In this document: positions 1 to 64,000 of the stretch, one piece after another
Layout of the letters: each line of letters opens with the position of its first letter
How positions within the stretch are numbered: the stretch's first letter is position 1
Assembly (NCBI GenBank): GCA_037042915.1
Contig: CM073194.1
Location: 2,852,001-2,916,000, forward strand
Length of the DNA: 64,000 bases
Source of the DNA: Auricularia sp. M13
Lineage: Eukaryota; Basidiomycota; Agaricomycetes; Auriculariales; Auriculariaceae
Direction of reading: 5' to 3'
Position numbers and translations under genes: made by a program
The notes under the pieces: model-generated
Database searches by the model: none
The model's input: the letters and a program-made list of their open reading frames with translations, nothing else
What the model was told of the DNA's origin: nothing

Positions 1-396
1 GTCTACGCTGCTATATGTAGTAATGACTACTGTAACTTATGCTATGGGCAGATGCGTGCTGCCCAGTGGCGCATTGCCACAATCAAGAGATACCCTCGAC
101 AAAGATTACGTCCGGAGGTTTGCGTGTTCACAAGGCGACTTGCAGATCTGATTGCGTGGCAAAAGGTCCAGGCCACAGACGTCACTCATCACTGAGCGTG
201 GAGCCCTCAGTCGACTAAGTACCAGCGAAACGTGTGGCCGCCTCAGCAAATAATCTCCCGAGTTTACGAACCAGAAGGGAGACCAGCGGCACTAAGCAGC
301 GCCTGTAAGCAGTAGTGCTGGACACTAGAGCGTTGCCAGAGAGCCCAGCTTTAGCTCTCATAAGCGGGTAGTTGGGAGTTCTTGTGGATTCACGGA

Positions 397-690
397 TTAA
401 TCACTGCGGCCGACGTAGCAAAGAATCGTACCGAGTCCAGTCACTGGGTCCCTCCCTTGCAACGCGGAGAATCCTTCCGTGCCACATCTACGTAAATAAT
501 GATCATGAGACTAGGAGGACAGCTGGCACGCGCACCCAGGGTTAGATCCGCCTACGATGCCGTTGAACATTTGTGAGTTGGCGTACGACCAGGGGCTGAG
601 AAACCCGAGGACAGGTTGTCCGGCAGCGAGAAGCTCGTCACTCGGAAGGGCTATGATGCTGCCAAACATGGGTGCCGACCATAGCCACAA
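397..690 (-). pseudogene. Sedolisin (tripeptidyl-peptidase S53) C-terminal fragment
   Basis: Read on the minus strand, 690-536 encodes the end of the sedolisin catalytic domain (APMFGSIIALPSDELLAAG, then LGFLSPWSYAN, then GSNPG). A 48-nt intron at 535-488 (GTGCGC to ACGTAG) joins in phase to CGTEGFSALQGRDPVTGLGT, the family's calcium-site ending. Sedolisins are secreted acid serine peptidases that release tripeptides. The motif before APMFG, which normally carries the catalytic Ser (GTS), is replaced by unrelated sequence. No N-terminal or prodomain sequence was found between 690 and 1150. The last residues after LGT do not match the usual TPDF ending, so a small indel is likely. This is a remnant, not a working gene. 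Confidence 0.75.
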
Positions 691-1220
691 AAGAGCCGGT
701 TGGAGGGAGAGTTCTGCGTCGGACAGCACGACCTTTTATCGTTTTACAAGTCGAAACAGACCCGGGGAGCGAGCAGAGCGCCGGCCTACAGTTCAATAAT
801 GAGAAGCTCACGATCTAGGTTGACCCTGGCAGGACAAGCTTGGGAGGCAAGTTCTCAGCGGTCGGAACCAACCAACGCAGGCGTGTGAGAGTGAGGCATC
901 CAGGAAGGTGTTGCAGCCAAGCCCAGCATGTTTCCGTCCTTATCAGAAAGACACGATGTTAAGGGAAAACGAGCACAAGCTACGATGTGGATTTGAGGAC
1001 CGTCATGGCCAGGAGCAGAGTGTCGGAGTTTTCACCGGCGGGCACAGCAATTCATTCAGAATCAACCCTCGTTGTTTCGCTGAAGCAGATTCAATGAATC
1101 TAAGTAAGAAAAAGGTGGCAGGTACTTCAACCGTGCCATCTTCCTAATTATGATACTGAGGGTCAATCACTGGCTACAGCTTTCCTCTCGAAAATACAAA
1201 ACAAACACACGCGCACGTGC

Positions 1221-3452
1221 TCACCCGCTCCTCGCAACACTCCACACCAACGCACCCAACATACCCAGCGCGGCAAAACTCCCCACACCACGCCCACCGC
1301 CCGGTGCATGCCTCTTCGCCTGCTCCTCGCCAGCCGTCTCTGCCCTCCCCTCCCGCTCTGCACCCTCCGTCCCCTCCTGCTTCCCCTCCGCCTCGTGCAG
1401 CCGCTCAACCCTGTCGCGCCATGCAGCCATCTCCGCCTCACTGGGCATGCTCACGCTCGTCCCGCCGTCGCCCATGCCGAGCGCGGCGTCGACAACCTCT
1501 GCCTGCGCGACGCCGCCGAAGAAGTCCGTGAGCCGCGTCTGCGCGAGCGGCCGCGGGAAGAGGTCCGATCGGACGCCCGCGTTGGACTTGATCTGCTTGA
1601 AGTTGTATTTGGAAAACTGCGAACAGGTTGGGTGAGCGAGGATGCAAGGATTGTGCAGGATGGAGGAAGAGGCGGAGGAGGGGTGTGGGAGGGAGACAAG
1701 GACGGGTAGAGCGTCGATGCGTGTCGTCATCGCGTCCTGCCCGGCTGCCAGCAAATAATGAAGTAGACGATCTATACTCGGCGGTATGCAGGACAGCGTC
1801 GGACCAGCGCACACAGTCTGCGTCTGCAGAGTGCGCTGTGAGCACGAAGGAACGGCACGCCCGCTGACAATAGGCAACTGGACCGGCGCGAGTTCCAGAG
1901 CGCTGCGCACGTAGACTTCAACGACGTGCGCCCGGACGTGCTATTCCGACGCGGTCTTGGAGCGTCAGGTCGCCGGCGCCCATTCCAGAACGGGGCGGTG
2001 TATACCATCGCCCAGGCCGGCGACCAGGGCACACTCCGCCGTCAATGTAGCAACCCGTGACGCAGCCCGTGACAGACCGCAAAGGCGCGAGGGAGACGTT
2101 GCTATGCCAGAGAGGCGAAGAGCCGTGTGGACGCTGGGGTAGGAGTACAAGGGGAGGAGCGCGACGTACCAGATCTTGCATGGTCATCGCGCTCGTCTTG
2201 TTAATGCCCTCGAGCAAAGACAGCACGAAGTGCGTATACGAATCGATGACGAAAACGCCGATATCCACGTCGCGCTCGTGCTGCAAAGGGACCAGCGTCA
2301 GCGCAGGGTCAGGGACGGCGAGCTGAGGCGCACCGAGTACGAATTCTCGCCAACTTGACTGCTGGCAGTTGCGAGGATGTTGGGGCTGTAGAACTTGGAG
2401 TAGAGCGAGCTGGCCTGGCACGAGTCGACCATGAAGAAGAGTTCGTTGTACCTTTGGAGAGTTATTTCAGCTTTAGCCAGGATCGTCGCTAGCCAGCGGG
2501 TAGCACGGCACTGGCGCAACACGCAACAGAGCTCGCAAGAGACTCTGCGACGAAGTCACAGCTTCACCGGCAGCGCTATCGCGCTCCGGCCACGAGCACC
2601 AGCGTTAAACAGCAGTCTAGCGCGCTAGGCATCGACGGCGGGAGGGTCTTTCCGCGTTGCCGCGAAGGGTGTGGTGCCGTGCGCTGGGAGCGCATTGCAC
2701 GTCGCCCATTATATCCTAGCTCGCACGCACCGTTTCTTCTGCCACATCGTCTCTACGGCGTCCGCAAGGTCCCAGCTGGATATCTCCTCGTTATCCTGGA
2801 ATTTAAGGAAGCCGTCGCCGCCGTGGCCGGTCATGTAGATGAACACGTTGCTCCTGTCCGCCTCGTCAATCCCACAATGCCAACAACTTAGCATAGCCAT
2901 ACCGGTCGTCGGTGAGCAAGCGTTTGCTGCGCGGAGTGCCGGGCGGTACACGGCCTGTGAGCAGGCGGATAAAGGCCTCGACGGTGACCTCGTAACCGCG
3001 ATAATCGACCTCGATGTTGTCACCGTAGAGGTCTAGCCTAATGTCCCAGTGAGTCCTACAGTGGTAGCAGCGGGTTGAGTACGTACCTCCGGCCCGCATT
3101 CGCGTATACTGCGCCCGGGTACGGGTTGCGCGCGTTGCAGGCGGCGTCGTCGGAGAGCATCAGAATAATGTTGCTGTCCGGAATGCCGAGCCGTTTCACA
3201 GTACGGTACATGCCCAGCGCGTTCGCCATGTGCTAAGACGTATGAGTTTATTGATTTCGAATTCAATAGCGAGCAGCATACGCGATAGTTGAACCAATAT
3301 CTCGATGAGCAGACCAGGACTGCCCAATTATTCGTGTGGTTGGAAGCATGCGGCGCGAAGAAATCTTCGGCAGCCCTGTGCGCGTCCTGCGCAGCCGTTG
3401 TTAACGAGGCGAGTGCGAGAGAAAGAGCGAGCAGCGCGACGGGTAATCGCAT
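1221..3452 (-). CDS. GPI8: GPI-anchor transamidase catalytic subunit GPI8/PIG-K
   Basis: This is a C13-family cysteine peptidase that cleaves the C-terminal GPI signal of precursors and transfers the GPI anchor in the ER. Seven exons (3452-3282, 3232-3087, 3037-2903, 2853-2731, 2451-2334, 2280-2170, 1616-1221) join in phase to 399 aa, close to yeast Gpi8. Visible parts are a signal peptide ([20 protein letters not shown]), [34 protein letters not shown], the catalytic His in [13 protein letters not shown], the catalytic Cys in [31 protein letters not shown], and the VRSDLF/TDFFG tail followed by a C-terminal membrane segment ([16 protein letters not shown]). The ATG at 3450-3452 was chosen because it opens directly into the signal peptide. 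Two introns, 279 and 553 nt, are long for this genome; the others are about 50 nt. Confidence 0.93.
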
Positions 3453-4238
3453 TATGACGGTCAGGAGCAAGCGTGTCGGTCGGAGTTTCCGCGGCAACAC
3501 AAGAACAATATGTACATTTCCTCGCTTCATAATTCTCAGAAACCGGTTGGTATAAGCCACTGCAGAGATAGCGTAGATGTCGAATTACAGGCAAAGATTT
3601 TGCTATTCGGAAAGCCACCGAGATGTATTGGCTTAAGCAACTCAGGCTCTGAAAGACACACTGGCTGCCTACGCTAAGTCCTCCATAGGTCAAAAGTCAC
3701 TGTATATCCGTCTTCGCCCTCACTATAATATGCAGGCCATGATTCACACCGTCGGATGCACTGGAGAGCGCGAAGAGGCCGAGGGGGGATGGGCGAAGGA
3801 ACTTTACAGGGAACTCAAGCTGGCATTATGCAGCAATATCGAGGAGACGGTGCAGCAGAGTGAGATTCAGTTCATACCTGTCCCAGACACCGCGGTCAGG
3901 AAGTAAGATGCCTGATGTTGCAGACCGACAGACCATGTTGGAACAGCGGGCCGCATCCGACCTGCGCGCTGATGGTCACCAGTGTGAGAGAGGAAACGAC
4001 GACGGACTGGGAAATTGACGGGCTTTGAACTGCATACGACAGCCCGGAGTATCAGATAGGGCATAATATTAGGTCAAACATATCTGTGCGTGAAAATAGC
4101 CACCGGCCAGTGAAACCGAGTGGTACAGAAGATGTCTCTGCCCCCGTGACGCGAGAGTGCTGCGAAGTACCCAGTCTAGTCTAGTATTGTAGTCCTGCCG
4201 AGGCTACGACAAAGATCATAGCCATCCCACCGGCTTAA
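3453..4238. other. Intergenic, no gene recognised
   Basis: The GPI8 upstream region and flank of the F-box copy. Only short frames without recognisable domains were seen on either strand. Confidence 0.5.
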
Positions 4239-5314
4239 TCAGTACCCCGGGAAAGTGATGCGCCCGATATTGAGAAGCTCAGTTAGCCGTTCCACTGTCT
4301 CCAACTCGTCTAACGTCCATCCACGCAGCGCGAGGTCCGTCAGACATGTAAATGGTTTGACAGCAGCGACAATATCGTCGACATCAAGCCGGGCGTTGTC
4401 GGCGGTGTCCAGAAGCGGGGAAATGAGATTGAGTTCCAGCGCATAGACAGAGGGAAATTCGGCTTGGACCCATGATGTACGCAAAAAGCCCGAGGTCGTC
4501 ACTGCCGCCAATTCAACCGGGGAAGAAAATTGCAGGGTAAGTGAACCGATTCCGGTGCGCGAAAGTTGCTCTAATTCGACTATGGGGAAAAGTGCGGCGG
4601 GGTCGGAGAACGATGTAATCAGGCTACTGGAATACGTTGTCGCCCAGCATTCTCGGTCCATGTATATGGTGGGATAGAGGGCGATGGCGCAAGGCAGGTA
4701 CGCAAACAACGCAACATCCGAGCCACGAGGAAACCACCGTTGGAAGTCATTCAGCAGCTGCTCCGGCGGCGGTCCGCCGCCATATATCCCGATGACGCGC
4801 AAGGTCTTCCTGTGTCTGCGCACGGCGTCATCGAGGATGGAGGAACCCAGCCAATCAGACGGCACGTGGAGCACGCGAAGCCTGAACGTGCTGCGCGCAA
4901 CCTGCTCGATGATGCGGCCGAAAAACGGAACCCAATCTGGTGTCGCGATCGCCCTGATGCGCAGGTCCGATAGACGGTGTAGTTGCGTGAGAGCCGCACA
5001 GAGACCGCGCGTCTGCGAGCGGCTGTGCGCGGTGGACGCGAAGTTGAGGTCTACGTAGTCCACCAGCAAAAATCGGACAAGGGCCGCTTTGCGCGCCACG
5101 GTGCTCAGCGTGCGCGTGCAGGCTATCATTCTGCCGTCGTCCGACACCTTGCCGTAGACGCAAAGAGCAACAGCGCCGTAGAGTACGGGCTCGCAAATGG
5201 CTGTCCAGGCTGAAGCCGTTTGGCAAAGCGCGGCCAGGGTTGGATTATCGCAACACAGGGCCACAAGTCGCCATATTTCGGGAGGACATTTCTGACAAGC
5301 AATTAAATCAGCAT
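4239..5314 (-). pseudogene. F-box-type protein copy that lost its start codon
   Basis: An open frame of about 350 codons, closely related to the intact gene at 12889-14022. It keeps the F-box-like start (CPPEIWRLVALCCDNPTLAAL), ASAWTAICEPVLYGAVAL and the downstream body. The ancestral ATG survives at 5312-5314 (ATGCTGATT, identical to the intact copy). It is followed at once by an in-frame TAA and is out of frame with the F-box because the interval is 5 nt longer. No other in-frame ATG precedes the F-box; the first internal one is in GRMIACTR. The frame also lacks about nine central codons and ends early (RITFPGY). The promoter side is duplicated too: the segment with GTGAAAATAAACTCCGC is found at both loci. 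Rescue by an unseen 5' exon is possible but not visible. Confidence 0.75.
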
Positions 5315-5699
5315 CGCGTATTCACGTCGTTCATGCGCGCTTACTTTAACCATTTTTACTACACGGCGGGAGAGCGAAGGCAACCGTGGCAGCGGAGTTT
5401 ATTTTCACGGCGCCATCTTCTGCTCCTCCTACTGCCTCGGTTTATGACTGCAACTCGGATTTTTTTGGCGCATGTCTCTCTCAAATACGACACTGTATGC
5501 AGTTATCAGCTGTTTCGCTCAAATATCCACTTGGAGAACTCTTCGAAGCTTCCTTGCTGATAGTTGCTCTTTCTGGTCTGCACGCTCGATAATTACCCCG
5601 TTGTAAGTCCACTGATCAATATTATTTCAAGTGAACATTATTGTCTTGATTATTGACCTTTACATCTACCGTGGAGAAGAACCGGGACGGCATCGGCGT

Positions 5700-5945
5700 G
5701 CAACATGCCCGCCAGAGACAACGGAATACGCGACGTAGACGGCTTCAGAGGTGATACATAGCCGCGCAGGCGTGTCCAGACGCGCAGGGAAAGCCCGCGG
5801 CACGCGCGCAATTCCGAGGACTGGCCCTTGACGAGCAGTGCACAGTCTTCGGGTTCAGCAATAACGTCTCATGATCAGGCTGAATCCACGACGCGCCTGC
5901 ACGCAGACAAGTTTATCATGATGCGCATCCCGCGTCCCGTCCCTT
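5700..5945 (+). pseudogene. Fragment of an F-box gene of the 11.1-kb type
   Basis: On the plus strand DEQCTVFGFSNNV and, after a deletion of roughly 20 codons and a stop, LHADKFIMMRIPRPVP match DERCAVFGFSNNV and LHADQFIRIPRPIP of the intact gene at 11072-12271. The part before (SEDWP) also aligns weakly. No start, F-box or end is left. Confidence 0.7.
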
Positions 5946-6883
5946 GTCGTTACTGATTCTTCGCGGTGCTCTGCTCAGGGTGCTCCCTTGTCCAACTGCA
6001 GTCATCGTCCTCCGTGACTGACACTCACTATTTTGCCACAACATTCGTATTATGACCCGCGTCTTGCAGTCGACCCACCGGAAATTTGCACGGCGTTCTA
6101 CTCGGATATAGCTGAGAAACATTTGGATATTGGCCTGGGCGTCACCTCCCTTCGCGTCATGTCATACAAAGCCGCACGCGGTCGTCGAGCCACCGGAGCG
6201 CCACGCCCTGTGACGTCTGCGCAATGAATCGGCCAGAACGTGCGTGCAAGAATGAGATAGCGTATGATGATGAGCCGGGATGTGGTGCAAAAATTTCGGG
6301 TCGGAAATTGGCCCATCAGGCCTTGCAGCGGGCGGGGCGACGTCATCGCGTGCGTCGACGGCGGACTCGGAGGTTCTTCCGACATCGTCTACGCGCGAGA
6401 GCTCGCAATTCTCGGTGTACAGGATGCAAGGCACGACAGTGAGCCACTTTGCATTGCATGCAAGCAGACAGGAACAGGCGACGCGATTCTCCATCCCATC
6501 CAACTTGAAGTCGCAGTGTGGGAACGAACCGTGCAGCGTTGACGTCATGCAGATCGGAGCGTGCACGTGGCTGTGTTGCTGCATCCTGCCCTCCTCGTCC
6601 TCGTCCTCGCTGCTGCCTGGCATGACCGACGACACCCTGCCCGAGCACTGGGATCATCGGCGGCGGCGGGGGCCCGAGCACAATTAGTGCGGAAGCTCGC
6701 GTCGGCGGCGGGAGCAGAAGAAGAAAATAGGTTGGGCGGATGGTTGGACGGATTGACAGGAGGCACCCGTGGGACCGCTACTAGCAAGTTCGCGTATAAA
6801 AAGGTTGGCCTTCTTGTTTCTTCCTCCGCTCCCCCCGCCTGCCTTCTGTCTTTGCCCAGCTCGTAATACTCAAGCCTCTTACG
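5946..6883. other. Intergenic region upstream of the secreted-protein gene
   Basis: No gene was recognised. The last 100 bases hold a TATA box (TATAAAAAGG, about 6795-6804) and a CT-rich leader before the ATG at 6884. Confidence 0.5.
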
Positions 6884-7691
6884 ATGTTCAACGCAGTCGC
6901 ACGCAGCCTGACCCTCCTCGCCGCGCTCTCCGCCGTGTCGGCCTCGGTGCTCGTCGAGCGGCACACGCCGAGCAGCTGCAGCGGCGCCGCGGCGGACAGC
7001 ACGCGCAAGTGCACGGTCAAGAGCGGCGAGTGCTGCCCGGCGGACTGGGCGTGCGTCGTGCCCGCCGACGGCACAGAGGTCTGCCTCCAGAACGCCAAGT
7101 CGTCCGTCTGCCCGCCGGGCTACGCCGTCAAGTCCAACGTCTGTGTTCTCGGTGCGTCTCCTTTCTTCTCCGTCTTTCTATATTTAACTGACCTTTCAAT
7201 TTGGTGCAGCGGCGACGGGAAGCGCCGGAAGCGCCAGCACGGCGACGAGCGGCGGGTCGGCGGTGACGTCGGTCGTGACCGTCACCTCGACCTCGCTCTC
7301 GACCTCCTTCTCCACGAGCGGCTCCGCGACGGTGCCGGTGACGATCCCCGTGCCGATCACGACGACCGAGACGACGGTGCTCCAGCCGACGTCGACCGTC
7401 GTCCCCTCCGTCTCCGTCTCGACGTCCTTCTCCACCAGCGGCTCCGCGACCATCGGCGTGCCCGTCAACGTCACCCTCTCCTCCACCGCGACCGGCACCG
7501 CGACCCTCAGCGTCTCGACGAGCCTCTCCGTCAGCGGGAGCGCGACGATCCCCGTCAACGTCACCGTCAGCAACAGCGCGGGCACGCCCGTCCCCACCGC
7601 GCCCGGCAACGGCGCCGCCCCGCTCTCCGCCTCCGCCGGGGGCTTTGCCGCCCTCGCCGGCGCAGCCCTCGCCGCGCTCTTCCTGGCGTAA
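6884..7691 (+). CDS. Secreted Cys-rich / Ser-Thr-rich protein with GPI-anchor signal
   Basis: Two exons (6884-7151 and 7210-7691; 58-nt intron GTGCGT to GTGCAG, phase 1) encode 249 aa. It opens with a signal peptide (MFNAVARSLTLLAALSAVSA). Next is a small Cys domain of about 65 residues with eight cysteines including one CC pair (GECCPADWACVVPADGTEV). The rest is a Ser/Thr/Val-rich stalk with three imperfect repeats of the form STSxSxSGSATxxV, ending in a small-residue spacer and a hydrophobic tail (GGFAALAGAALAALFLA) typical of GPI-anchored cell-wall proteins. The single CC pair does not fit the hydrophobin pattern. It would be a substrate of the transamidase encoded at 1.2-3.5 kb, like any GPI protein of the cell. 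Family not recognised. Confidence 0.85.
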
Positions 7692-8389
7692 AAGGCCGCT
7701 TCAGCCCGATGGACTATTTTGTTGTTTGATGGGCGCGACGAAAAACCGCTCCCGCAGATCTTCTTAGCGTAACGTATGGACACTTCACACACCCACACAC
7801 AGTTTTCTCTCATCCCTCCGTTCCCACTTACTCTTACTCTTTACCGTCCTTTCCCCCCCATCGCTGTCTGTGCTCTGTCGTCTCGCGTCCCGTAACCGTA
7901 GATTGATCGATCCATTGAACACTTGTCCCTCACCCAGTTCTGTATGTCTTGCTATACTTAGTCCATGTTGCCGTAATGAACCGTACGAACTTGACCCTGC
8001 TTGCGGCGGCTTTCATTTGAGAAGTTGGCCTTTCGCCGAGAACACGTTTTCCCATCATTAGGGGTAGCGTTGTTCTTCTGCCTTGGGAACACGTTTCACG
8101 GGCGCGGTTCGTTTCCTCGTTGTGCCCGGTCCTCGTTACCCTGCGTCTACTCTAGGTGTGCGGGTGCAGTTCCCTGCTAATTCCTGACCTCCCTGTTGGA
8201 CGTCGGCTGCTGTTGTGCGCCCGGGTTCTGACGCGCTAACGTAAGGGGCGGGCAGGGGCGCGCTCCCACGCACGTGTTGTTGGAATCTGGACTCTGGAGT
8301 TGAGAGGTGGTGCTGTTAGTTCATTAAGGCCTCGGACATGCGCCGGACTGACGCTTTGACGTCGATGCAGCTTGCGGGATCGCGATTGC
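7692..8389. other. 3' flank, no gene recognised
   Basis: CT-rich 3' flank of the secreted-protein gene, then unassigned sequence. No coding signal was seen. Confidence 0.4.
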
Positions 8390-8730
8390 CATGCCTGGCA
8401 GGGATGGAACGATGGCAGATGCATTGGGAGTGCGATGGATGGCTGGCATTCGGGATGCGTTGGGAGTGCGGTGGATGGTCGGGATGCACTGGGTGCGATG
8501 GATGCCTTACATAGGATGAATGGATGGGTCGATGCACGATGAAGGGATGAATGGGCGGGACCGTGACGATGAACGATGAGAGAATGAAGGACAGGACGAT
8601 CGATGGACGACACTGAGAGGAGGAATGAAGGAACGGACAGGACGATGGACGATGGACGATGAAAGGATGAAGGAACGGACAGGAAGGTGAATGATGGGAC
8701 GGACGCGGACGAGGATCCTCCGTCGTGCCT
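8390..8730 (+). repeat. Degenerate GATGGA-type minisatellite
   Basis: Purine-rich array built on GATGGA/GATGAA units. It contains longer internal repeats such as GAATGAAGGAACGGACAGGA, seen twice around 8610-8690. It is open in several frames on the opposite strand, giving low-complexity His/Pro/Ser frames that are not genes. Confidence 0.7.
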
Positions 8731-9194
8731 CAGGGAATCGCGCCGGTGCCACGGCATATTGAAGTCGGGGATCAGGTGTTTCCGGAGAGGGTTGTTGAGC
8801 TTGTGGGACGTCTGACCTCAGGCTGATCGCTGTTAAGTATGAGAAAGGAGACGGGAGAGGAGGTGGCGTGCAACTTTTGCAAAAAAATCTCGGCCTGCCA
8901 GTGGTCCTGCCGGAAATGCAGCAGACGCTTGATCTCACACTGCCAGTGTAGTGTGACTCTCAGGATGAATTGTTACAGGTATCGCCGGCCATTGTGCTCT
9001 TAACGTTGTCCGGCGAGCGGCGAGCGGGGGGTCACGTGCAGTCGGATTACCAGTGCGGTCTGCGAATGCGCGTCGCGGGTCTTGGCGCGCAGGGGAGAGC
9101 GTGTCCTCGTCGGCAATTCTGTGCGGGGGGTGGCACGTCTCACTGATTCAGACAATTTTGCGCGGGGGAGCAACAAGTGAGGAATCGGACTGTG

Positions 9195-9240
9195 CAGCTC
9201 GTCTGCCATCGGCACTTCAGCTCGTCTGCCATCGGCACTT
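9195..9240 (+). repeat. Perfect 23-bp tandem duplication
   Basis: Two exact adjacent copies of a 23-bp unit (9195-9217 and 9218-9240) beginning CAGCTCGTCTGCCATCG. The surrounding 8.7-9.8 kb has no recognisable gene. Confidence 0.9.
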
Positions 9241-9790
9241 GATGGTTTATTTGTTGCTCAGCCTGAGGTGCCGTGAGTGGTGGTTTGAGCCGGCTTTCAG
9301 ATAGCAGAGGGTACACTCCAAGCATACAGGAAATCGAACTATGTATTGTGCTCTTCCAGTCGTACTGTAACGCGGTGGGATGCAGCTTCATCCACTGAGC
9401 TCGTCTCCCGTTATGCTTCTGCTTAGTGGCTGTCCAATAATATTCATGAATCCGAGTAAGCCTGGGTGTATGCTGCTTTCAGTTTTGGTTTATAAAAAAA
9501 AACTAAGAGAGAGCCATGCAGCCGGAAGAATAGCGGACTCGGAGATGAACCTCATCCTTGCTCCGCGCTCACCGGCAGCTCGACTTTCGCTCGATGGCAG
9601 TAAACATCTCGGTATTCCCCAGCGTAGCCATGGTGCGCCTGTGCGCCCGCGTGCTGCTCAGGTCGATTGGCACGCTTTGATTTGCTATTATTTCGCCTTT
9701 ATTACAGTTAAAGTCCAATCCGATACGCAATACGCAACCATACTCCTGCTACACGGTACACCGTGCAATCTGGCGCCAGCCCGCTTCGTT

Positions 9791-10746
9791 TCACCGCCGG
9801 GCTTGGACGCGCCTGGAGGCCTGTGACTCCCCGGGCTCGTCATCGCCATCGCCATCGCGTCTGCGCTTCTTCCCCTGCAGGACCTTGCACACTGCATCGC
9901 CGTCAACGGAGCTCTATGCTATGACCGACTGGACTCACTCTCGTCAAAACGCGCCTCCAGGGCCCTGCGCGCGGCACGCTCCGCGTCGAGCTCCTTGCGG
10001 CCCGCCTCGAGCTCCTCGCGCAGCTCCTTGCGGCCCGCCTCGAACTCCTCACGCAGCCTCCTACAGTCCGCGCGCACCCCCGCGAGCTCCTCACGAAGCT
10101 GACCCCGCGCTTCCTCGGCCTGCTGCATCCGCTCTGCCAGCTCGTCGAGCGTCCTCCGAGTGTGCCCGTCGCCAGCCTCGGTGGGGCACCGAAGATATGG
10201 CGGCAAATGTCTGGACGATAGACTACTGCTGTCGAAATTGCGAGGGGGCTGGGCACCCCAGACCATCTGGTCCTCCGCGTCGACCCGGGCATCGAAATCG
10301 TCGTCGGGCGCGGGCTCCTCCTGGCCGAAGCCTAGCGGTCCCCTGCGCATTCAAGTTCGCTGTGAGACGGTCTACTGCTGTGCTATTGCGCTACGCGATA
10401 CGTACTGTGTTTCGTCGTCGCCGCGGCCGCTCTGCTGCGAGTCCGGAACCAGGACTCTGATATCGTCTTTACTAGGAGCGCTCGCGGATTTCGGCAGCGG
10501 CGCGGCCTCGTCGTCGGATCTGTATTCCTCCATGGCCTGCGTCAAGCCGGTCTTGACTTCTGCAAATGAATCCTGTTTGCTGAGCTTCGCGGCGGCGGCG
10601 GCTGGCTTCGCGGTCGAGGCGAGATTAGATTCATTGGCGGCGTTGTCACGGCCCTTGGACATTTCGAGTCGGTCAAGCTCCTGCATCGCCTGTGTTTGTC
10701 CAGTTACGAGGTCTTCATATGTGTCCTTCCTGGTGAGCGGCGCCAT
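9791..10746 (-). CDS. Small coiled-coil protein with basic C-terminal exon
   Basis: Three exons (10746-10406, 10342-9939, 9891-9791) join in phase to 281 aa; the introns are 63 and 47 nt. The N-terminus holds two copies of a short motif (DTYEDLVTGQTQAMQE and DSFAEVKTGLTQAMEE). The middle is acidic, residues of about 165-250 form a strong coiled coil (REELAGVRADCRRLREEFE and following heptads), and the last exon is short and basic (VLQGKKRRRDGDGDDE ... ASRRVQARR). A coiled coil, then a GTGAG intron, then a KRRR tail is also the layout of the genes at 25224 and 26764. A nuclear role is inferred from the basic cluster. No known family recognised. Ending unspliced at DESESSRS (9919) is the alternative. 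Confidence 0.72.
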
Positions 10747-11071
10747 TGCGGTAGAACGTGATGGCTCGGTCGCGGTGGTTCTCGGTCATGCACCACCGGC
10801 AGCAGCAGCGTTCGCGATAGCTGGCAGAGATCCCTTCTCCGTTCCCTTGCCAGAGAATAGCCTCTATGAGAAGGGAGAGGAGAGGGATGGAGAACGGCAG
10901 CGTGGTTGTTTTTTGGACTCCGGCGGGCCTTGAGCGCGTCGGAGGTTTCACTTCGACTTGGACCGCCCTGGGACCGTACGTCGGAAGGCTTCGCCTGTGT
11001 CGTCCCAGGCCGCCATCTCATTGCATTACACCAGCTGGACAAAGACAGGGATAACGACAACAGTGCACCCA

Positions 11072-12271
11072 TTATTCGTCAGACTCCTCATCCTCGTCCT
11101 CGTCCTCGTCCTCGTCCTCGGCCTCGTCCTCGTCTTCCTCATCGCTGCCAGGTACATCTGGGTCGAACCAGCTGTCGTCTTCGTCCGATTTGCATCTGAT
11201 AGACTCGTCCGGGAAGACGACACGCTCCAATGCCTTGCAGCCCGCGGCTAATACGGCGCTGGCCAAAGCGATACGCTGCGAATCTTCCAGTGCTAGCTCG
11301 CTCTCGGCGCCTTCCGCCTTGGATATATTGAGATTGCGCAAGTTCTGCATGGGCGACAGGCTCCTAGCCAGCACATCTGGATCAGGCAGCGTGGAGACTG
11401 TGAGATCGAGAAAATCGAGAAACGCGACGTAGGGGAAGGCGCGCGCGAGCTCGCGGACGGCGTCGTACGCGGGCACTCCATGGCGGCGCAGATCGACGGC
11501 GATAATGAAGAACCCGTAATACCACGGGATGGGACGCGGGATGCGGATGAACTGGTCCGCGTGCAGGCTCTCCGCGATGGCGCTGACGTTGGGCGTGTCG
11601 TGGAGGGCCAGCCAGTCGAACGGCGCGTCGTACACGTTGTTGCTGAACCCGAAGACGGCGCACCGCTCGTCCAGCAGGCCCGTGTGCAAGGGCCACGTCC
11701 AGTCCTCGGACTTCCACACTGTTTGGATGCCCAGCGTGCGCAGCGTGCCGCTTTGGGCGCGGAAAATCCGTGCAATGTCGTCGGGGTAGTTGTTATAAGC
11801 GTGCGGGATGTGCAGGTTCTGTAGTTTTACGACGGGGTTTTCGCTGCCCAGGACACCGGCCAGCCACTCGGACACCAGCGCAGCATGGTCGCCGTTCCGT
11901 ACGCGAAGATCGACCAGGTTGATCAGTCGGGGGAGCAAGTCGACAAAAAGGCTCTTCGCGAGAGATGCCGTGGCTCGCAATACGCCCTCTTCTACGTTCC
12001 GCCCTCGCGAGAAGTGTACTAGAAGAGTGCGCACGAGCGACGCCTTGTAGTTCGACATCACAAGGGTGACCATGCAGGACACGGCGCGGTCAACTTGTTT
12101 CTGGTTCAAGCCAATGAAGACACCGATGCGCTCGTAAAGGACGGGCTCGCATGCGACACACCACAGGCGATCCAACAGGCAGAGCTGCGGCAGGGCGCTC
12201 GGATGGCTGGCGATGGCGACCCGATGCCGAAGCTCTGGTGGAAGCCAAGGTTTAGAGTCTCTTTGACTCAT
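11072..12271 (-). CDS. F-box-like protein with acidic tail
   Basis: A single exon of 399 aa. The start is the ATG at 12269-12271 (MSQRDSKPWLPPELRHRV). The first 60 residues follow an F-box pattern (LPPEL ... ALPQLCLLDRLWCVACEPVLY), followed by a leucine-rich helical body resembling the LRR-like region of fungal F-box proteins, for example LINLVDLRVRNGDHAALV. The C-terminus is a long Asp/Glu run (PGSDEEDEDEAEDEDED). F-box proteins bind Skp1 and present substrates to an SCF ubiquitin ligase; the target is unknown. It is divergent from the gene at 12889, and a fragment of a sister copy lies at 5.7-5.9 kb. Confidence 0.8.
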   Translation of the reverse strand: MSQRDSKPWLPPELRHRVAIASHPSALPQLCLLDRLWCVACEPVLYERIGVFIGLNQKQVDRAVSCMVTLVMSNYKASLVRTLLVHFSRGRNVEEGVLRATASLAKSLFVDLLPRLINLVDLRVRNGDHAALVSEWLAGVLGSENPVVKLQNLHIPHAYNNYPDDIARIFRAQSGTLRTLGIQTVWKSEDWTWPLHTGLLDERCAVFGFSNNVYDAPFDWLALHDTPNVSAIAESLHADQFIRIPRPIPWYYGFFIIAVDLRRHGVPAYDAVRELARAFPYVAFLDFLDLTVSTLPDPDVLARSLSPMQNLRNLNISKAEGAESELALEDSQRIALASAVLAAGCKALERVVFPDESIRCKSDEDDSWFDPDVPGSDEEDEDEAEDEDEDEDEDEESDE

Positions 12272-12888
12272 GAATACGTCCACGGCTGAGCTGGAGATCA
12301 AAGATCAGCAGAGCAGCGATTGGCAACTTCAAGTCTTCAACGGACAGAGTTGCAGCCAGTACTGGCTATATCGCCAAGCAAACACGGCTTGGATACGCTT
12401 GCGCGGTTATGTGTCGCTTCCGAAGTAAGCATCGTCGCTTGTTCCGTTTTCTCTGATAAGCCCGTTACAGACTGATGCCGTTCCTGTTCGTTTTTCTGTC
12501 CGTGTAGACGGTACTAAGCATCGGGATATATATTTTAATGATTAGAAGTGTGGTGTGCTGGTGTATCACGTACATTCGTGGTAATTTCTTTTGAGTCTGC
12601 AAATTAAAAAGTGCAATTATCGTCAAGACTGCAAAACAAAAGGCTTGGAATAGTCTATCAGTGTAGACCCGAACGACCGAAGTAGTCACTGCACGGGGGA
12701 TTGTACTGGAGGAGACACTTGTGCCCAAAAACTGTGCTTTTCAGCGGACAAAGCAGGGACAAAGAGTTAGCAGGAGGAGGCGCCGTGAAAATAAACTCCG
12801 CTGCCTTTGTTGTCTTCGCTCTCCCAACCAGCCGTGAAAAATGGCCACAGTAAGCGCGCGCGCGACTTGCGAGCTACGCGAGTAGACA
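12272..12888. other. Divergent intergenic region between two F-box genes
   Basis: Shared upstream region of the genes at 12271 (minus) and 12889 (plus). The right 120 bp are homologous to the upstream side of the dead copy at 4239-5314 in inverted orientation, so the promoter was duplicated with the gene. Confidence 0.6.
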
Positions 12889-14022
12889 ATGCTGATTACT
12901 TGGCAGAGTTTTCCTCCTGAACTATGGCGACTTGTAGCCCTGGATTGCGATAAACCGTCGCTGGCGGCGTTGTCCCTGACAGCTACAGCGTGGGCAGCCA
13001 TTTGCGAGCCCGTGCTCTACGACGCTATTGCTCTGCGCGTCTACGGAAAAATATCGCAGGACGGGAAAATGATGGCGTGTACGCGCACACTGAGCACTGT
13101 GCCGCGCAAGGCGGCCCTCGTACGATCTTTGCTAGTGGCCTACGTAGACCTCGTGTCATCCGCGGACACCCGCTCGCAGACCCGTGCGCTCTGTACGGCT
13201 CTCTCGAAACTACACCGCCTGCTGGACCTGCGCATTAGGACAGACGACGCCTGGACGCGTGACTGGATTTCGTTTTTCACCGGCATCGTCGAGCAGCTTG
13301 CGAGCAGCAAGTTCGGGCTTCAGGTGCTCCATGTGCCTTCCAAATGGATCGGTCTCCCCAATCTAGATGATGCCGTGTATAGACACAGGAAGAGCTTGCG
13401 TGCCATCGGGATATGTGGCGGTGGGCATCTGCCAGAGCAGTTGCTAAACAACTTCGAACGGTTATTTGGCCAGGGATCGGGAATTGCGCTGTTCGCTTAT
13501 GAGAACACCGCCTATAATGCACCATACGACGTAATCGACCTCTATCCCTTCATCTACCTGGGCCGAACGGGCTGGACGACAACGTACTCCAGTAACCTGA
13601 CTGCGTCGTTCTCAGACCCCGTACCGCTACCAGCAAAACCCTGGCAGCTCTCGCGTACCGGAATCCATGCGCTTGCCCTGCACTTTTCTTACCGGGTTCA
13701 GCTGGCGGCCGTGACAACCCTAGGCTTTCTGCAAACGCTAAGGGTCGAATCCGAATTCCCTTCTGTTCGCGCCCTGGAACTCAATCTCATGTGTCCGATC
13801 CTGGTTAGCGCCGACGATGCCACACTTGATGTCAATGACATCGTCGCTGCTGTCAAGCCATTTACACGTCTTAAAGAGCTCTCGCTGGGAGGCTGGACGT
13901 TTGAGGGATTGGGGAAGAGGCAACGGCTCGCTATGCTTCTCAATCTCGAGCGCATCACGTTCCCCGACGGCTCCACGATAAATCAGGCTGGAGACTGGAT
14001 GGGATCCCTGTCGCGACCATAG
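12889..14022 (+). CDS. F-box-like protein
   Basis: An intronless frame of 377 aa. Residues 7-50 form the F-box-like region (FPPELWRLVALDCDKPSLAA, then ATAWAAICEPVLYDAI), followed by a leucine-rich body (LHRLLDLRIR, LQVLHVP, IHALALHF, VRALELNL, LKELSLGGW) with spacing like degenerate LRRs. It is the intact member of a pair with 4239-5314, of the same general type as the gene at 11072-12271. Role inferred: substrate adaptor of an SCF ubiquitin ligase. The start is supported because the copy at 4.2 kb preserves the same first nine bases although it is broken just after them. Confidence 0.82.
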   Translation: MLITWQSFPPELWRLVALDCDKPSLAALSLTATAWAAICEPVLYDAIALRVYGKISQDGKMMACTRTLSTVPRKAALVRSLLVAYVDLVSSADTRSQTRALCTALSKLHRLLDLRIRTDDAWTRDWISFFTGIVEQLASSKFGLQVLHVPSKWIGLPNLDDAVYRHRKSLRAIGICGGGHLPEQLLNNFERLFGQGSGIALFAYENTAYNAPYDVIDLYPFIYLGRTGWTTTYSSNLTASFSDPVPLPAKPWQLSRTGIHALALHFSYRVQLAAVTTLGFLQTLRVESEFPSVRALELNLMCPILVSADDATLDVNDIVAAVKPFTRLKELSLGGWTFEGLGKRQRLAMLLNLERITFPDGSTINQAGDWMGSLSRP

Positions 14023-14402
14023 CGGGAGTACGAGAGGGGAACTTTGCAGCACTTTCGCCTCATCTCTCTACCACTAGGTCTCACAGGCCCGTGGCCATCT
14101 TCGCGCACAGATACTTTTGACTCAAAAATATGCCCAATATGATACCTCACGCTCTATCTAGTACACAATCCAAAGCTCGCGTCTCGTCTCAAGCTGCGAA
14201 TTTCCCGGTTCTGTGTCATTCTATTGATCTCTAATGCCTACTCCCGACTATTTCCAGAGTGCAAGCCGGATCCAGCTCGCCCTTCCAACGTGTTCCGTCG
14301 GTCTGTAAAATTGATTATCTTCTGTCGGCGATGGTTAAATACTGAAAACTCACTTTGCTCAACCGTCTCCTCGATCTCGCTGCACAGCGCCTCGAGTTCC
14401 CT

Positions 14403-14624
14403 CTAATTTTCCTTCTCCCGCTCCCGTCCAACTTCTTTGCGCTCTGCAAGAGCATCGGACCGTGCGATCGCAGCGGTCAGCTGCTCGCGCACCCACGCGT
14501 ACTGTTCGCTCGCCTTCGCGAGCTTTTCGCGCCATTCAGCTTCGGTCTCCTCCACGTCGCGCGGCGCCGCTTTCTCGGGCTCCCCGTCGGCGTGAGTGTT
14601 TTGGGAGGCGTTGGGTTCTGCCAT
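14403..14624 (-). CDS. Short coiled-coil protein, probably truncated by a nonsense codon
   Basis: From the ATG at 14622-14624 (MAEPNASQNTHADGEPEK) the frame runs 73 codons into a coiled coil (EAEWREKLAKASEQYAWV) and stops at TAG 14403-14405. The same frame continues past the TAG as clean coiled coil (RELEALCSEIEETVEQ) to a GTGAGT donor at 14353 and, after a possible intron, a short basic tail (NRRNTLEGRAGSG). This suggests a longer ancestral protein built like the other small coiled-coil genes here, cut by one stop codon. It sits head-to-tail with the gene at 15221-15538 and has the same promoter layout. Confidence 0.5.
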   Translation of the reverse strand: MAEPNASQNTHADGEPEKAAPRDVEETEAEWREKLAKASEQYAWVREQLTAAIARSDALAERKEVGREREKEN

Positions 14625-14710
14625 CTGGATCCTGCGAGTTGTTGGAGCTGCGCCGAGAGGGATGGGATGGGACGATATGATTATGGGGAACTCGTCCGGT
14701 CGCAGGCCGC

Positions 14711-14784
14711 CTTTTGTACCCGCTGCAATCCTGTGGCACAAAAGGGATGAGGATGCAACTACGACCAGGAAGGGTTTGTGCCAC
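14711..14784 (-). promoter_or_regulatory. Inverted GTGGCACAAA pair upstream of a TATA-like box
   Basis: GTGGCACAAA at 14733-14742 and its inverse TTTGTGCCAC at 14775-14784 flank a 32-bp spacer. A TATA-like TACAAAAG (minus strand, about 14711-14718) lies just downstream toward the ATG at 14624. The same arrangement precedes the next gene (15619-15680). Confidence 0.6.
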
Positions 14785-15220
14785 CCTAGTGTATTCCCAT
14801 GTGATGCCGAGCGACACCTGGCACGACAATGATGTGCCACTTCATCGAAGAACTTATTCTGGAGCCACCCTCTGCTGGGCAACACCTGAGACTATTATCG
14901 ATATTGGTGCGCCTTGACAAACGAGAGATGACTGGGCTTCTAGACTAGGTACGTTGAAGTTTAACCAGGGCAACAAGATCAATTCTCACGTTCTCGTGTA
15001 TCTGCATTTCCCAAACAATACAGACACTATTCGCGAACGCATTTACGACCCAGTGATCTATCCATGGCTTTATTATGTCGTTCGTTTGGGAATACAACGC
15101 TTGAGTCCATATCTCGATTCTGCGGTCAGTCTGCCAATCGAAACCCTCCGATTCGCCGACCCCCCGTCCTCTCTGGTGCCTACGCGTCACCACGGCGCCG
15201 CTCATACTCAGCCCGAGCAT

Positions 15221-15538
15221 CTAGTATGCCCTGGAGAGCTGCTCAATAGCTGCATATAAGTCAAGTTGGAAGAATGCAGGCCGCAGGCACTCACCATCCT
15301 GCAGCGTCTGCTCGAGAGCAAGTCGCACCTGCCGTTCATCCGCAGCGTCCGCGAGCACGGCGCCCAACTGCTCGCGCAGGCTGGCAATCTCCGCCTGTGC
15401 TGTGGCAAGCTCCTCACGCGCTGTGGCAAGCTCCTCGCGAAGCGCTGCATTCTCCGACTCTGCACTGTGTGCGACTCTGGCAGTAGTAGTGGGATCGCCG
15501 GCGCTGTCGCGGTTCTGGTTTTGGTTGTGGGCGACCAT
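15221..15538 (-). CDS. Small coiled-coil protein
   Basis: Two exons (15538-15295 and 15249-15221) with a 45-nt GTGAGT...GCAG intron in phase 1 encode 90 aa. After a short polar N-terminus (MVAHNQNQNRDSAGDP) nearly everything is one coiled coil (ENAALREELATAREELATAQ, then IASLREQLGAVLADAADE). The intron falls straight after LEQTLQDG, at the position used in the genes at 25224 and 26764 (LEEG and LAEG). The last exon adds only AIEQLSRAY and lacks the basic cluster. Function unknown. Confidence 0.62.
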   Translation of the reverse strand: MVAHNQNQNRDSAGDPTTTARVAHSAESENAALREELATAREELATAQAEIASLREQLGAVLADAADERQVRLALEQTLQDGECLRPAFFQLDLYAAIEQLSRAY

Positions 15539-15618
15539 CGCGTTCGATTCGGAATTGCTGACGCTGAGAACGGGATGGGATGTGATTAGTGATTAATTCT
15601 CGTTGCATCGAAGACGGT

Positions 15619-15680
15619 CTTTATAAGCCCCGCAAATGGCGGGTGGCACAAACACGATCGTCGTCGGCGCCTTGTGCCAC
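15619..15680 (-). promoter_or_regulatory. TATA box with inverted GTGGCACAA pair
   Basis: On the minus strand TATAAAG (about 15619-15625) lies about 80 bases before the ATG at 15538. Upstream of it GTGGCACAAA (15643-15652) and TTGTGCCAC (15672-15680) form an inverted pair with a 19-bp spacer. The sequence and distance from TATA match those at 14711-14784, which points to a common DNA-binding dimer (inference). Confidence 0.62.
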
Positions 15681-15767
15681 CCCGCGCAGTTTGAGGACAA
15701 GGTATGCAGAACAAGTGACCTCGAAGGCGCTGCATGGACAAAGACACGGGGAGAGATAACGGAGAAC

Positions 15768-16426
15768 TCACTTTGACTGGGACTGCGCGTTCTCCTCATG
15801 ATCATCGTACGACTGGGACTGCGATTGCGTTTGCGATTGCGTTTGCGATTGAGAAGTGCAGTACATCTGCATGAGGGACTCCATTTGGGAGTGCATCGTC
15901 CATTCCAAGTCCGGTGGCTGGCCGCAGCCGCGCGCACTGCACAACGGACGTCAAGATGCTTTGTTCTTGGGACGCGAGACAAGGGGACGTACCACATCGA
16001 CATGAAACTCATGGCAGTCGACACCGTCGAGGTCGACGTTGTCGATTGCGTCCGAGTCTGACCCCACCCACTGCCCGCGCGGAATGTGGTTTCGTCGGCG
16101 TCGGGGATGGTCACCATCGTGCTCGACCGAGCGAGCTGTGTCGGCGGCGGCGGGGTGAAAGACCACGACTCGGACATCGCAGAGTCGACGGACGATTGCG
16201 ACTGCGACCCGAAAACTTCGGCGGTGCTTGGACCGTGAATGGCAGTGTCGACGTCCGGGTCTGGGTTGCCAGTGCCCACTGGCAGGATCCCGCGCGGAAT
16301 CGATGTGGCATCTCGGGAAGGCGCGGGCGGCTGCGACTGCAGGATCTCGGCGTAGTCGGAGGGCGACAACGACTGAGAGAGGCTGGCGTCGGCGTCGGCG
16401 CGGTGGGTGATGTGGAAGTGGGCCAT
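15768..16426 (-). CDS. Ser/Gln-rich low-complexity protein
   Basis: Exon 1 (16426-15993) and exon 2 (15936 onward) are joined by a 56-nt intron (GTACGT to GTGCAG, phase 2). The protein starts MAHFHITHRADADASLSQSL, is rich in Ser, Thr and Pro, and ends in a Gln/Ser repeat (QSQTQSQTQSQSQS) with the stop TGA at 15768-15770. A GTGAGT donor overlaps that stop; splicing it to GCAG at 15730 would give 235 aa ending at 15621 instead. I prefer the earlier stop because the extra exon would overlap the promoter motifs of the next gene. No domain recognised. It is divergent from the gene at 16954 across a motif array. Confidence 0.5.
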
Positions 16427-16514
16427 ACTAGTAGCGTCGAGTTGATAGGAACAGGAAACCGAGCGTCGACTTGGTAGCGGACTGATGATGGGGCAGAACA
16501 GCGCGTGCGGAGAG

Positions 16515-16808
16515 GTGGTTATATACTGATGGGCCCCCGCGGCGCACCACGTCTGGCTTCAGGGTGGTGCACCACGACTGTATTCGGAATGAGGGCGCAG
16601 CATGATTTGATTCGGAAGACGCACCACGACCGGATTAGGAAGGCGCACCACGTTTCCAAGGAGGAAGGAGGACGCACCACGCCTCGGCACCGAATGCGAG
16701 TCGTCGCTTCCTCAGAAGCTGATCCGGGGTACGGTGGGACAATACCGCCGCCCACGGGGGGAGGCGTGGTGGAGGGCGGAAGCGTGGTGCGGCGGGCGGG
16801 TACATAAC
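16515..16808. promoter_or_regulatory. Divergent promoter with GCACCACG array
   Basis: Five forward copies of GCACCACG (16542, 16569, 16621, 16645, 16674) and inverted copies at 16765-16770 (partial) and 16783-16790 lie between two outward-facing TATA boxes, TATATAA (minus strand, about 16515-16524) and TACATAA (plus strand, about 16798-16808). The copy at 16564-16576 is palindromic (GGTGGTGCACCACG). This is a compact shared control region for the genes at 16426 (minus) and 16954 (plus). Confidence 0.7.
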
Positions 16809-16953
16809 CGCCCACCGCGCCAGCTTCATGACCGCCCACCGCCCTCTTCGACAGGAGCATCCGCCGCCTTCACCAGCTGCGTCACCGCCCTCGACTTCTC
16901 TCGTCGTCTCCGACCAGCGCCCCGAACGCGAAGATCCCTCGCCCCGTGAAGCT

Positions 16954-17820
16954 ATGGCCCACCGTAGGCGCAGCATCCTCCCCGTCACCCGCATGGGCAA
17001 CAAAATCGTCGTACCAGCCGCGACGCCGCCGGTGGCGACGACCGCGCCGCCGGTTACGATCGCCACGCCGTCGACGGAAACGACGACCGCGCCTCCGCCC
17101 GCCACCAACGCCGCCGTGTCAGACTCCACCACCGCCGCGGCGTCCACGACTCTAGACACCTCGACGACGACGACCGCCCGCGCTCCCCGGGCCCCGCGCC
17201 GCCCAGACCCGAAGCACAGTATGCGCCGGCGCAGCGCCGTGCCGCTGCTGCTGCGTCTTGGGCTCGCGATGACTGCCGCGGCGGCCGAGTCCTCGTCGAC
17301 TGGTGAGAGCGCGTCGAGCACGAAGTCTGGAGCGGAGGAGGTGACGTTGGTAGAAGGGAAGTGTGGTGGGGAGATCGGGCGCAACGACGCAGAGAACGAC
17401 TCGGAGGGCGTTTCTGGCGTCCAGCGCGCATGCGACATCGATATGCGGTCACCGGCCAAGGGCGATGACGCTGCGGAGGTCACTCCACCACTTGAAGTCG
17501 CCTGCGACGATGCGAAGCCGGCCGGCGGAGACGACGCGAAACCGACCGAGTACGATACGAAGCCGATCGACAGCAACGACGAAAAGCCAAGCTGGACGAG
17601 CGCCCTCGTCACCGACGACGAGGCGGCGCGCTGGACGCGTCTCATCATAGGCGTCGCAGCGTGCGACGAGGTCCGCGTCGCTGTCGAGAGCGGCGACTCG
17701 GAGGACGTTAAGGGCGTGATAGAACGCGGCGCCACTGGTGGGACGCGCAAGCGGCGCTGCCCGTGGCAGCCGTTCGCGCTGCCGCGGCCGCGCCGTGTGC
17801 GTGAGCGCGATGCTGGCTGA
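16954..17820 (+). CDS. Thr/Ala-rich low-complexity protein with RSILPV start motif
   Basis: An unspliced frame of 288 aa from ATG 16954 (MAHRRRSILPVTRMGNKIV). The N-terminal motif RxRSxLPx recurs at the start of the genes at 25224 (MAHRNRSVLPVDSPGSG) and 26764 (MSRRIRSVLPLDGTSSG). Next is a Thr/Ala/Pro-rich stretch, then repeats of DDAKP type (ACDDAKPAGGDDAKPTEYD), then a basic end (GTRKRRCPWQP ... PRPRRVRERDAG). An upstream in-frame ATG at 16828 lies about 28 bases from the TATA box and so is probably not used. No coiled coil or known domain was seen. Distant membership of the local small-gene set is inferred from the N-terminal motif and basic tail. Confidence 0.52.
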   Translation: MAHRRRSILPVTRMGNKIVVPAATPPVATTAPPVTIATPSTETTTAPPPATNAAVSDSTTAAASTTLDTSTTTTARAPRAPRRPDPKHSMRRRSAVPLLLRLGLAMTAAAAESSSTGESASSTKSGAEEVTLVEGKCGGEIGRNDAENDSEGVSGVQRACDIDMRSPAKGDDAAEVTPPLEVACDDAKPAGGDDAKPTEYDTKPIDSNDEKPSWTSALVTDDEAARWTRLIIGVAACDEVRVAVESGDSEDVKGVIERGATGGTRKRRCPWQPFALPRPRRVRERDAG

Positions 17821-19057
17821 CATTGGGAAGTCGAAGGAGGCCGCGCAGGAAGGATCTCAGGCTGGGTGTTGGCCGCGACGGTGATATCATATGCAGTAGA
17901 TGTGGAATTCCAGGATATGCGATACGGAGTCCATTTTGTTAGAGCTGTAGAGCATTAGAGAAATCAATTGTAAATGCGACCGCCTTCAATGCCAGTGCGA
18001 CAGTCACATACCTTTTGTTAATTCTGTCGATTATGAACTGCCAGAAGGAACTTGTGACTTGGAAAATGCTGATAGTAGCGAAGGAAATCGGGCATGAGCA
18101 TCATGATGCTTTACCGAGTCGCCGCGTTTGTGTACATAGGGTCCCCACAGAGCAGGGTCTATAGATAATGAGCATAAAGAACGGTCCTTGATGGACGTTC
18201 TGCCAGTGAAGGATGAGGGTGCGAGTGCGTGTTGAGCAACGTCTGAGGCAGCGAAGCAGGTTGGAGCACCGTGACGAAGAAACTGGAATACGAAGACGAT
18301 TCTGTGGTATGCAGTACTGGCGCTGCTCGCAATGATTCAGAATGATCACCTTTCCCGGGGATGCCACTGAGATTGAGTACAGCAGTAACGGATTCACAGC
18401 AGCCACCAGTGGCAGTTGAGTGCCGTATAGATTGCGCCCACGGTCGAGTCGCATATCGTCGAAGCTGTTGCTGTGCGCAATGCAGTTACGGAGGTGCTAG
18501 TTCACGCCGTCCCCGACGTGCCAGCATACTGTAATAGAGTGATGATTGTGTTCCGGATTTGGACAACGACCAGATAGGAGAAACCCTTCCAACCCTCAAA
18601 CTGCATCAGAACCCAGCCTTCGAGCCTTCCAGGTAAGCAATGCAAGACGAACAAGCACAAGCACAAGAACAAGCACAAGCCATAGATTGTTGTGCAATGC
18701 ACATTGGAGCCAGTGCGAGACGCTGCCAGATGATAGATCTCTGATACGCCTGGAGTCAACCGAAGGTCAATAATGGGGGTGATAGAGCGACTTGCAAGAC
18801 TTCCAAAGCGGGCGGGATGGATAAGGCAGCGCCGCGCAGTTGGGTCAGTCAACAGTTAGAGGCGGTGATGTTTGGCCTGGCGCACAGGGGACAGACGGAG
18901 TACGAGGACAATGGTGCGCGAAATCCAGAGTTACTTGATTTGTTCACCGTGTGAACAAAAAGACAATTGTGTTTTGAGTTTGAGAAGGGCAAGAGTCGGG
19001 AGTCGGGGCGGGACCGGGACCAGCCGGACCAGCGCTTGGAACTTGTCTCTGGCCACC
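17821..19057. other. Intergenic, no gene recognised
   Basis: Contains a short hexanucleotide-type run (CAAGCACAAGCACAAGAACA, about 18650-18685) and the MAP-kinase upstream region. No supported coding frame. Confidence 0.5.
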
Positions 19058-23062
<4,005 letters not shown>

Positions 23063-23555
23063 CATACCCCGTTTTCTCGCGTGATCCCCGGCGCGCGCTC
23101 TGCTGTACAGCGCCCCCCCTGTACCAAGCGCGCGCGCCTCTGTCTCTCTGAGTCTGATGCGCCCCCGCTCTCTCTCTCTGATGTATATCGTTCTCCGGCT
23201 CTGGCTCTGGCTTTGAATGCGTTTGCGGTGTAGTATGTATGACGATGGGTTCTGGCTAGCTTCGCTTTTTCTCCTTGAGTTTTATTTCGGGATGCTTCGG
23301 GTGATCTTGGGGTCCTGGTTGAGACGATGCTCCGAGAGGGTCTCTGAATTGCGGACTCGGCAAGTGAGTGCTACAGGTGATGCGTGCCTAGACTCTCGAC
23401 GAAGCAAAGTGCTAGCCCGATTCGTAGCTACGGTCCGGAAACTGGCGCAAGAGGATCGAAAGCCCCTATCAAAGTATTTTGCCGTACTTAATTTCGAGCG
23501 CTTCCTCTCTTTTTACCCTTTGGCAAAGCGCTCCAGTGTTCTTCACCTCACCGAT
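23063..23555. other. MAP-kinase 3' flank and intergenic region
   Basis: CT-rich simple sequence around 23140-23190, otherwise no coding signal trusted. Confidence 0.4.
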
Positions 23556-24638
23556 ATGGATGCGCCTCGAGCAGTGGCTGAAGACGCGAGGGAATCTGCC
23601 AGTGTCTCGCCGGAGTCGCACGTACCGCCCGGCGTCAAGACCTCTGGCTTGACCCCACATTCGCACGCCCTTCCTTTTGGCCGAGTCGAGGCGTCGTCTG
23701 CGCTGCGTCCACTTTCCACACATCAGTTGTCTGCCCCGCAGCTTGAGGAGTGGGCAAGCGGTTCCGGGACGTGGACTCAGCTCCCGCTGTACGAGCCGGG
23801 GAGGATGTGGGGGAGCACGCCTCGGACGTCTCTCAGCTGCCGCGGCGACGTCGTGCCAGCCCGCCTGCGGCCGTCTGCACGCCTTGTGGTACCGCCGCCT
23901 GAGTGCGTCGCGCTTTTCTTTGAAACGCACAGTTAAACGTCGCTGACGAGCGGCCTTCACTGTATTCATCTCTCAGCGACGACTGCGACCACACTAATAC
24001 GCAGTGTAAGGACGGCGATCCGGATGCAGCGGCGCCTCCCGTAGACCCGCGTTTGCTGAAAGCTCTTCGCTTTCTGTACAGCCTGGAGAATCCGCAGGAA
24101 TGTGATCTGGATAGGCGAGTGTGCTAAGTGTTTCCTCGGGCTTTTCCTCGTTTTGTCAGGGGGCTTATACGACATATGTAGGTGCTTCAAGATCATCACT
24201 GGCGAAGAAGACATCGATAAGCCTCAGCAAGACGACTCTGCGGGTACCAATGAAGGTGCTGGTGATGCAACTCCCGACACTCAGCCTGAGGTTGTCGCAT
24301 CGCCTGTCCCGGTCCGCGGCATCAAATGGAAGCGCGCAGGTGATGATGCCGCGGACCAAGCGCCGGATGCGGATGGGGACAACGCGGAGGCGCAGCACCG
24401 CGATGGGTCCAAGATCTTGGTCCAACCTCTGCCAGTGGAAGTTGAGCCTGAGGTCTTCGCATTGCCGCCCCGCGGCATCAAAAGGAAGCGCGATGAGGAC
24501 GGCACTGCCACGGACCAAGCACCGGATATGGTCGCGGACAATGCGGAGGCGGAGCGGACAACGCGCCGCCTGCGCCGCGACGCATCTATGATCCTGGTCG
24601 GCGCCGCGATGACCTACGCTGCGCTGGCGTGTATCTGA
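23556..24638 (+). CDS. Hypothetical protein with duplicated KRKR segment (tentative model)
   Basis: Tentative exons 23556-23888, 24005-24114 and 24182-24638 keep one frame and give 299 aa. The second intron (24115-24181) would use a GC donor (AG/GCGAGT) and a TAG acceptor. The last exon carries two related segments, RGIKWKRAGDDAADQAPDAD and RGIKRKRDEDGTATDQAPDM, each followed by NAEA and a SKILV or SMILV motif, so an internal duplication of about 50 residues is clear. The basic clusters look like nuclear localisation signals, and the C-terminus is hydrophobic (VGAAMTYAALACI). No family recognised. The last exon is the best-supported part; the first exon is the weakest. Confidence 0.42.
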
Positions 24639-25064
24639 TGCGTGTATCGAGCGGTATCATTTTTTTTATACACAATCTATCTCCACAATCCAGCTTTTAC
24701 TCTCAGGCTCAGGTTGCGAGGCGGATACACAGTGAGACGTTCTTAATATTGGAAACGGATGAATGAAGAGGTCATAGCCGTCATAGCTCGTTTGACACCG
24801 CCCTCGAGGACGCGATGGGAAGGTGATTCAGGTTTGAGTAGCATCTGGCCTCGCTCGCAGAATCTGACTCAGAATGATCTGTTGAAGGATATTTCATCTT
24901 TGCCATTCCGCAGAGACCCAACGCAATCTCAGCATTAGAGACGCTCGTTGAGGCGTAAATGTCGGTGAGACAAGGATGAAACGGCACCGACCGACTCGGT
25001 CAAAGCAGCCATTCCTCACAGCCATAGCTCACGCGCATGGAGACGGTACACTGCTCCAAACGGA

Positions 25065-25130
25065 GCGTGGTTGTCATTATTCAAGCCTGGAAACGCGGAG
25101 GGACAAAGCGGCGGGGAGGCGCATATAAAT
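25065..25130 (+). promoter_or_regulatory. GCGTGGTTGT element and TATA box of the 25.2-kb gene
   Basis: GCGTGGTTGT (25065-25074), then GGAGGGACAAAGCGGCGGGG, then TATAAAT (25124-25130), about 100 bases before the ATG. All three are conserved at 26609-26674. Confidence 0.6.
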
Positions 25131-25223
25131 GGCCAGCGCGCTGTGGGTGCAGCCCTTCCTCCGTATCGTTCTTCACCTTCAGCACCCAGCACCGCGTCCC
25201 TCAACAGCTCACTCTGCAAGGTT

Positions 25224-26039
25224 ATGGCGCATAGAAATCGCAGCGTTCTGCCTGTTGACAGCCCAGGCTCTGGCCGCACCACACCTCGCCGGTCTGGAAG
25301 CAGCCAGGTAGCCTTTCAGCCCCCTGCGGGGCAGCTGATACGGACAGAGTCTACGAGAACGGCTGCAACTGAGACGCTTTCGGGCGACGCGGAGACCGAG
25401 GCTAATGGCGACAAGACGCAGGTCGAGGCAACGCAGGACGGCGACACGCTCCACAGTGGGCAGCCGCTCTCGGCGATGTCGTCGATGTCGAGTTAGTAAG
25501 TGGTATTTACAAGCTTTCCATGGAAATAGCGTACTCACCAGACTTTCTTGTAGTATTGGCGGCGCTCAACCAAGGGACGACGATGAATGGGAGCAAAAGG
25601 TTGCACCGATCCGTCGTATGGAATCGCTCCTGGGCCCTGATTGGGACAAGCCAGCGCCAGAGACACAAACGACCCGCGACATATATTGCGATGACCTGCG
25701 CGCCGAGGTCAGCGAGCTGCTCGCCGAAAATGACAATCTGCGCACCATGAATGTCGATCTCCACGCTCGGCTGGAGCGAACTCTCGAGGGCGAAGCGTTG
25801 CTACGCCATCAGCTCGCTAAGGAGCGCGCGTTGCGTATTGAGGGCGAAGCCAAGCTCGAAGAAGGTGAGCATTTGGTTCGAATCATGCCGGAGGTGTTGC
25901 GGGATCTAATCCGTTCTTAGTTGAGAAAGCCTTCAGAGAAGTCCACCAGACGTTCAATAGACTGAAGCGCCGACGCAGTGACGTGGATAATGGCCTTGGT
26001 GTAGTTGGGGAGAGGGAGAAGCGCACGAGACACGATTGA
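25224..26039 (+). CDS. Coiled-coil protein with basic C-terminal exon, tandem copy 1
   Basis: Three exons (25224-25495, 25554-25864, 25921-26039) join in phase to 233 aa. The order is an RSVLPVD motif at the start, a Ser/Thr-rich acidic region, IGGAQPRDDDEWEQKVAPI, SLLGPDWDKP, then DIYCDDLRAEVSELLAENDN opening a coiled coil that ends LRHQLAKERALRIEGEAKL. The intron after EEG leads to a short last exon (VEKAFREVHQTFNRLKRRRS ... REKRTRHD) with two basic clusters resembling a bipartite nuclear signal. It is a tandem paralogue of 26764-27890, and both share upstream sequence for about 200 bp. A nuclear, DNA-associated or scaffolding role is an inference; no known domain was recognised. Confidence 0.75.
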
Positions 26040-26608
26040 CTCTGACGGAGAGCAATGGACTCCGGACTTTAGCAGTGTGATTTGAAAAGGACAGTTTCTC
26101 TAGTGTACGATTCGTATAGCTCTTAGCAAACAGTTCAATTCAGCTCCTGTTAGCGGCAGTTTCCAGAGTGTAACAATTTGTTCGTGCTTGGAGCTTGGAG
26201 GACGGTACGAAAAAATCAGGACCGATACCTATAGGCATTCCAACTTCATAAGTTTATGCCGACCATATCTGAAGGAAATTGTTGCGATCCGTATAGTGCC
26301 TGTAGGCAGCGCTTAATGAGGGGGAAAGCAGCATACTTCGGCATGTGCGCTACTCTTTGCGTTACTTTTAGAGCTGCATCAGCAGCCTGAGGACTTTTCC
26401 ACCGATGCGGCAGCTCTGGAAGTCCACCATCAGCTTAATAATGAGCTAGAGGTCGTCTTACGGTGTCTGCTATGCGTATTAAGGCTCAAATGTCGCTGAG
26501 ACATGGATGAACGGCACAGCCCGCTATGGTCAAAGTAGCTGAACGAACACTGCCACTCCCAGAGCCATAGCTCGCGCGCACGGCGACGGTCCACTGGGTC
26601 AAATGGAG
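26040..26608. other. Spacer between tandem paralogues
   Basis: No gene seen. The right part (about 26490-26608) is homologous to 24960-25064 upstream of the first copy. Confidence 0.5.
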
Positions 26609-26674
26609 CGTGGTAGTCCCCGTCCTTGCGCTGGCAACGCCGAGGGACAAAGCGGCGGGACGGCGTTTATAAAT
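26609..26674 (+). promoter_or_regulatory. GCGTGGTAGT element and TATA box of the 26.8-kb gene
   Basis: GCGTGGTAGT (26609-26618), GAGGGACAAAGCGGCGGGA and TTTATAAAT (26667-26674) align with the promoter at 25065-25130. Confidence 0.6.
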
Positions 26675-26763
26675 GGCCGCTGCGCCGTCGCTGCAGCCCT
26701 CGTCCATCGTCCCCCTCTCGGCACCCGACACCATTTCCTTCACGCAGCTCAAGTCGTCACACT

Positions 26764-27890
26764 ATGTCCCGGCGCATTCGCAGCGTTCTTCCTCTCGACG
26801 GCACTAGCTCTGGCCTCTCCACACCTCGCCATTATAGAAGCAGCCAGGCTTTCCACCCACTGGCGGGGCTAGAACGGGCACAGTCTGCAAGAGCGGTGGC
26901 CACTGAGACGGATGATGGCGACACGGAGACGGGGGTCGATGTTGACGAGACGCAAGTGGAGGCAACGCCAGACGCCGAGACGCTCCGGAGCGGGCAGCAG
27001 CTCTCGGCGATGTCCTCTATGTCCAATTCCTAGTAAGCAATGCCTCCAAGCCCTCCGCGGCGTACTCACCATGCGTTCTCGCAGCATTGGTGGCGCGCAG
27101 CCAAGGGACGACGAGGAGTGGGCGCAGCTGGTTGCACCACTCGATCCCATGGAATCGCTCCTGGGCCCCGATTGGAACAAGTACGTGCCGAGCCAAGAGG
27201 ACTTGCAGACTTTTGAGTGAGCTTTGGCATCCTCATGGTTTGAGGCACCGAAACTGATTACCTTTCGCGAAGCCGCTACTACGGAATCGAGGAGGAAATC
27301 AAAAGGCTGCAGGAAGAGGACGCTGCAGAAAAGCTCAAGAACACGACGCCTCAGCCCAGGAGCCCGCAGTACAGCCCGCAATACAGGCCGACGAGCCCGA
27401 AGTACGCGCCAATGAGCCCGGAGTACAACGCCGGCTACGGGCACTGCGACGCGGACGCTTCTGGCGCGGGGCGTACGGATCGCGATCTATACTGCGATGA
27501 CATGCGCGCAGAGATCGACGCGCTGCGTGCAGAGCTAGGCCAACTGCGCGCCGGATATAGCGAGCTTCGCGCAGAAAACGATAGCCTGCGCGCCGCGAAC
27601 GTCGACCTGAGCGATTCGAGGGAGCAATCACTCGAAGCCGAAGCACTGCTACGCATGCAGCTCGACCGCGAGGAGACATTGCGTCTCGAAGCTGACGAGA
27701 AGCTTGCTGAAGGCGAGTACCTGGTTCAACTGCCCGACTGATAAACGGAGAGGTCTAATCCAATCCCTTCACAGTTGAAAGAGCCTTCGAGGAAGTACAT
27801 CATATGTTCAAGAGGCAAAAACGCAGGCGCCAGGGCGAAGATGACCACAGCGAAGTTCAGGAGAGGACAAAGCGCGCGAGACGCGATTGA
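26764..27890 (+). CDS. Coiled-coil protein with CTD-like repeats and GC-AG intron, tandem copy 2
   Basis: Exons 26764-27032, 27085-27216, 27273-27712 and 27775-27890 join in phase to 318 aa. It matches the gene at 25224 segment by segment: RSVLPLD start, YIGGAQPRDDEEWAQLVAPL, SLLGPDW, RDLYCDDMRAEIDALRAELG coiled coil, KLAEG before the last intron, and VERAFEEVHHMFKRQKRRRQ with a final KRARRD. It has an extra stretch of about 60 residues (RYYGIEEEIKRLQEED, then repeated SPxY units such as SPQYSPQYRPTSPKYAPMS). The last intron (27713-27774) has a GC donor (GAAG/GCGAGT), where the paralogue has GT; the paralogous tail proves the junction. Function unknown; nuclear localisation inferred. Confidence 0.78.
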
Positions 27891-28329
27891 ATCCGACAGC
27901 GAGTGACGGGCTCAGGACTAGCAGTATATTCCTAAGTGGACGATTGGACATTAGCATAGCGCACGGCGGACGGTTACATTTAGCTCTGATTCGTTGATAG
28001 TTGTCTTGTCTCCTTTGCATCGTCTGTTGGAGTTGGAAGACTCTCGTTCCAATTAGATGGAGCATTGCCAGGACTCGGATCGTAATCGTGACATTGTGCC
28101 AAGACGGTTGAGGCGAGAGCTCGAGACATGTGAGGCAAAGCGACCAAGTCCGAGGGAAGCGCTGGAACCAGGAAAGGCAGCGCTTCAGCGAGCAGAAAAT
28201 CGGGATAGGCAGACTGAATGAGCGCGAGATGCGGGTTGATCTTTGGGGTATTTTTATGGGCAGGATACAGCACACCGAAGCGTCGGAAACAATGACTGAA
28301 ATCAAGTCAAGACAGCAAGCATCGCGAAC

Positions 28330-28425
28330 CACGACAGCAGCCCGTTCGGTCGAGCAGCGAGGGTGGCCTCGTCGCAGTCCAGCGCAATCAGCCGCCCAGA
28401 GCTCGGGAGTAGGAAACTGAAGAAT
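28330..28425 (-). pseudogene. F-box fragment
   Basis: On the minus strand FPTPELWA followed, one base out of frame, by RLIALDCDEATLAARPNGLL resembles the F-box start of the gene at 12889 (PPELWRLVALDCDKPSLAAL). A frameshift and stops follow; nothing else of the gene is recognisable. Confidence 0.6.
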
Positions 28426-28902
28426 GATCAGATTATGAGGCGCCTGTAGCTTGCTCACTGAGCCTATGTTTTCGTCGGTGTGGTCGGGAGGAACATTTGC
28501 GAGCGGAGTTCGATTTACCCTCTCTTCGTCACTGCCGCATTCTGAACACTCGATATGACGCACGAGTACTTGAGTGGCTGCAGAATGCGGCTTTTTTCGG
28601 TTTTCAGTGCCGTTTCCGCTTCAGATAGCTTTCATCCTGGACGACTTACAGAAGCATCTGGTCCGCCGGCCGGCGGCTGGCTTCAGAAGTACGAAGGGTC
28701 TCGCAAAAACCACGCTTTTACGACATCCGTGCAAAGCGTGTTCAAGTGAAGCGTCTGACGAAGCGTTTTTGATCTCCGTCCAAGCGCACCGTGGTCGGTT
28801 CAATGCTTCAAATTACCACTGTTTCGAGTTTGACCACAGGATGTGGTTTTCTCTTGACTTATAAGCTCTCTGGCTGTCATCATGCTCGAAGCCTGAAATC
28901 TC

Positions 28903-29994
28903 ATGGCCCTTCCATTCGAACTAATCGGCGAGTGCCTTTCGTACTGCGATGCGCCAACCCTCTCAACAGCTGCTCTCGCTTCGCGGACTGTGAAAGGCGA
29001 GGCCGACCCCTACCTTTGGGCCAATTTACGACTCGACAAGCCCGGCCTCACAAAGCTCGCAGTGCACGCCGTCAGTCGATGCCCACAACGCGCGCAATAC
29101 GTGCGCACTCTTTCCATCGACGACCCCTCTGCCGGCGAGGACCTGGTCACCGCGTTGCTTGAGCTCCTTCCCTCCCTGCAGTCACTTGAACTAGTCGCAT
29201 GCAAAGGGATGATCCTCAACCCCGTGGACGATGGAATCCCATTCCCCTTCAAATTGAAGAAATTACGCGTAGTCGCCGACGCCGACCGACTCCCGGCGCT
29301 CGAGTTTGTGCAGTTCCTTGCGCTTCAGACGGAGCTGGAGGTCCTCGAACTCCCCGGAACGCAGTTCAACAGCGCCCGCCACGAAGCTCTTGCCGCGCGC
29401 GCGTCCTCGGATCTATCGTTCCTCCCGCATTTGGAGACTTTGTGCGCACCACCCGCTGTTCTGGCCGCATGTCTCCACGGTCGCCGGAGACTCCAGCACT
29501 TGATCTCATCCATTCAATTTACTGGACCTCGAGCTGGCGGCGACGAGTGTGGAGTGAACATCGTCTGCACTGCAATCCGTGCCAACAACGCCGACATCGT
29601 ATCGCTGGTTATTGCGACTCACAACGGATACGACGCAATGATCAAGATCTCCGATGCCTGTCCTAGATTGCGGTCTCTGGAGCTGGGCATTATCTTCGGG
29701 CCTCAACTCGCGCTGGTGAGTCGCACGCAATTTCACACCATTTCTCGAGACTAGCTGACATCGCATTCGCCAAAGCTTTGCAACGGGCTATTCTCTCATG
29801 GGAAACAGAATCTCTCGCCCTTGATGACGCATATCACAAGGTTTGCGATCCACCTTGCCAAAGACAACTGGCTGGGTTCTATGCCCAGCGGGATCGAGAC
29901 ACTGGAGCGTCATTTCAAGACCTGCTTTCCGAAGATGGAGGAATACATTACACGTATTCATCACTTTGACTACTCTGACCTCAGGCTGTTGTAG
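28903..29994 (+). CDS. F-box/LRR-like protein of a second subfamily
   Basis: Two exons (28903-29715, 29776-29994) with a 60-nt intron (GTGAGT to CCAAAG, phase 0) encode 343 aa. The N-terminus MALPFELIGECLSYCDAPTL then LSTAALASRTVKGEADPYLW is the F-box pattern (LP-x-E-L-I...C...L...A.V.R...ADP.LW). The body has leucine-rich units (YVRTLSIDD, LLPSLQSLELVACKG, LKKLRVVAD, LEVLELPGTQF). The last exon adds MTHITRFAIHLAKDNWLGSM and an acidic-aromatic end. It is not closely similar to the other F-box genes here. Expected role: Skp1-binding substrate receptor, target unknown. Confidence 0.78.
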
Positions 29995-30364
29995 GGCTGC
30001 ATATGAACTGACGCGTCATCGTACAAGCAGCCGTCCAGCCGTATAATGTACAGTACAGTATAAGAAAGCCATTTCAACAAAGTCACAGTCATGTCCTTCG
30101 GCCGCAGACCTAGACGTAGTAAGGGCTCTAGCGCCATGCCAAACGCCAGGGACGTCGTCCGGCAGGCGCAGATACTTGACTGGTCGGGGAAAACAAACTT
30201 GCGCACATGGTCGCACCTGCCTGCGGATAGCGCGAGGGCAACAGCCAGACGCTCGGGCACCGGAGCGTCGCGGGTCGGCTGGTATGTCGTCCCCAAGGAT
30301 CCACAGCACCTGCGTGGCCGGGAAGTGCTGCGCACCCGCGCCATTGCAGTGGGGTCGAGAGGCG

Positions 30365-30664
30365 TCAGCAGTTGCGCGTGCAGAAGGCTGAGCTGTAAGG
30401 AAAAGGCCTTGGGGAAGCGCGCCACGGCAGAGCTGCAGCTCGAGATGCGTGACGTCCGCGCATGTCCGGCCGGCCGGCGGGGTCTGCATCGACCGAGCGC
30501 GCGACGGCGGCGACTCTCGCCTCCAACTCCAATTCCACTGTGTCCGGCCGTTTTGTGAGCGAGAGCCGTCGCGGCCGGACGTACAGCCACGGCCCGTCGA
30601 TCTTGAGCAGCGCACACTCGTCCCTAAGCCTGACCATCTTCGTGACGCCGGCCAAATCGTACAT
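30365..30664 (-). CDS. Uncertain minus-strand frame
   Basis: From ATG 30664 a 99-codon frame begins MYDLAGVTKMVRLRDECALL and KIDGPWLYVRPRRLSLTKRP. Its second half looks frame-shifted, and a different frame further down (30290-30050) reads protein-like (HVRKFVFPDQSSICACRT, then PLLRLGLRPKDMTVTLLKWL). Either an intron I could not place or a decayed gene would explain this. No family recognised. Confidence 0.3.
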   Translation of the reverse strand: MYDLAGVTKMVRLRDECALLKIDGPWLYVRPRRLSLTKRPDTVELELEARVAAVARSVDADPAGRPDMRGRHASRAAALPWRASPRPFPYSSAFCTRNC

Positions 30665-30908
30665 CAAGTCATGTGCTTTATACCCAGGACGGCGAGCGTG
30701 GGCGCGTGCACGGATATCAGAGCGATATCACGGCCACAACAGGTTGAACAACTGTAAGCTGACACATGGGCACGTGAGGAGCGGAGAAAGAGGCCGTTTT
30801 GACACTCCGCCGCTCGCCGCTTTCTTTCAACGCCCAACGAAGGCTGCATTGCGTAGCGTCGTTCTCATATTTCTCTGGCTGAAACCAAACGATAGCACGG
30901 AACGGTCA

Positions 30909-33526
30909 ATGCGCTCGTTTCTACTACCTTTTGTGCCTTCAGCACCGACCACGCCACTCTCGCGCTCGCCGTCGCCGATCCCCACAGACGCTGGTGTCCA
31001 AGTTCTAGCTCAGTTATATGCTGAATCTGATGCACTAAACGAGCTCTGGGCGGAGCATGCGGACGACCTGGATGATGCGCGAGCTGCTAGCGCTCGGCGG
31101 GAAGAAGAGCTCCGTGCCATTGTGCGCAGACGCGACAAGCAACGGCAGCAAGAGCCTCGAAAGGTCATGGCTATCACCAACGGCACTGGGACTGGATTGG
31201 GTATAGGCGCCGGCCACGACACGGGTCTGGACGTCGTCTGGCCCGACGTTGAGCCCGTGGCGTCCTCTTCTCGGCTGCCAACTCGAAATTCGACCCAATC
31301 GACACCAACTCTCGATCATTCTACGGAACTGCCGGTTTCTTCGGAACGACCTGTACGAGCTCATATGCCTTCCGAAACGATGTCACCTTCAACGTCTGCG
31401 TCAGCAGTAGAACCGCTCTCTGAACCCCAGGCTCAGTCTCGGACAGAGCCCTTCGCATCCGCTTCTCGCTCTAAATCGTCAGGTTCACCAACGGATGTTT
31501 CGCTCGCCCAGCCGACATCGTCTACGCAGCCAGGACCGGCAATCGTCCAGCTCGCACGGCCAGGGGCGGGAAGTGGTGCCTCCGGCACCAACACAGCTGC
31601 CACGAAGGTTCCTCACGGCTCCGGGGAGGCAGAGGACACCGCTCTTCAACGACGCATGTCAGAAGTAGGAGGCGCGCACGTGGAAAACTATTCCCTGCCG
31701 GAGGCTCGAGCTCGATTCCTACCTGTCCCGGCGAGCGTCAAACAGGAGCCCATATCGCCCCCGCAGAGGCTCAGCATCGCGCAGCTCGCGCGCGCACCAC
31801 CCCCAGAGATCAAACGCGAAGAAGCGGACTGCGCCGTGCCCGCCCGCAGCGTACTAACTGACCATGCCATTACATCCCCCAGCGCGCAGACGGCCGTTCA
31901 GCCAGACGTTCACATTTCCATGGCTGCCAGTATCAAAGTATCCCGTGCCAAAATCAGCGTGGACGACGCTAAGGAAGAGGTGCCACCTACGACACCGGCA
32001 GGCGTGCACGACGATTCAGCGCAGGCAACCAAGCGCGTCAGCATCCCGCTCCGAGCGCCGAGCGCCGGACCACAGCCCGTACGCCTGGCCGCGTTCCTTT
32101 CGCCCAGTCAGGACGCGATTGTTGAGCCCGTCAAGGCGCGCACTCTTTTCTACTCTACCTGTTTGCCTTTTTGTATGCTCATGTGGTCTACAGCCGCCGG
32201 GGAACGTGCCGACACAGGCTGAATCGGACAAGCGCAAGGAAATCCTCTTGCAGCGCCTGCGGCAGGAGAAGCAGAAGGCGTCTGCGCCGCCACGAGGTAC
32301 ATCCAGTCACCGTTTATTTCTAAGTTAGAGCCGGTGGTTACATTTTTTGATACAGACGATGTCCCCAAGCAACCAAGGGCTTCGAGCGCAAGTGGGCCGC
32401 TGGTAAATGGTGCGTTGCAACGGTCAACCGAAGACTGCAGATGGCTGACATGCATCTGTTCGTCGACGCAGGCGTACAGGTAGGGAGCTTGCCGCTCAGC
32501 TCAGAGACGATCAGTGCGCGCAGGTCGCGGTCGCGCTCTCTGTCCGTCGGTGCGTGGGTCATTTTGCTCCGTTGGCCTCGTTGCTTTACATGCATCCTTT
32601 GCCATGCGTGCTGGACCTGACGCCGTGTAGCCCCGCAACAGCAGCCACAGCATCCCAAGCGCAAACGCTCGCGCCAGCCGACCGAACCGAAACAGGAAGC
32701 ACAGCAGGACCAGGACCAGGTGGCGAAGCGGCCGAAGGTGCTCGAGCCGGTGCGCGAGGACGACGACAACGGAGACGATATGCAGCTGTCGCCCGAGCCG
32801 GAGCCCGAGGAGGTCATTGTGTACGACGTGTCGGGCCGCATTGCGCCTCCAACTTCGACGGCGTGGACGCGCCTGGATCCGGTGTTCGTGCCGGCGCAGG
32901 CGATGCAGCCCGAGGATGGTCGCGAGCGAGGGCCGCTGGACGCCAGGCGAGAAGTATCAGCACGGCCGCAGAGTAGCACGCGCGAACTGTCGGTGAGGCC
33001 ACATGATGCCAGGCGCGAAGTATCGGCACGTCCGCAAGGCACAGCGCGCGAACCGTCGGCGAGGCGCGAACCGTCCGTGCAGACGCAAGGCTTCAGCTTC
33101 AGGCGGGAACCGTCCGCAAGACCGGGCGAACCGTCGGCCAGACGGCAACCGCAGGAATACAGGCGTGCACCGTCAGCGAGGCCGGGCGTGCCGTCGAGCC
33201 CGCCGCCGCGTGCGGGCCTGGCATCACGCATCCGGTCGCCGTCTCCTGCCTCGCCTGCGCGCGGACGGTCCCGCACGCGGTCACGCTCGCGCTCGCCTTA
33301 TTACCGCCGGCGGTTCTCGCGCTCGCCCTCGTCGCGATACTCGTCGCGCTCGCCTGTTCAGCGCCGTCGCTACTGGAACCGCAGCCGGAGCAGGAGTCGG
33401 AGCAGGAGCAGGAGCAGGAGCAGGAGTCCGCCGCGCCGTAGGTACACGCGATCGCGCTCGCCGTCCCCGCGGTATTATGGGTATGGCCGACCGCCGCCCA
33501 GACTTCTGCGGCGGATGGGTCGGTAG
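30909..33526 (+). CDS. RS-domain protein (SR-like, splicing-associated type)
   Basis: Five exons (30909 to 32120 or 32135, 32194-32296, 32356-32409, 32472-32549, 32631-33526) join in phase to 780 or 785 aa. The first donor is either GTTGAG (32121) or a GC donor AAG/GCGCGC (32136). The N-terminus has MRSFLLPFVPSAPTTPLSRS and a coiled segment (ALNELWAEHADDLDDARAAS). A long Ser/Pro-rich region holds sumoylation-like motifs (VKQEP, IKREE). ESDKRKEILLQRLRQEKQKA, a basic/acidic linker (RPKVLEPVREDDDNGDDMQL), a repeat array of ARREVSARPQ and ARREPS units, and a C-terminal RS domain with an (RS)n run and the ending PRYYGYGRPPPRLLRRMGR follow. RS domains mediate contacts in pre-mRNA splicing complexes. 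No RRM was seen, so this is not a classical SR splicing factor; exact orthology unknown. Confidence 0.72.
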
Positions 33527-33809
33527 GGTCGTTTCTCGTCTTTTCCTCTTTCTTCTCTTCGTTGCTTGCTTTGTCTTTTGCACTCGTCAGACCTGTTTGC
33601 TATCAAGTTCCACTGTCGATTTTTGGTCATTCGTGTGATGGCGTGAATTCCGATTCAAATTCTCCGAATCTGACCGCCAGTGTCTACACATGTTCAGATC
33701 TCTCAATCGCAGTCGTCACGGTGAGTGGAGCATGCATCTCGAAGGACAAATTCGTTGAGCCCCAAGTCTGTTCTTTGGCGGTGCATTCTCGTACGGTATG
33801 AATCAAAGA

Positions 33810-34076
33810 TAATCTTGTGTCGCGCATCACCACGGGCCTCTCGCAAGTCCAGCGCAAGTCATAGACTCAATAGTCTTTAATTACCATCTGTACTTCGCAG
33901 CCGGCGTCGACGAGTCGGCGACGACCTGAAAATTCGCATTCGGGCTGTCAACCAAGATGCTCCTGGCCATTCTTCCTGGTCCGAACCAACCCGCCCGCTC
34001 TATTGCGTTCTCACCGGACGGGAAGTTTCTCGCGTGTGCCACTCCCGATGGCGTATGGGTATGGAAGATTGTCATA
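33810..34076 (+). pseudogene. WD40-repeat fragment, copy 1
   Basis: MLLAILPGPNQPARSIAFSP, then DGKFLACATPDGVWVWKIVI and stop at 34076, is the end of a WD40 blade. DDLKIRI upstream belongs to the previous blade in another frame. No start or complete propeller is present. The same sequence occurs inverted at 62581-62800 beside the retrotransposon, with different damage. Confidence 0.65.
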
Positions 34077-34079
34077 TGA

Positions 34080-34540
34080 GAATTGTTTCTCCCCAGAGTC
34101 GCAGCGGACGACGAAATTCTTCGACAGAGCTGGCGCCGCGACAGGCCCGGACTAGACTGCTTGTCGACTCGTGGACAAGCCCAGGAGCGTAAACACGCTC
34201 ATACATGATGTTGACCGGACAAAGTACAACTCGGTAGGTGCAGATTCCGGCGTGTCGGTGACTGACCCTGTGTAGAAGGAAAGAAAAAAGTGTACGAGTG
34301 TCCACGACCCGCGACCCTTCGGAAAGTCGAAATAGCAGAAAGAAAAATCGAGTGGCACAGCGGACGACCAGCCAGAATATGCACTCATGCATGTCGTCAA
34401 TAGGGTTTCCATTCGCGGTTCTGCAAGTAGCACAGCAAGAAAAGGTACCGGTCGAGTCGTCGTCCGACGCAGGCGAGCAAACAGCAAGATTTGCCGAGGC
34501 GAATATTGTCTCATCACAGAAAGGGAGCCTCTACTGGAGG
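34080..34540 (+). repeat. Non-coding part of the inverted segmental duplication, copy 1
   Basis: Matches 53630-54156 in reverse orientation along its length (shared stretches include GGTACCGGTCGAGTCGTCGT and the CAGAATATGCAC region). No gene recognised in either copy. Confidence 0.7.
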
Positions 34541-34559
34541 AGGCCCGCATCAGGTAGGT

Positions 34560-34936
34560 GTATCGGAGAATGACATGGAGTTGGACGGCGCAGCAGAGGA
34601 CAGCGCAGTTTCCGTCGATATCGCCTCGCCAGAATGCTTTTCGCGCATGAGCCATAGCGAATACGCGTTGTTCAGGCCACACAAATCTCTGAGCCCATAC
34701 GCAGTGCAAGTACGCCTTCAGTTAATTGACAACAAGAATGAGCATGGCTTCACAAGCCAAATAGAATCTGCGCACCGGTGACGAGGTTATCACGTCGATG
34801 GGCGGCGCGACGAGCACGCGGACATGATCGTCACTCATTGAATATTTGGCCTTGCCTCGGAGGATGCGACGACATGGCGTGCCATACTGTGGCCATTAGG
34901 CAGCTGGACTGGGCGAGTTGCTAGCAAACTATGCAT
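34560..34936 (-). pseudogene. Broken copy of the 47.1-kb small gene
   Basis: Minus-strand sequence aligns with 47144-47547. It has the start region ATGCATAGTTTGCTAG, GKAKY then VLVAPPIDVITSSP in exon 1, the GTGCGC donor, LKAYLH, and the REKHSGEAIST-encoding DNA. It is frameshifted in exon 1 and again after LKAYLH, and the intron acceptor is lost. It lies beside a TSR3 5' fragment, so the divergent promoter was copied as a unit. Confidence 0.68.
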
Positions 34937-35118
34937 TTGAGCTACGTTCGCGCCAGTATGCAATGAATGTGCATACCCTTGTTACAGTCATTTTTACCCC
35001 GGGGGGCAACCTGGACAGCGGTTGGCCTTGCTCAGCGAGTATGGGTCTTATCGAGATTGTTGGAGAGGCCGGGAGAGCAAAGAGGAACGCGCTTTTAAGG
35101 TCCGATGGCCTTGCACTT

Positions 35119-35250
35119 GTCCTCTTCCTATTTTGGTGCCACCGCACGAAGCGACATCGTCGAGCCGGCGCGGCCGCGATGGCCACTCGAGCGGCAGAGG
35201 CGCAAAGCACGGTATACGAGGACGCGGACAGGCCTGCGCCGGCGGTCCGG
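35119..35250 (+). pseudogene. TSR3 first-exon fragment
   Basis: Plus-strand DNA matches the TSR3 promoter and first exon at 46946-46800 (minus). The start codon is GTG instead of ATG, several amino acids differ (VPPHEATSSSRRGRDGHSSG), and the frame runs out with no further exon present. Confidence 0.65.
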
Positions 35251-35692
35251 TAATGTACCACCGCGAATCGGCAGCGCGGACGCGCGAACCGCTGGCTATC
35301 AGCTCCCAGGTGGCCAAGCATCGGGATTCTGTGTGCGCTGTCTGCACGGCCCCAGGACTCGTCTGCGCCCCGCATCGCACACACGCACGGCCGCGGCGGG
35401 CCTGTCAGTGGAGCGCATTTTACGCCCGCACCACTCAAGGCTTTCGTCTCCTATGATCAGGGCGCAATGGGCGGACCGCTCACGAGTACATCTAATAATG
35501 CATACAACGTGGACGAGGGCAGAGGGAGAGACCTGTGAGAAAGCTACTAGCCGTCTACGTCGTCGGAGCGGGAATCGTGAGAACTCTGGTCCGCACATAC
35601 AGTATGTACAGAAAAAAAAAACAGGACGGAACGTGATTCAGCGGGACGGATCAAAGGTACGGAGGCGCGTGGGGTACAGGCGCTGGGGCAAA

Positions 35693-38129
35693 CTATTCTG
35701 GTTCGGAGGTGGCGGGAATCTGTGCCAGCGAGGCGGCAGAGTTAGAGTCAGGCTCGGTTGCCGCATCGACATGGATGGTGACATGACCTGGCATCGCAGA
35801 AGGTTGAAGGTCCCTCTTTCCATCGTTTACCGGAGCTACACTCGGGATGCGGGCTGCCGGCGCAGACGGAGTGACGCCTACCTCTCCATCCTGAATTGAA
35901 GCTACTGGTGGTGTAATGGGCGGTGTCGCGCTAGAAGAAGTACAGACAGCAACGTTGCCAAATGTAGACGAAATCTCGAGGAGCGTCAGAAGGGTACGAT
36001 GCTGATGCAGTACCATCGCTGCGTAAACGCGAACAAGAGAGGGGTCCAGATCCACTACCATTCTAGCCAGTCTCGCAGGAAAGATGATGCCAGGATAATC
36101 ACGCAGACGGGAAGGATCGCATGCTGTATCCGCCGTGTAGTACGAGATCATAGTGTTGACCATCATTTTTGCACAGTCGGCATTTGACCTCCGGGGAGGA
36201 CGCGCAGAAATCTGATCAGGGTGTGCTTTGAGCAACTGTAAAGCAAGTCCACACATGGCGGGCAGAATATGCTTGTGAAACTCCGCAGCACCGGCGCATA
36301 GCAGTTCAAAGCCCTCGGAAAAGGCTGCGGTGGGCTGAGCGATGGAGTTTTCACTCTCACCGGCAGGGATCGACCGTTGTACAATGGCCTGTATTTGGAG
36401 ACTCGCGAGCCGCAGTAAACCAAAGGCCATCTCTACAGGATCGGTGAGCAGGAAGCGACACACAGAAGGGATCTCACACCTTGGCTGAGACAAATGGATT
36501 GGTCACGATATAATGCGCGAACGGTTTTCATCGCTTCGCAAGTCCATAGAGAGTTGACTCCAACTTCAGGAGCAATCCGCAAAATCATCTCGACAGCAGT
36601 GTTGGAATCGATTGTAGTGTGTAAAGAACAGCGATATAACGCCGCCTGTGCTCTGATATACCAGTTTGTCTTGTTGTCAAGATGGATCGGTTCAGGGAAG
36701 GCTCGCGCGACGCACTCCAGATCGAAAGATGCAGGGAAATGGTCATCTTGAACGGATGTGCTCTGCAGCCAACGAGCCCAGGCACATTGCCAGATGGAGC
36801 TGCTTAGATGCCGCTCATCAATGTTCGCAGTGACCCATGCAAGGGTTTCATAGGCCGATCTAGGGCCCCAGTGAATGCAGTCACGTCTCTTCATCCAGTT
36901 TATATCGAAGGTAATCCATGAGTCCGCGGGCCGCAGCATGAGCGAGTATCGGTGGGTATACGCCAGGAGGGTATGGCAATGTTTCTCCATCAAATATTCC
37001 AGAATCGGCTGAAAAGCACGAAGGACAATCCAGGCCTGTGCCGATTTAAACGCGCACTGAGGCTCAGCAAAGGCCTTGTGCATCAGATGTATCTCAATCT
37101 CGGGACTGAGCTCGCCGCGTAATCGGAGGATGGTATTTGTGTATTGAATAAGTGGGAGAAGTGTCGTCGCCATGTAGAAGGCCAGAGTTACTGCCACAAC
37201 CATTGTCACACAGATAGCGACGGTGAAGCTGATGCGCCAGAGAAGCTCCACAACGCCGGTGAGGAACAGTGCCAGGGAAACCTGAAGGAGAATGGGCACG
37301 GAATTGACAATACTGCCAACCTTCCAGTAGCTCAGCCCCTGGTACCGGATGAAACGGACGCCAAGTGCAGTCTCGGGGGATTGACCGATGTCCCGCTCGA
37401 ATTCGCGCAGCCACTGCTTGCATAGGATGCCAACGAGGGCGGCGGACAGACTGAGGGTGAGTGACAAGAACCAAAAGACATTAATATGAGCGATTGCGGC
37501 ATCGGATAGACGAGCGGCATTTGGTCGAACTGGAAGTATGGTTTGGTTGAGACTTTGAGCCAGCAGATGAACCACGTCGCGCAAAAGTTCGGCCGAGGTA
37601 TCAGCAGGATCATCAAGCAACCACTGGAAGGATTCAACAGCGAATGCGGTCACAACAGCAGAGAAGATACCGGCCTATAGATGTTCTTATTCCGTCATAC
37701 ACTTGCGAATTAAGCCAGTGGACTTACGAAGACGAGAAGCGTGTCGATCTGCTCGCGATACGCCTGGCACAGATCGGCGTCGTGTTTTTCGACCGCCTTG
37801 AGACACTGCTGCCATCCTGAATCCTTACTTCCGTCGGGCATGTGATGAAGTTTGTTTTCGTCGAAATCTGGCATGGGATATTGGGGAAGATCCTTGATGA
37901 AATCAGGAACGGTCAAGGGACGATGGTAGCCTCACCTTGAAAAAGCGCTGAAACGCAGCTTCTTCGTACTCGGCATTGCTGGAGCAGTCCTGGGATGCCA
38001 TCAGTGTCCGTAAACATGGTTTTAACTTTTACAGGAGCAGACCTGATTTTGCGTATCGGGCTGATCTCGAGCAGCAAGTGCAGCAGGGCGAGGATACGGA
38101 GATTCGGGCGGAGCAGCGGGCAAAGGCAT
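35693..38129 (-). CDS. DUF6535 membrane protein, copy 1
   Basis: Five exons (38129-38043, 37989-37936, 37892-37728, 37674-36480, 36432-35693) join in phase to 746 aa. Landmarks are EYEEAAFQRFFK, DSGWQQCLKAVEKHDADLCQ, YREQIDTLLVFAGIFSAVVT (first membrane segment), FAVESFQWLLDDPADTSAEL, a second segment in NVFWFLSLTLSLSAALVGIL, CKQWLREFERDIGQSPETAL, and two more membrane segments around VPILLQVSLALFLTGVVELL and FTVAICVTMVVAVTLAFYMA. A long soluble C-terminal domain follows. This is the DUF6535 family, expanded in Agaricomycetes, of unknown function. The 5' end (ATG 38129) is the least certain point. It is the inverted-duplicate partner of 51161-53569. Confidence 0.82.
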
Positions 38130-38691
38130 TTGAGTTCGAGTTGAGCTGGCTGCCAGGAGGCAGAAAGTGTACCGCAAGGCAGGTTGTCTACGTCAGGCTC
38201 GTCAGCCCGTGCGTCGGCAGCCATCGGAGTTATTTTGCTTCCGTATCACATATATGCCGACTCGGACAACACCGGGGCTCAAGGGCAAAAATATTCCGAG
38301 TCGCACGTAGAACGCACTTCTTACCAGTGGCTCCCCGATTCTGATAGATGGACGACTTCCTGTGGGGAAAACTCGAGCGGTCCTGAACCCCGTTGAACGG
38401 CAGCAGGTCGTGTTTGGGCAGTGGGGACACACCGGTAGAGACCCAAGATCGGTGGCCTCTGGATTATATACACGATCAGTGACAACGGCTACAGCAAATG
38501 TAGACTGAGCCCGGAGTCATAATTCCAACACTTCCGACGTGTAAACCTGTGAGACTGAGTAGTGCCTAACGTATTGAGACGGTCCTACATCCTCTGTTTT
38601 GAGGCTGGTTCAAAATAATCTGGGTTGAATGGTTTTGCGGTACCTGAAACATGTGCAAACGACTTCCTCTGACCTCCTACAAAGAATGGTT

Positions 38692-39645
38692 TCATGGACC
38701 GCGTTTGACTGGATGCGCCTTGTTCTTATGCTCTATCAATGACACCTTCGTTGGCCAAATGTGTGGGCAGGTCCCTCTGCTGTCGTCCTCCAAGCATATG
38801 AAAGGGTGATGAACCATATCTTGTCCGTGTTGAACGAGATCCGCGTCGTTAGTTTCCGAATTTCCACACATCCAGCAAACATGAACGTCAGGGAAACGCC
38901 CCCAACCAATGTCGGCCCTGCTTTCACCATAGATCTTCGTCCTCTGGCCCATGTTACCATTTCTTGACGTATCTTCATGATTGATGAACACGTGTTGCTT
39001 GGGATCCTCAAGCTTGACAAAGCCTCGTCCGCACTGATCCTTATCGCATTTGAACGAGTAGTGCAGCAGCGGGCGGATCGGGCTGCTCCCGTGTGCGGGT
39101 GCCGGGATGGTAGATAAATATTGCCGCAAAGGCGCGTAGGCATGTCCTTGTAGTTTGGCAGGGGAATCGAAACCCCTCCCGCACGAGGGATGCTGGCATG
39201 TCCTTATCCGTAGACTGAAGTCCTTGCCGCCGCCGACCGGGCCAGTAGAAATGGCGTCGCCGACCCGCCTCACGTCATCCGAAAACGTACAGGAAAGCTG
39301 CGTGTTAACAGGCGGAGGGAGCGGGGAGCGTGCGGCGACGTCGTCCGACGTGGCAGGCCCCGGAATGCCTGGGGCCGACGACGACGACGACGATACGGCA
39401 GCGCGATTGAACGAGTGAGCCGATGAATCCACGACGGCGACGGGGTCGTCGCAGCTCGCGTCGAAGGAGGGGTGGGATACAGGTCCTGCCTGTGGATTGC
39501 GCAGCAAAATGGGTTCGGGACTGGTTGGGTCGTCGAGCACTGCGTCGCCGGGCCGGGCCTGACGATGAGCACAAGTCGTCGCAGGCGCAGGAGACCGGCG
39601 CCGGCGCTGCTCCTGGTCGTAAGGATCTCCAGCCGCGGGCTGCAT
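38692..39645 (-). CDS. C2H2-like zinc-finger protein, intact copy
   Basis: A single exon of 317 aa. The N-terminal half is disordered and Ser/Pro-rich. Four zinc-binding-like modules follow: CQHPSCGRGFDSPAKLQGH, CDKDQCGRGFVKLEDPKQHV (then H), CWMCGNSETNDADLVQHGQD (then HH), and CPHIWPTKVSLIEHKNKAH. The spacing is irregular, so DNA binding is likely but not certain. A TATA box (minus strand CTATAAAG, about 39715-39722) lies about 70 bases upstream. It is adjacent to DUF6535 copy 1 in the same orientation, an order repeated at 49.7-53.6 kb where the zinc-finger copy is broken. Confidence 0.78.
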   Translation of the reverse strand: MQPAAGDPYDQEQRRRRSPAPATTCAHRQARPGDAVLDDPTSPEPILLRNPQAGPVSHPSFDASCDDPVAVVDSSAHSFNRAAVSSSSSSAPGIPGPATSDDVAARSPLPPPVNTQLSCTFSDDVRRVGDAISTGPVGGGKDFSLRIRTCQHPSCGRGFDSPAKLQGHAYAPLRQYLSTIPAPAHGSSPIRPLLHYSFKCDKDQCGRGFVKLEDPKQHVFINHEDTSRNGNMGQRTKIYGESRADIGWGRFPDVHVCWMCGNSETNDADLVQHGQDMVHHPFICLEDDSRGTCPHIWPTKVSLIEHKNKAHPVKRGP

Positions 39646-39714
39646 GCGATTCGTAGGAAGGCGTAAGAAATGAGCGTGGGCATGAGTGAAGACCGGGGGA
39701 GATCAGTCCCGGGG

Positions 39715-39722
39715 CTTTATAG
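39715..39722 (-). promoter_or_regulatory. TATA box of the zinc-finger gene
   Basis: CTATAAAG on the minus strand, about 70 bases before the ATG at 39645. The surrounding promoter is homologous to the region upstream of 49729. Confidence 0.6.
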
Positions 39723-40129
39723 TCAGTGAGAGCACAAGAGTCCATCACAGCGCTGGAGACATCACGGAAGATACTCTCACAGCCTTCGTTGCTAGTTGTA
39801 TTTCGCACCGGAGCTCTTGTGCGCGAGGGATAGGTTTGTGCCGTTTGGCATTGCACCATTGAATGACGGCAGTTTTAAGAGGGCGGAAGTCCGTGGACAG
39901 CTTCATTCGTGGATACACAGCCACTATGAGTGCACTAGACAAGAACAACGCCGTCAGTGATGCGATGCAAACCTTCGCCCGAGGACGAAAGACGCACTTG
40001 GGCTCCGAGTTGATTCCTTCGTCCATCCACCTTGAACGACCGAACCCCTCTGCAAATGCTCCATTATTCAATCCACAGCCTCGAATTCTCATTGGAAAGG
40101 ACAACGACGATGAACAGCGGGGTTAAGAG

Positions 40130-41275
40130 TAGCGGAAACCGGGGCGCGGAGAGCGTGAACGGTTCGCGGTCCGCGCGACGCCGCGGCGCGTCGGCGATGT
40201 GTTGAGAGCAAGCTCAAGGCGGAAGTTGGGCGGAAGTCGAAGGGTGGGATGGGCAGACACGCGGGGAATCGCCGTTACCAAGCTATACCCAGAGATCTAC
40301 TCTTGTGGAGAGCTGCTCGTAGCATCGGTTCAAGAGTCAGGACCTCGCGGCGACGCGGCCGGAAGAAAGACGTCTCACGCTTCGAAGTCCGCTCGGTCTC
40401 AAAACCCGCTCTTGCCTTCTCCGCTCCATTCTACAGTCGAGTGTGATGGAGGAGACTGCCCACTGAGCGAGGCTCTCAGGTGCGCTGTTAATTTATTGGC
40501 TTCAATAAAGCGCTGAACTCTACTGTACGAGTACCTTCATGCTGGTTTCCAGCCTGGTTCCTTGACTCTAAGCGTTCGCCAACGCGTCTCTCTTTCGTAT
40601 AACCACGATTAATTTTTACGCGAGAAGTATGTAGTGCCATATATATATATATGATTCGACGTGAATTCGAGGGCGGTTGCCGGCCCACCCCGGTAGCGAC
40701 TATTTGACGTACGCCCAGGTGAAAGGGAACCCCAAGCTCAACGCGGCAAGACAGGGGCGATTGGAATTCGTGCATTATGGCTGTCTTGGGACGTGATTAT
40801 GGGCACAGAAACCTACAGTTTGTTGCGGCGCGCCGACATCACCTACTACGTCCCAGTTCGCGCGATTTCCAGGACGAGGCTCATCCAACGCTGTACGTTA
40901 CGGCAGAAGCCAAAATAGACTACGCGACGTATCCTCCATACCAGTGGGTGCGTTGAAGGCGACAGAGAAATGCTCGAGCACCCTCAAGTGTTTGGCCACT
41001 GATGACTGCAACAATTGATTTGGTGCTAGGCTGCCTCGGTACTAGGTAACAACATCGAGCATAAGCAATTTGCAAACCTCGGTCATGACGGCAGACAGTT
41101 GTGCAGGGCAGCCGTGAACCCTGCAGGCTATTGCGAATATGTAGTAATCCCTTGGTCAGCCGTAGACCTGAACTTCTGAAAATGAGCCCAGGATTTGGAT
41201 ATCACGCATCCAGAACCACGAGAAATTTCGTTTCTAGCTTCCTTGGCTCGAAAGAAAATTGGGACTAGAAAATCG
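40130..41275. other. Intergenic, no gene recognised
   Basis: Contains a short (TA)n run at about 40637-40652 and no supported coding frame. Confidence 0.5.
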
Positions 41276-41368
41276 ATGACAGAGGATTGTCGTGAGGTTC
41301 AAACTCCGGCCCGTGCCTCGTGCATTCCTTCCCCATCTCCAATCTTGTCTCCAGTTTCGGCGCCTACG

Positions 41369-44300
41369 ATGGCCGCTGCAGCGTCGTCGTCGTCGCAAAC
41401 GGCGCTGGATAACGCGACGCGCAGCTCGACAGCATCGTGGCAGGCGGACCTTAAAGTGCTCTTTGACAATGCCAAGGAACGGTTCGCCGACGTTGTATGG
41501 GAGTTCCAGCCAGACTCGCGACGGCCGCCAGAGGAAGTCTGGGGCCATAAAGGCGAGTTAATAGTCCAGTTATATACCTATCAGAGCTATTTACTGACTT
41601 GCCTGACAGCCGTTGTATACGCTCGCGCGCCGCCAGCATTCCAACAGCGATATTTCGCATTCAGACCAGCGCCAGTCGCGTCTCCCGTTCCGTATTCGAC
41701 CTCCCCAATGCCGCAGTCGTTCGGCCCAATATCATCAGTGTCGCTAGGCATTGATCTCGCCTCTCCTTCGCGCTCCCCATCTCCCTATGACGACCCCAGA
41801 GCAACCTCGCCCACGCCTTCGACGGTCCCAGGCCCATTACTGCGTCTCCAGCCGCAAATTGACCCGACACTCTTCGCAAACGAGCTCGAGTATCTGTACA
41901 CCGGAAAAGGCTTCGGCGAGGCGTTCGAGTTCCTGTTCGACTCGACCAACGGCGCCGCGGACGCTATCCAGCAAGACGCGGAGCAACTGCGCGTGGAAAA
42001 GTTGCGACACGATTTGAATTACATGTGGCGCTCGCGACTCTACAGCGACGTCCGTATCTCGTTGACTGGCAACTTTTCCTCGACACCGTCGAATGCCGAA
42101 GGCTCTACCGCCATATTCTCCTCCCACCGCTTCATCCTCATGTCCCGTTCTCCATATTTCCGCGCTCAACTATCTGGTGGCTTCGCGCAACCACCGTCGG
42201 CGACACCAGGGGGCCCGATCACGCTCAGCTTACCTTCGCCGCCGTTTACGCCAGCATCCCTACATTTCGCTCTGGGCTACATCTACACCGGCACCCTGGT
42301 CTTCTCCCATCGGACGTACGACCTCGACACCGCGTTCGCCATCATGCGCTCGGCCGCGTACCTGCAGCTGCCGCAGCTACACAACGAGGTCGAGGCGCGC
42401 ATCGTCGAGGAGATGATGCACGGCCTCTGCCTACCTTACATCCCCTTCGCGCAGTACGAGCAGCTCACGGGCGGCAAGTGGGCAGCGGCAGGGTGCAAGT
42501 GCCGGCAGTGCGCGCGGCGGGCGCCGCGCGTGCTGGCATTCGCGATGGAGCCCGACGTGCGCAACGCGGTGCTGGAGAACGGCGCGCGGCGCACGCTCAG
42601 CGGCCTGTTTGGCGAGGGCTGGTGCACGCCCGAGTTCGCCGCGCTCGCGCCGCGCATCCGCTCGTCGCTGCTCTCCGGCCTTGCCAAGCGCACGACGCCC
42701 GGTAACCTCTTCAACCTCCTCGCCGCGACGCAGGCGGCCTTCAAGCGCCTTGACAAGGAGCAGACGGATATTGGCAAGAAGCGCGACGGCTCGAAGAAAG
42801 TCTCGGACCCCAAGGAGCTCGACGAGAGCTGGATCGTTACTGTCCGCGACGCCATCATCGCCGCGCGCAAGGTCATGGACGAGTGTCTGTGCACGCACGC
42901 CGAGGAGGCATTCGAGATGGACGACTGGCTTGTTTTGCTCGAGGGCGATGGCGTGGGCTTCAACGACAAAGACCGCGTCGAGGGCGTCATGGCGTCGTTG
43001 CTACGCGGCTTGAATGACAAGAACGCGGGGCACGTGTATCAGGCGCGTTCATCCGTGCTCACCCCGTTATTGTTACTTACGCATCGCAGACACTGGTCGA
43101 GTGCGTCCTGCTTCGACAGCACCCCACAGACGCCAACGCGTCACTCCTATCCGCATCGTCCCCCATCCGGTCTATTGTCGAGTCAACCCGATCCGAAATC
43201 ATCAAATGGCTGTCGAAGCACTGGCCCAGCGTTCAACAGGCCGGTGGGTTCGACGGCCTGGCATCATGGGCGCTCAAGGAGATTGCGGACGAGCTCGAAG
43301 TCGCGACAGAGGACCTGCTCTCGCCCGGTCCAGGTCCCGCGCGCGGTCCTGCAACGCGAACGGGCTTGCGGCCCATCATGCCTCGGTCAGGGATGGATCA
43401 AGATCAGCAGGATACCGCCAGCATGACCTCGTTGCGGGCGAGCGTGCTCGGCAAGCAGTTCGCTGCCACCCCCACGTCCAGTTCAGGCACAGAGCGCGGC
43501 GAGGCGGCGTCGTTACGCTCGAGCCCCACCAGCCCTGCACGGGTCACGCCGAAGCAGGCCGTCGCGGTGCGCAAAACCGGGGCACCCGTGACGCCCGAGG
43601 CTGCGCGCACGCGGAGTCTTGCCGCCAGCGTGGATGGCGGCGCGTCGTCGACGTCCCGTGCGGGCGTGCGGAAGGTCAGCCCGAGCAACGCATCCACGAC
43701 GAGCGTCGCGTCGTCTGCATATCGCACGGCCGGTTCTACCGCCCAGCCGCGCACGCGCACGACGAGCATGGCGTCGAAACAGTCGACGTCTACTGCCAGC
43801 AATCTCCTCAGCCCGCCTGTGCTGGCTCCGCGGCAACGGCGGTCGTCGACAGCGTCGGTTAGCTCGGTCGCCAGTGCGCGCTCGGCGGTCAGCACTACGA
43901 GCAGGGTGTCGATTACGCCTTCTGTTGCGGCGAAGAAGCCCGCTGCGAGGGGCGCGCCGACTCCCACTCCTTCGACCCTTGTGCCAAGGCAGCGGACGAT
44001 ATCCGCGGCCAGCGCGGCGAGTCGGACGCCCAGCGTAGCCAGCAAGATCGCACCAAAGACACCGAAACGCGAGCCTGTTACGCTGCCGCCGACTGTCAAG
44101 GAGACACCCGTACCGGTACCAGTACCGCGCACGCCTGTACGAGAGGCGGCAGCTGCGCCGAAATCGCGACCGACATCCACGGCGAAGAAAGAGAAGGAGG
44201 ACGCAGATGTGGACGTGGTGATGGTGGACGACACGCCCGCGAGCCGGACGAGCGTGAGCACGATCCGACGCAAAGGCTCGAGCGACACAATCACCGAGGC

Positions 44301-44826
44301 GAACGCGCTCACCATCCGACCCGCCAACCGCCCGGCGCCTGCGCCGCCGCAGATCCCGCAGACGTTCTCGCAGACGCCCCCGCCGGCCGCGGTGCCGCAG
44401 GAGCAGCTGCTCGCGCCGCAGGGCATTACGCTGCACGTTGGCATCCCGTGCATTATCTCGTCGAAGCGCACGCGCTTCCGCGCGTACGCGCGCTACATCG
44501 GCGAGGTCGCCGGCGAGCTGGGGCCGTGGGTCGGCGTGGAGGTGCCTGTGGGCGGCTCGTGGGGCGGCGAGCGGCTGGAGGGCCGCGCGTGGCACGACGG
44601 CTCGTGGGGCGGCGTGCGCTACTTCGACGTCGGCGCGGGGTCCGAGTGGGACGTCCAGCCGCGCGGGACGAAGCGCGAGGGCGACAACTTGAGCGTCGTC
44701 GACGTCAAGCGTCTGCGCAGCGCGAGCCCCGCGATGAGCGACGTCAGCGCGTCCGCGGGCGAGAGTCGCGGGCTGTTCGTGCGGCCGCAGCAGGTGCTCT
44801 ATGTCGTCGATGCTGAGCAGGATTGA
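41369..44826 (+). CDS. BTB domain and CAP-Gly domain protein
   Basis: Two exons, 41369 to 43042 (or 43033) and 43090-44826, give about 1,133-1,136 aa. The order is SSTASWQADLKVLFDNAKER at the N-terminus, a BTB domain split by low-complexity inserts (SDVRISLTGNFSS, FSSHRFILMSRSPYFRAQLS, LHFALGYIYTGTLVF), and a helical middle (TLVECVLLRQHPTDANASLL, IIKWLSKHWPSVQQAGGFDG). A long Ser/Thr/Ala-rich basic linker leads to a C-terminal CAP-Gly domain (GELGPWVGVEVPVGGSWGGE, GVRYFDV, GLFVRPQQVLYV) with an insert between its halves. CAP-Gly domains bind microtubule or EB1 C-termini; BTB dimerises or binds Cullin-3. The 5' splice site is either CAG/GCGCGT or CAC/GTGTAT, both phase 0. An in-frame ATG at 41276 is an alternative start. 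Confidence 0.85.
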
Positions 44827-45343
44827 GTGCGCGCGCGCTTTGCGGTTCGGGTTGAACGCTTGCGGATTGAGCGCTATGCTGGCTGCGTCGGGAGTCTCTT
44901 CTATGGTTCCAGGTTTTGCATAAGGGAACAATCACTTCCATCCTCTCTGACTTTGCTCTCCTCTGCCTATGGGTTTTGTCTCCTCTCGCGCTTTCTGACC
45001 ATCCGTCCAATGTGTTTCCTCCCCGCCCAAAACGCATGTGCATGTTTTTTTACCCCCTTCCAACACCATCATACCAAACCCACACTCGTTTTTAATCGTA
45101 CTGTCTAACCAATATTCAATAATAATTTGCGTTACTTTGACTTGGTGTCAAAGCCGGTTTCCTGGCTACTCTGCCTGCGCGCATTGGCGTGCGTCGTGCG
45201 CACGACGAGCTCCATCAATGCATGGGCCCGATGCCCGCCGAAGACTACGTTCGAGTAGACTCTTGGATGCGAGATCTTACGCAGAAATGGACCCATTCTG
45301 CGTTGCCGCATTGCATACATGTTTACACGCGCGGTGCGGAACG
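44827..45343. other. Convergent 3' flanks
   Basis: Between the stop codons of the BTB/CAP-Gly gene and TSR3; AT-rich, no gene seen. Confidence 0.5.
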
Positions 45344-46946
45344 TCATCTGCGCCTGGAGCCGGGCTGGTCGCTGTCTGCATCTTCCTCGTCCGCCTGGTC
45401 AGAATCGGAATCGGGTGGCTCTTCCTCTGAGTCCTCTTCCTCGTGCCACGAGGCGTGATTCGGGTTCGGCGCGAGCAGGTCGTCGTCCTCGCCTTCGGGT
45501 CGTTCTGCAAGATGGGAAGCAGCGTTAGTGCACGCACTGTGCGGAACAGGCGGAAAGCGAAGGAGACACGTGCCTCGCGCGCGCCGCTGGTCGTCCTCGG
45601 CCTGCTGAATGAGCTCTTCCTGCAGCTTGCTCACTTCGTCTGCCGTTGCACAGGCGCGGTACTTCTCTACCACTTCTCTGCATAAACGGAAGAAAGCGTC
45701 AAAGAAGCGAAATCAGAGCAGCGAGGAAAGGAAGAGCGAACGAACCGGTTGAGCTTCATGAACGACGCGCCCCATGTAAACTTTGCCAATAGCGCGTCAC
45801 CATACTCGTCCTGGCCGGTGAGGTAGAACGCGGCGGCGAGTGCCTCGGCGCAGTTGAGCCGCCACGGCTTGCCGTAGTTGACGGGGTTGCTCGCGATGAG
45901 GTACGGCACTACCTCTCAGTTAGCGAGTGCATGCACGTGGGGAGGAGGAGGACGCACGCAGACGCTCGACGGGCGAGCGGATGCGCGCCCACGGGACGTC
46001 GTCCAGGCGCGCCCAGCTGCACTCGACGACGGCGACGCCGCGCGTCTGCAGCACGGGCGCATCGGCCATCGAGAGCACTGTTGTGGCTTTCGGGCTGCGG
46101 TTGCAGGGGGTTTTCCATCAGCGCGGGGGAGAGAGAGAGAGACGGGAAGGACGAACGTTAAGACGACGCCGGGGAAGCGCTGGCCGATACGCAGCTCGCG
46201 CACGAGGCCGTGGCGCGCGAGTTTCTTCCCGGAGCAGCGGCGCGGGTCGCATTGGTCGAAGTCCTGCGTGGCTAGGGTCAGCTCGTGTCATTGGCCAAGG
46301 GAAGCAATGAGGGAAGAATTCCCAGGGCATTATGAGGAGACTGGGTGAATGGAAGGTAGTGGAAGTGTCGTGGAAGCGGTGTGCGGGCGGCTGGGCGACC
46401 GCGAAACCTCATCGTGCAGCTTTGGAATACCATATCGGAGCACGAGGTTTACGGGTCATCTGCGAGAGCCATGTGTGTAGTTTGCCCGGCCTTTTAGACG
46501 GACGAGTTCGAGCAGCAACTGAGCAAGCAGAACTTCTATCGGAGGACACACGACAGGGAAGTCACCATTCCACGCAGGTTTGGGACATCGGTTCTGTTCG
46601 CAGTTGAGCGTGTAAGGAATCCACAGCAACTGCCGATTTATCGGCTGCGCGAGCTCTTCGTGCGCAAGTCTGGCCATGAGCAAAGCCAGCACTCACCCAC
46701 ATTGCCACGGGCACCGGTATGGGTGGTGCTGCCGCTCGCTGAGGATATGGTACGCTGCGAGAATAGCGTTCACGGCGTACGGCGCGCGTCTTCGTCTTCG
46801 CGTTGCTCGCTGCTTGGGACTTGGTCCACCGCCGACGCCGGCCTGTCCGCATCCTCGTATATAACGCGTTTGGCGCCTTTTCCATGTCCGTGCGAGTGGC
46901 CTCCGCGGCCGCGCGGTTTCGACGATGTGGCTTTGCGCGGCGGCAT
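45344..46946 (-). CDS. TSR3: 18S rRNA aminocarboxypropyltransferase TSR3
   Basis: Tsr3 transfers the aminocarboxypropyl group from S-adenosylmethionine to the hypermodified pseudouridine of 18S rRNA, late in 40S maturation in the cytoplasm. Seven exons (46946-46830, 46738-46697, 46263-46157, 46094-45958, 45908-45746, 45677-45574, 45504-45344) give 276 aa. Landmarks are [110 protein letters not shown] and [11 protein letters not shown]. The tail is acidic ([20 protein letters not shown]). The first donor (GTGGAC) is weak and the exon 1 boundary is approximate. The intron at 45573-45505 appears to use a GC donor (GAG/GCACGT); it is 69 nt, open in frame, and has a good branch site (CACTAAC). Confidence 0.9.
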
Positions 46947-47143
46947 CGAAATGGGAGAAGGACAAGTGCTAAATGATCGGACTGTGAAAATCGCGTTTCT
47001 CCTTGCTCTCGGACACCCGCGATGCGGCCCACACTCGCCGTGCTGGGCAAGGCCAACCGCCGCCCCATGCTTGCCCGTCAGGGTAACAAAGATTACTACA
47101 AAGGTATACACATCCTTGGGAGATTAACGCTTCAAAGGCTCAA

Positions 47144-47649
47144 ATGTACATTTTGCTAGGAAATCGCGCAGCGCAGCTGCCCGGTGGCCACCGTACGGGC
47201 GCGCCGGGTCGACACGTCGTCCAGGGCAAGGCCAAGTACCGGATTATTGACGAGCAAGTCCGTGTTTTCGTCGCGCCGCCCATAGATGTGATAACGTCGT
47301 CGCCGGTGCGTAACTGGCTTGGTTTAGTAGATTTCATGCTCACTCTTTGCATATCAGCTGAAGGCGTACGTTCACCGCAAAGTCAAGAAGCTACCAAACG
47401 ACTCTGGACCGTATGGGCGCATCGAACCGGGCGGCCTGACCGGCGCGCATTTGCTACGGCTCATGCGCGAAAAGCATTCTGGCGAGGCGATATCGACGGA
47501 GGCTGCGCCGTCCTCTGCTACGCCCTCTATCTCGACGTCTTCCTCTGGTACACCCAACTGATCCGGGACTGTATTTCCGCCAGTATAAGGGTCTTCTTAC
47601 CTGACCATATAATCATTGTCGCCTATTCACAGTCGTGCTCAGTGTATAA
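47144..47649 (+). CDS. Small protein divergent from TSR3, unknown
   Basis: Three exons (47144-47305, 47358-47547, 47633-47649) in phase give 122 aa: MYILLGNRAAQLPGGHRTGA, then QGKAKYRIIDEQVRVFVAPP, IDVITSSP/LKAYVHRKVKKL, GPYGRIEPGGLTGAHLLRLM, REKHSGEAIST and a Ser-rich end. The ATG is 197 bases from the TSR3 ATG, so the two share a promoter. A damaged copy of the same divergent unit lies at 34.56-35.25 kb; the substitutions there spare VLVAPPIDVITSSP best. No family recognised. The last exon is tentative. Confidence 0.5.
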
Positions 47650-49528
47650 CTGGCCCGGGTGTCTACCGAACGATTGGATAGGCCTGCAGTCTCTGGGACT
47701 GGACCTGGTTTCTTTGCGGGTGGGCAACGCTCGGCTACTGTGGCGCTTTACCTCCATGTTGCTCGTTGTGCCATCCTCCAGGCTGCCAGCCTGAACGCCT
47801 TATACGACTGCTCCTTGCGACGAGTTCACAGCGGTTTGGGAGAAAACTGCTCAGGAGCGGGCGCAGAACGTATGCTCGGTGAATCTCACTTATACGCCTG
47901 CAATCTTCGGCTTGCAGCAAATTCCGCGCTTCGAGATACTTAGTACGGGCTGCTCAGTCGAGACGTCGAGCGCGTAAGCCTGTCAGTGACGACGCTAGCC
48001 CCGGGAACTGAAAAGCTCGCTGCGCATGCTCGAGGGGCCAGGGCGTCAGGCTTTCGTTCCACAACGCGCTGTCGCCGATTTGGCGTCCTGCGATATTCTC
48101 CATCGCTCAGCACTAATAGGCCACTGGAAGTTCACTCAAACGTGGCGCGTATCTATGACGTGCTCTCGACGTCGGCGAGCGCGAAATGCTTGATTGATTA
48201 CTGTGCAGACTACGCGATGTCGGTGTGGCAGCCATGATATGTCGAGCCGTGGCAGAGCTGTCCAGAGAGCATCGAGTGCGTCCCAAGTGCAAGGACAAGG
48301 AGCCAAGCAGCGCTGGCTATTCACGGACGTGCGACTGCGAACAGCCCGAGCATAACTCATTTGGTCACGGTGTGTTCGGGGAGCCGGTGCGTCTGGTGTA
48401 CTTAGGTGCGCCGGCGCGGACGACGGATGGTGGCAAGCGGCCGGTGTCGGGGCATGCCATACAGCGGCGCAGACAACGGCCCTCTGACCGTGCTGTCCGG
48501 TGTGCAGGAAAGCGGGTACTGCGACAGCGCGACGCAGCGGTGGGAAGTTCCTACTTAGGCGCAAGTGGCACCGACTCGGAGAGGATCACCAGTCTGAGCG
48601 GTATTCTGCTTTCCTGCTCACTCAGAACTGCGACATACCATGGGGAACTCGGCGTCCTTTCAAGGATGCCCCATGTTATGCCCTGTCGCGCTTGGTCTTC
48701 CCTTCTGCTATATGCCCGACCGGAGACGTCGACGTCGTTGGCTCATCATCCCTTCCCGACGTGTATTTCCCTGACCCGCTAAAAAAGCAGCAATATGCAG
48801 CTTCCTTCTAGTATGTGTTCCATTTCTAGGGAAGCTTGCATCATGTCTATACGACAGCCGGACGCGACAATTTCTGCTCTCGGCAATATGGACGGTAGGA
48901 CGCATACCAGACAGAATTCGCAAATTTATACCGTGGGAAGGGTTCATGCTTCTCTCAATGCTTGACCGGTTTGCTCACTCATTCACACTGCAAATGACGG
49001 GATGCGATGAGAAGAGCGGCTTTTGGGACCGAGCGGACTTCGAAGCGCGACTCGTTTCTTCCGCTCGCTCTACTAGTCGCTACCTCCTGACTCCGACACT
49101 ACCCGCGGCAGCGCTTCACAAGAGGAAAGCTCCGTGTTCGACTCAACAAAGGCGTTTCCCCGCGCGGCTGCCCATACCACCCTTCAGATTGTGTCCCAAG
49201 CTCCCCTATCCTCACGTCCCCGACGCGCCGAGGGGATCCGCCCTCGCTCCCCGCCCGCGTCGCCGCTGCCGCTCAGCCATTCTATATGCATGCTATGCGC
49301 GCTGTAATGAGCTGTAAGCTCCTATATCCCGCGCAACACGAGCTTGAGGGCCGGCACTGACAATTCGTTCACTAGCAGACGAGAGGTCGAGAGCCGGAAG
49401 GGCCTCACTGCCTTTGAGCGGCGTTGTACTTTCTGAATGAGCAGGGTGTGGCAGTGGTCTTGCAAATAGAGCTTTCCGTGGCCTTCCGCTCTTTTGAATA
49501 GCAGTCATTCGACGCTCGAGTCGGTGTA
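47650..49528. other. Region without a supported gene
   Basis: Several open stretches exist, for example 48500-48811 plus (ending VYFPDPLKKQQYAASF). None shows a domain, a paralogue or a consistent exon structure. Possibly decayed gene sequence. Confidence 0.4.
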
Positions 49529-49728
49529 ACTCCGTCGCACAAGAGCTCGGGCACAAAATACAACTGGCAAAGCTGTGAGTAAGTATCCTCCAGAAGCTCT
49601 CCGACGCTGTGCTCAGCTCTTGTGCTCTCAGTGACTTGATCAAGCCCGCGGTTTAAAGTCCTCACGTGCGTTCTTCTTCCTTCTTTACCTACCCTCTCGT
49701 CCCGACGCTCATTACGCTTTCCCCTCGC

Positions 49729-50804
49729 ATGGACCGCAGGCGGCCTGAAGATGCCGCTCCTTCAGAGCACGATAACACGACTACCTCCCGCCGCCGCCAG
49801 CTTACGCAAGGCCTCGGCGATGTCCCTGACGATGGCGAGCAACCGGGGTCCCCTTGTGCTCCGCAACCTGGGACCCGCGACGAAATATCATTACGCAACG
49901 ATCCAACCTACCCTGGAACGGATTGCGAGGGTCATGGAGCACCTGCATCCATTTCCTCGCGCGATTTCTTTGGCTCGAGCCTTCGTACCCTTCACGCGGA
50001 TTCATCGTCGAGCCCGACAGCCAGCACCACTCGATCGTCTTTTTCGGCCGTTTCCTCCCAATCTCACCAGACCCTCTCTCGTTCCCCGTCTTCCTCGGTC
50101 TCGATCGCGCGTACCCAAACCGATTCATCTTCTATTACCCTGCCCGTCAATACGTATTCCCAGAGCGATACTGTTTCGCCTAGTCCGGATCATGTCGTAG
50201 AATCGTATCCGCTATGGCTGACGACGTGCCACCATCCTGGGTGTGGCAGAGCGTTCGATTTGCCAGTCCAGTTAATGCAGCACGCCTATGAGCTGTCGCG
50301 GTCCAATCCACCTGTGCTACACTATGCCTATCGCTGCTATCGTGAAGGTTGCGCCGATATAGAACAAAGATTCGTAGACATCTTGGACTTCCGGGAGCAC
50401 CTGCGCCAAATTCACCCCGGGCTCTGCCGACAACGGCGCAGAACAGCAGGCAACGCCGGGGTCCGATGGCACAGGAGGTGACTTATATTCAAGTTCCTAC
50501 CATTTATATCTGCTGGGGGTGCGGAGCGGAGAAACAAGGCTCCCTTACACTCACTGCACACGGAAGGAATACGGGACATCGACCTTATCGTTGCATGGAG
50601 AAGGAGTGCATCGGCCAGAGACAATTCCAGAGTTGGTTCAAGTTGGAAACCGAACTGAGAGAACATCAGATAAATGAACATCAAGGAAGGTTTATGCCAA
50701 GCCTGCAACATGTCGGGACTCCTCTTGAAGAGCCTCCGACGAGTCGATTGACAGCCTCCGACGAGTCGATTGACACTATACAGTACGTAGGTAGTCAGAC
50801 TTGA
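49729..50804 (+). pseudogene. C2H2-like zinc-finger gene, frameshifted copy
   Basis: Paralogue of 38692-39645. From ATG 49729 the frame runs through the Ser-rich N-terminus and the first two finger modules (CHHPGCGRAFDLPVQLMQHA; CYREGCADIEQRFVDILDFR, then EHLRQIH), then ends at TGA 50481. The remaining fingers (CWGCGAEKQGSLTLTAHGRN, then CMEKECIGQRQFQSWFKLET, then LREHQINEH) lie in another frame from about 50480 to 50804. The homologous stretch at 38.7-39.6 kb is uninterrupted. No GT-AG intron fits without removing a finger, so a frameshift between about 50415 and 50480 is most likely. The promoter (49.53-49.7 kb) is conserved with copy 1. Confidence 0.7.
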
Positions 50805-51160
50805 GCAAGACTGGCATGTAACAACCCCTAATATCAAATCGTAACTTCTAAAAGTACTTGCTCACCTAGTATATCACGGACCTATGTTGTTAAATGTCTT
50901 TTTCGACGTCGTTGGTCGACGACGTAATTTTCGTAACAGATGTAGGCGACCATCTGCGGCTCAAATTTTGAGATGTGTTTTGAATTTCGTGTTAGCGATA
51001 ATATCCAAAAAAAAGCTGTGGTCCGGAAGAATGCAGATATGTTTACGTGGCTAGCCTCGTCAGAGCAGCGGAGTTCCAAATCGCAGCCGGTCACGAGCCT
51101 ACGAACTATCATCTCGCATCGCTCGGCCTGCCCAGCTACCGCCAAAATTCGTACTTCAAT

Positions 51161-53569
51161 GCCAGATCCTGCCGCTGACAAGTCCATTTCACAAGTGATA
51201 TCGCCCACTATCACCGTTACAGGTCCGGAGGGTAATATGGATCACAAGGTTTGGCGATTGAGAGATTGGACACGATCTATGAAGCTAAGTTCCACCAGAG
51301 TTTTGTCTTGGATGCCACAGAACGCACTGCCCTTGAAGATCTAAGGAAGGTGGGCCTGATACTTATCCTGAAATAGTTCTGATTTGCGTGACCAAGGACT
51401 TTGCACAACCCACTGCGCCGGATTTCTACACAGACAAGCTCAACCATCTGCCCGACGGGACCAAGGATGCCGGATGGTTACATTGTCACGAGGCGGTTGC
51501 GAAACACGACTCGGATCTCTGCCAAGCCTACCGCGAGCAGATTGATACATTGCTCGTCTTCGTGAGTCACATGGGTTCTGTAGAGGGAAGGAGATGACAA
51601 AAATCATGCAGGCTGGTCTATTCTCCGCCGTTGTGACAGCCTTTGCTGTTGAATCCTATCAATGGCTCCTCGATGATCCGGCCGATACCTCTGCCGAACT
51701 TTTGCGAGATGTTGTTCATCTCCTAGCTCAGAGTTTGAACCAAACAGCACTTCCTGCTCGACCAACTGCGGCGCGCCTACCCGATTCTGTGATTGCTCGT
51801 ATCAATGTTTTCTGGTTCCTGTCGCTCACACTCAGTCTCGCCGCCGCGCTTGTTGGCATCTTATGCAAGCAATGGCTGCGCGAATTTGAGCGAGACGTCG
51901 GGCAGTCGCCTGAAACTGCTCTTGGAGTGCGCTACATCAGGTACCAGGGGCTCAGCTACTGGAAAGTAGGCAGTATTGTCAACTTCGTGCCGATCTTTCT
52001 CCAGGTATCGCTGGCTCTTTTCTTGACGGGCGTCGTGGAGCTTCTCTGGCGAATTAGCTTCACTGTCGCCATCTGTGTTACTGTCGTCGCGGGAGCAACT
52101 CTGGCCTTCTATATGACGACAACGTTCCTTCCACTCATCCAGTATATGCTTATCATCCTCCAACTTTGCGGCCGCCGTAATCCGGAGATTGAGACATACA
52201 TGATGGACAAGGCCTTCGCTGAACCTCAGTGCGCGTTCAAGTCAGCCCAGGCCTGGATTTCTCTTCGCGCTTTGCAGCCAGTCATCGAATATCTGCTCAA
52301 GAGGTACTGCCACCCCTTTCGCGCATACAGGGATAACTCCTCCCTCCTAGTTCTCAAACCAGCGGACTCCTGGATCAATTTCGATATAAACTGGATGAAG
52401 AGGCGCGATTGCGTTCACTGGGGAGCGACTTCGACATGCGAAACTCTAGCATGGGTCGCAGGAAATCTTGACGAAAGGCAATTGAGTTTATCAATCTGGC
52501 AATGCGCCTGGGGTCTCTGGCTCCAAAGTAGGAGTGTCCAGGAGGGTGATGTGCCTGCGGCTATGGACTTGGGATGTGTAGCGCGGGCCTTCCCTGAGCC
52601 AGTCCATCTCGACATTGAGGAAAGGCATGATATTCAATGCCAAGTTGCAATATTTCGCTGTTCTCTTCATACCACTCTCTCAGTCAACACTGCCGTCGAG
52701 ATGATCTTGCGCATTGCTCCTGAAATCGGCGTTGACTCGAAATGGACCACTGAAGCGGTGCGAACAGTCGATGCTATATATCGTAACATGACGATTCGGC
52801 TCAGCAATGGTACGCGTATTTCCCTTTCTCCGGGGTTCTAGCTCATATTTGGTGAGACATGGCGCTAGGCCTGCTCCGGCTCGCCGAGCTGCAAACTCGG
52901 GCTATCATTCTACGCCAGTCCACTGCGAATGGCTCTGAGAGCGCTCCGAGACACTGGCAGGGCACTGCGGCATTTTTTGAGGTCTTTCAGCTATTGCACC
53001 GCTCTGTTGCTAACGATCTTGAGAGACTCTTGCCCGCCATGTGCGCATTGGCGGTTCAATGGCTCAGAGCAAAACCAGGCCGAATCACCACTCGCGGTCC
53101 AATGAACTCAAACGCAGATTTTGCAGCGGACATCTCCACCTGCATGATAACCTACTACGCATGTTTGAAGTGCGATCCTGCACGTCTGCATGAGTATCCT
53201 GGAATCATATTTCCTGCGCGACTGACTGCCATGGTCGTCGACTTGATACCACAGTTCGGCCAGCCAGCGACCGAGTACTGGTGGAGCATTATCCAAACCC
53301 TTCTTGATATCGCGCATGCGAACCCCGTCGCCACCGCCGAGTCTGTTTCTAGGACTCCGCCCATGCCTGCGGTGCCTGAGGACAATGAAGAACCTTCCTC
53401 TCCTACACCGGCCGCTCACACTGGCTCAAGAGCTCCGTTTGGCGATGGACATGCGGAACACTCGCTTCCCGCAAGCGCAGAGTATATCGCATCCCGACTG
53501 GATGCGGATACCGACTTGAAGCATTTCCCATCGCCGCCAGAGAGGAGTCCCATCTCTTCCAAGACATAG
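51161..53569 (+). CDS. DUF6535 membrane protein, copy 2
   Basis: Well-supported exons are one ending at 51349 (LDTIYEAKFHQSFVLDATER, TALEDLRK), 51397-51561, 51612-52809 and 52857-53569, all in phase with introns of 47-50 nt. The 55-codon exon 51397-51561 has exactly the length of its counterpart in copy 1. Landmarks are YREQIDTLLVFAGLFSAVVT, FAVESYQWLLDDPADTSAEL, NVFWFLSLTLSLAAALVGIL, CKQWLREFERDVGQSPETAL and the two later membrane segments. The C-terminal exon MALGLLRLAELQTRAIILRQ corresponds to MAFGLLRLASLQIQA of copy 1. The 5' exon(s) are unresolved; ATG 51161 (MPDPAADKSISQ) is a guess. The frame is intact, so the copy may be functional. Confidence 0.78.
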
Positions 53570-53629
53570 TTCGGACCTTCAGGTTCATGTCATCTTGGAT
53601 CTCGTTTGACTGCTACCAGTCCTGTCTTG

Positions 53630-54156
53630 CCACGCGTAGATATGACCGGTCGTCCATCCTGTACGCAAACCGCATGCAATACGAGTGAACTAATGTCCAC
53701 AGTATTTTTTCTGCGAAGAGAGGCCCTCTTCCTGTGATGAGACAATATTCGCCTCGGCAAATCTTGCTGTTTGCTCGCCTGTGTCGGACGACGACTCGAC
53801 CGGTACCTTTTCTTGCTGTGCTACTTATAGAACCGCGAATGGAAGCCCCGTTGACGACCTGCATGTGTGCATATTCTGGCTTGTCGTCCGCTGTGCCACT
53901 TGATTTATGCTTTCTGCTATTTCGACTTTCCGAGGGGTCGCGGGTCGCGGATACTCGTACACTTTTTTCTTTCCTTCTGGACAGGGTCAGTTACCGAGAC
54001 GCCTGAATCTGCACGTACTGAGTTGTACTTTGTCCGGTTCGTGTATGAGAGTTTTTACCCTCCTGGGCTCGTCAACTACTCGACAAGCAGTCTGGCCCAG
54101 ACCTGTCGCGGCGCCAGCTCTGTCGAAGAGTTTCGTCGTCCGCTGCGACTCTGGGA
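53630..54156 (-). repeat. Non-coding part of the inverted segmental duplication, copy 2
   Basis: Reverse-orientation match of 34080-34540. It runs up to the retrotransposon insertion point; its continuation is found beyond the element at 62581. Confidence 0.7.
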
Positions 54157-54161
54157 ATAAT
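54157..54161 (+). repeat. Target-site duplication ATAAT (left)
   Basis: ATAAT directly before the 5' LTR; repeated at 62576-62580 directly after the 3' LTR. Confidence 0.85.
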
Positions 54162-54415
54162 TGTAACGGTACAATCCCGGGACTCTTTCAGTCACCGGGC
54201 CCTTCTAGTAAGTTCCATGAAGACGGATTCTATGAGGTTCTAGAATAGTTTTATTCATGTATATAAGGAGGAGGTTTGAGATTGAGATCCCCATCCTTCG
54301 GGATCCGGACTTAGCTCACACTCGTCCTCCGCACTTAGTGCAATCTTATCTATTATCTTATCTACACAGCCACCCTTTGCGCGACCATATCAGACTACGA
54401 ACGTTTACCCTTACA
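54162..54415 (+). repeat. 5' LTR
   Basis: 254 bp with a promoter-like TATATAAGG near 54258-54266, identical to 62322-62575. Confidence 0.95.
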
Positions 54416-54474
54416 ATTTGGTGGACACTGTGGTTTGAACTTAGTTTTAGACTTCTGCGAAGCAAGTATATATT

Positions 54475-57400
54475 ATGGCAACACCAATGGATACCAGCGC
54501 GAGCGCTGATGCCAGGGCTCAGGACCCTGATGCCGGGCCAATCAAGCCTGATGCCGGTGCGCAATCAGCCACTGATGCCGGTGACATACCTGACACCGAT
54601 GCCGGCCGTGCAACAGAGGCCGAGGAGACATTGCATGGTGAAGAGGAGGAGACGAAGGAGAGACCAAGACAGAACCCATGGGAAGAGAAATCGGACGAAA
54701 GAGAAGGAATGCCGCAGTCGCAGGCTAGGCAGCGACCAGCGCGACAGCGAAGACACGAAGCGCTTAATTTAGCTGGATTGACACCGCCCATTCAGGGCCT
54801 GGTCAGGGCGTTTGATGATCGCATGCAGCTGTTGGAGAGCGCGCTAGGTGGGATCAGCAAGCAACTGATAGACTTGGACGCGAAGATTTCAACGCAACAC
54901 AATCAGTTGAATCTTACACTTTCAACCGAACAGACGAAGGTACGAGATTATATCAAGCAAGTCGTACAGTTGCACACAAATCATCTGGAAAAGGTCGTCA
55001 AGGACGAAATCAAAGGTGAGACAGTATCTATTACAGACAGTATAGTTACTGCATTGGCGAAATATGACGTCGAGAAGAACGAGCAGCACGATACGAGGCA
55101 TTCCGCGTTACTCGAAGAGCTTAAAAGCATTTACAGAACTGCGCAGCACAACAGTGGCAGTATAAAAGCTAACAAGGACGAGATGTTAGCATCTGTCGCG
55201 GAGCTGTTCAAATTTGTAAAAGACGAAGCTGCGGACATCGGGCGCTCGATTAACACGAACATTTTACAGATGACCAATTTCGAGGAAGACATGGCGAAGT
55301 TCTTGAAGAAGGAGATAGGAGATATTAAACCTCTCTTATCTAAATTGTTTCAGCAGCAAGGAAACAACATCGTCAACGCTGGGGAGCAGACTGTATCTGC
55401 GATCAAAGAATGTTTGCAAGACGCTAAGGAGACGGGCGCAGAGCGAGCAGAAACGTATGTTCCAGAAACACCGCCACATAGACGGATCACTTTGGAGGAA
55501 CCGCCGAAACGCAGGAGCGCGTGGTTTGCACCGGGCGAGTTGTCCGGTGATCCAATAGACGTGTTCGCCACGCCGCTACCGCGCGCGAGCAAGACTCCCG
55601 CTCCGCCCAGAACAACGCCAGCCCCTCACGGGGAGGCGGTCACGGGAAATCAGCATCAACATCCTGCGGCGAGCGCGACAACTTCTCATCTACCACAGGT
55701 GACATGGCCGGTAATTCCGGCACAGACGGTTGTCGCAGCAGTAAAACAGGAAAGGATCAAGTTCAAGGACGCTACGCACTTCAGCGGCAAAGACGACGAA
55801 GACGTGGACTTGTGGATTGAGACCGTTAATAACGAGTTAACGTACGGTGGAAGGACGGATGAGGAGATTGAGCAAGGTTTGCCATTACTGCTGGACGGCG
55901 AGGCGAAGAGATGGTTCAATAGGTTCTCACAAGACCAGCGCGCGCAGATCAAAGGCTGGGCCACGGCAGGTGGCTGGCAGGAAGCCCTTCGGACGGAATT
56001 CAGACCAGTTAATCACCTGACAGTGTCGAAACAGAAGCTGCTGCAGACCATATGGAGCGATGACCTGACATTTAGCCAGTACTTCGAGAAGAGAAGCAAG
56101 CTACAAGTGATTTGCTTGAAGGGGAGCAGTGAGCGAGATCTCATCGAGGATATGTTATCAGGAATGTCAGCCGCCGATCAAGCTGAGGCGCGCAAGGAGC
56201 TTAAGGATAACATGTCGTTACTGCAGTTCAGACGCGCGGTTATGGAAATCGAGCCGACTTTACGAGCAAGATTGGAGCTGTCCAAGAAGATTTCCGAGTT
56301 GGACAAGAAGTTTGCGCAGCTATCCAAGCCTTCAGGTGCGAAACGTACGACGACTTGGAATCAAAGATCCAATTTCCGTCGCATGACTCCAGCCACACAA
56401 CAGGGCGACGTAACAATTCAGGTGGGAGCTGTGCGGCCGGTCGGAACGTCGGGCCAGCAACCACAGTCAGGTGATAGAACATCAACGGGCATGCAGCGTA
56501 CGCAACCCACGAAGTTCGGCGCGCAGATTCCACGGCAAGAGGCACAGAACATGCCGCCCAGGTCTACGAGGGCGCAAGTAGCGGACGTCGAAGAGGATCT
56601 GGAGGATGACGAGTTCGATGCATATAATGAGCAGGCCGTCAACGACGGCTTTGACCCTGAAGCAGAAGCTGATTTCGTAGAGTGCATGGCAGTGCATGTG
56701 AATCAGACAGATCTGCAGGTCAGGCGGAGATCACCCCGCTTTGCACGCGCCGAATCGGATCAGCCAGAAATGGAGGGAGAGCATGTCCGGCCGGTGGCTG
56801 CTGCGCAAGAACAGCGCGCAGCAAGTCATGCTGCGAGTGACAGTGTGCAGGAGGGTCAAGACCAAGGTAGCCAGCAGGACCATAGCTTGGCGCCAAGTAG
56901 TGAGGAGAGCCGGGACGCCGATGAGGATGTTGTGAAATTGCGCCACATGCGCTACGACGACAAGTCCCCGGCATATGTGAAAGCTCTGTTCAAGGAGCAG
57001 AAGAATAGCGGCGCATTCAGAGTCTGCGCGGATACAGGTTCATCGATTTCGTTGGTTGACCGTTCAATGCTCGAACGATACTTCAAACATGTTCCGGTAA
57101 TGCCCGAGCGCTTGATCAACGTCAAAGGCGTAGGCGGGCATACGGCAATCGCGCAGTCCATCACGTTGAACATGGTGTTGCGAGACACGAAAATGCAGGA
57201 CGTAAGATTCGAAGTAAAATTTTATGTCAACCCCGCGCACGATGAACGTTTCATTCTGGGCAATGATTTCATGGTAGAGATCGGTGCACAGGTAGATTTA
57301 GGACGCCAACTTCTCATCTTCAAGAATCGTGATGCAGAAGAGGTCCACATTCCGATGTCGACAAGCAGAGAGCGTGTTCCGCTCTTGAGATCAGCAGAAA

Positions 57401-60400
57401 CATTCACGTTAAAGCCGTTTCATAAGATAAGAATCAATGCTACTCTGTCGGGACGTGTGAATACTCAGTATTTCTACGCGGATCCACTTCCGATCAATAA
57501 CGGTCTTGCAGCCGTGTCAGCACGTAGAGGAATCGGGACATCTAGTGCGAAGCATCATGTATTGGAAATTTATAATGTCGACGTATGGCCTTACAAGATT
57601 AGGAAGGGAGATACATTGGCTCAAGCCCTGCCTATCGAAGACTGCACGGATATGCAGGCTCAATGCGGTTTTGCGGATGGAGGCAACGACGCCGGTGTTG
57701 CGGAGGAATCGGACTTAGCGGAATTCGCCGAAGCTGTCAAGCAGCTGGACATCAATCCGGCGTTGACAACGGAGCAGAGACACGAGATTTTGGAGGTTCT
57801 AACGAAGTACAGGCATGCATTTGCATATGGGAGCAGACCTTTGGGCCATACCAACCTTACGAAGGCAACCATTGACACCGGAGAAGCGGCGCCAGTATCA
57901 TCGCCACCCTTTCGCGTTTCGCCAGAAGGCCGAAAGTTCATTGAAGCTGAAGTGGCAAAGTTACTAGCAAACGATGTTATCGAAGAGGCAGATTCTCCGT
58001 GGGCCGCTAATGTGGTATTGATTAAGCAAAAGGAAAAAATTCGTTTCTGCGTGGATTACAGGAAGGTCAACGCAGTAACGCGCACAGATCAATATCCCTT
58101 GCCTCGTATAGACGATTACCTTAACCAATTTCAAGGAAAACGTTACTTTTCAACATTTGATGCGAATGCTGGCTTCAACCAGGTAGAAATAGACGAGCGC
58201 GATCGAGAGAAGACGGCCTTCAGGACACACGTTGGTTTGTTTCAATACAAAAGGATGCCTTTTGGACTTAAAAATGGTCCATCCATTTTCCAGCGTTGCA
58301 TGGACAAAGCATTGGGTACCACGAAGTGGCAGTTCGCAGTGGTTTACATCGATGATATAGTGGTATACTCAGCAGACTTCGAGGAACACCTCAGCCACAT
58401 CGCCACAATTTTGAGCAGGATCATTCCCACGGGCTTCACGCTCTCATTGCCCAAGTCACACATATGTTACGAAGAGGTGCATGCGCTGGGACACAAGGTC
58501 AGCCGGTTGGGCATCGGTATGAAGAACGAAAATGTAAAATCAATTTTGAGCTACCCACGCCCGAGCAACATTAAGCAAGTTCAGATCTTCCTAGGGATGG
58601 CAGGATACTATCGACGGTTTATTAAGGGGTTCGCGACGATTGCAAAACCCTTGACAGCGCTGCTCAAGAAGGGCCAGGCCTTTCAGTGGTCAGAGGAGTG
58701 TGAGAATGCCTTCATTACTTTGCGTAACAAACTCGCGGAGGAACCTGTTCTAGCTCACCCAGACTACAGTCGCGAGTTTACAATCTACACCGACGCATCT
58801 GCGTCGGGTTTGGGAGCTATTCTGGCGCAGAAGGACGACAATGGGAGAGAGCACATCGTTTGTGCCATTTCAAAAACGTTGGAGGAGCGTGAGACGCGTT
58901 TATCAGCAACAGAAATGGAGTGTCTAGCCTTAGTATGGGCTCTCAGGCAGTTCAATCCATATATCGACGGATTACAAGATGTGAAGATTATCACTGACCA
59001 TTCGGCACTGCAATGGATCTGGGACTACAAAGGCACTAACGCTAAGCTCAAAAGGTGGTCGACGGAATTGCAGCACTGGCGAGGTGTTGCGAAGATCATT
59101 CATAGGCCAGGGAAATCACACGCCAATGTCGACGCGTTATCAAGAGCGCCAATGCAAACCGAATCGGGAACGGATGCTACTACCCTGACGGTTTCGGCAA
59201 TCCAGCCAAACAATGACGTTATGAATAACATCCGCGAAGGTTACACGACCGATCAATTCTTTGCGCCACTACAAGAGACACTGGAGCACTGTGCTAAAAA
59301 GGGAATTGTACCGTCTGGCACGCTCCGAAGTTTTGAGATGCAGGACGGCATCATTTTCAAACGTGCATCAGATGGTCAGCGTCTGTCGATGTGTATACCG
59401 CGGCACAAGTCTTTGCGGTCGAACATTCTGCACGACTTCCACGATGCAAAGATGTCTGCTCACATGGGTTGGGAAAAGACGTTTGCAGCCTTAGCTAAGC
59501 TGTATTACTGGCCTAAGATGAGAAAAGATGTCAAGAACTACGTGGCTAGCTGTGACAAATGTCAGAAGAACAAACACGCGAATAGACCGCCAGCTGGACT
59601 TCTACAGCCACTCGCGGTGGTTTCAGAACGTTGGCATACTGTGACTATGGACTTCGCGGGTCCGTTTGTCAAATCTCCATCAGGTCACGACATGGTTTTA
59701 GTTGTGGTAGACAAGTATTCGAAACGCGTACACTTCATTGCGTGCAAGCAAACGGACACGGCAAAAACGATTGCGAATCTGTTTCTCACTCACATCGTCA
59801 GACTACATGGATTGCCTAGGGTGATAATTTCCGACAGAGATAAGAAATTCACGAGCAATTTCTGGACGGCATTGATGGAGAAACTGGGCGTGAAAACGGC
59901 GTTTTCGACGGCCAACCATCCACAAACTGACGGTCAGAGCGAAGCCGCAGTCAAGATACTGAAGACTATGTTGAGGCAGTACATAAATTACAAGCAGGAC
60001 AATTGGGAGGAGCTCTTACCGACGGCGGAAATCGCTTACAACAACAGTGTGAATGCTACGACGGGATATACGCCGTTCGAAATGGACACTGGCCAGCAAG
60101 TCCGCATGCCACACGACATGGTCAACGTCACAGACAACTCAGGCATTCGTGAAGTTGATGAGCTACTGAACAGCATACGCGAAAGAGCCGAGGAAGTGAC
60201 GCACGCGATTGAAGACGCTCAGCGGCGTCAGGCTGTTTATCACGACCAAGGAAGATCAGAGTATCACTTTCAACCCGACGATCTCGTGCTACTGTCCACG
60301 AAGTATATCAATCCTCCGTGGATGAAGAAGCAGAAGACAAAGAAGTTACGGCCGCTGTGGATTGGCCCTTATCGGGTGACTGACGTTGTAAACATCAACA

Positions 60401-60717
60401 GTTACGGTTTAGAACTGCCTGCGGACATGAAGATTCATAGTACAATTAACGTGGAGTACCTGAAACCGTACATCGCGTCGCCCGACGAGTGGACTAGCAG
60501 AACCGATTACGGATTGCCAGTCCACGCCGAGGACGGCATCGAGTTCTTCGTGCCTGAGACAATTTTGGACGATGAACTGCGAGGTCCTTACAGATCAAAA
60601 TGGTATCTTGTGAAGTGGAAGGGCAGGAGCTTGGAAGAGGCATCGTGGCGACCCCATGCTGAAATCGAGGCATGTGCACCACAATTGATTACGGGGTACA
60701 TACGTAAAGATGCCTGA
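54475..60717 (+). CDS. Gag-Pol polyprotein of the Ty3/Gypsy element
   Basis: One uninterrupted frame of 2,080 aa, with gag and pol fused and no frameshift. Approximate positions: a Pro/Asp/Ala N-terminus with repeated DAG units; coiled regions 110-330; a retrotransposon Gag domain about 430-620 (no CCHC knuckle seen); an aspartic protease with DTGSS at 853; reverse transcriptase with the YIDD motif at 1291-1294; RNase H starting at TDAS 1439; an integrase HHCC zinc region about 1650-1700; catalytic D1726, D1787 and E1823 (DD35E spacing); and a C-terminal chromodomain about 2020-2075 (aromatic KWYLVKWKG core). The order RT, RNase H, IN is Ty3/Gypsy, and the chromodomain places it with chromoviruses, which target chromatin with specific histone marks. 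All catalytic residues are present. Confidence 0.95.
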   Translation: MATPMDTSASADARAQDPDAGPIKPDAGAQSATDAGDIPDTDAGRATEAEETLHGEEEETKERPRQNPWEEKSDEREGMPQSQARQRPARQRRHEALNLAGLTPPIQGLVRAFDDRMQLLESALGGISKQLIDLDAKISTQHNQLNLTLSTEQTKVRDYIKQVVQLHTNHLEKVVKDEIKGETVSITDSIVTALAKYDVEKNEQHDTRHSALLEELKSIYRTAQHNSGSIKANKDEMLASVAELFKFVKDEAADIGRSINTNILQMTNFEEDMAKFLKKEIGDIKPLLSKLFQQQGNNIVNAGEQTVSAIKECLQDAKETGAERAETYVPETPPHRRITLEEPPKRRSAWFAPGELSGDPIDVFATPLPRASKTPAPPRTTPAPHGEAVTGNQHQHPAASATTSHLPQVTWPVIPAQTVVAAVKQERIKFKDATHFSGKDDEDVDLWIETVNNELTYGGRTDEEIEQGLPLLLDGEAKRWFNRFSQDQRAQIKGWATAGGWQEALRTEFRPVNHLTVSKQKLLQTIWSDDLTFSQYFEKRSKLQVICLKGSSERDLIEDMLSGMSAADQAEARKELKDNMSLLQFRRAVMEIEPTLRARLELSKKISELDKKFAQLSKPSGAKRTTTWNQRSNFRRMTPATQQGDVTIQVGAVRPVGTSGQQPQSGDRTSTGMQRTQPTKFGAQIPRQEAQNMPPRSTRAQVADVEEDLEDDEFDAYNEQAVNDGFDPEAEADFVECMAVHVNQTDLQVRRRSPRFARAESDQPEMEGEHVRPVAAAQEQRAASHAASDSVQEGQDQGSQQDHSLAPSSEESRDADEDVVKLRHMRYDDKSPAYVKALFKEQKNSGAFRVCADTGSSISLVDRSMLERYFKHVPVMPERLINVKGVGGHTAIAQSITLNMVLRDTKMQDVRFEVKFYVNPAHDERFILGNDFMVEIGAQVDLGRQLLIFKNRDAEEVHIPMSTSRERVPLLRSAETFTLKPFHKIRINATLSGRVNTQYFYADPLPINNGLAAVSARRGIGTSSAKHHVLEIYNVDVWPYKIRKGDTLAQALPIEDCTDMQAQCGFADGGNDAGVAEESDLAEFAEAVKQLDINPALTTEQRHEILEVLTKYRHAFAYGSRPLGHTNLTKATIDTGEAAPVSSPPFRVSPEGRKFIEAEVAKLLANDVIEEADSPWAANVVLIKQKEKIRFCVDYRKVNAVTRTDQYPLPRIDDYLNQFQGKRYFSTFDANAGFNQVEIDERDREKTAFRTHVGLFQYKRMPFGLKNGPSIFQRCMDKALGTTKWQFAVVYIDDIVVYSADFEEHLSHIATILSRIIPTGFTLSLPKSHICYEEVHALGHKVSRLGIGMKNENVKSILSYPRPSNIKQVQIFLGMAGYYRRFIKGFATIAKPLTALLKKGQAFQWSEECENAFITLRNKLAEEPVLAHPDYSREFTIYTDASASGLGAILAQKDDNGREHIVCAISKTLEERETRLSATEMECLALVWALRQFNPYIDGLQDVKIITDHSALQWIWDYKGTNAKLKRWSTELQHWRGVAKIIHRPGKSHANVDALSRAPMQTESGTDATTLTVSAIQPNNDVMNNIREGYTTDQFFAPLQETLEHCAKKGIVPSGTLRSFEMQDGIIFKRASDGQRLSMCIPRHKSLRSNILHDFHDAKMSAHMGWEKTFAALAKLYYWPKMRKDVKNYVASCDKCQKNKHANRPPAGLLQPLAVVSERWHTVTMDFAGPFVKSPSGHDMVLVVVDKYSKRVHFIACKQTDTAKTIANLFLTHIVRLHGLPRVIISDRDKKFTSNFWTALMEKLGVKTAFSTANHPQTDGQSEAAVKILKTMLRQYINYKQDNWEELLPTAEIAYNNSVNATTGYTPFEMDTGQQVRMPHDMVNVTDNSGIREVDELLNSIRERAEEVTHAIEDAQRRQAVYHDQGRSEYHFQPDDLVLLSTKYINPPWMKKQKTKKLRPLWIGPYRVTDVVNINSYGLELPADMKIHSTINVEYLKPYIASPDEWTSRTDYGLPVHAEDGIEFFVPETILDDELRGPYRSKWYLVKWKGRSLEEASWRPHAEIEACAPQLITGYIRKDA

Positions 60718-60984
60718 AATGGCGACACAGCTAGGAACGGAGATGTGATCCGAGCACTTATCTCCAGGATTCACGACGGCAAGATCCTAACTTCATGAGG
60801 AAAGATATTCGACGTTGCGTGCGACGAACATGAGGCAAAAGCCTGGAACTGGATGGTACCGGGTGCGGCGCCGAAGGCGATACGGGGTTGGAGTATTTAA
60901 GACGGGCTTGAGCAGGCGACGGTCCTCACCCACCCCGGGCCCAACACATCCAGACGACAAGTCGCACTTTCTTCCTCTAATTCA

Positions 60985-62172
60985 ATGTCTCAGAACTCGA
61001 ACGACAACGGCTCCGCCTCCTCGTACGACTCTCTTCCCTCCCTCGTTTCGGTTTCCGACAGCACTTCTTCTGCTCCTTCTTCTTCGCCGCCGCCGTACAC
61101 CGAAGCGCGGCGCACCACGGGCGCAGCTGCACTCGACCCCGACGATTCGGCGGCAGTCATCGAGCTGCGCACGTACGGTTCGTGCACCTTCGTTCACCGG
61201 GTTGCACAACATGCTGACGGAACCGCTCTGTTTGTACGAATTCTCATCATAGACCGTGTACGCTTCGACAACAACGTTACGATCATGAATTACGACAACA
61301 GCGCGCGTACGTATTACGTCTATTGGCTATGGCTTCATGGCACCGAGTTCGCTGACGACGTCGTTTTCCGTCGCGCGATGTGGTCAGATTTGGCCGCGTA
61401 CGACATGAACGACCGTGAGTCGTTCCTCGCCACCGCGCTCTCGGGACGATTCACTCACGTCGCGCAAGGCGCGCTTCCCACCAGGGTCACCGGCGATGGC
61501 GAGCGCGCCCGTTCGGGCCCTGCGCTTCGCCCGGGGACGCCGTTCCCAACGCCGGACCAGCTCCGTCTGTTGCGCGCCATCGACGCCCTCAACGAGGCCA
61601 TCAATGACGACATGGAACCCGACCTCATGCTCGACAACGACGATGTGGACGCGCAGCGCACGTTCACGCAGCACGCGGGCCCTAACGCGTGTCCGTCGTG
61701 GATTCCGTACTATCGCAACTACTACGAGAGCACCAATGATGAGCGCGTCCTCATTTACGCGAACTGGCTCCAGACGGATCGCTTGGTTCGCTACGCGCAT
61801 ATCCCCCTCATCAACCAGCGCACACCCGACTTCTGCCACTACCACGTGTCCGAGATTCGCGCCGTCCGCGTCCTGACCTGCAACGCCGGCAACATCAGCG
61901 GCATCGACTACAAGATACTCATGGACAACGGCGAGTTCATGTGGATCCGGGACACGGACGCGCTTTGGATTACAGGTGCGCAGGGCGCGATCGACGACTT
62001 CTGGCGCGCAGGACATTGCCTTCGTGCCGACGTCGCGGAGCGCATGCTCCATTGGCGTGCGGCGCGATACTGCACGGAGGAGTGGGATGCAGCGCTGCTG
62101 GATTGGGCGACGAGGGACTACCAGACGAGCCACGTGTATCGCATCGTGAATGGCCGCCCGGTCAACGTTTGA
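60985..62172 (+). CDS. Additional ORF between pol and the 3' LTR
   Basis: A 395-codon frame from ATG 60985 (MSQNSNDNGSASSYDSLPSL), in the same sense as pol. It begins 267 bp after the pol stop and ends 149 bp before the 3' LTR. A possible own promoter (GGAGTATTTAAG, about 60890-60901) precedes it. The codons are strikingly GC-rich compared with pol, closer to host genes. The N-terminus is disordered (Ser/Pro). The rest is globular-looking, with aromatic-rich stretches (RTYYVYWLWLHGTEFADDVV; DYKILMDNGEFMWIRDTDAL). No signal peptide, membrane span, CCHC or polymerase motif was seen, so it does not look like an envelope gene. A possible weak chromo-like pattern is only a guess. Confidence 0.7.
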   Translation: MSQNSNDNGSASSYDSLPSLVSVSDSTSSAPSSSPPPYTEARRTTGAAALDPDDSAAVIELRTYGSCTFVHRVAQHADGTALFVRILIIDRVRFDNNVTIMNYDNSARTYYVYWLWLHGTEFADDVVFRRAMWSDLAAYDMNDRESFLATALSGRFTHVAQGALPTRVTGDGERARSGPALRPGTPFPTPDQLRLLRAIDALNEAINDDMEPDLMLDNDDVDAQRTFTQHAGPNACPSWIPYYRNYYESTNDERVLIYANWLQTDRLVRYAHIPLINQRTPDFCHYHVSEIRAVRVLTCNAGNISGIDYKILMDNGEFMWIRDTDALWITGAQGAIDDFWRAGHCLRADVAERMLHWRAARYCTEEWDAALLDWATRDYQTSHVYRIVNGRPVNV

Positions 62173-62321
62173 ACATTCTCCTCTGAAGTATTACCATCTT
62201 GCACATCATGTTTAGGATTAAACGCATAGGACGCCACGTTACGACAATTTTATGATGACATGACATTCATTCATGATTCTGAGACGACAGGGACGCCGTC
62301 TTCTTAGTAGGGGGGGGAGAT

Positions 62322-62575
62322 TGTAACGGTACAATCCCGGGACTCTTTCAGTCACCGGGCCCTTCTAGTAAGTTCCATGAAGACGGATTCTATGAGGTTC
62401 TAGAATAGTTTTATTCATGTATATAAGGAGGAGGTTTGAGATTGAGATCCCCATCCTTCGGGATCCGGACTTAGCTCACACTCGTCCTCCGCACTTAGTG
62501 CAATCTTATCTATTATCTTATCTACACAGCCACCCTTTGCGCGACCATATCAGACTACGAACGTTTACCCTTACA
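62322..62575 (+). repeat. 3' LTR
   Basis: 254 bp, reads identically to 54162-54415; pre-ceded by the polypurine tract. Confidence 0.95.
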
Positions 62576-62580
62576 ATAAT
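62576..62580 (+). repeat. Target-site duplication ATAAT (right)
   Basis: Matches 54157-54161. Confidence 0.85.
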
Positions 62581-62800
62581 TCTCATATGACAATCTTCCG
62601 TACCCATACGCCATCGGAGGTGGCACACGCGAGAAACTTCCCGTCCGGTGGAGCATCTCGTTGACATCCCAAATGCGAATTTTCAGGTCGTCTCCGACTC
62701 GTCGGCGCCGGCTGCTAAGTACAGATGGTAATCGAAGACTAGCGAGTCTATGACTTGCGCTGGACTTGCGAAAGGCCCGTGGTGATGCGCGACACAAGAT
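62581..62800 (-). pseudogene. WD40-repeat fragment, copy 2
   Basis: Inverted copy of 33810-34076. On the minus strand VIDSLVFDYHLYLAAGADES and, in another frame, DDLKIRIWDVNEM are WD40 pieces. It lacks about 50 bases present in copy 1, between two short repeats (CACCGGACGGGAAG). Separated from the rest of its duplicated block by the retrotransposon. Confidence 0.65.
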
Positions 62801-62865
62801 TATCTTTATTATCTTTGATGCATACGGTATCCTACAATACAAAAACTATTCGTGGTGCTGAGTTA

Positions 62866-63348
62866 TTAGAATCCAGCCCCTGTGTGGCCGGGGCCTGTGC
62901 CGACCGTGCTCGCGGGGACGGTGCCGCCGGTCTTCTTGGCCTGGCCTTGGGCGACCATGGCCGGGTTATGCGACAGCTTTCCGACGCCAGCCTCAATAGT
63001 CCCTTCAATTTTGTCGAGAGTCGAGGGATGCGTGCCGGCCATGCCGCCACCAGTATGGGGGCCAACACCAGCGGTGTGAGCGGGAGCACCGGCACCAGCT
63101 GCGACGCGCTGGTCGTGCTTCTCGCCGTGGCGGCCCATTGCGTGACCTGCTACACCGCCGAGGAGCGTGTGGCCGGTCGCTGTTGCGGAAAATGTTTACT
63201 TCTAACTTTCTCGTTCGTAACGGACATGAGAGACGCACCAGCACCGGCACCAGCACCGAGGAGCGTGTCTCGCTTTGTGTGACCGTGAGTCTCAGGATCT
63301 GAGCATGTTGGTGAGATTGAGATCGCGTATGGTGTCCAAACTGTGCAT
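62866..63348 (-). CDS. CsbD-like stress-response protein
   Basis: Three exons (63348-63342, 63298-63239, 63179-62866) join in phase to 126 aa: MHNPETHGHTKRDTLLGAGA, GHTLLGGVAGHAMGRHGEKH, a Gly/Ala/His-rich stretch, then the CsbD-like core TLDKIEGTIEAGVGKLSHNP, AMVAQGQAKKTG and a Gly/Thr-rich end. CsbD-like proteins are small hydrophilic proteins of general stress responses; basidiomycetes carry many. The first exon is only 7 nt with a weak GTTTGG donor, so the start is less certain than the rest. Confidence 0.72.
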
Positions 63349-63429
63349 TTAATCCGGCGCCCCCCGTCGGCTTATTTTTGTGCCCGTGGTAATACGCCGG
63401 GCTCCCGCCGATCCCGTCGTAAAATTGTG

Positions 63430-63810
63430 CCCCCTCCATGTAACAAATTCCTTCCACGTAATAAAATTTCCTTCCACCTAATAAAAATTCCTTCCACGTA
63501 ACTCAAACTCCTTCCACGTAAGTTTGGCCTTTTGTAAATGTGACTCCCGCCGTAAATGTGCCTCCCGTCGTAACTTCCCGGCGTAACTCCCGTCGTAACT
63601 TGCTCCCTGCGTAACTTCCCTCCGAAAACCGGACTCCCGGCGTAACTTCGTCCCGTTGTAACTTCCTCCTGTTGTAACTTCCTCCTGTTGTAACTTGCTC
63701 CCGCTGTAAACCTGAGTCCCGGCGTAACTTGCTCTCGGCGTAACTTCCTCCTTGCGTAACTCCCTGCGTAACTCCCTGCGCAAGTTCCGCCCGTCGTAAC
63801 TTGTACGTTT
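63430..63810 (-). repeat. Degenerate GTTACG minisatellite in the CsbD-like promoter
   Basis: About 25 imperfect units with a period of 12-17 bp, each containing TTAC(G/A) next to a GGAG/GGAA block (plus strand CGTAACTTCCTCCTG type). Some neighbours are identical, for example the 15-bp unit TGTTGTAACTTCCTCC repeated near 63653-63685. The left end (63430-63520) uses a CCTTCCACGTAA variant. Open in every minus-strand frame, so the long Arg/Glu-rich frames there are repeat artefacts. Confidence 0.85.
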
Positions 63811-64000
63811 GTAGGCTCCCATTGTGATATTCCAAAGCAGAGTCAGTGACTCAAATTCTCTATAATTAAGTGAGATAATGTGCACAAAGGATAGTAGAGT
63901 AGATGAAACAGATGCATGTTGAGCAGGTCAGAAGTGCGAGGAAGCTGGCAAATCAAAGCAGATGGACATTGGTGATGAATGCTGAGTGTAGTGAATGTGA

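Follow-up and report, generated by a model that had tools for sequence, protein, structure and literature searches.

The tandem gene pair A and B

The 64,000-nt window of Auricularia sp. M13 DNA analysed here contains what looks like a small gene cluster on a mushroom chromosome; its coiled-coil products have a basic tail that may target them to the nucleus, and it appears to represent a modest, lineage-limited family. Two of its genes, A and B, are certain duplicates and the remaining genes are possible relatives: G (together with E) is a likely family member and C a plausible one, and D and F are unproven candidates.

Gene A lies on the plus strand at 25224..26039 (exons 25224-25495, 25554-25864 and 25921-26039) and encodes 233 amino acids; its tandem duplicate, gene B, is located on the same strand at 26764..27890 (exons 26764-27032, 27085-27216, 27273-27712 and 27775-27890) and encodes 318 amino acids. 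The intron phases are 2,1 in A and 2,2,1 in B. The two proteins are 62% identical, and their first and last introns are found at equal places, with an extra intron between them in B. The last intron of B is of the GC-AG type, with its donor at 27713. Both genes begin with a mildly acidic front, which is followed by a short possible helix (DEW..MESL), a long helix by prediction, an intron of phase 1 and finally a basic KRRR exon. A first-pass annotation had described a layout of coil, intron and basic tail for both genes, and our gene models and the A/B alignment bear this out. AlphaFold, run on the single sequence of A, predicts one long helix of 63 residues (block pLDDT 89-98), for which a fold search against the PDB gave no match.

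A TATA box is situated 100 bp 5' of the ATG in A (25124..25129, plus strand) and 96 bp 5' of the ATG in B, and the two promoters align with a score of 108 vs 10.3 for the null. At a dS of 0.74, the dN/dS ratio of the pair is 0.35 overall, 0.29 in the coil and 0.28 in the tail exon, which indicates constraint at the protein level on both frames, also in the tail exon. Coil and tail (dN 0.29 and 0.30, respectively) have not changed more slowly than the front (0.24 for exon 1). The two genes arose by tandem duplication and evolve under purifying selection.

A segment found in B only (27361..27426, plus strand; SPQYSPQYRPTSPKYAPMSPEY) resembles the RNA polymerase II CTD repeats (PF05001) in having about three YxPxSPx-like units but, unlike these repeats, its units are few and degenerate, and A has none. 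The spliced B protein scores 16.2 bits with PF05001, below the cut-off of 20.3 bits, whereas the stretch with its in-frame neighbours reaches 24.6 bits in a genome scan. A PDB sequence search with B gave three matches (E 0.51-0.94), one of which is an RPB1-CTD peptide. Since several other open frames in the genome carry CTD-like repeats, we rejected these as a mark of the family; two groups of such frames sit in near-identical repeats.

Genes G, E and D

The best additional relative, gene G (minus strand, 15772..16426; exon 1, 16426-15993; exon 2, 15936-15772), was left out of the earlier member list. It carries AMSxMS before a phase-2 intron, followed by QPPDLEW-MESL. The corresponding pattern, AMSxMS before a phase-2 intron and then QPxD..EW..MESL, is common to A and G, is present in B by alignment and was not seen in C or F. 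In the 52 Mb genome this junction pattern, which like the start and promoter patterns described below was composed after inspection of the genes, occurs in A and G only, and a reversed control gave 0 matches. In front similarity, 286 of 2000 shuffles were as good as the A-G comparison and 17 of 2000 as good as B-G.

Gene E (minus strand, 15180..15538) consists of a coil exon (15538-15295, or 15563-15295 if spliced from G), a phase-1 intron and a last exon (15238-15180) ending in ..YERRRGDA, with ERRR instead of KRRR. The coil and the intron behind it, both proposed earlier for a gene at 15221, agree with our model, but the stop at 15221 belongs to the coil frame without splicing. The intron, together with one of two possible acceptors, places the end of the gene at 15180. 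For the 3' end of G there are two candidates, a short exon of its own or a splice to E. The latter would yield intron phases 2,2,1, equal to those of B, and would require a 208-nt intron containing the TATA box and promoter of E. Together, G and E are probably a diverged third copy, in which the coil part would have a promoter of its own.

Gene D (minus strand, 14403..14624) is a coil reading frame related to E that ends on an in-frame TAG (14403-14405). The coil frame reported earlier at this place stands, but the common intron position does not: the only good donor that we see (phase 1, GTGAGT) lies 49 nt past the TAG, and a shared intron is therefore not supported. An inverted repeat, GTGGCACAA..TTGTGCCAC (15643..15680), immediately precedes the TATA box of E (15620-15625), and a copy of it (14733..14784) lies upstream of a TATA-like box of D (14712-14718). 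The exact inverted repeat occurs at two places in the genome, both at this locus (control, 0), and the similarity of the two promoters was matched by none of 300 shuffles. Judging from these features, D is probably a partial copy of E.

Genes C and F

Gene C (minus strand, 9791..10746; exons 10746-10406, 10342-9939 and 9891-9791) encodes a long coil and a KKRRR tail. Its end at 9791 and its KRRR tail agree with the first-pass annotation, and its modelled intron phases are 2,1, as in A. Similarity to A and B in sequence is not supported. For the front regions, 1409 of 2000 shuffles were as good as A-C and 511 as good as B-C; the corresponding numbers are 126 and 124 for the coils and 326 and 25 for the tails. 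Single-sequence AlphaFold predicts one long helix of 76 residues, with pLDDT 88-98 over most of it. C is probably a fourth copy, recognisable by its exon architecture.

Gene F (plus strand, 16954..17820) is oriented divergently to G and starts with MAHRRRSILPV, as in A and B; the rest is of low complexity, with no coil seen. The start motif noted before is real over the first ~11 residues, but nothing further is shared. In the comparisons with F, 5 of 2000 shuffles were as good as A-F and 1203 of 2000 as good as B-F. The divergent G/F promoter contains five CGTGGTGC sites (16544..16681, minus strand) in steps of ~25 bp, with one step in between that is degenerate by eye; the array ends ~20 bp short of the TATATAA in G. 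Beside the cluster, near 19.0-20.4 kb, lies a kinase-like gene that by eye resembles a MAP kinase.

Comparison across the cluster

Homology over the whole protein links A and B and was not seen for C, F or G-E. When A, B, C, F and G-E were each compared with the genome at the protein level, A-B was the only pair of these genes to be connected, and the significant genome matches of A and B are only each other (no other protein match at E ≤ 0.03). A coil followed by a phase-1 intron and a short basic exon is predicted by the gene models of A, B, C and E and not for D. KRRR within the last 40 residues is present in 7 of 990 window ORFs of at least 40 codons, three of which are the tails of A, B and C; by a looser definition, 4 of 5 positions K/R within the last 40 residues, 112 of the 990 end on a basic cluster. 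Heptad periodicity stands out from the shuffles in C alone (as good in 0 of 2000), is marginal for A (189/2000) and B (174/2000) and absent from E (670/2000) and D (1113/2000). The coil/intron/basic-exon layout is real in A and B, but the whole family as originally proposed is proven in part only.

Searches for relatives

The earlier statement that no named family has this layout holds for the Pfam and protein-database searches that we made. Among eight proteins or fragments scanned against Pfam (G as its unspliced first frame only), no family scored above cut-off. A, and above all C, match several coil models below cut-off; for PF07558, the Shugoshin N-terminal coiled coil, A scores 19.9 bits (E 0.00067) and B 13.8 bits against a cut-off of 30. 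On these cut-offs we rejected membership in the bZIP, Shugoshin or other coil families. Searched against 5.8 billion database proteins, B gave 7992 scored candidates, none of them at E ≤ 10, and the core of A gave no candidate. This search, for which only A and B served as queries, needs shared 5-residue words, and distant relatives may therefore escape it. As a control, another gene of the window was searched and gave 33 homologues, some of them from Auricularia and Exidia, which points to a host probably in the order Auriculariales. Since the database does contain proteins of both genera, the failure to find close relatives of A and B in it counts for lineage restriction. Rfam gave no match in the window at gathering thresholds, and a literature search found nothing describing the coil/intron/basic-tail layout.

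The best outside match of B in the genome (C1:7172994-7173323; E 0.035) shows 33% identity over coil and tail in a 169-aa open frame, with none of the A/B front in the frames inspected; it is a possible remote relative. For gene C, the best outside matches are on C6 (E 0.006) and, at E about 1, on C3 and C5, where two nearly identical sequences look transposon-borne by eye. The best outside matches of G-E and F are on C4 (E 1.3) and C1 (E 0.09), respectively. We regarded all these matches as generic coils or low-complexity sequence and did not count them as members.

Discussion

The explanation that we favour, and to which we give about an even chance, is a family restricted to one lineage and duplicating locally, made up of small nuclear, self-associating coiled-coil proteins, whose nuclear location and function we infer. 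The KRRR and KRxRxD clusters would direct import into the nucleus, where the coils would pair the proteins as homo- or heteromers, and the acidic front, plus the CTD-like stretch in B, may contact the machinery of transcription or chromatin. Sequence would drift among the copies while coil and basic tail are kept, as one would expect for scaffold or adaptor proteins. It is very doubtful that the cluster is, taken as a whole, a regulatory module of one mushroom lineage, in which adjacent genes would encode heterodimerising nuclear paralogues, B would carry a CTD mimic, the GTGGCACAA inverted repeats and the CGTGGTGCG array would be private promoter elements, and G/E would be a single gene in the course of splitting, its activation-type half and its coil half having separate promoters.

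A simpler account, possible but on the unlikely side, takes A and B alone as a family that arose by ordinary tandem duplication and C, D, E and F as unrelated coiled-coil or low-complexity genes of chance likeness. In its favour, features such as coils, acidic fronts and basic ends are common (the looser cluster ends 112 of 990 ORFs), front, coil and tail of C do not beat the shuffles against A, and the genome searches join A-B alone. Nevertheless, no third place in the genome shows the A/G junction pattern, the intron phases recur in G-E and C, and few ORFs end in a strict KRRR. Should the extended family be right, it would be a gene family readable by exon phases and promoter signatures with the protein sequence almost gone, and G/E might be a gene fission caught in place.

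Other readings concern function. That these are fast-evolving chromosome-associated coiled-coil proteins of kinetochore, cohesion or synaptonemal type, and not transcription adaptors, seems to us rather improbable. The weak Shugoshin_N match of A would fit, as would two points from published reports: synaptonemal proteins drift in sequence and keep length and coils (PMC8598163), and essential taxonomically restricted genes often have chromosome segregation roles (PMC5633384). However, the Shugoshin_N match is below the curated cut-off, coil matches of this strength are generic, and no second domain of any such family was seen. We consider it highly unlikely that the genes have no cellular function and are relics, or by-products of a stretch that bears transposons and is prone to duplication. 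Such an origin would account for the in-frame stop in D and is consistent with other local duplicates and a Gypsy-type element in the window, but the dN/dS of 0.35 between A and B, at their dS, argues against it, as do the conserved TATA boxes and promoter elements. For the putative nuclear scaffold role that we favour, defined genes are now at hand; as it stands, the locus is an orphan gene cluster, a common gene class.

Like bZIP transcription factors, the encoded proteins are small, combine a coiled coil with a basic cluster and are likely dimeric. A bZIP protein has its basic DNA-binding region immediately N-terminal to the zipper, whereas the basic cluster here is placed after the coil, on a separate exon, and gives no bZIP match in Pfam. 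The likeness to the Shugoshin N-terminal coiled coil is confined to a short part of the A coil, which matches weakly over only 22 model residues, with no further shugoshin match in the Pfam scan.

A typical eukaryote has about 10-20% of genes without homologues outside close relatives, according to PMC5633384. Compared with the orphan genes and divergent coiled-coil proteins covered in that report and in PMC8598163, the genes described here likewise have no close homologue found and keep the coil under sequence drift. Unlike those cases, they form a tandem or local cluster with matching exon phases and with promoter elements for which the genome gave no further match.

A tandem gene pair with a coiled coil and a basic last exon

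The window spans bases 2852001–2916000 of contig 2 in a 52.1-Mb genome of 14 contigs. We modelled two tandem duplicates on the forward strand, A (exons 25224–25495, 25554–25864 and 25921–26039) and B (exons 26764–27032, 27085–27216, 27273–27712 and 27775–27890). Their proteins are 62% identical, and repeats spaced 1.53–1.54 kb cover promoter, TATA box and exons of both. The last intron of B (27713–27774) is GC-AG, whereas A has GT-AG at the same place; the intron start after the GC donor resembles that in A.

The two genes show a dN/dS of 0.35 over 230 codons (Nei–Gojobori; overall dS 0.74). By part, the ratio is 0.44 in exon 1, 0.34 in the core, 0.29 in the coil and 0.28 in the tail, with dN of 0.24, 0.21, 0.29 and 0.30, respectively, so that the drop towards the tail is due to a rising dS. 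These values are the strongest support for translation of the basic exon in the claimed frame. The codon-usage score ranks the claimed frame above the other two same-strand frames in every A and B exon tested, but it is not decisive, since an opposite-strand frame scores higher still in the three exons of A and the tail exon of B. The first-pass annotation had proposed a family with an acidic front, a coiled coil, an intron right after it and a short KRRR exon. In the gene models this layout, with a phase-1 intron, holds for A and B, where dN/dS supports the tail frame; gene C would share it by intron phases and tail, but not by sequence.

Structure prediction from the single sequence, without an alignment, gives the coil of A as one 63-residue helix (block pLDDT 89–98), preceded by a poorly scored helix over DDEW..MESL (blocks 59–74). 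The front of A (130 residues) is mildly acidic, with a net charge of −6; the long helix carries −6 and the basic tail +4. Directly upstream of A lies a short frame (24102–24638) with two internal repeats, RGIKWKRAGDD.. and RGIKRKRDED.., for which a Pfam scan gave zero matches at E ≤ 0.01.

A genome search with A (E ≤ 1) returned eight matches, every one within A or B; with B (E ≤ 10), eight of 13 matches fell in A or B and five outside (best E 0.035). Judged by sequence similarity, A and B are each other's only significant relatives in the genome. Against the protein database, B gave zero matches at E ≤ 10 among 7992 candidates scored, and for residues 80–140 of A no protein had three shared words, both in searches that miss distant relatives. 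On another contig, an intronless open frame (L034:1501–1830, at C1:7172994–7173323) that encodes a coil as well as basic residues matches the coil and tail of B at 33% identity (E 0.035), and is either a generic coil or a remote relative.

Gene C

Gene C (minus strand; exons 10746–10406, 10342–9939 and 9891–9791) has intron phases 2,1 as in A, in a model whose acceptors were picked to keep the frame open. Its coil is predicted as a 76-residue helix with clear heptad periodicity (0/2000 shuffles). Of the 990 ORFs of the window, seven have KRRR in their last 40 residues, and three of these seven are the A, B and C tails. In 26 pair tests of gene parts, with uncorrected counts, the front and coil of C resemble those of A or B no more than shuffled sequences do, the tail similarity is weak (25/2000 shuffles for B, 326/2000 for A) and the coil resembles that of gene E (3/2000). 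The best match of C elsewhere in the genome has an E of 0.006, and a genome search with its front returned nothing but C itself. We looked for a TATA box upstream of C and saw none. Downstream lies a perfect two-copy 23-bp tandem repeat (9195–9240).

Genes D, E, F and G

Genes D (14403–14624) and E (15180–15538), both on the minus strand, had been described as sharing a coil and an intron position. This stands for E, where a modelled phase-1 GTGAGT intron follows the coil, with two candidate acceptors leading to ALQGILDARAEYERRRGDA or AIEQLSRAY. The shared intron is not shown for D, whose frame stops at 14403, 49 nt before the only good donor, so that D either encodes a short coil protein or is a relic. 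The D–E coil alignment is matched by 0/2000 shuffles, a figure inflated by coil periodicity.

Gene G (minus strand; exons 16426–15993 and 15936–15772) may belong with E: joining its exon 2 to E gives intron phases 2,2,1, exactly those of B. On the other hand, a separate TATA box for E lies 87 bp ahead of its start codon, within the would-be 208-nt G–E intron, and G could instead finish with a short exon unconnected to E. D has TACAAAA at −94. Just upstream of both elements lies the inverted repeat GTGGCACAA..TTGTGCCAC, which, with gaps of 10–38 bases, occurs in the genome only at these two places (control 0). The E–D promoter alignment was equalled by 0/300 shuffles (z 6.2), and the E–C and F–C alignments by 2/300 each in the same set of 21 comparisons; the alignment of the wider D and E units with each other was reached by 3/500 shuffles under one scoring scheme and 1/500 under another. 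Our preferred reading is that E and D are two separate genes and that G–E is a split or splitting gene.

A phase-2 intron separates TAMSFMSMC from ARGCGQPPDLEWTMHSQMESLMQ in G and LSAMSSMSSY from IGGAQPRDDDEWEQKVAPIRRMESLLG in A. After seeing A and G, we devised a DNA pattern that encodes A-M-S-x-M-S-x and then requires a phase-2 donor; B, with one residue more, does not fit it. The pattern matches two places in the genome, A and G, 9.5 kb apart, and its reversed control none. Plain alignment is weaker (B–G 17/2000 shuffles, A–G 286/2000), and in a genome search with the G–E protein (E ≤ 10) both A and B were absent from the matches.

Gene F (16954–17820, plus strand) was said to share its start with A and B. 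The likeness is there (MAHRRRSILPV against MAHRNRSVLPV in A); the start-codon pattern fitted to A, B and F has 16 genome matches against seven in the reversed control; A, B and F are three of the 16, within 10 kb. The rest of F is low-complexity, with no coil seen, and its best other genome match has an E of 0.09. The 527 bp between the divergently transcribed F and G contain six of the window's eight CGTGGTGC sites, and a triple array of CGTGGTGC occurs at one place in the genome (control 0).

Neighbouring genes

Two DUF6535 genes, 36436–37674 (minus) and 51546–52838 (plus), lie in opposite orientation, are 75% identical and are each adjoined by further similar frames. One DUF6535 protein from the window has 33 database matches, the best in Auricularia subglabra (61% identity at 63% query coverage) and Exidia glandulosa (45% identity at 96% coverage), so that the host probably belongs to the Auriculariales. 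An unnamed gene, F-box-like by eye, forms inverted duplicates at 4242–5321 (minus) and 12886–14019 (plus) that share 63% identity; a third copy between them (11075–12304, minus) is more diverged (26–28%). The likeness reaches into the flanks, and the gene has no Pfam match. A Gypsy-type retrotransposon (54475–60717, plus) is an open frame of 2080 codons, with RT, RNase H, integrase and chromodomain over Pfam cut-offs and only weak gag and protease.

Proposed function and comparison with CTD repeats

The basic tail may serve nuclear import and the coil may pair proteins, and these proteins could act as adaptors or scaffolds. Taken whole, family and function together, we regard this proposal as about evenly balanced, most of the doubt falling on the nuclear function and on C, D and F.

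SPQYSPQYRPTSPKYAPMSPEY is present in B and absent from A. This segment of B, which resembles the repeats of the RNA polymerase II CTD, scores 24.6 bits with its neighbours in the genome scan (cut-off 20.3) and 16.2 bits as spliced protein. A 1272-residue frame on contig C5 is presumably RPB1, named by its repeats alone. Several short open frames outside it also carry CTD-like repeats (19.6–52.3 bits; four scanned, two above the cut-off). Such frames (L055:1779–2864, L056, L058–L061, L062:1543–2331 and L063:1816–2667) contain repeated YSPTSPR units and terminate in CxF or SANF. Identity is 98.7% between L055 and L056 (over 4.1 kb) and above 99% among L058–L061 (over at least 3.5 kb), so these frames sit in recent, possibly mobile, repeats. 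Since its score is split around the cut-off and similar repeats occur in other frames of the genome, the CTD-like segment of B is no family mark but is suggestive.
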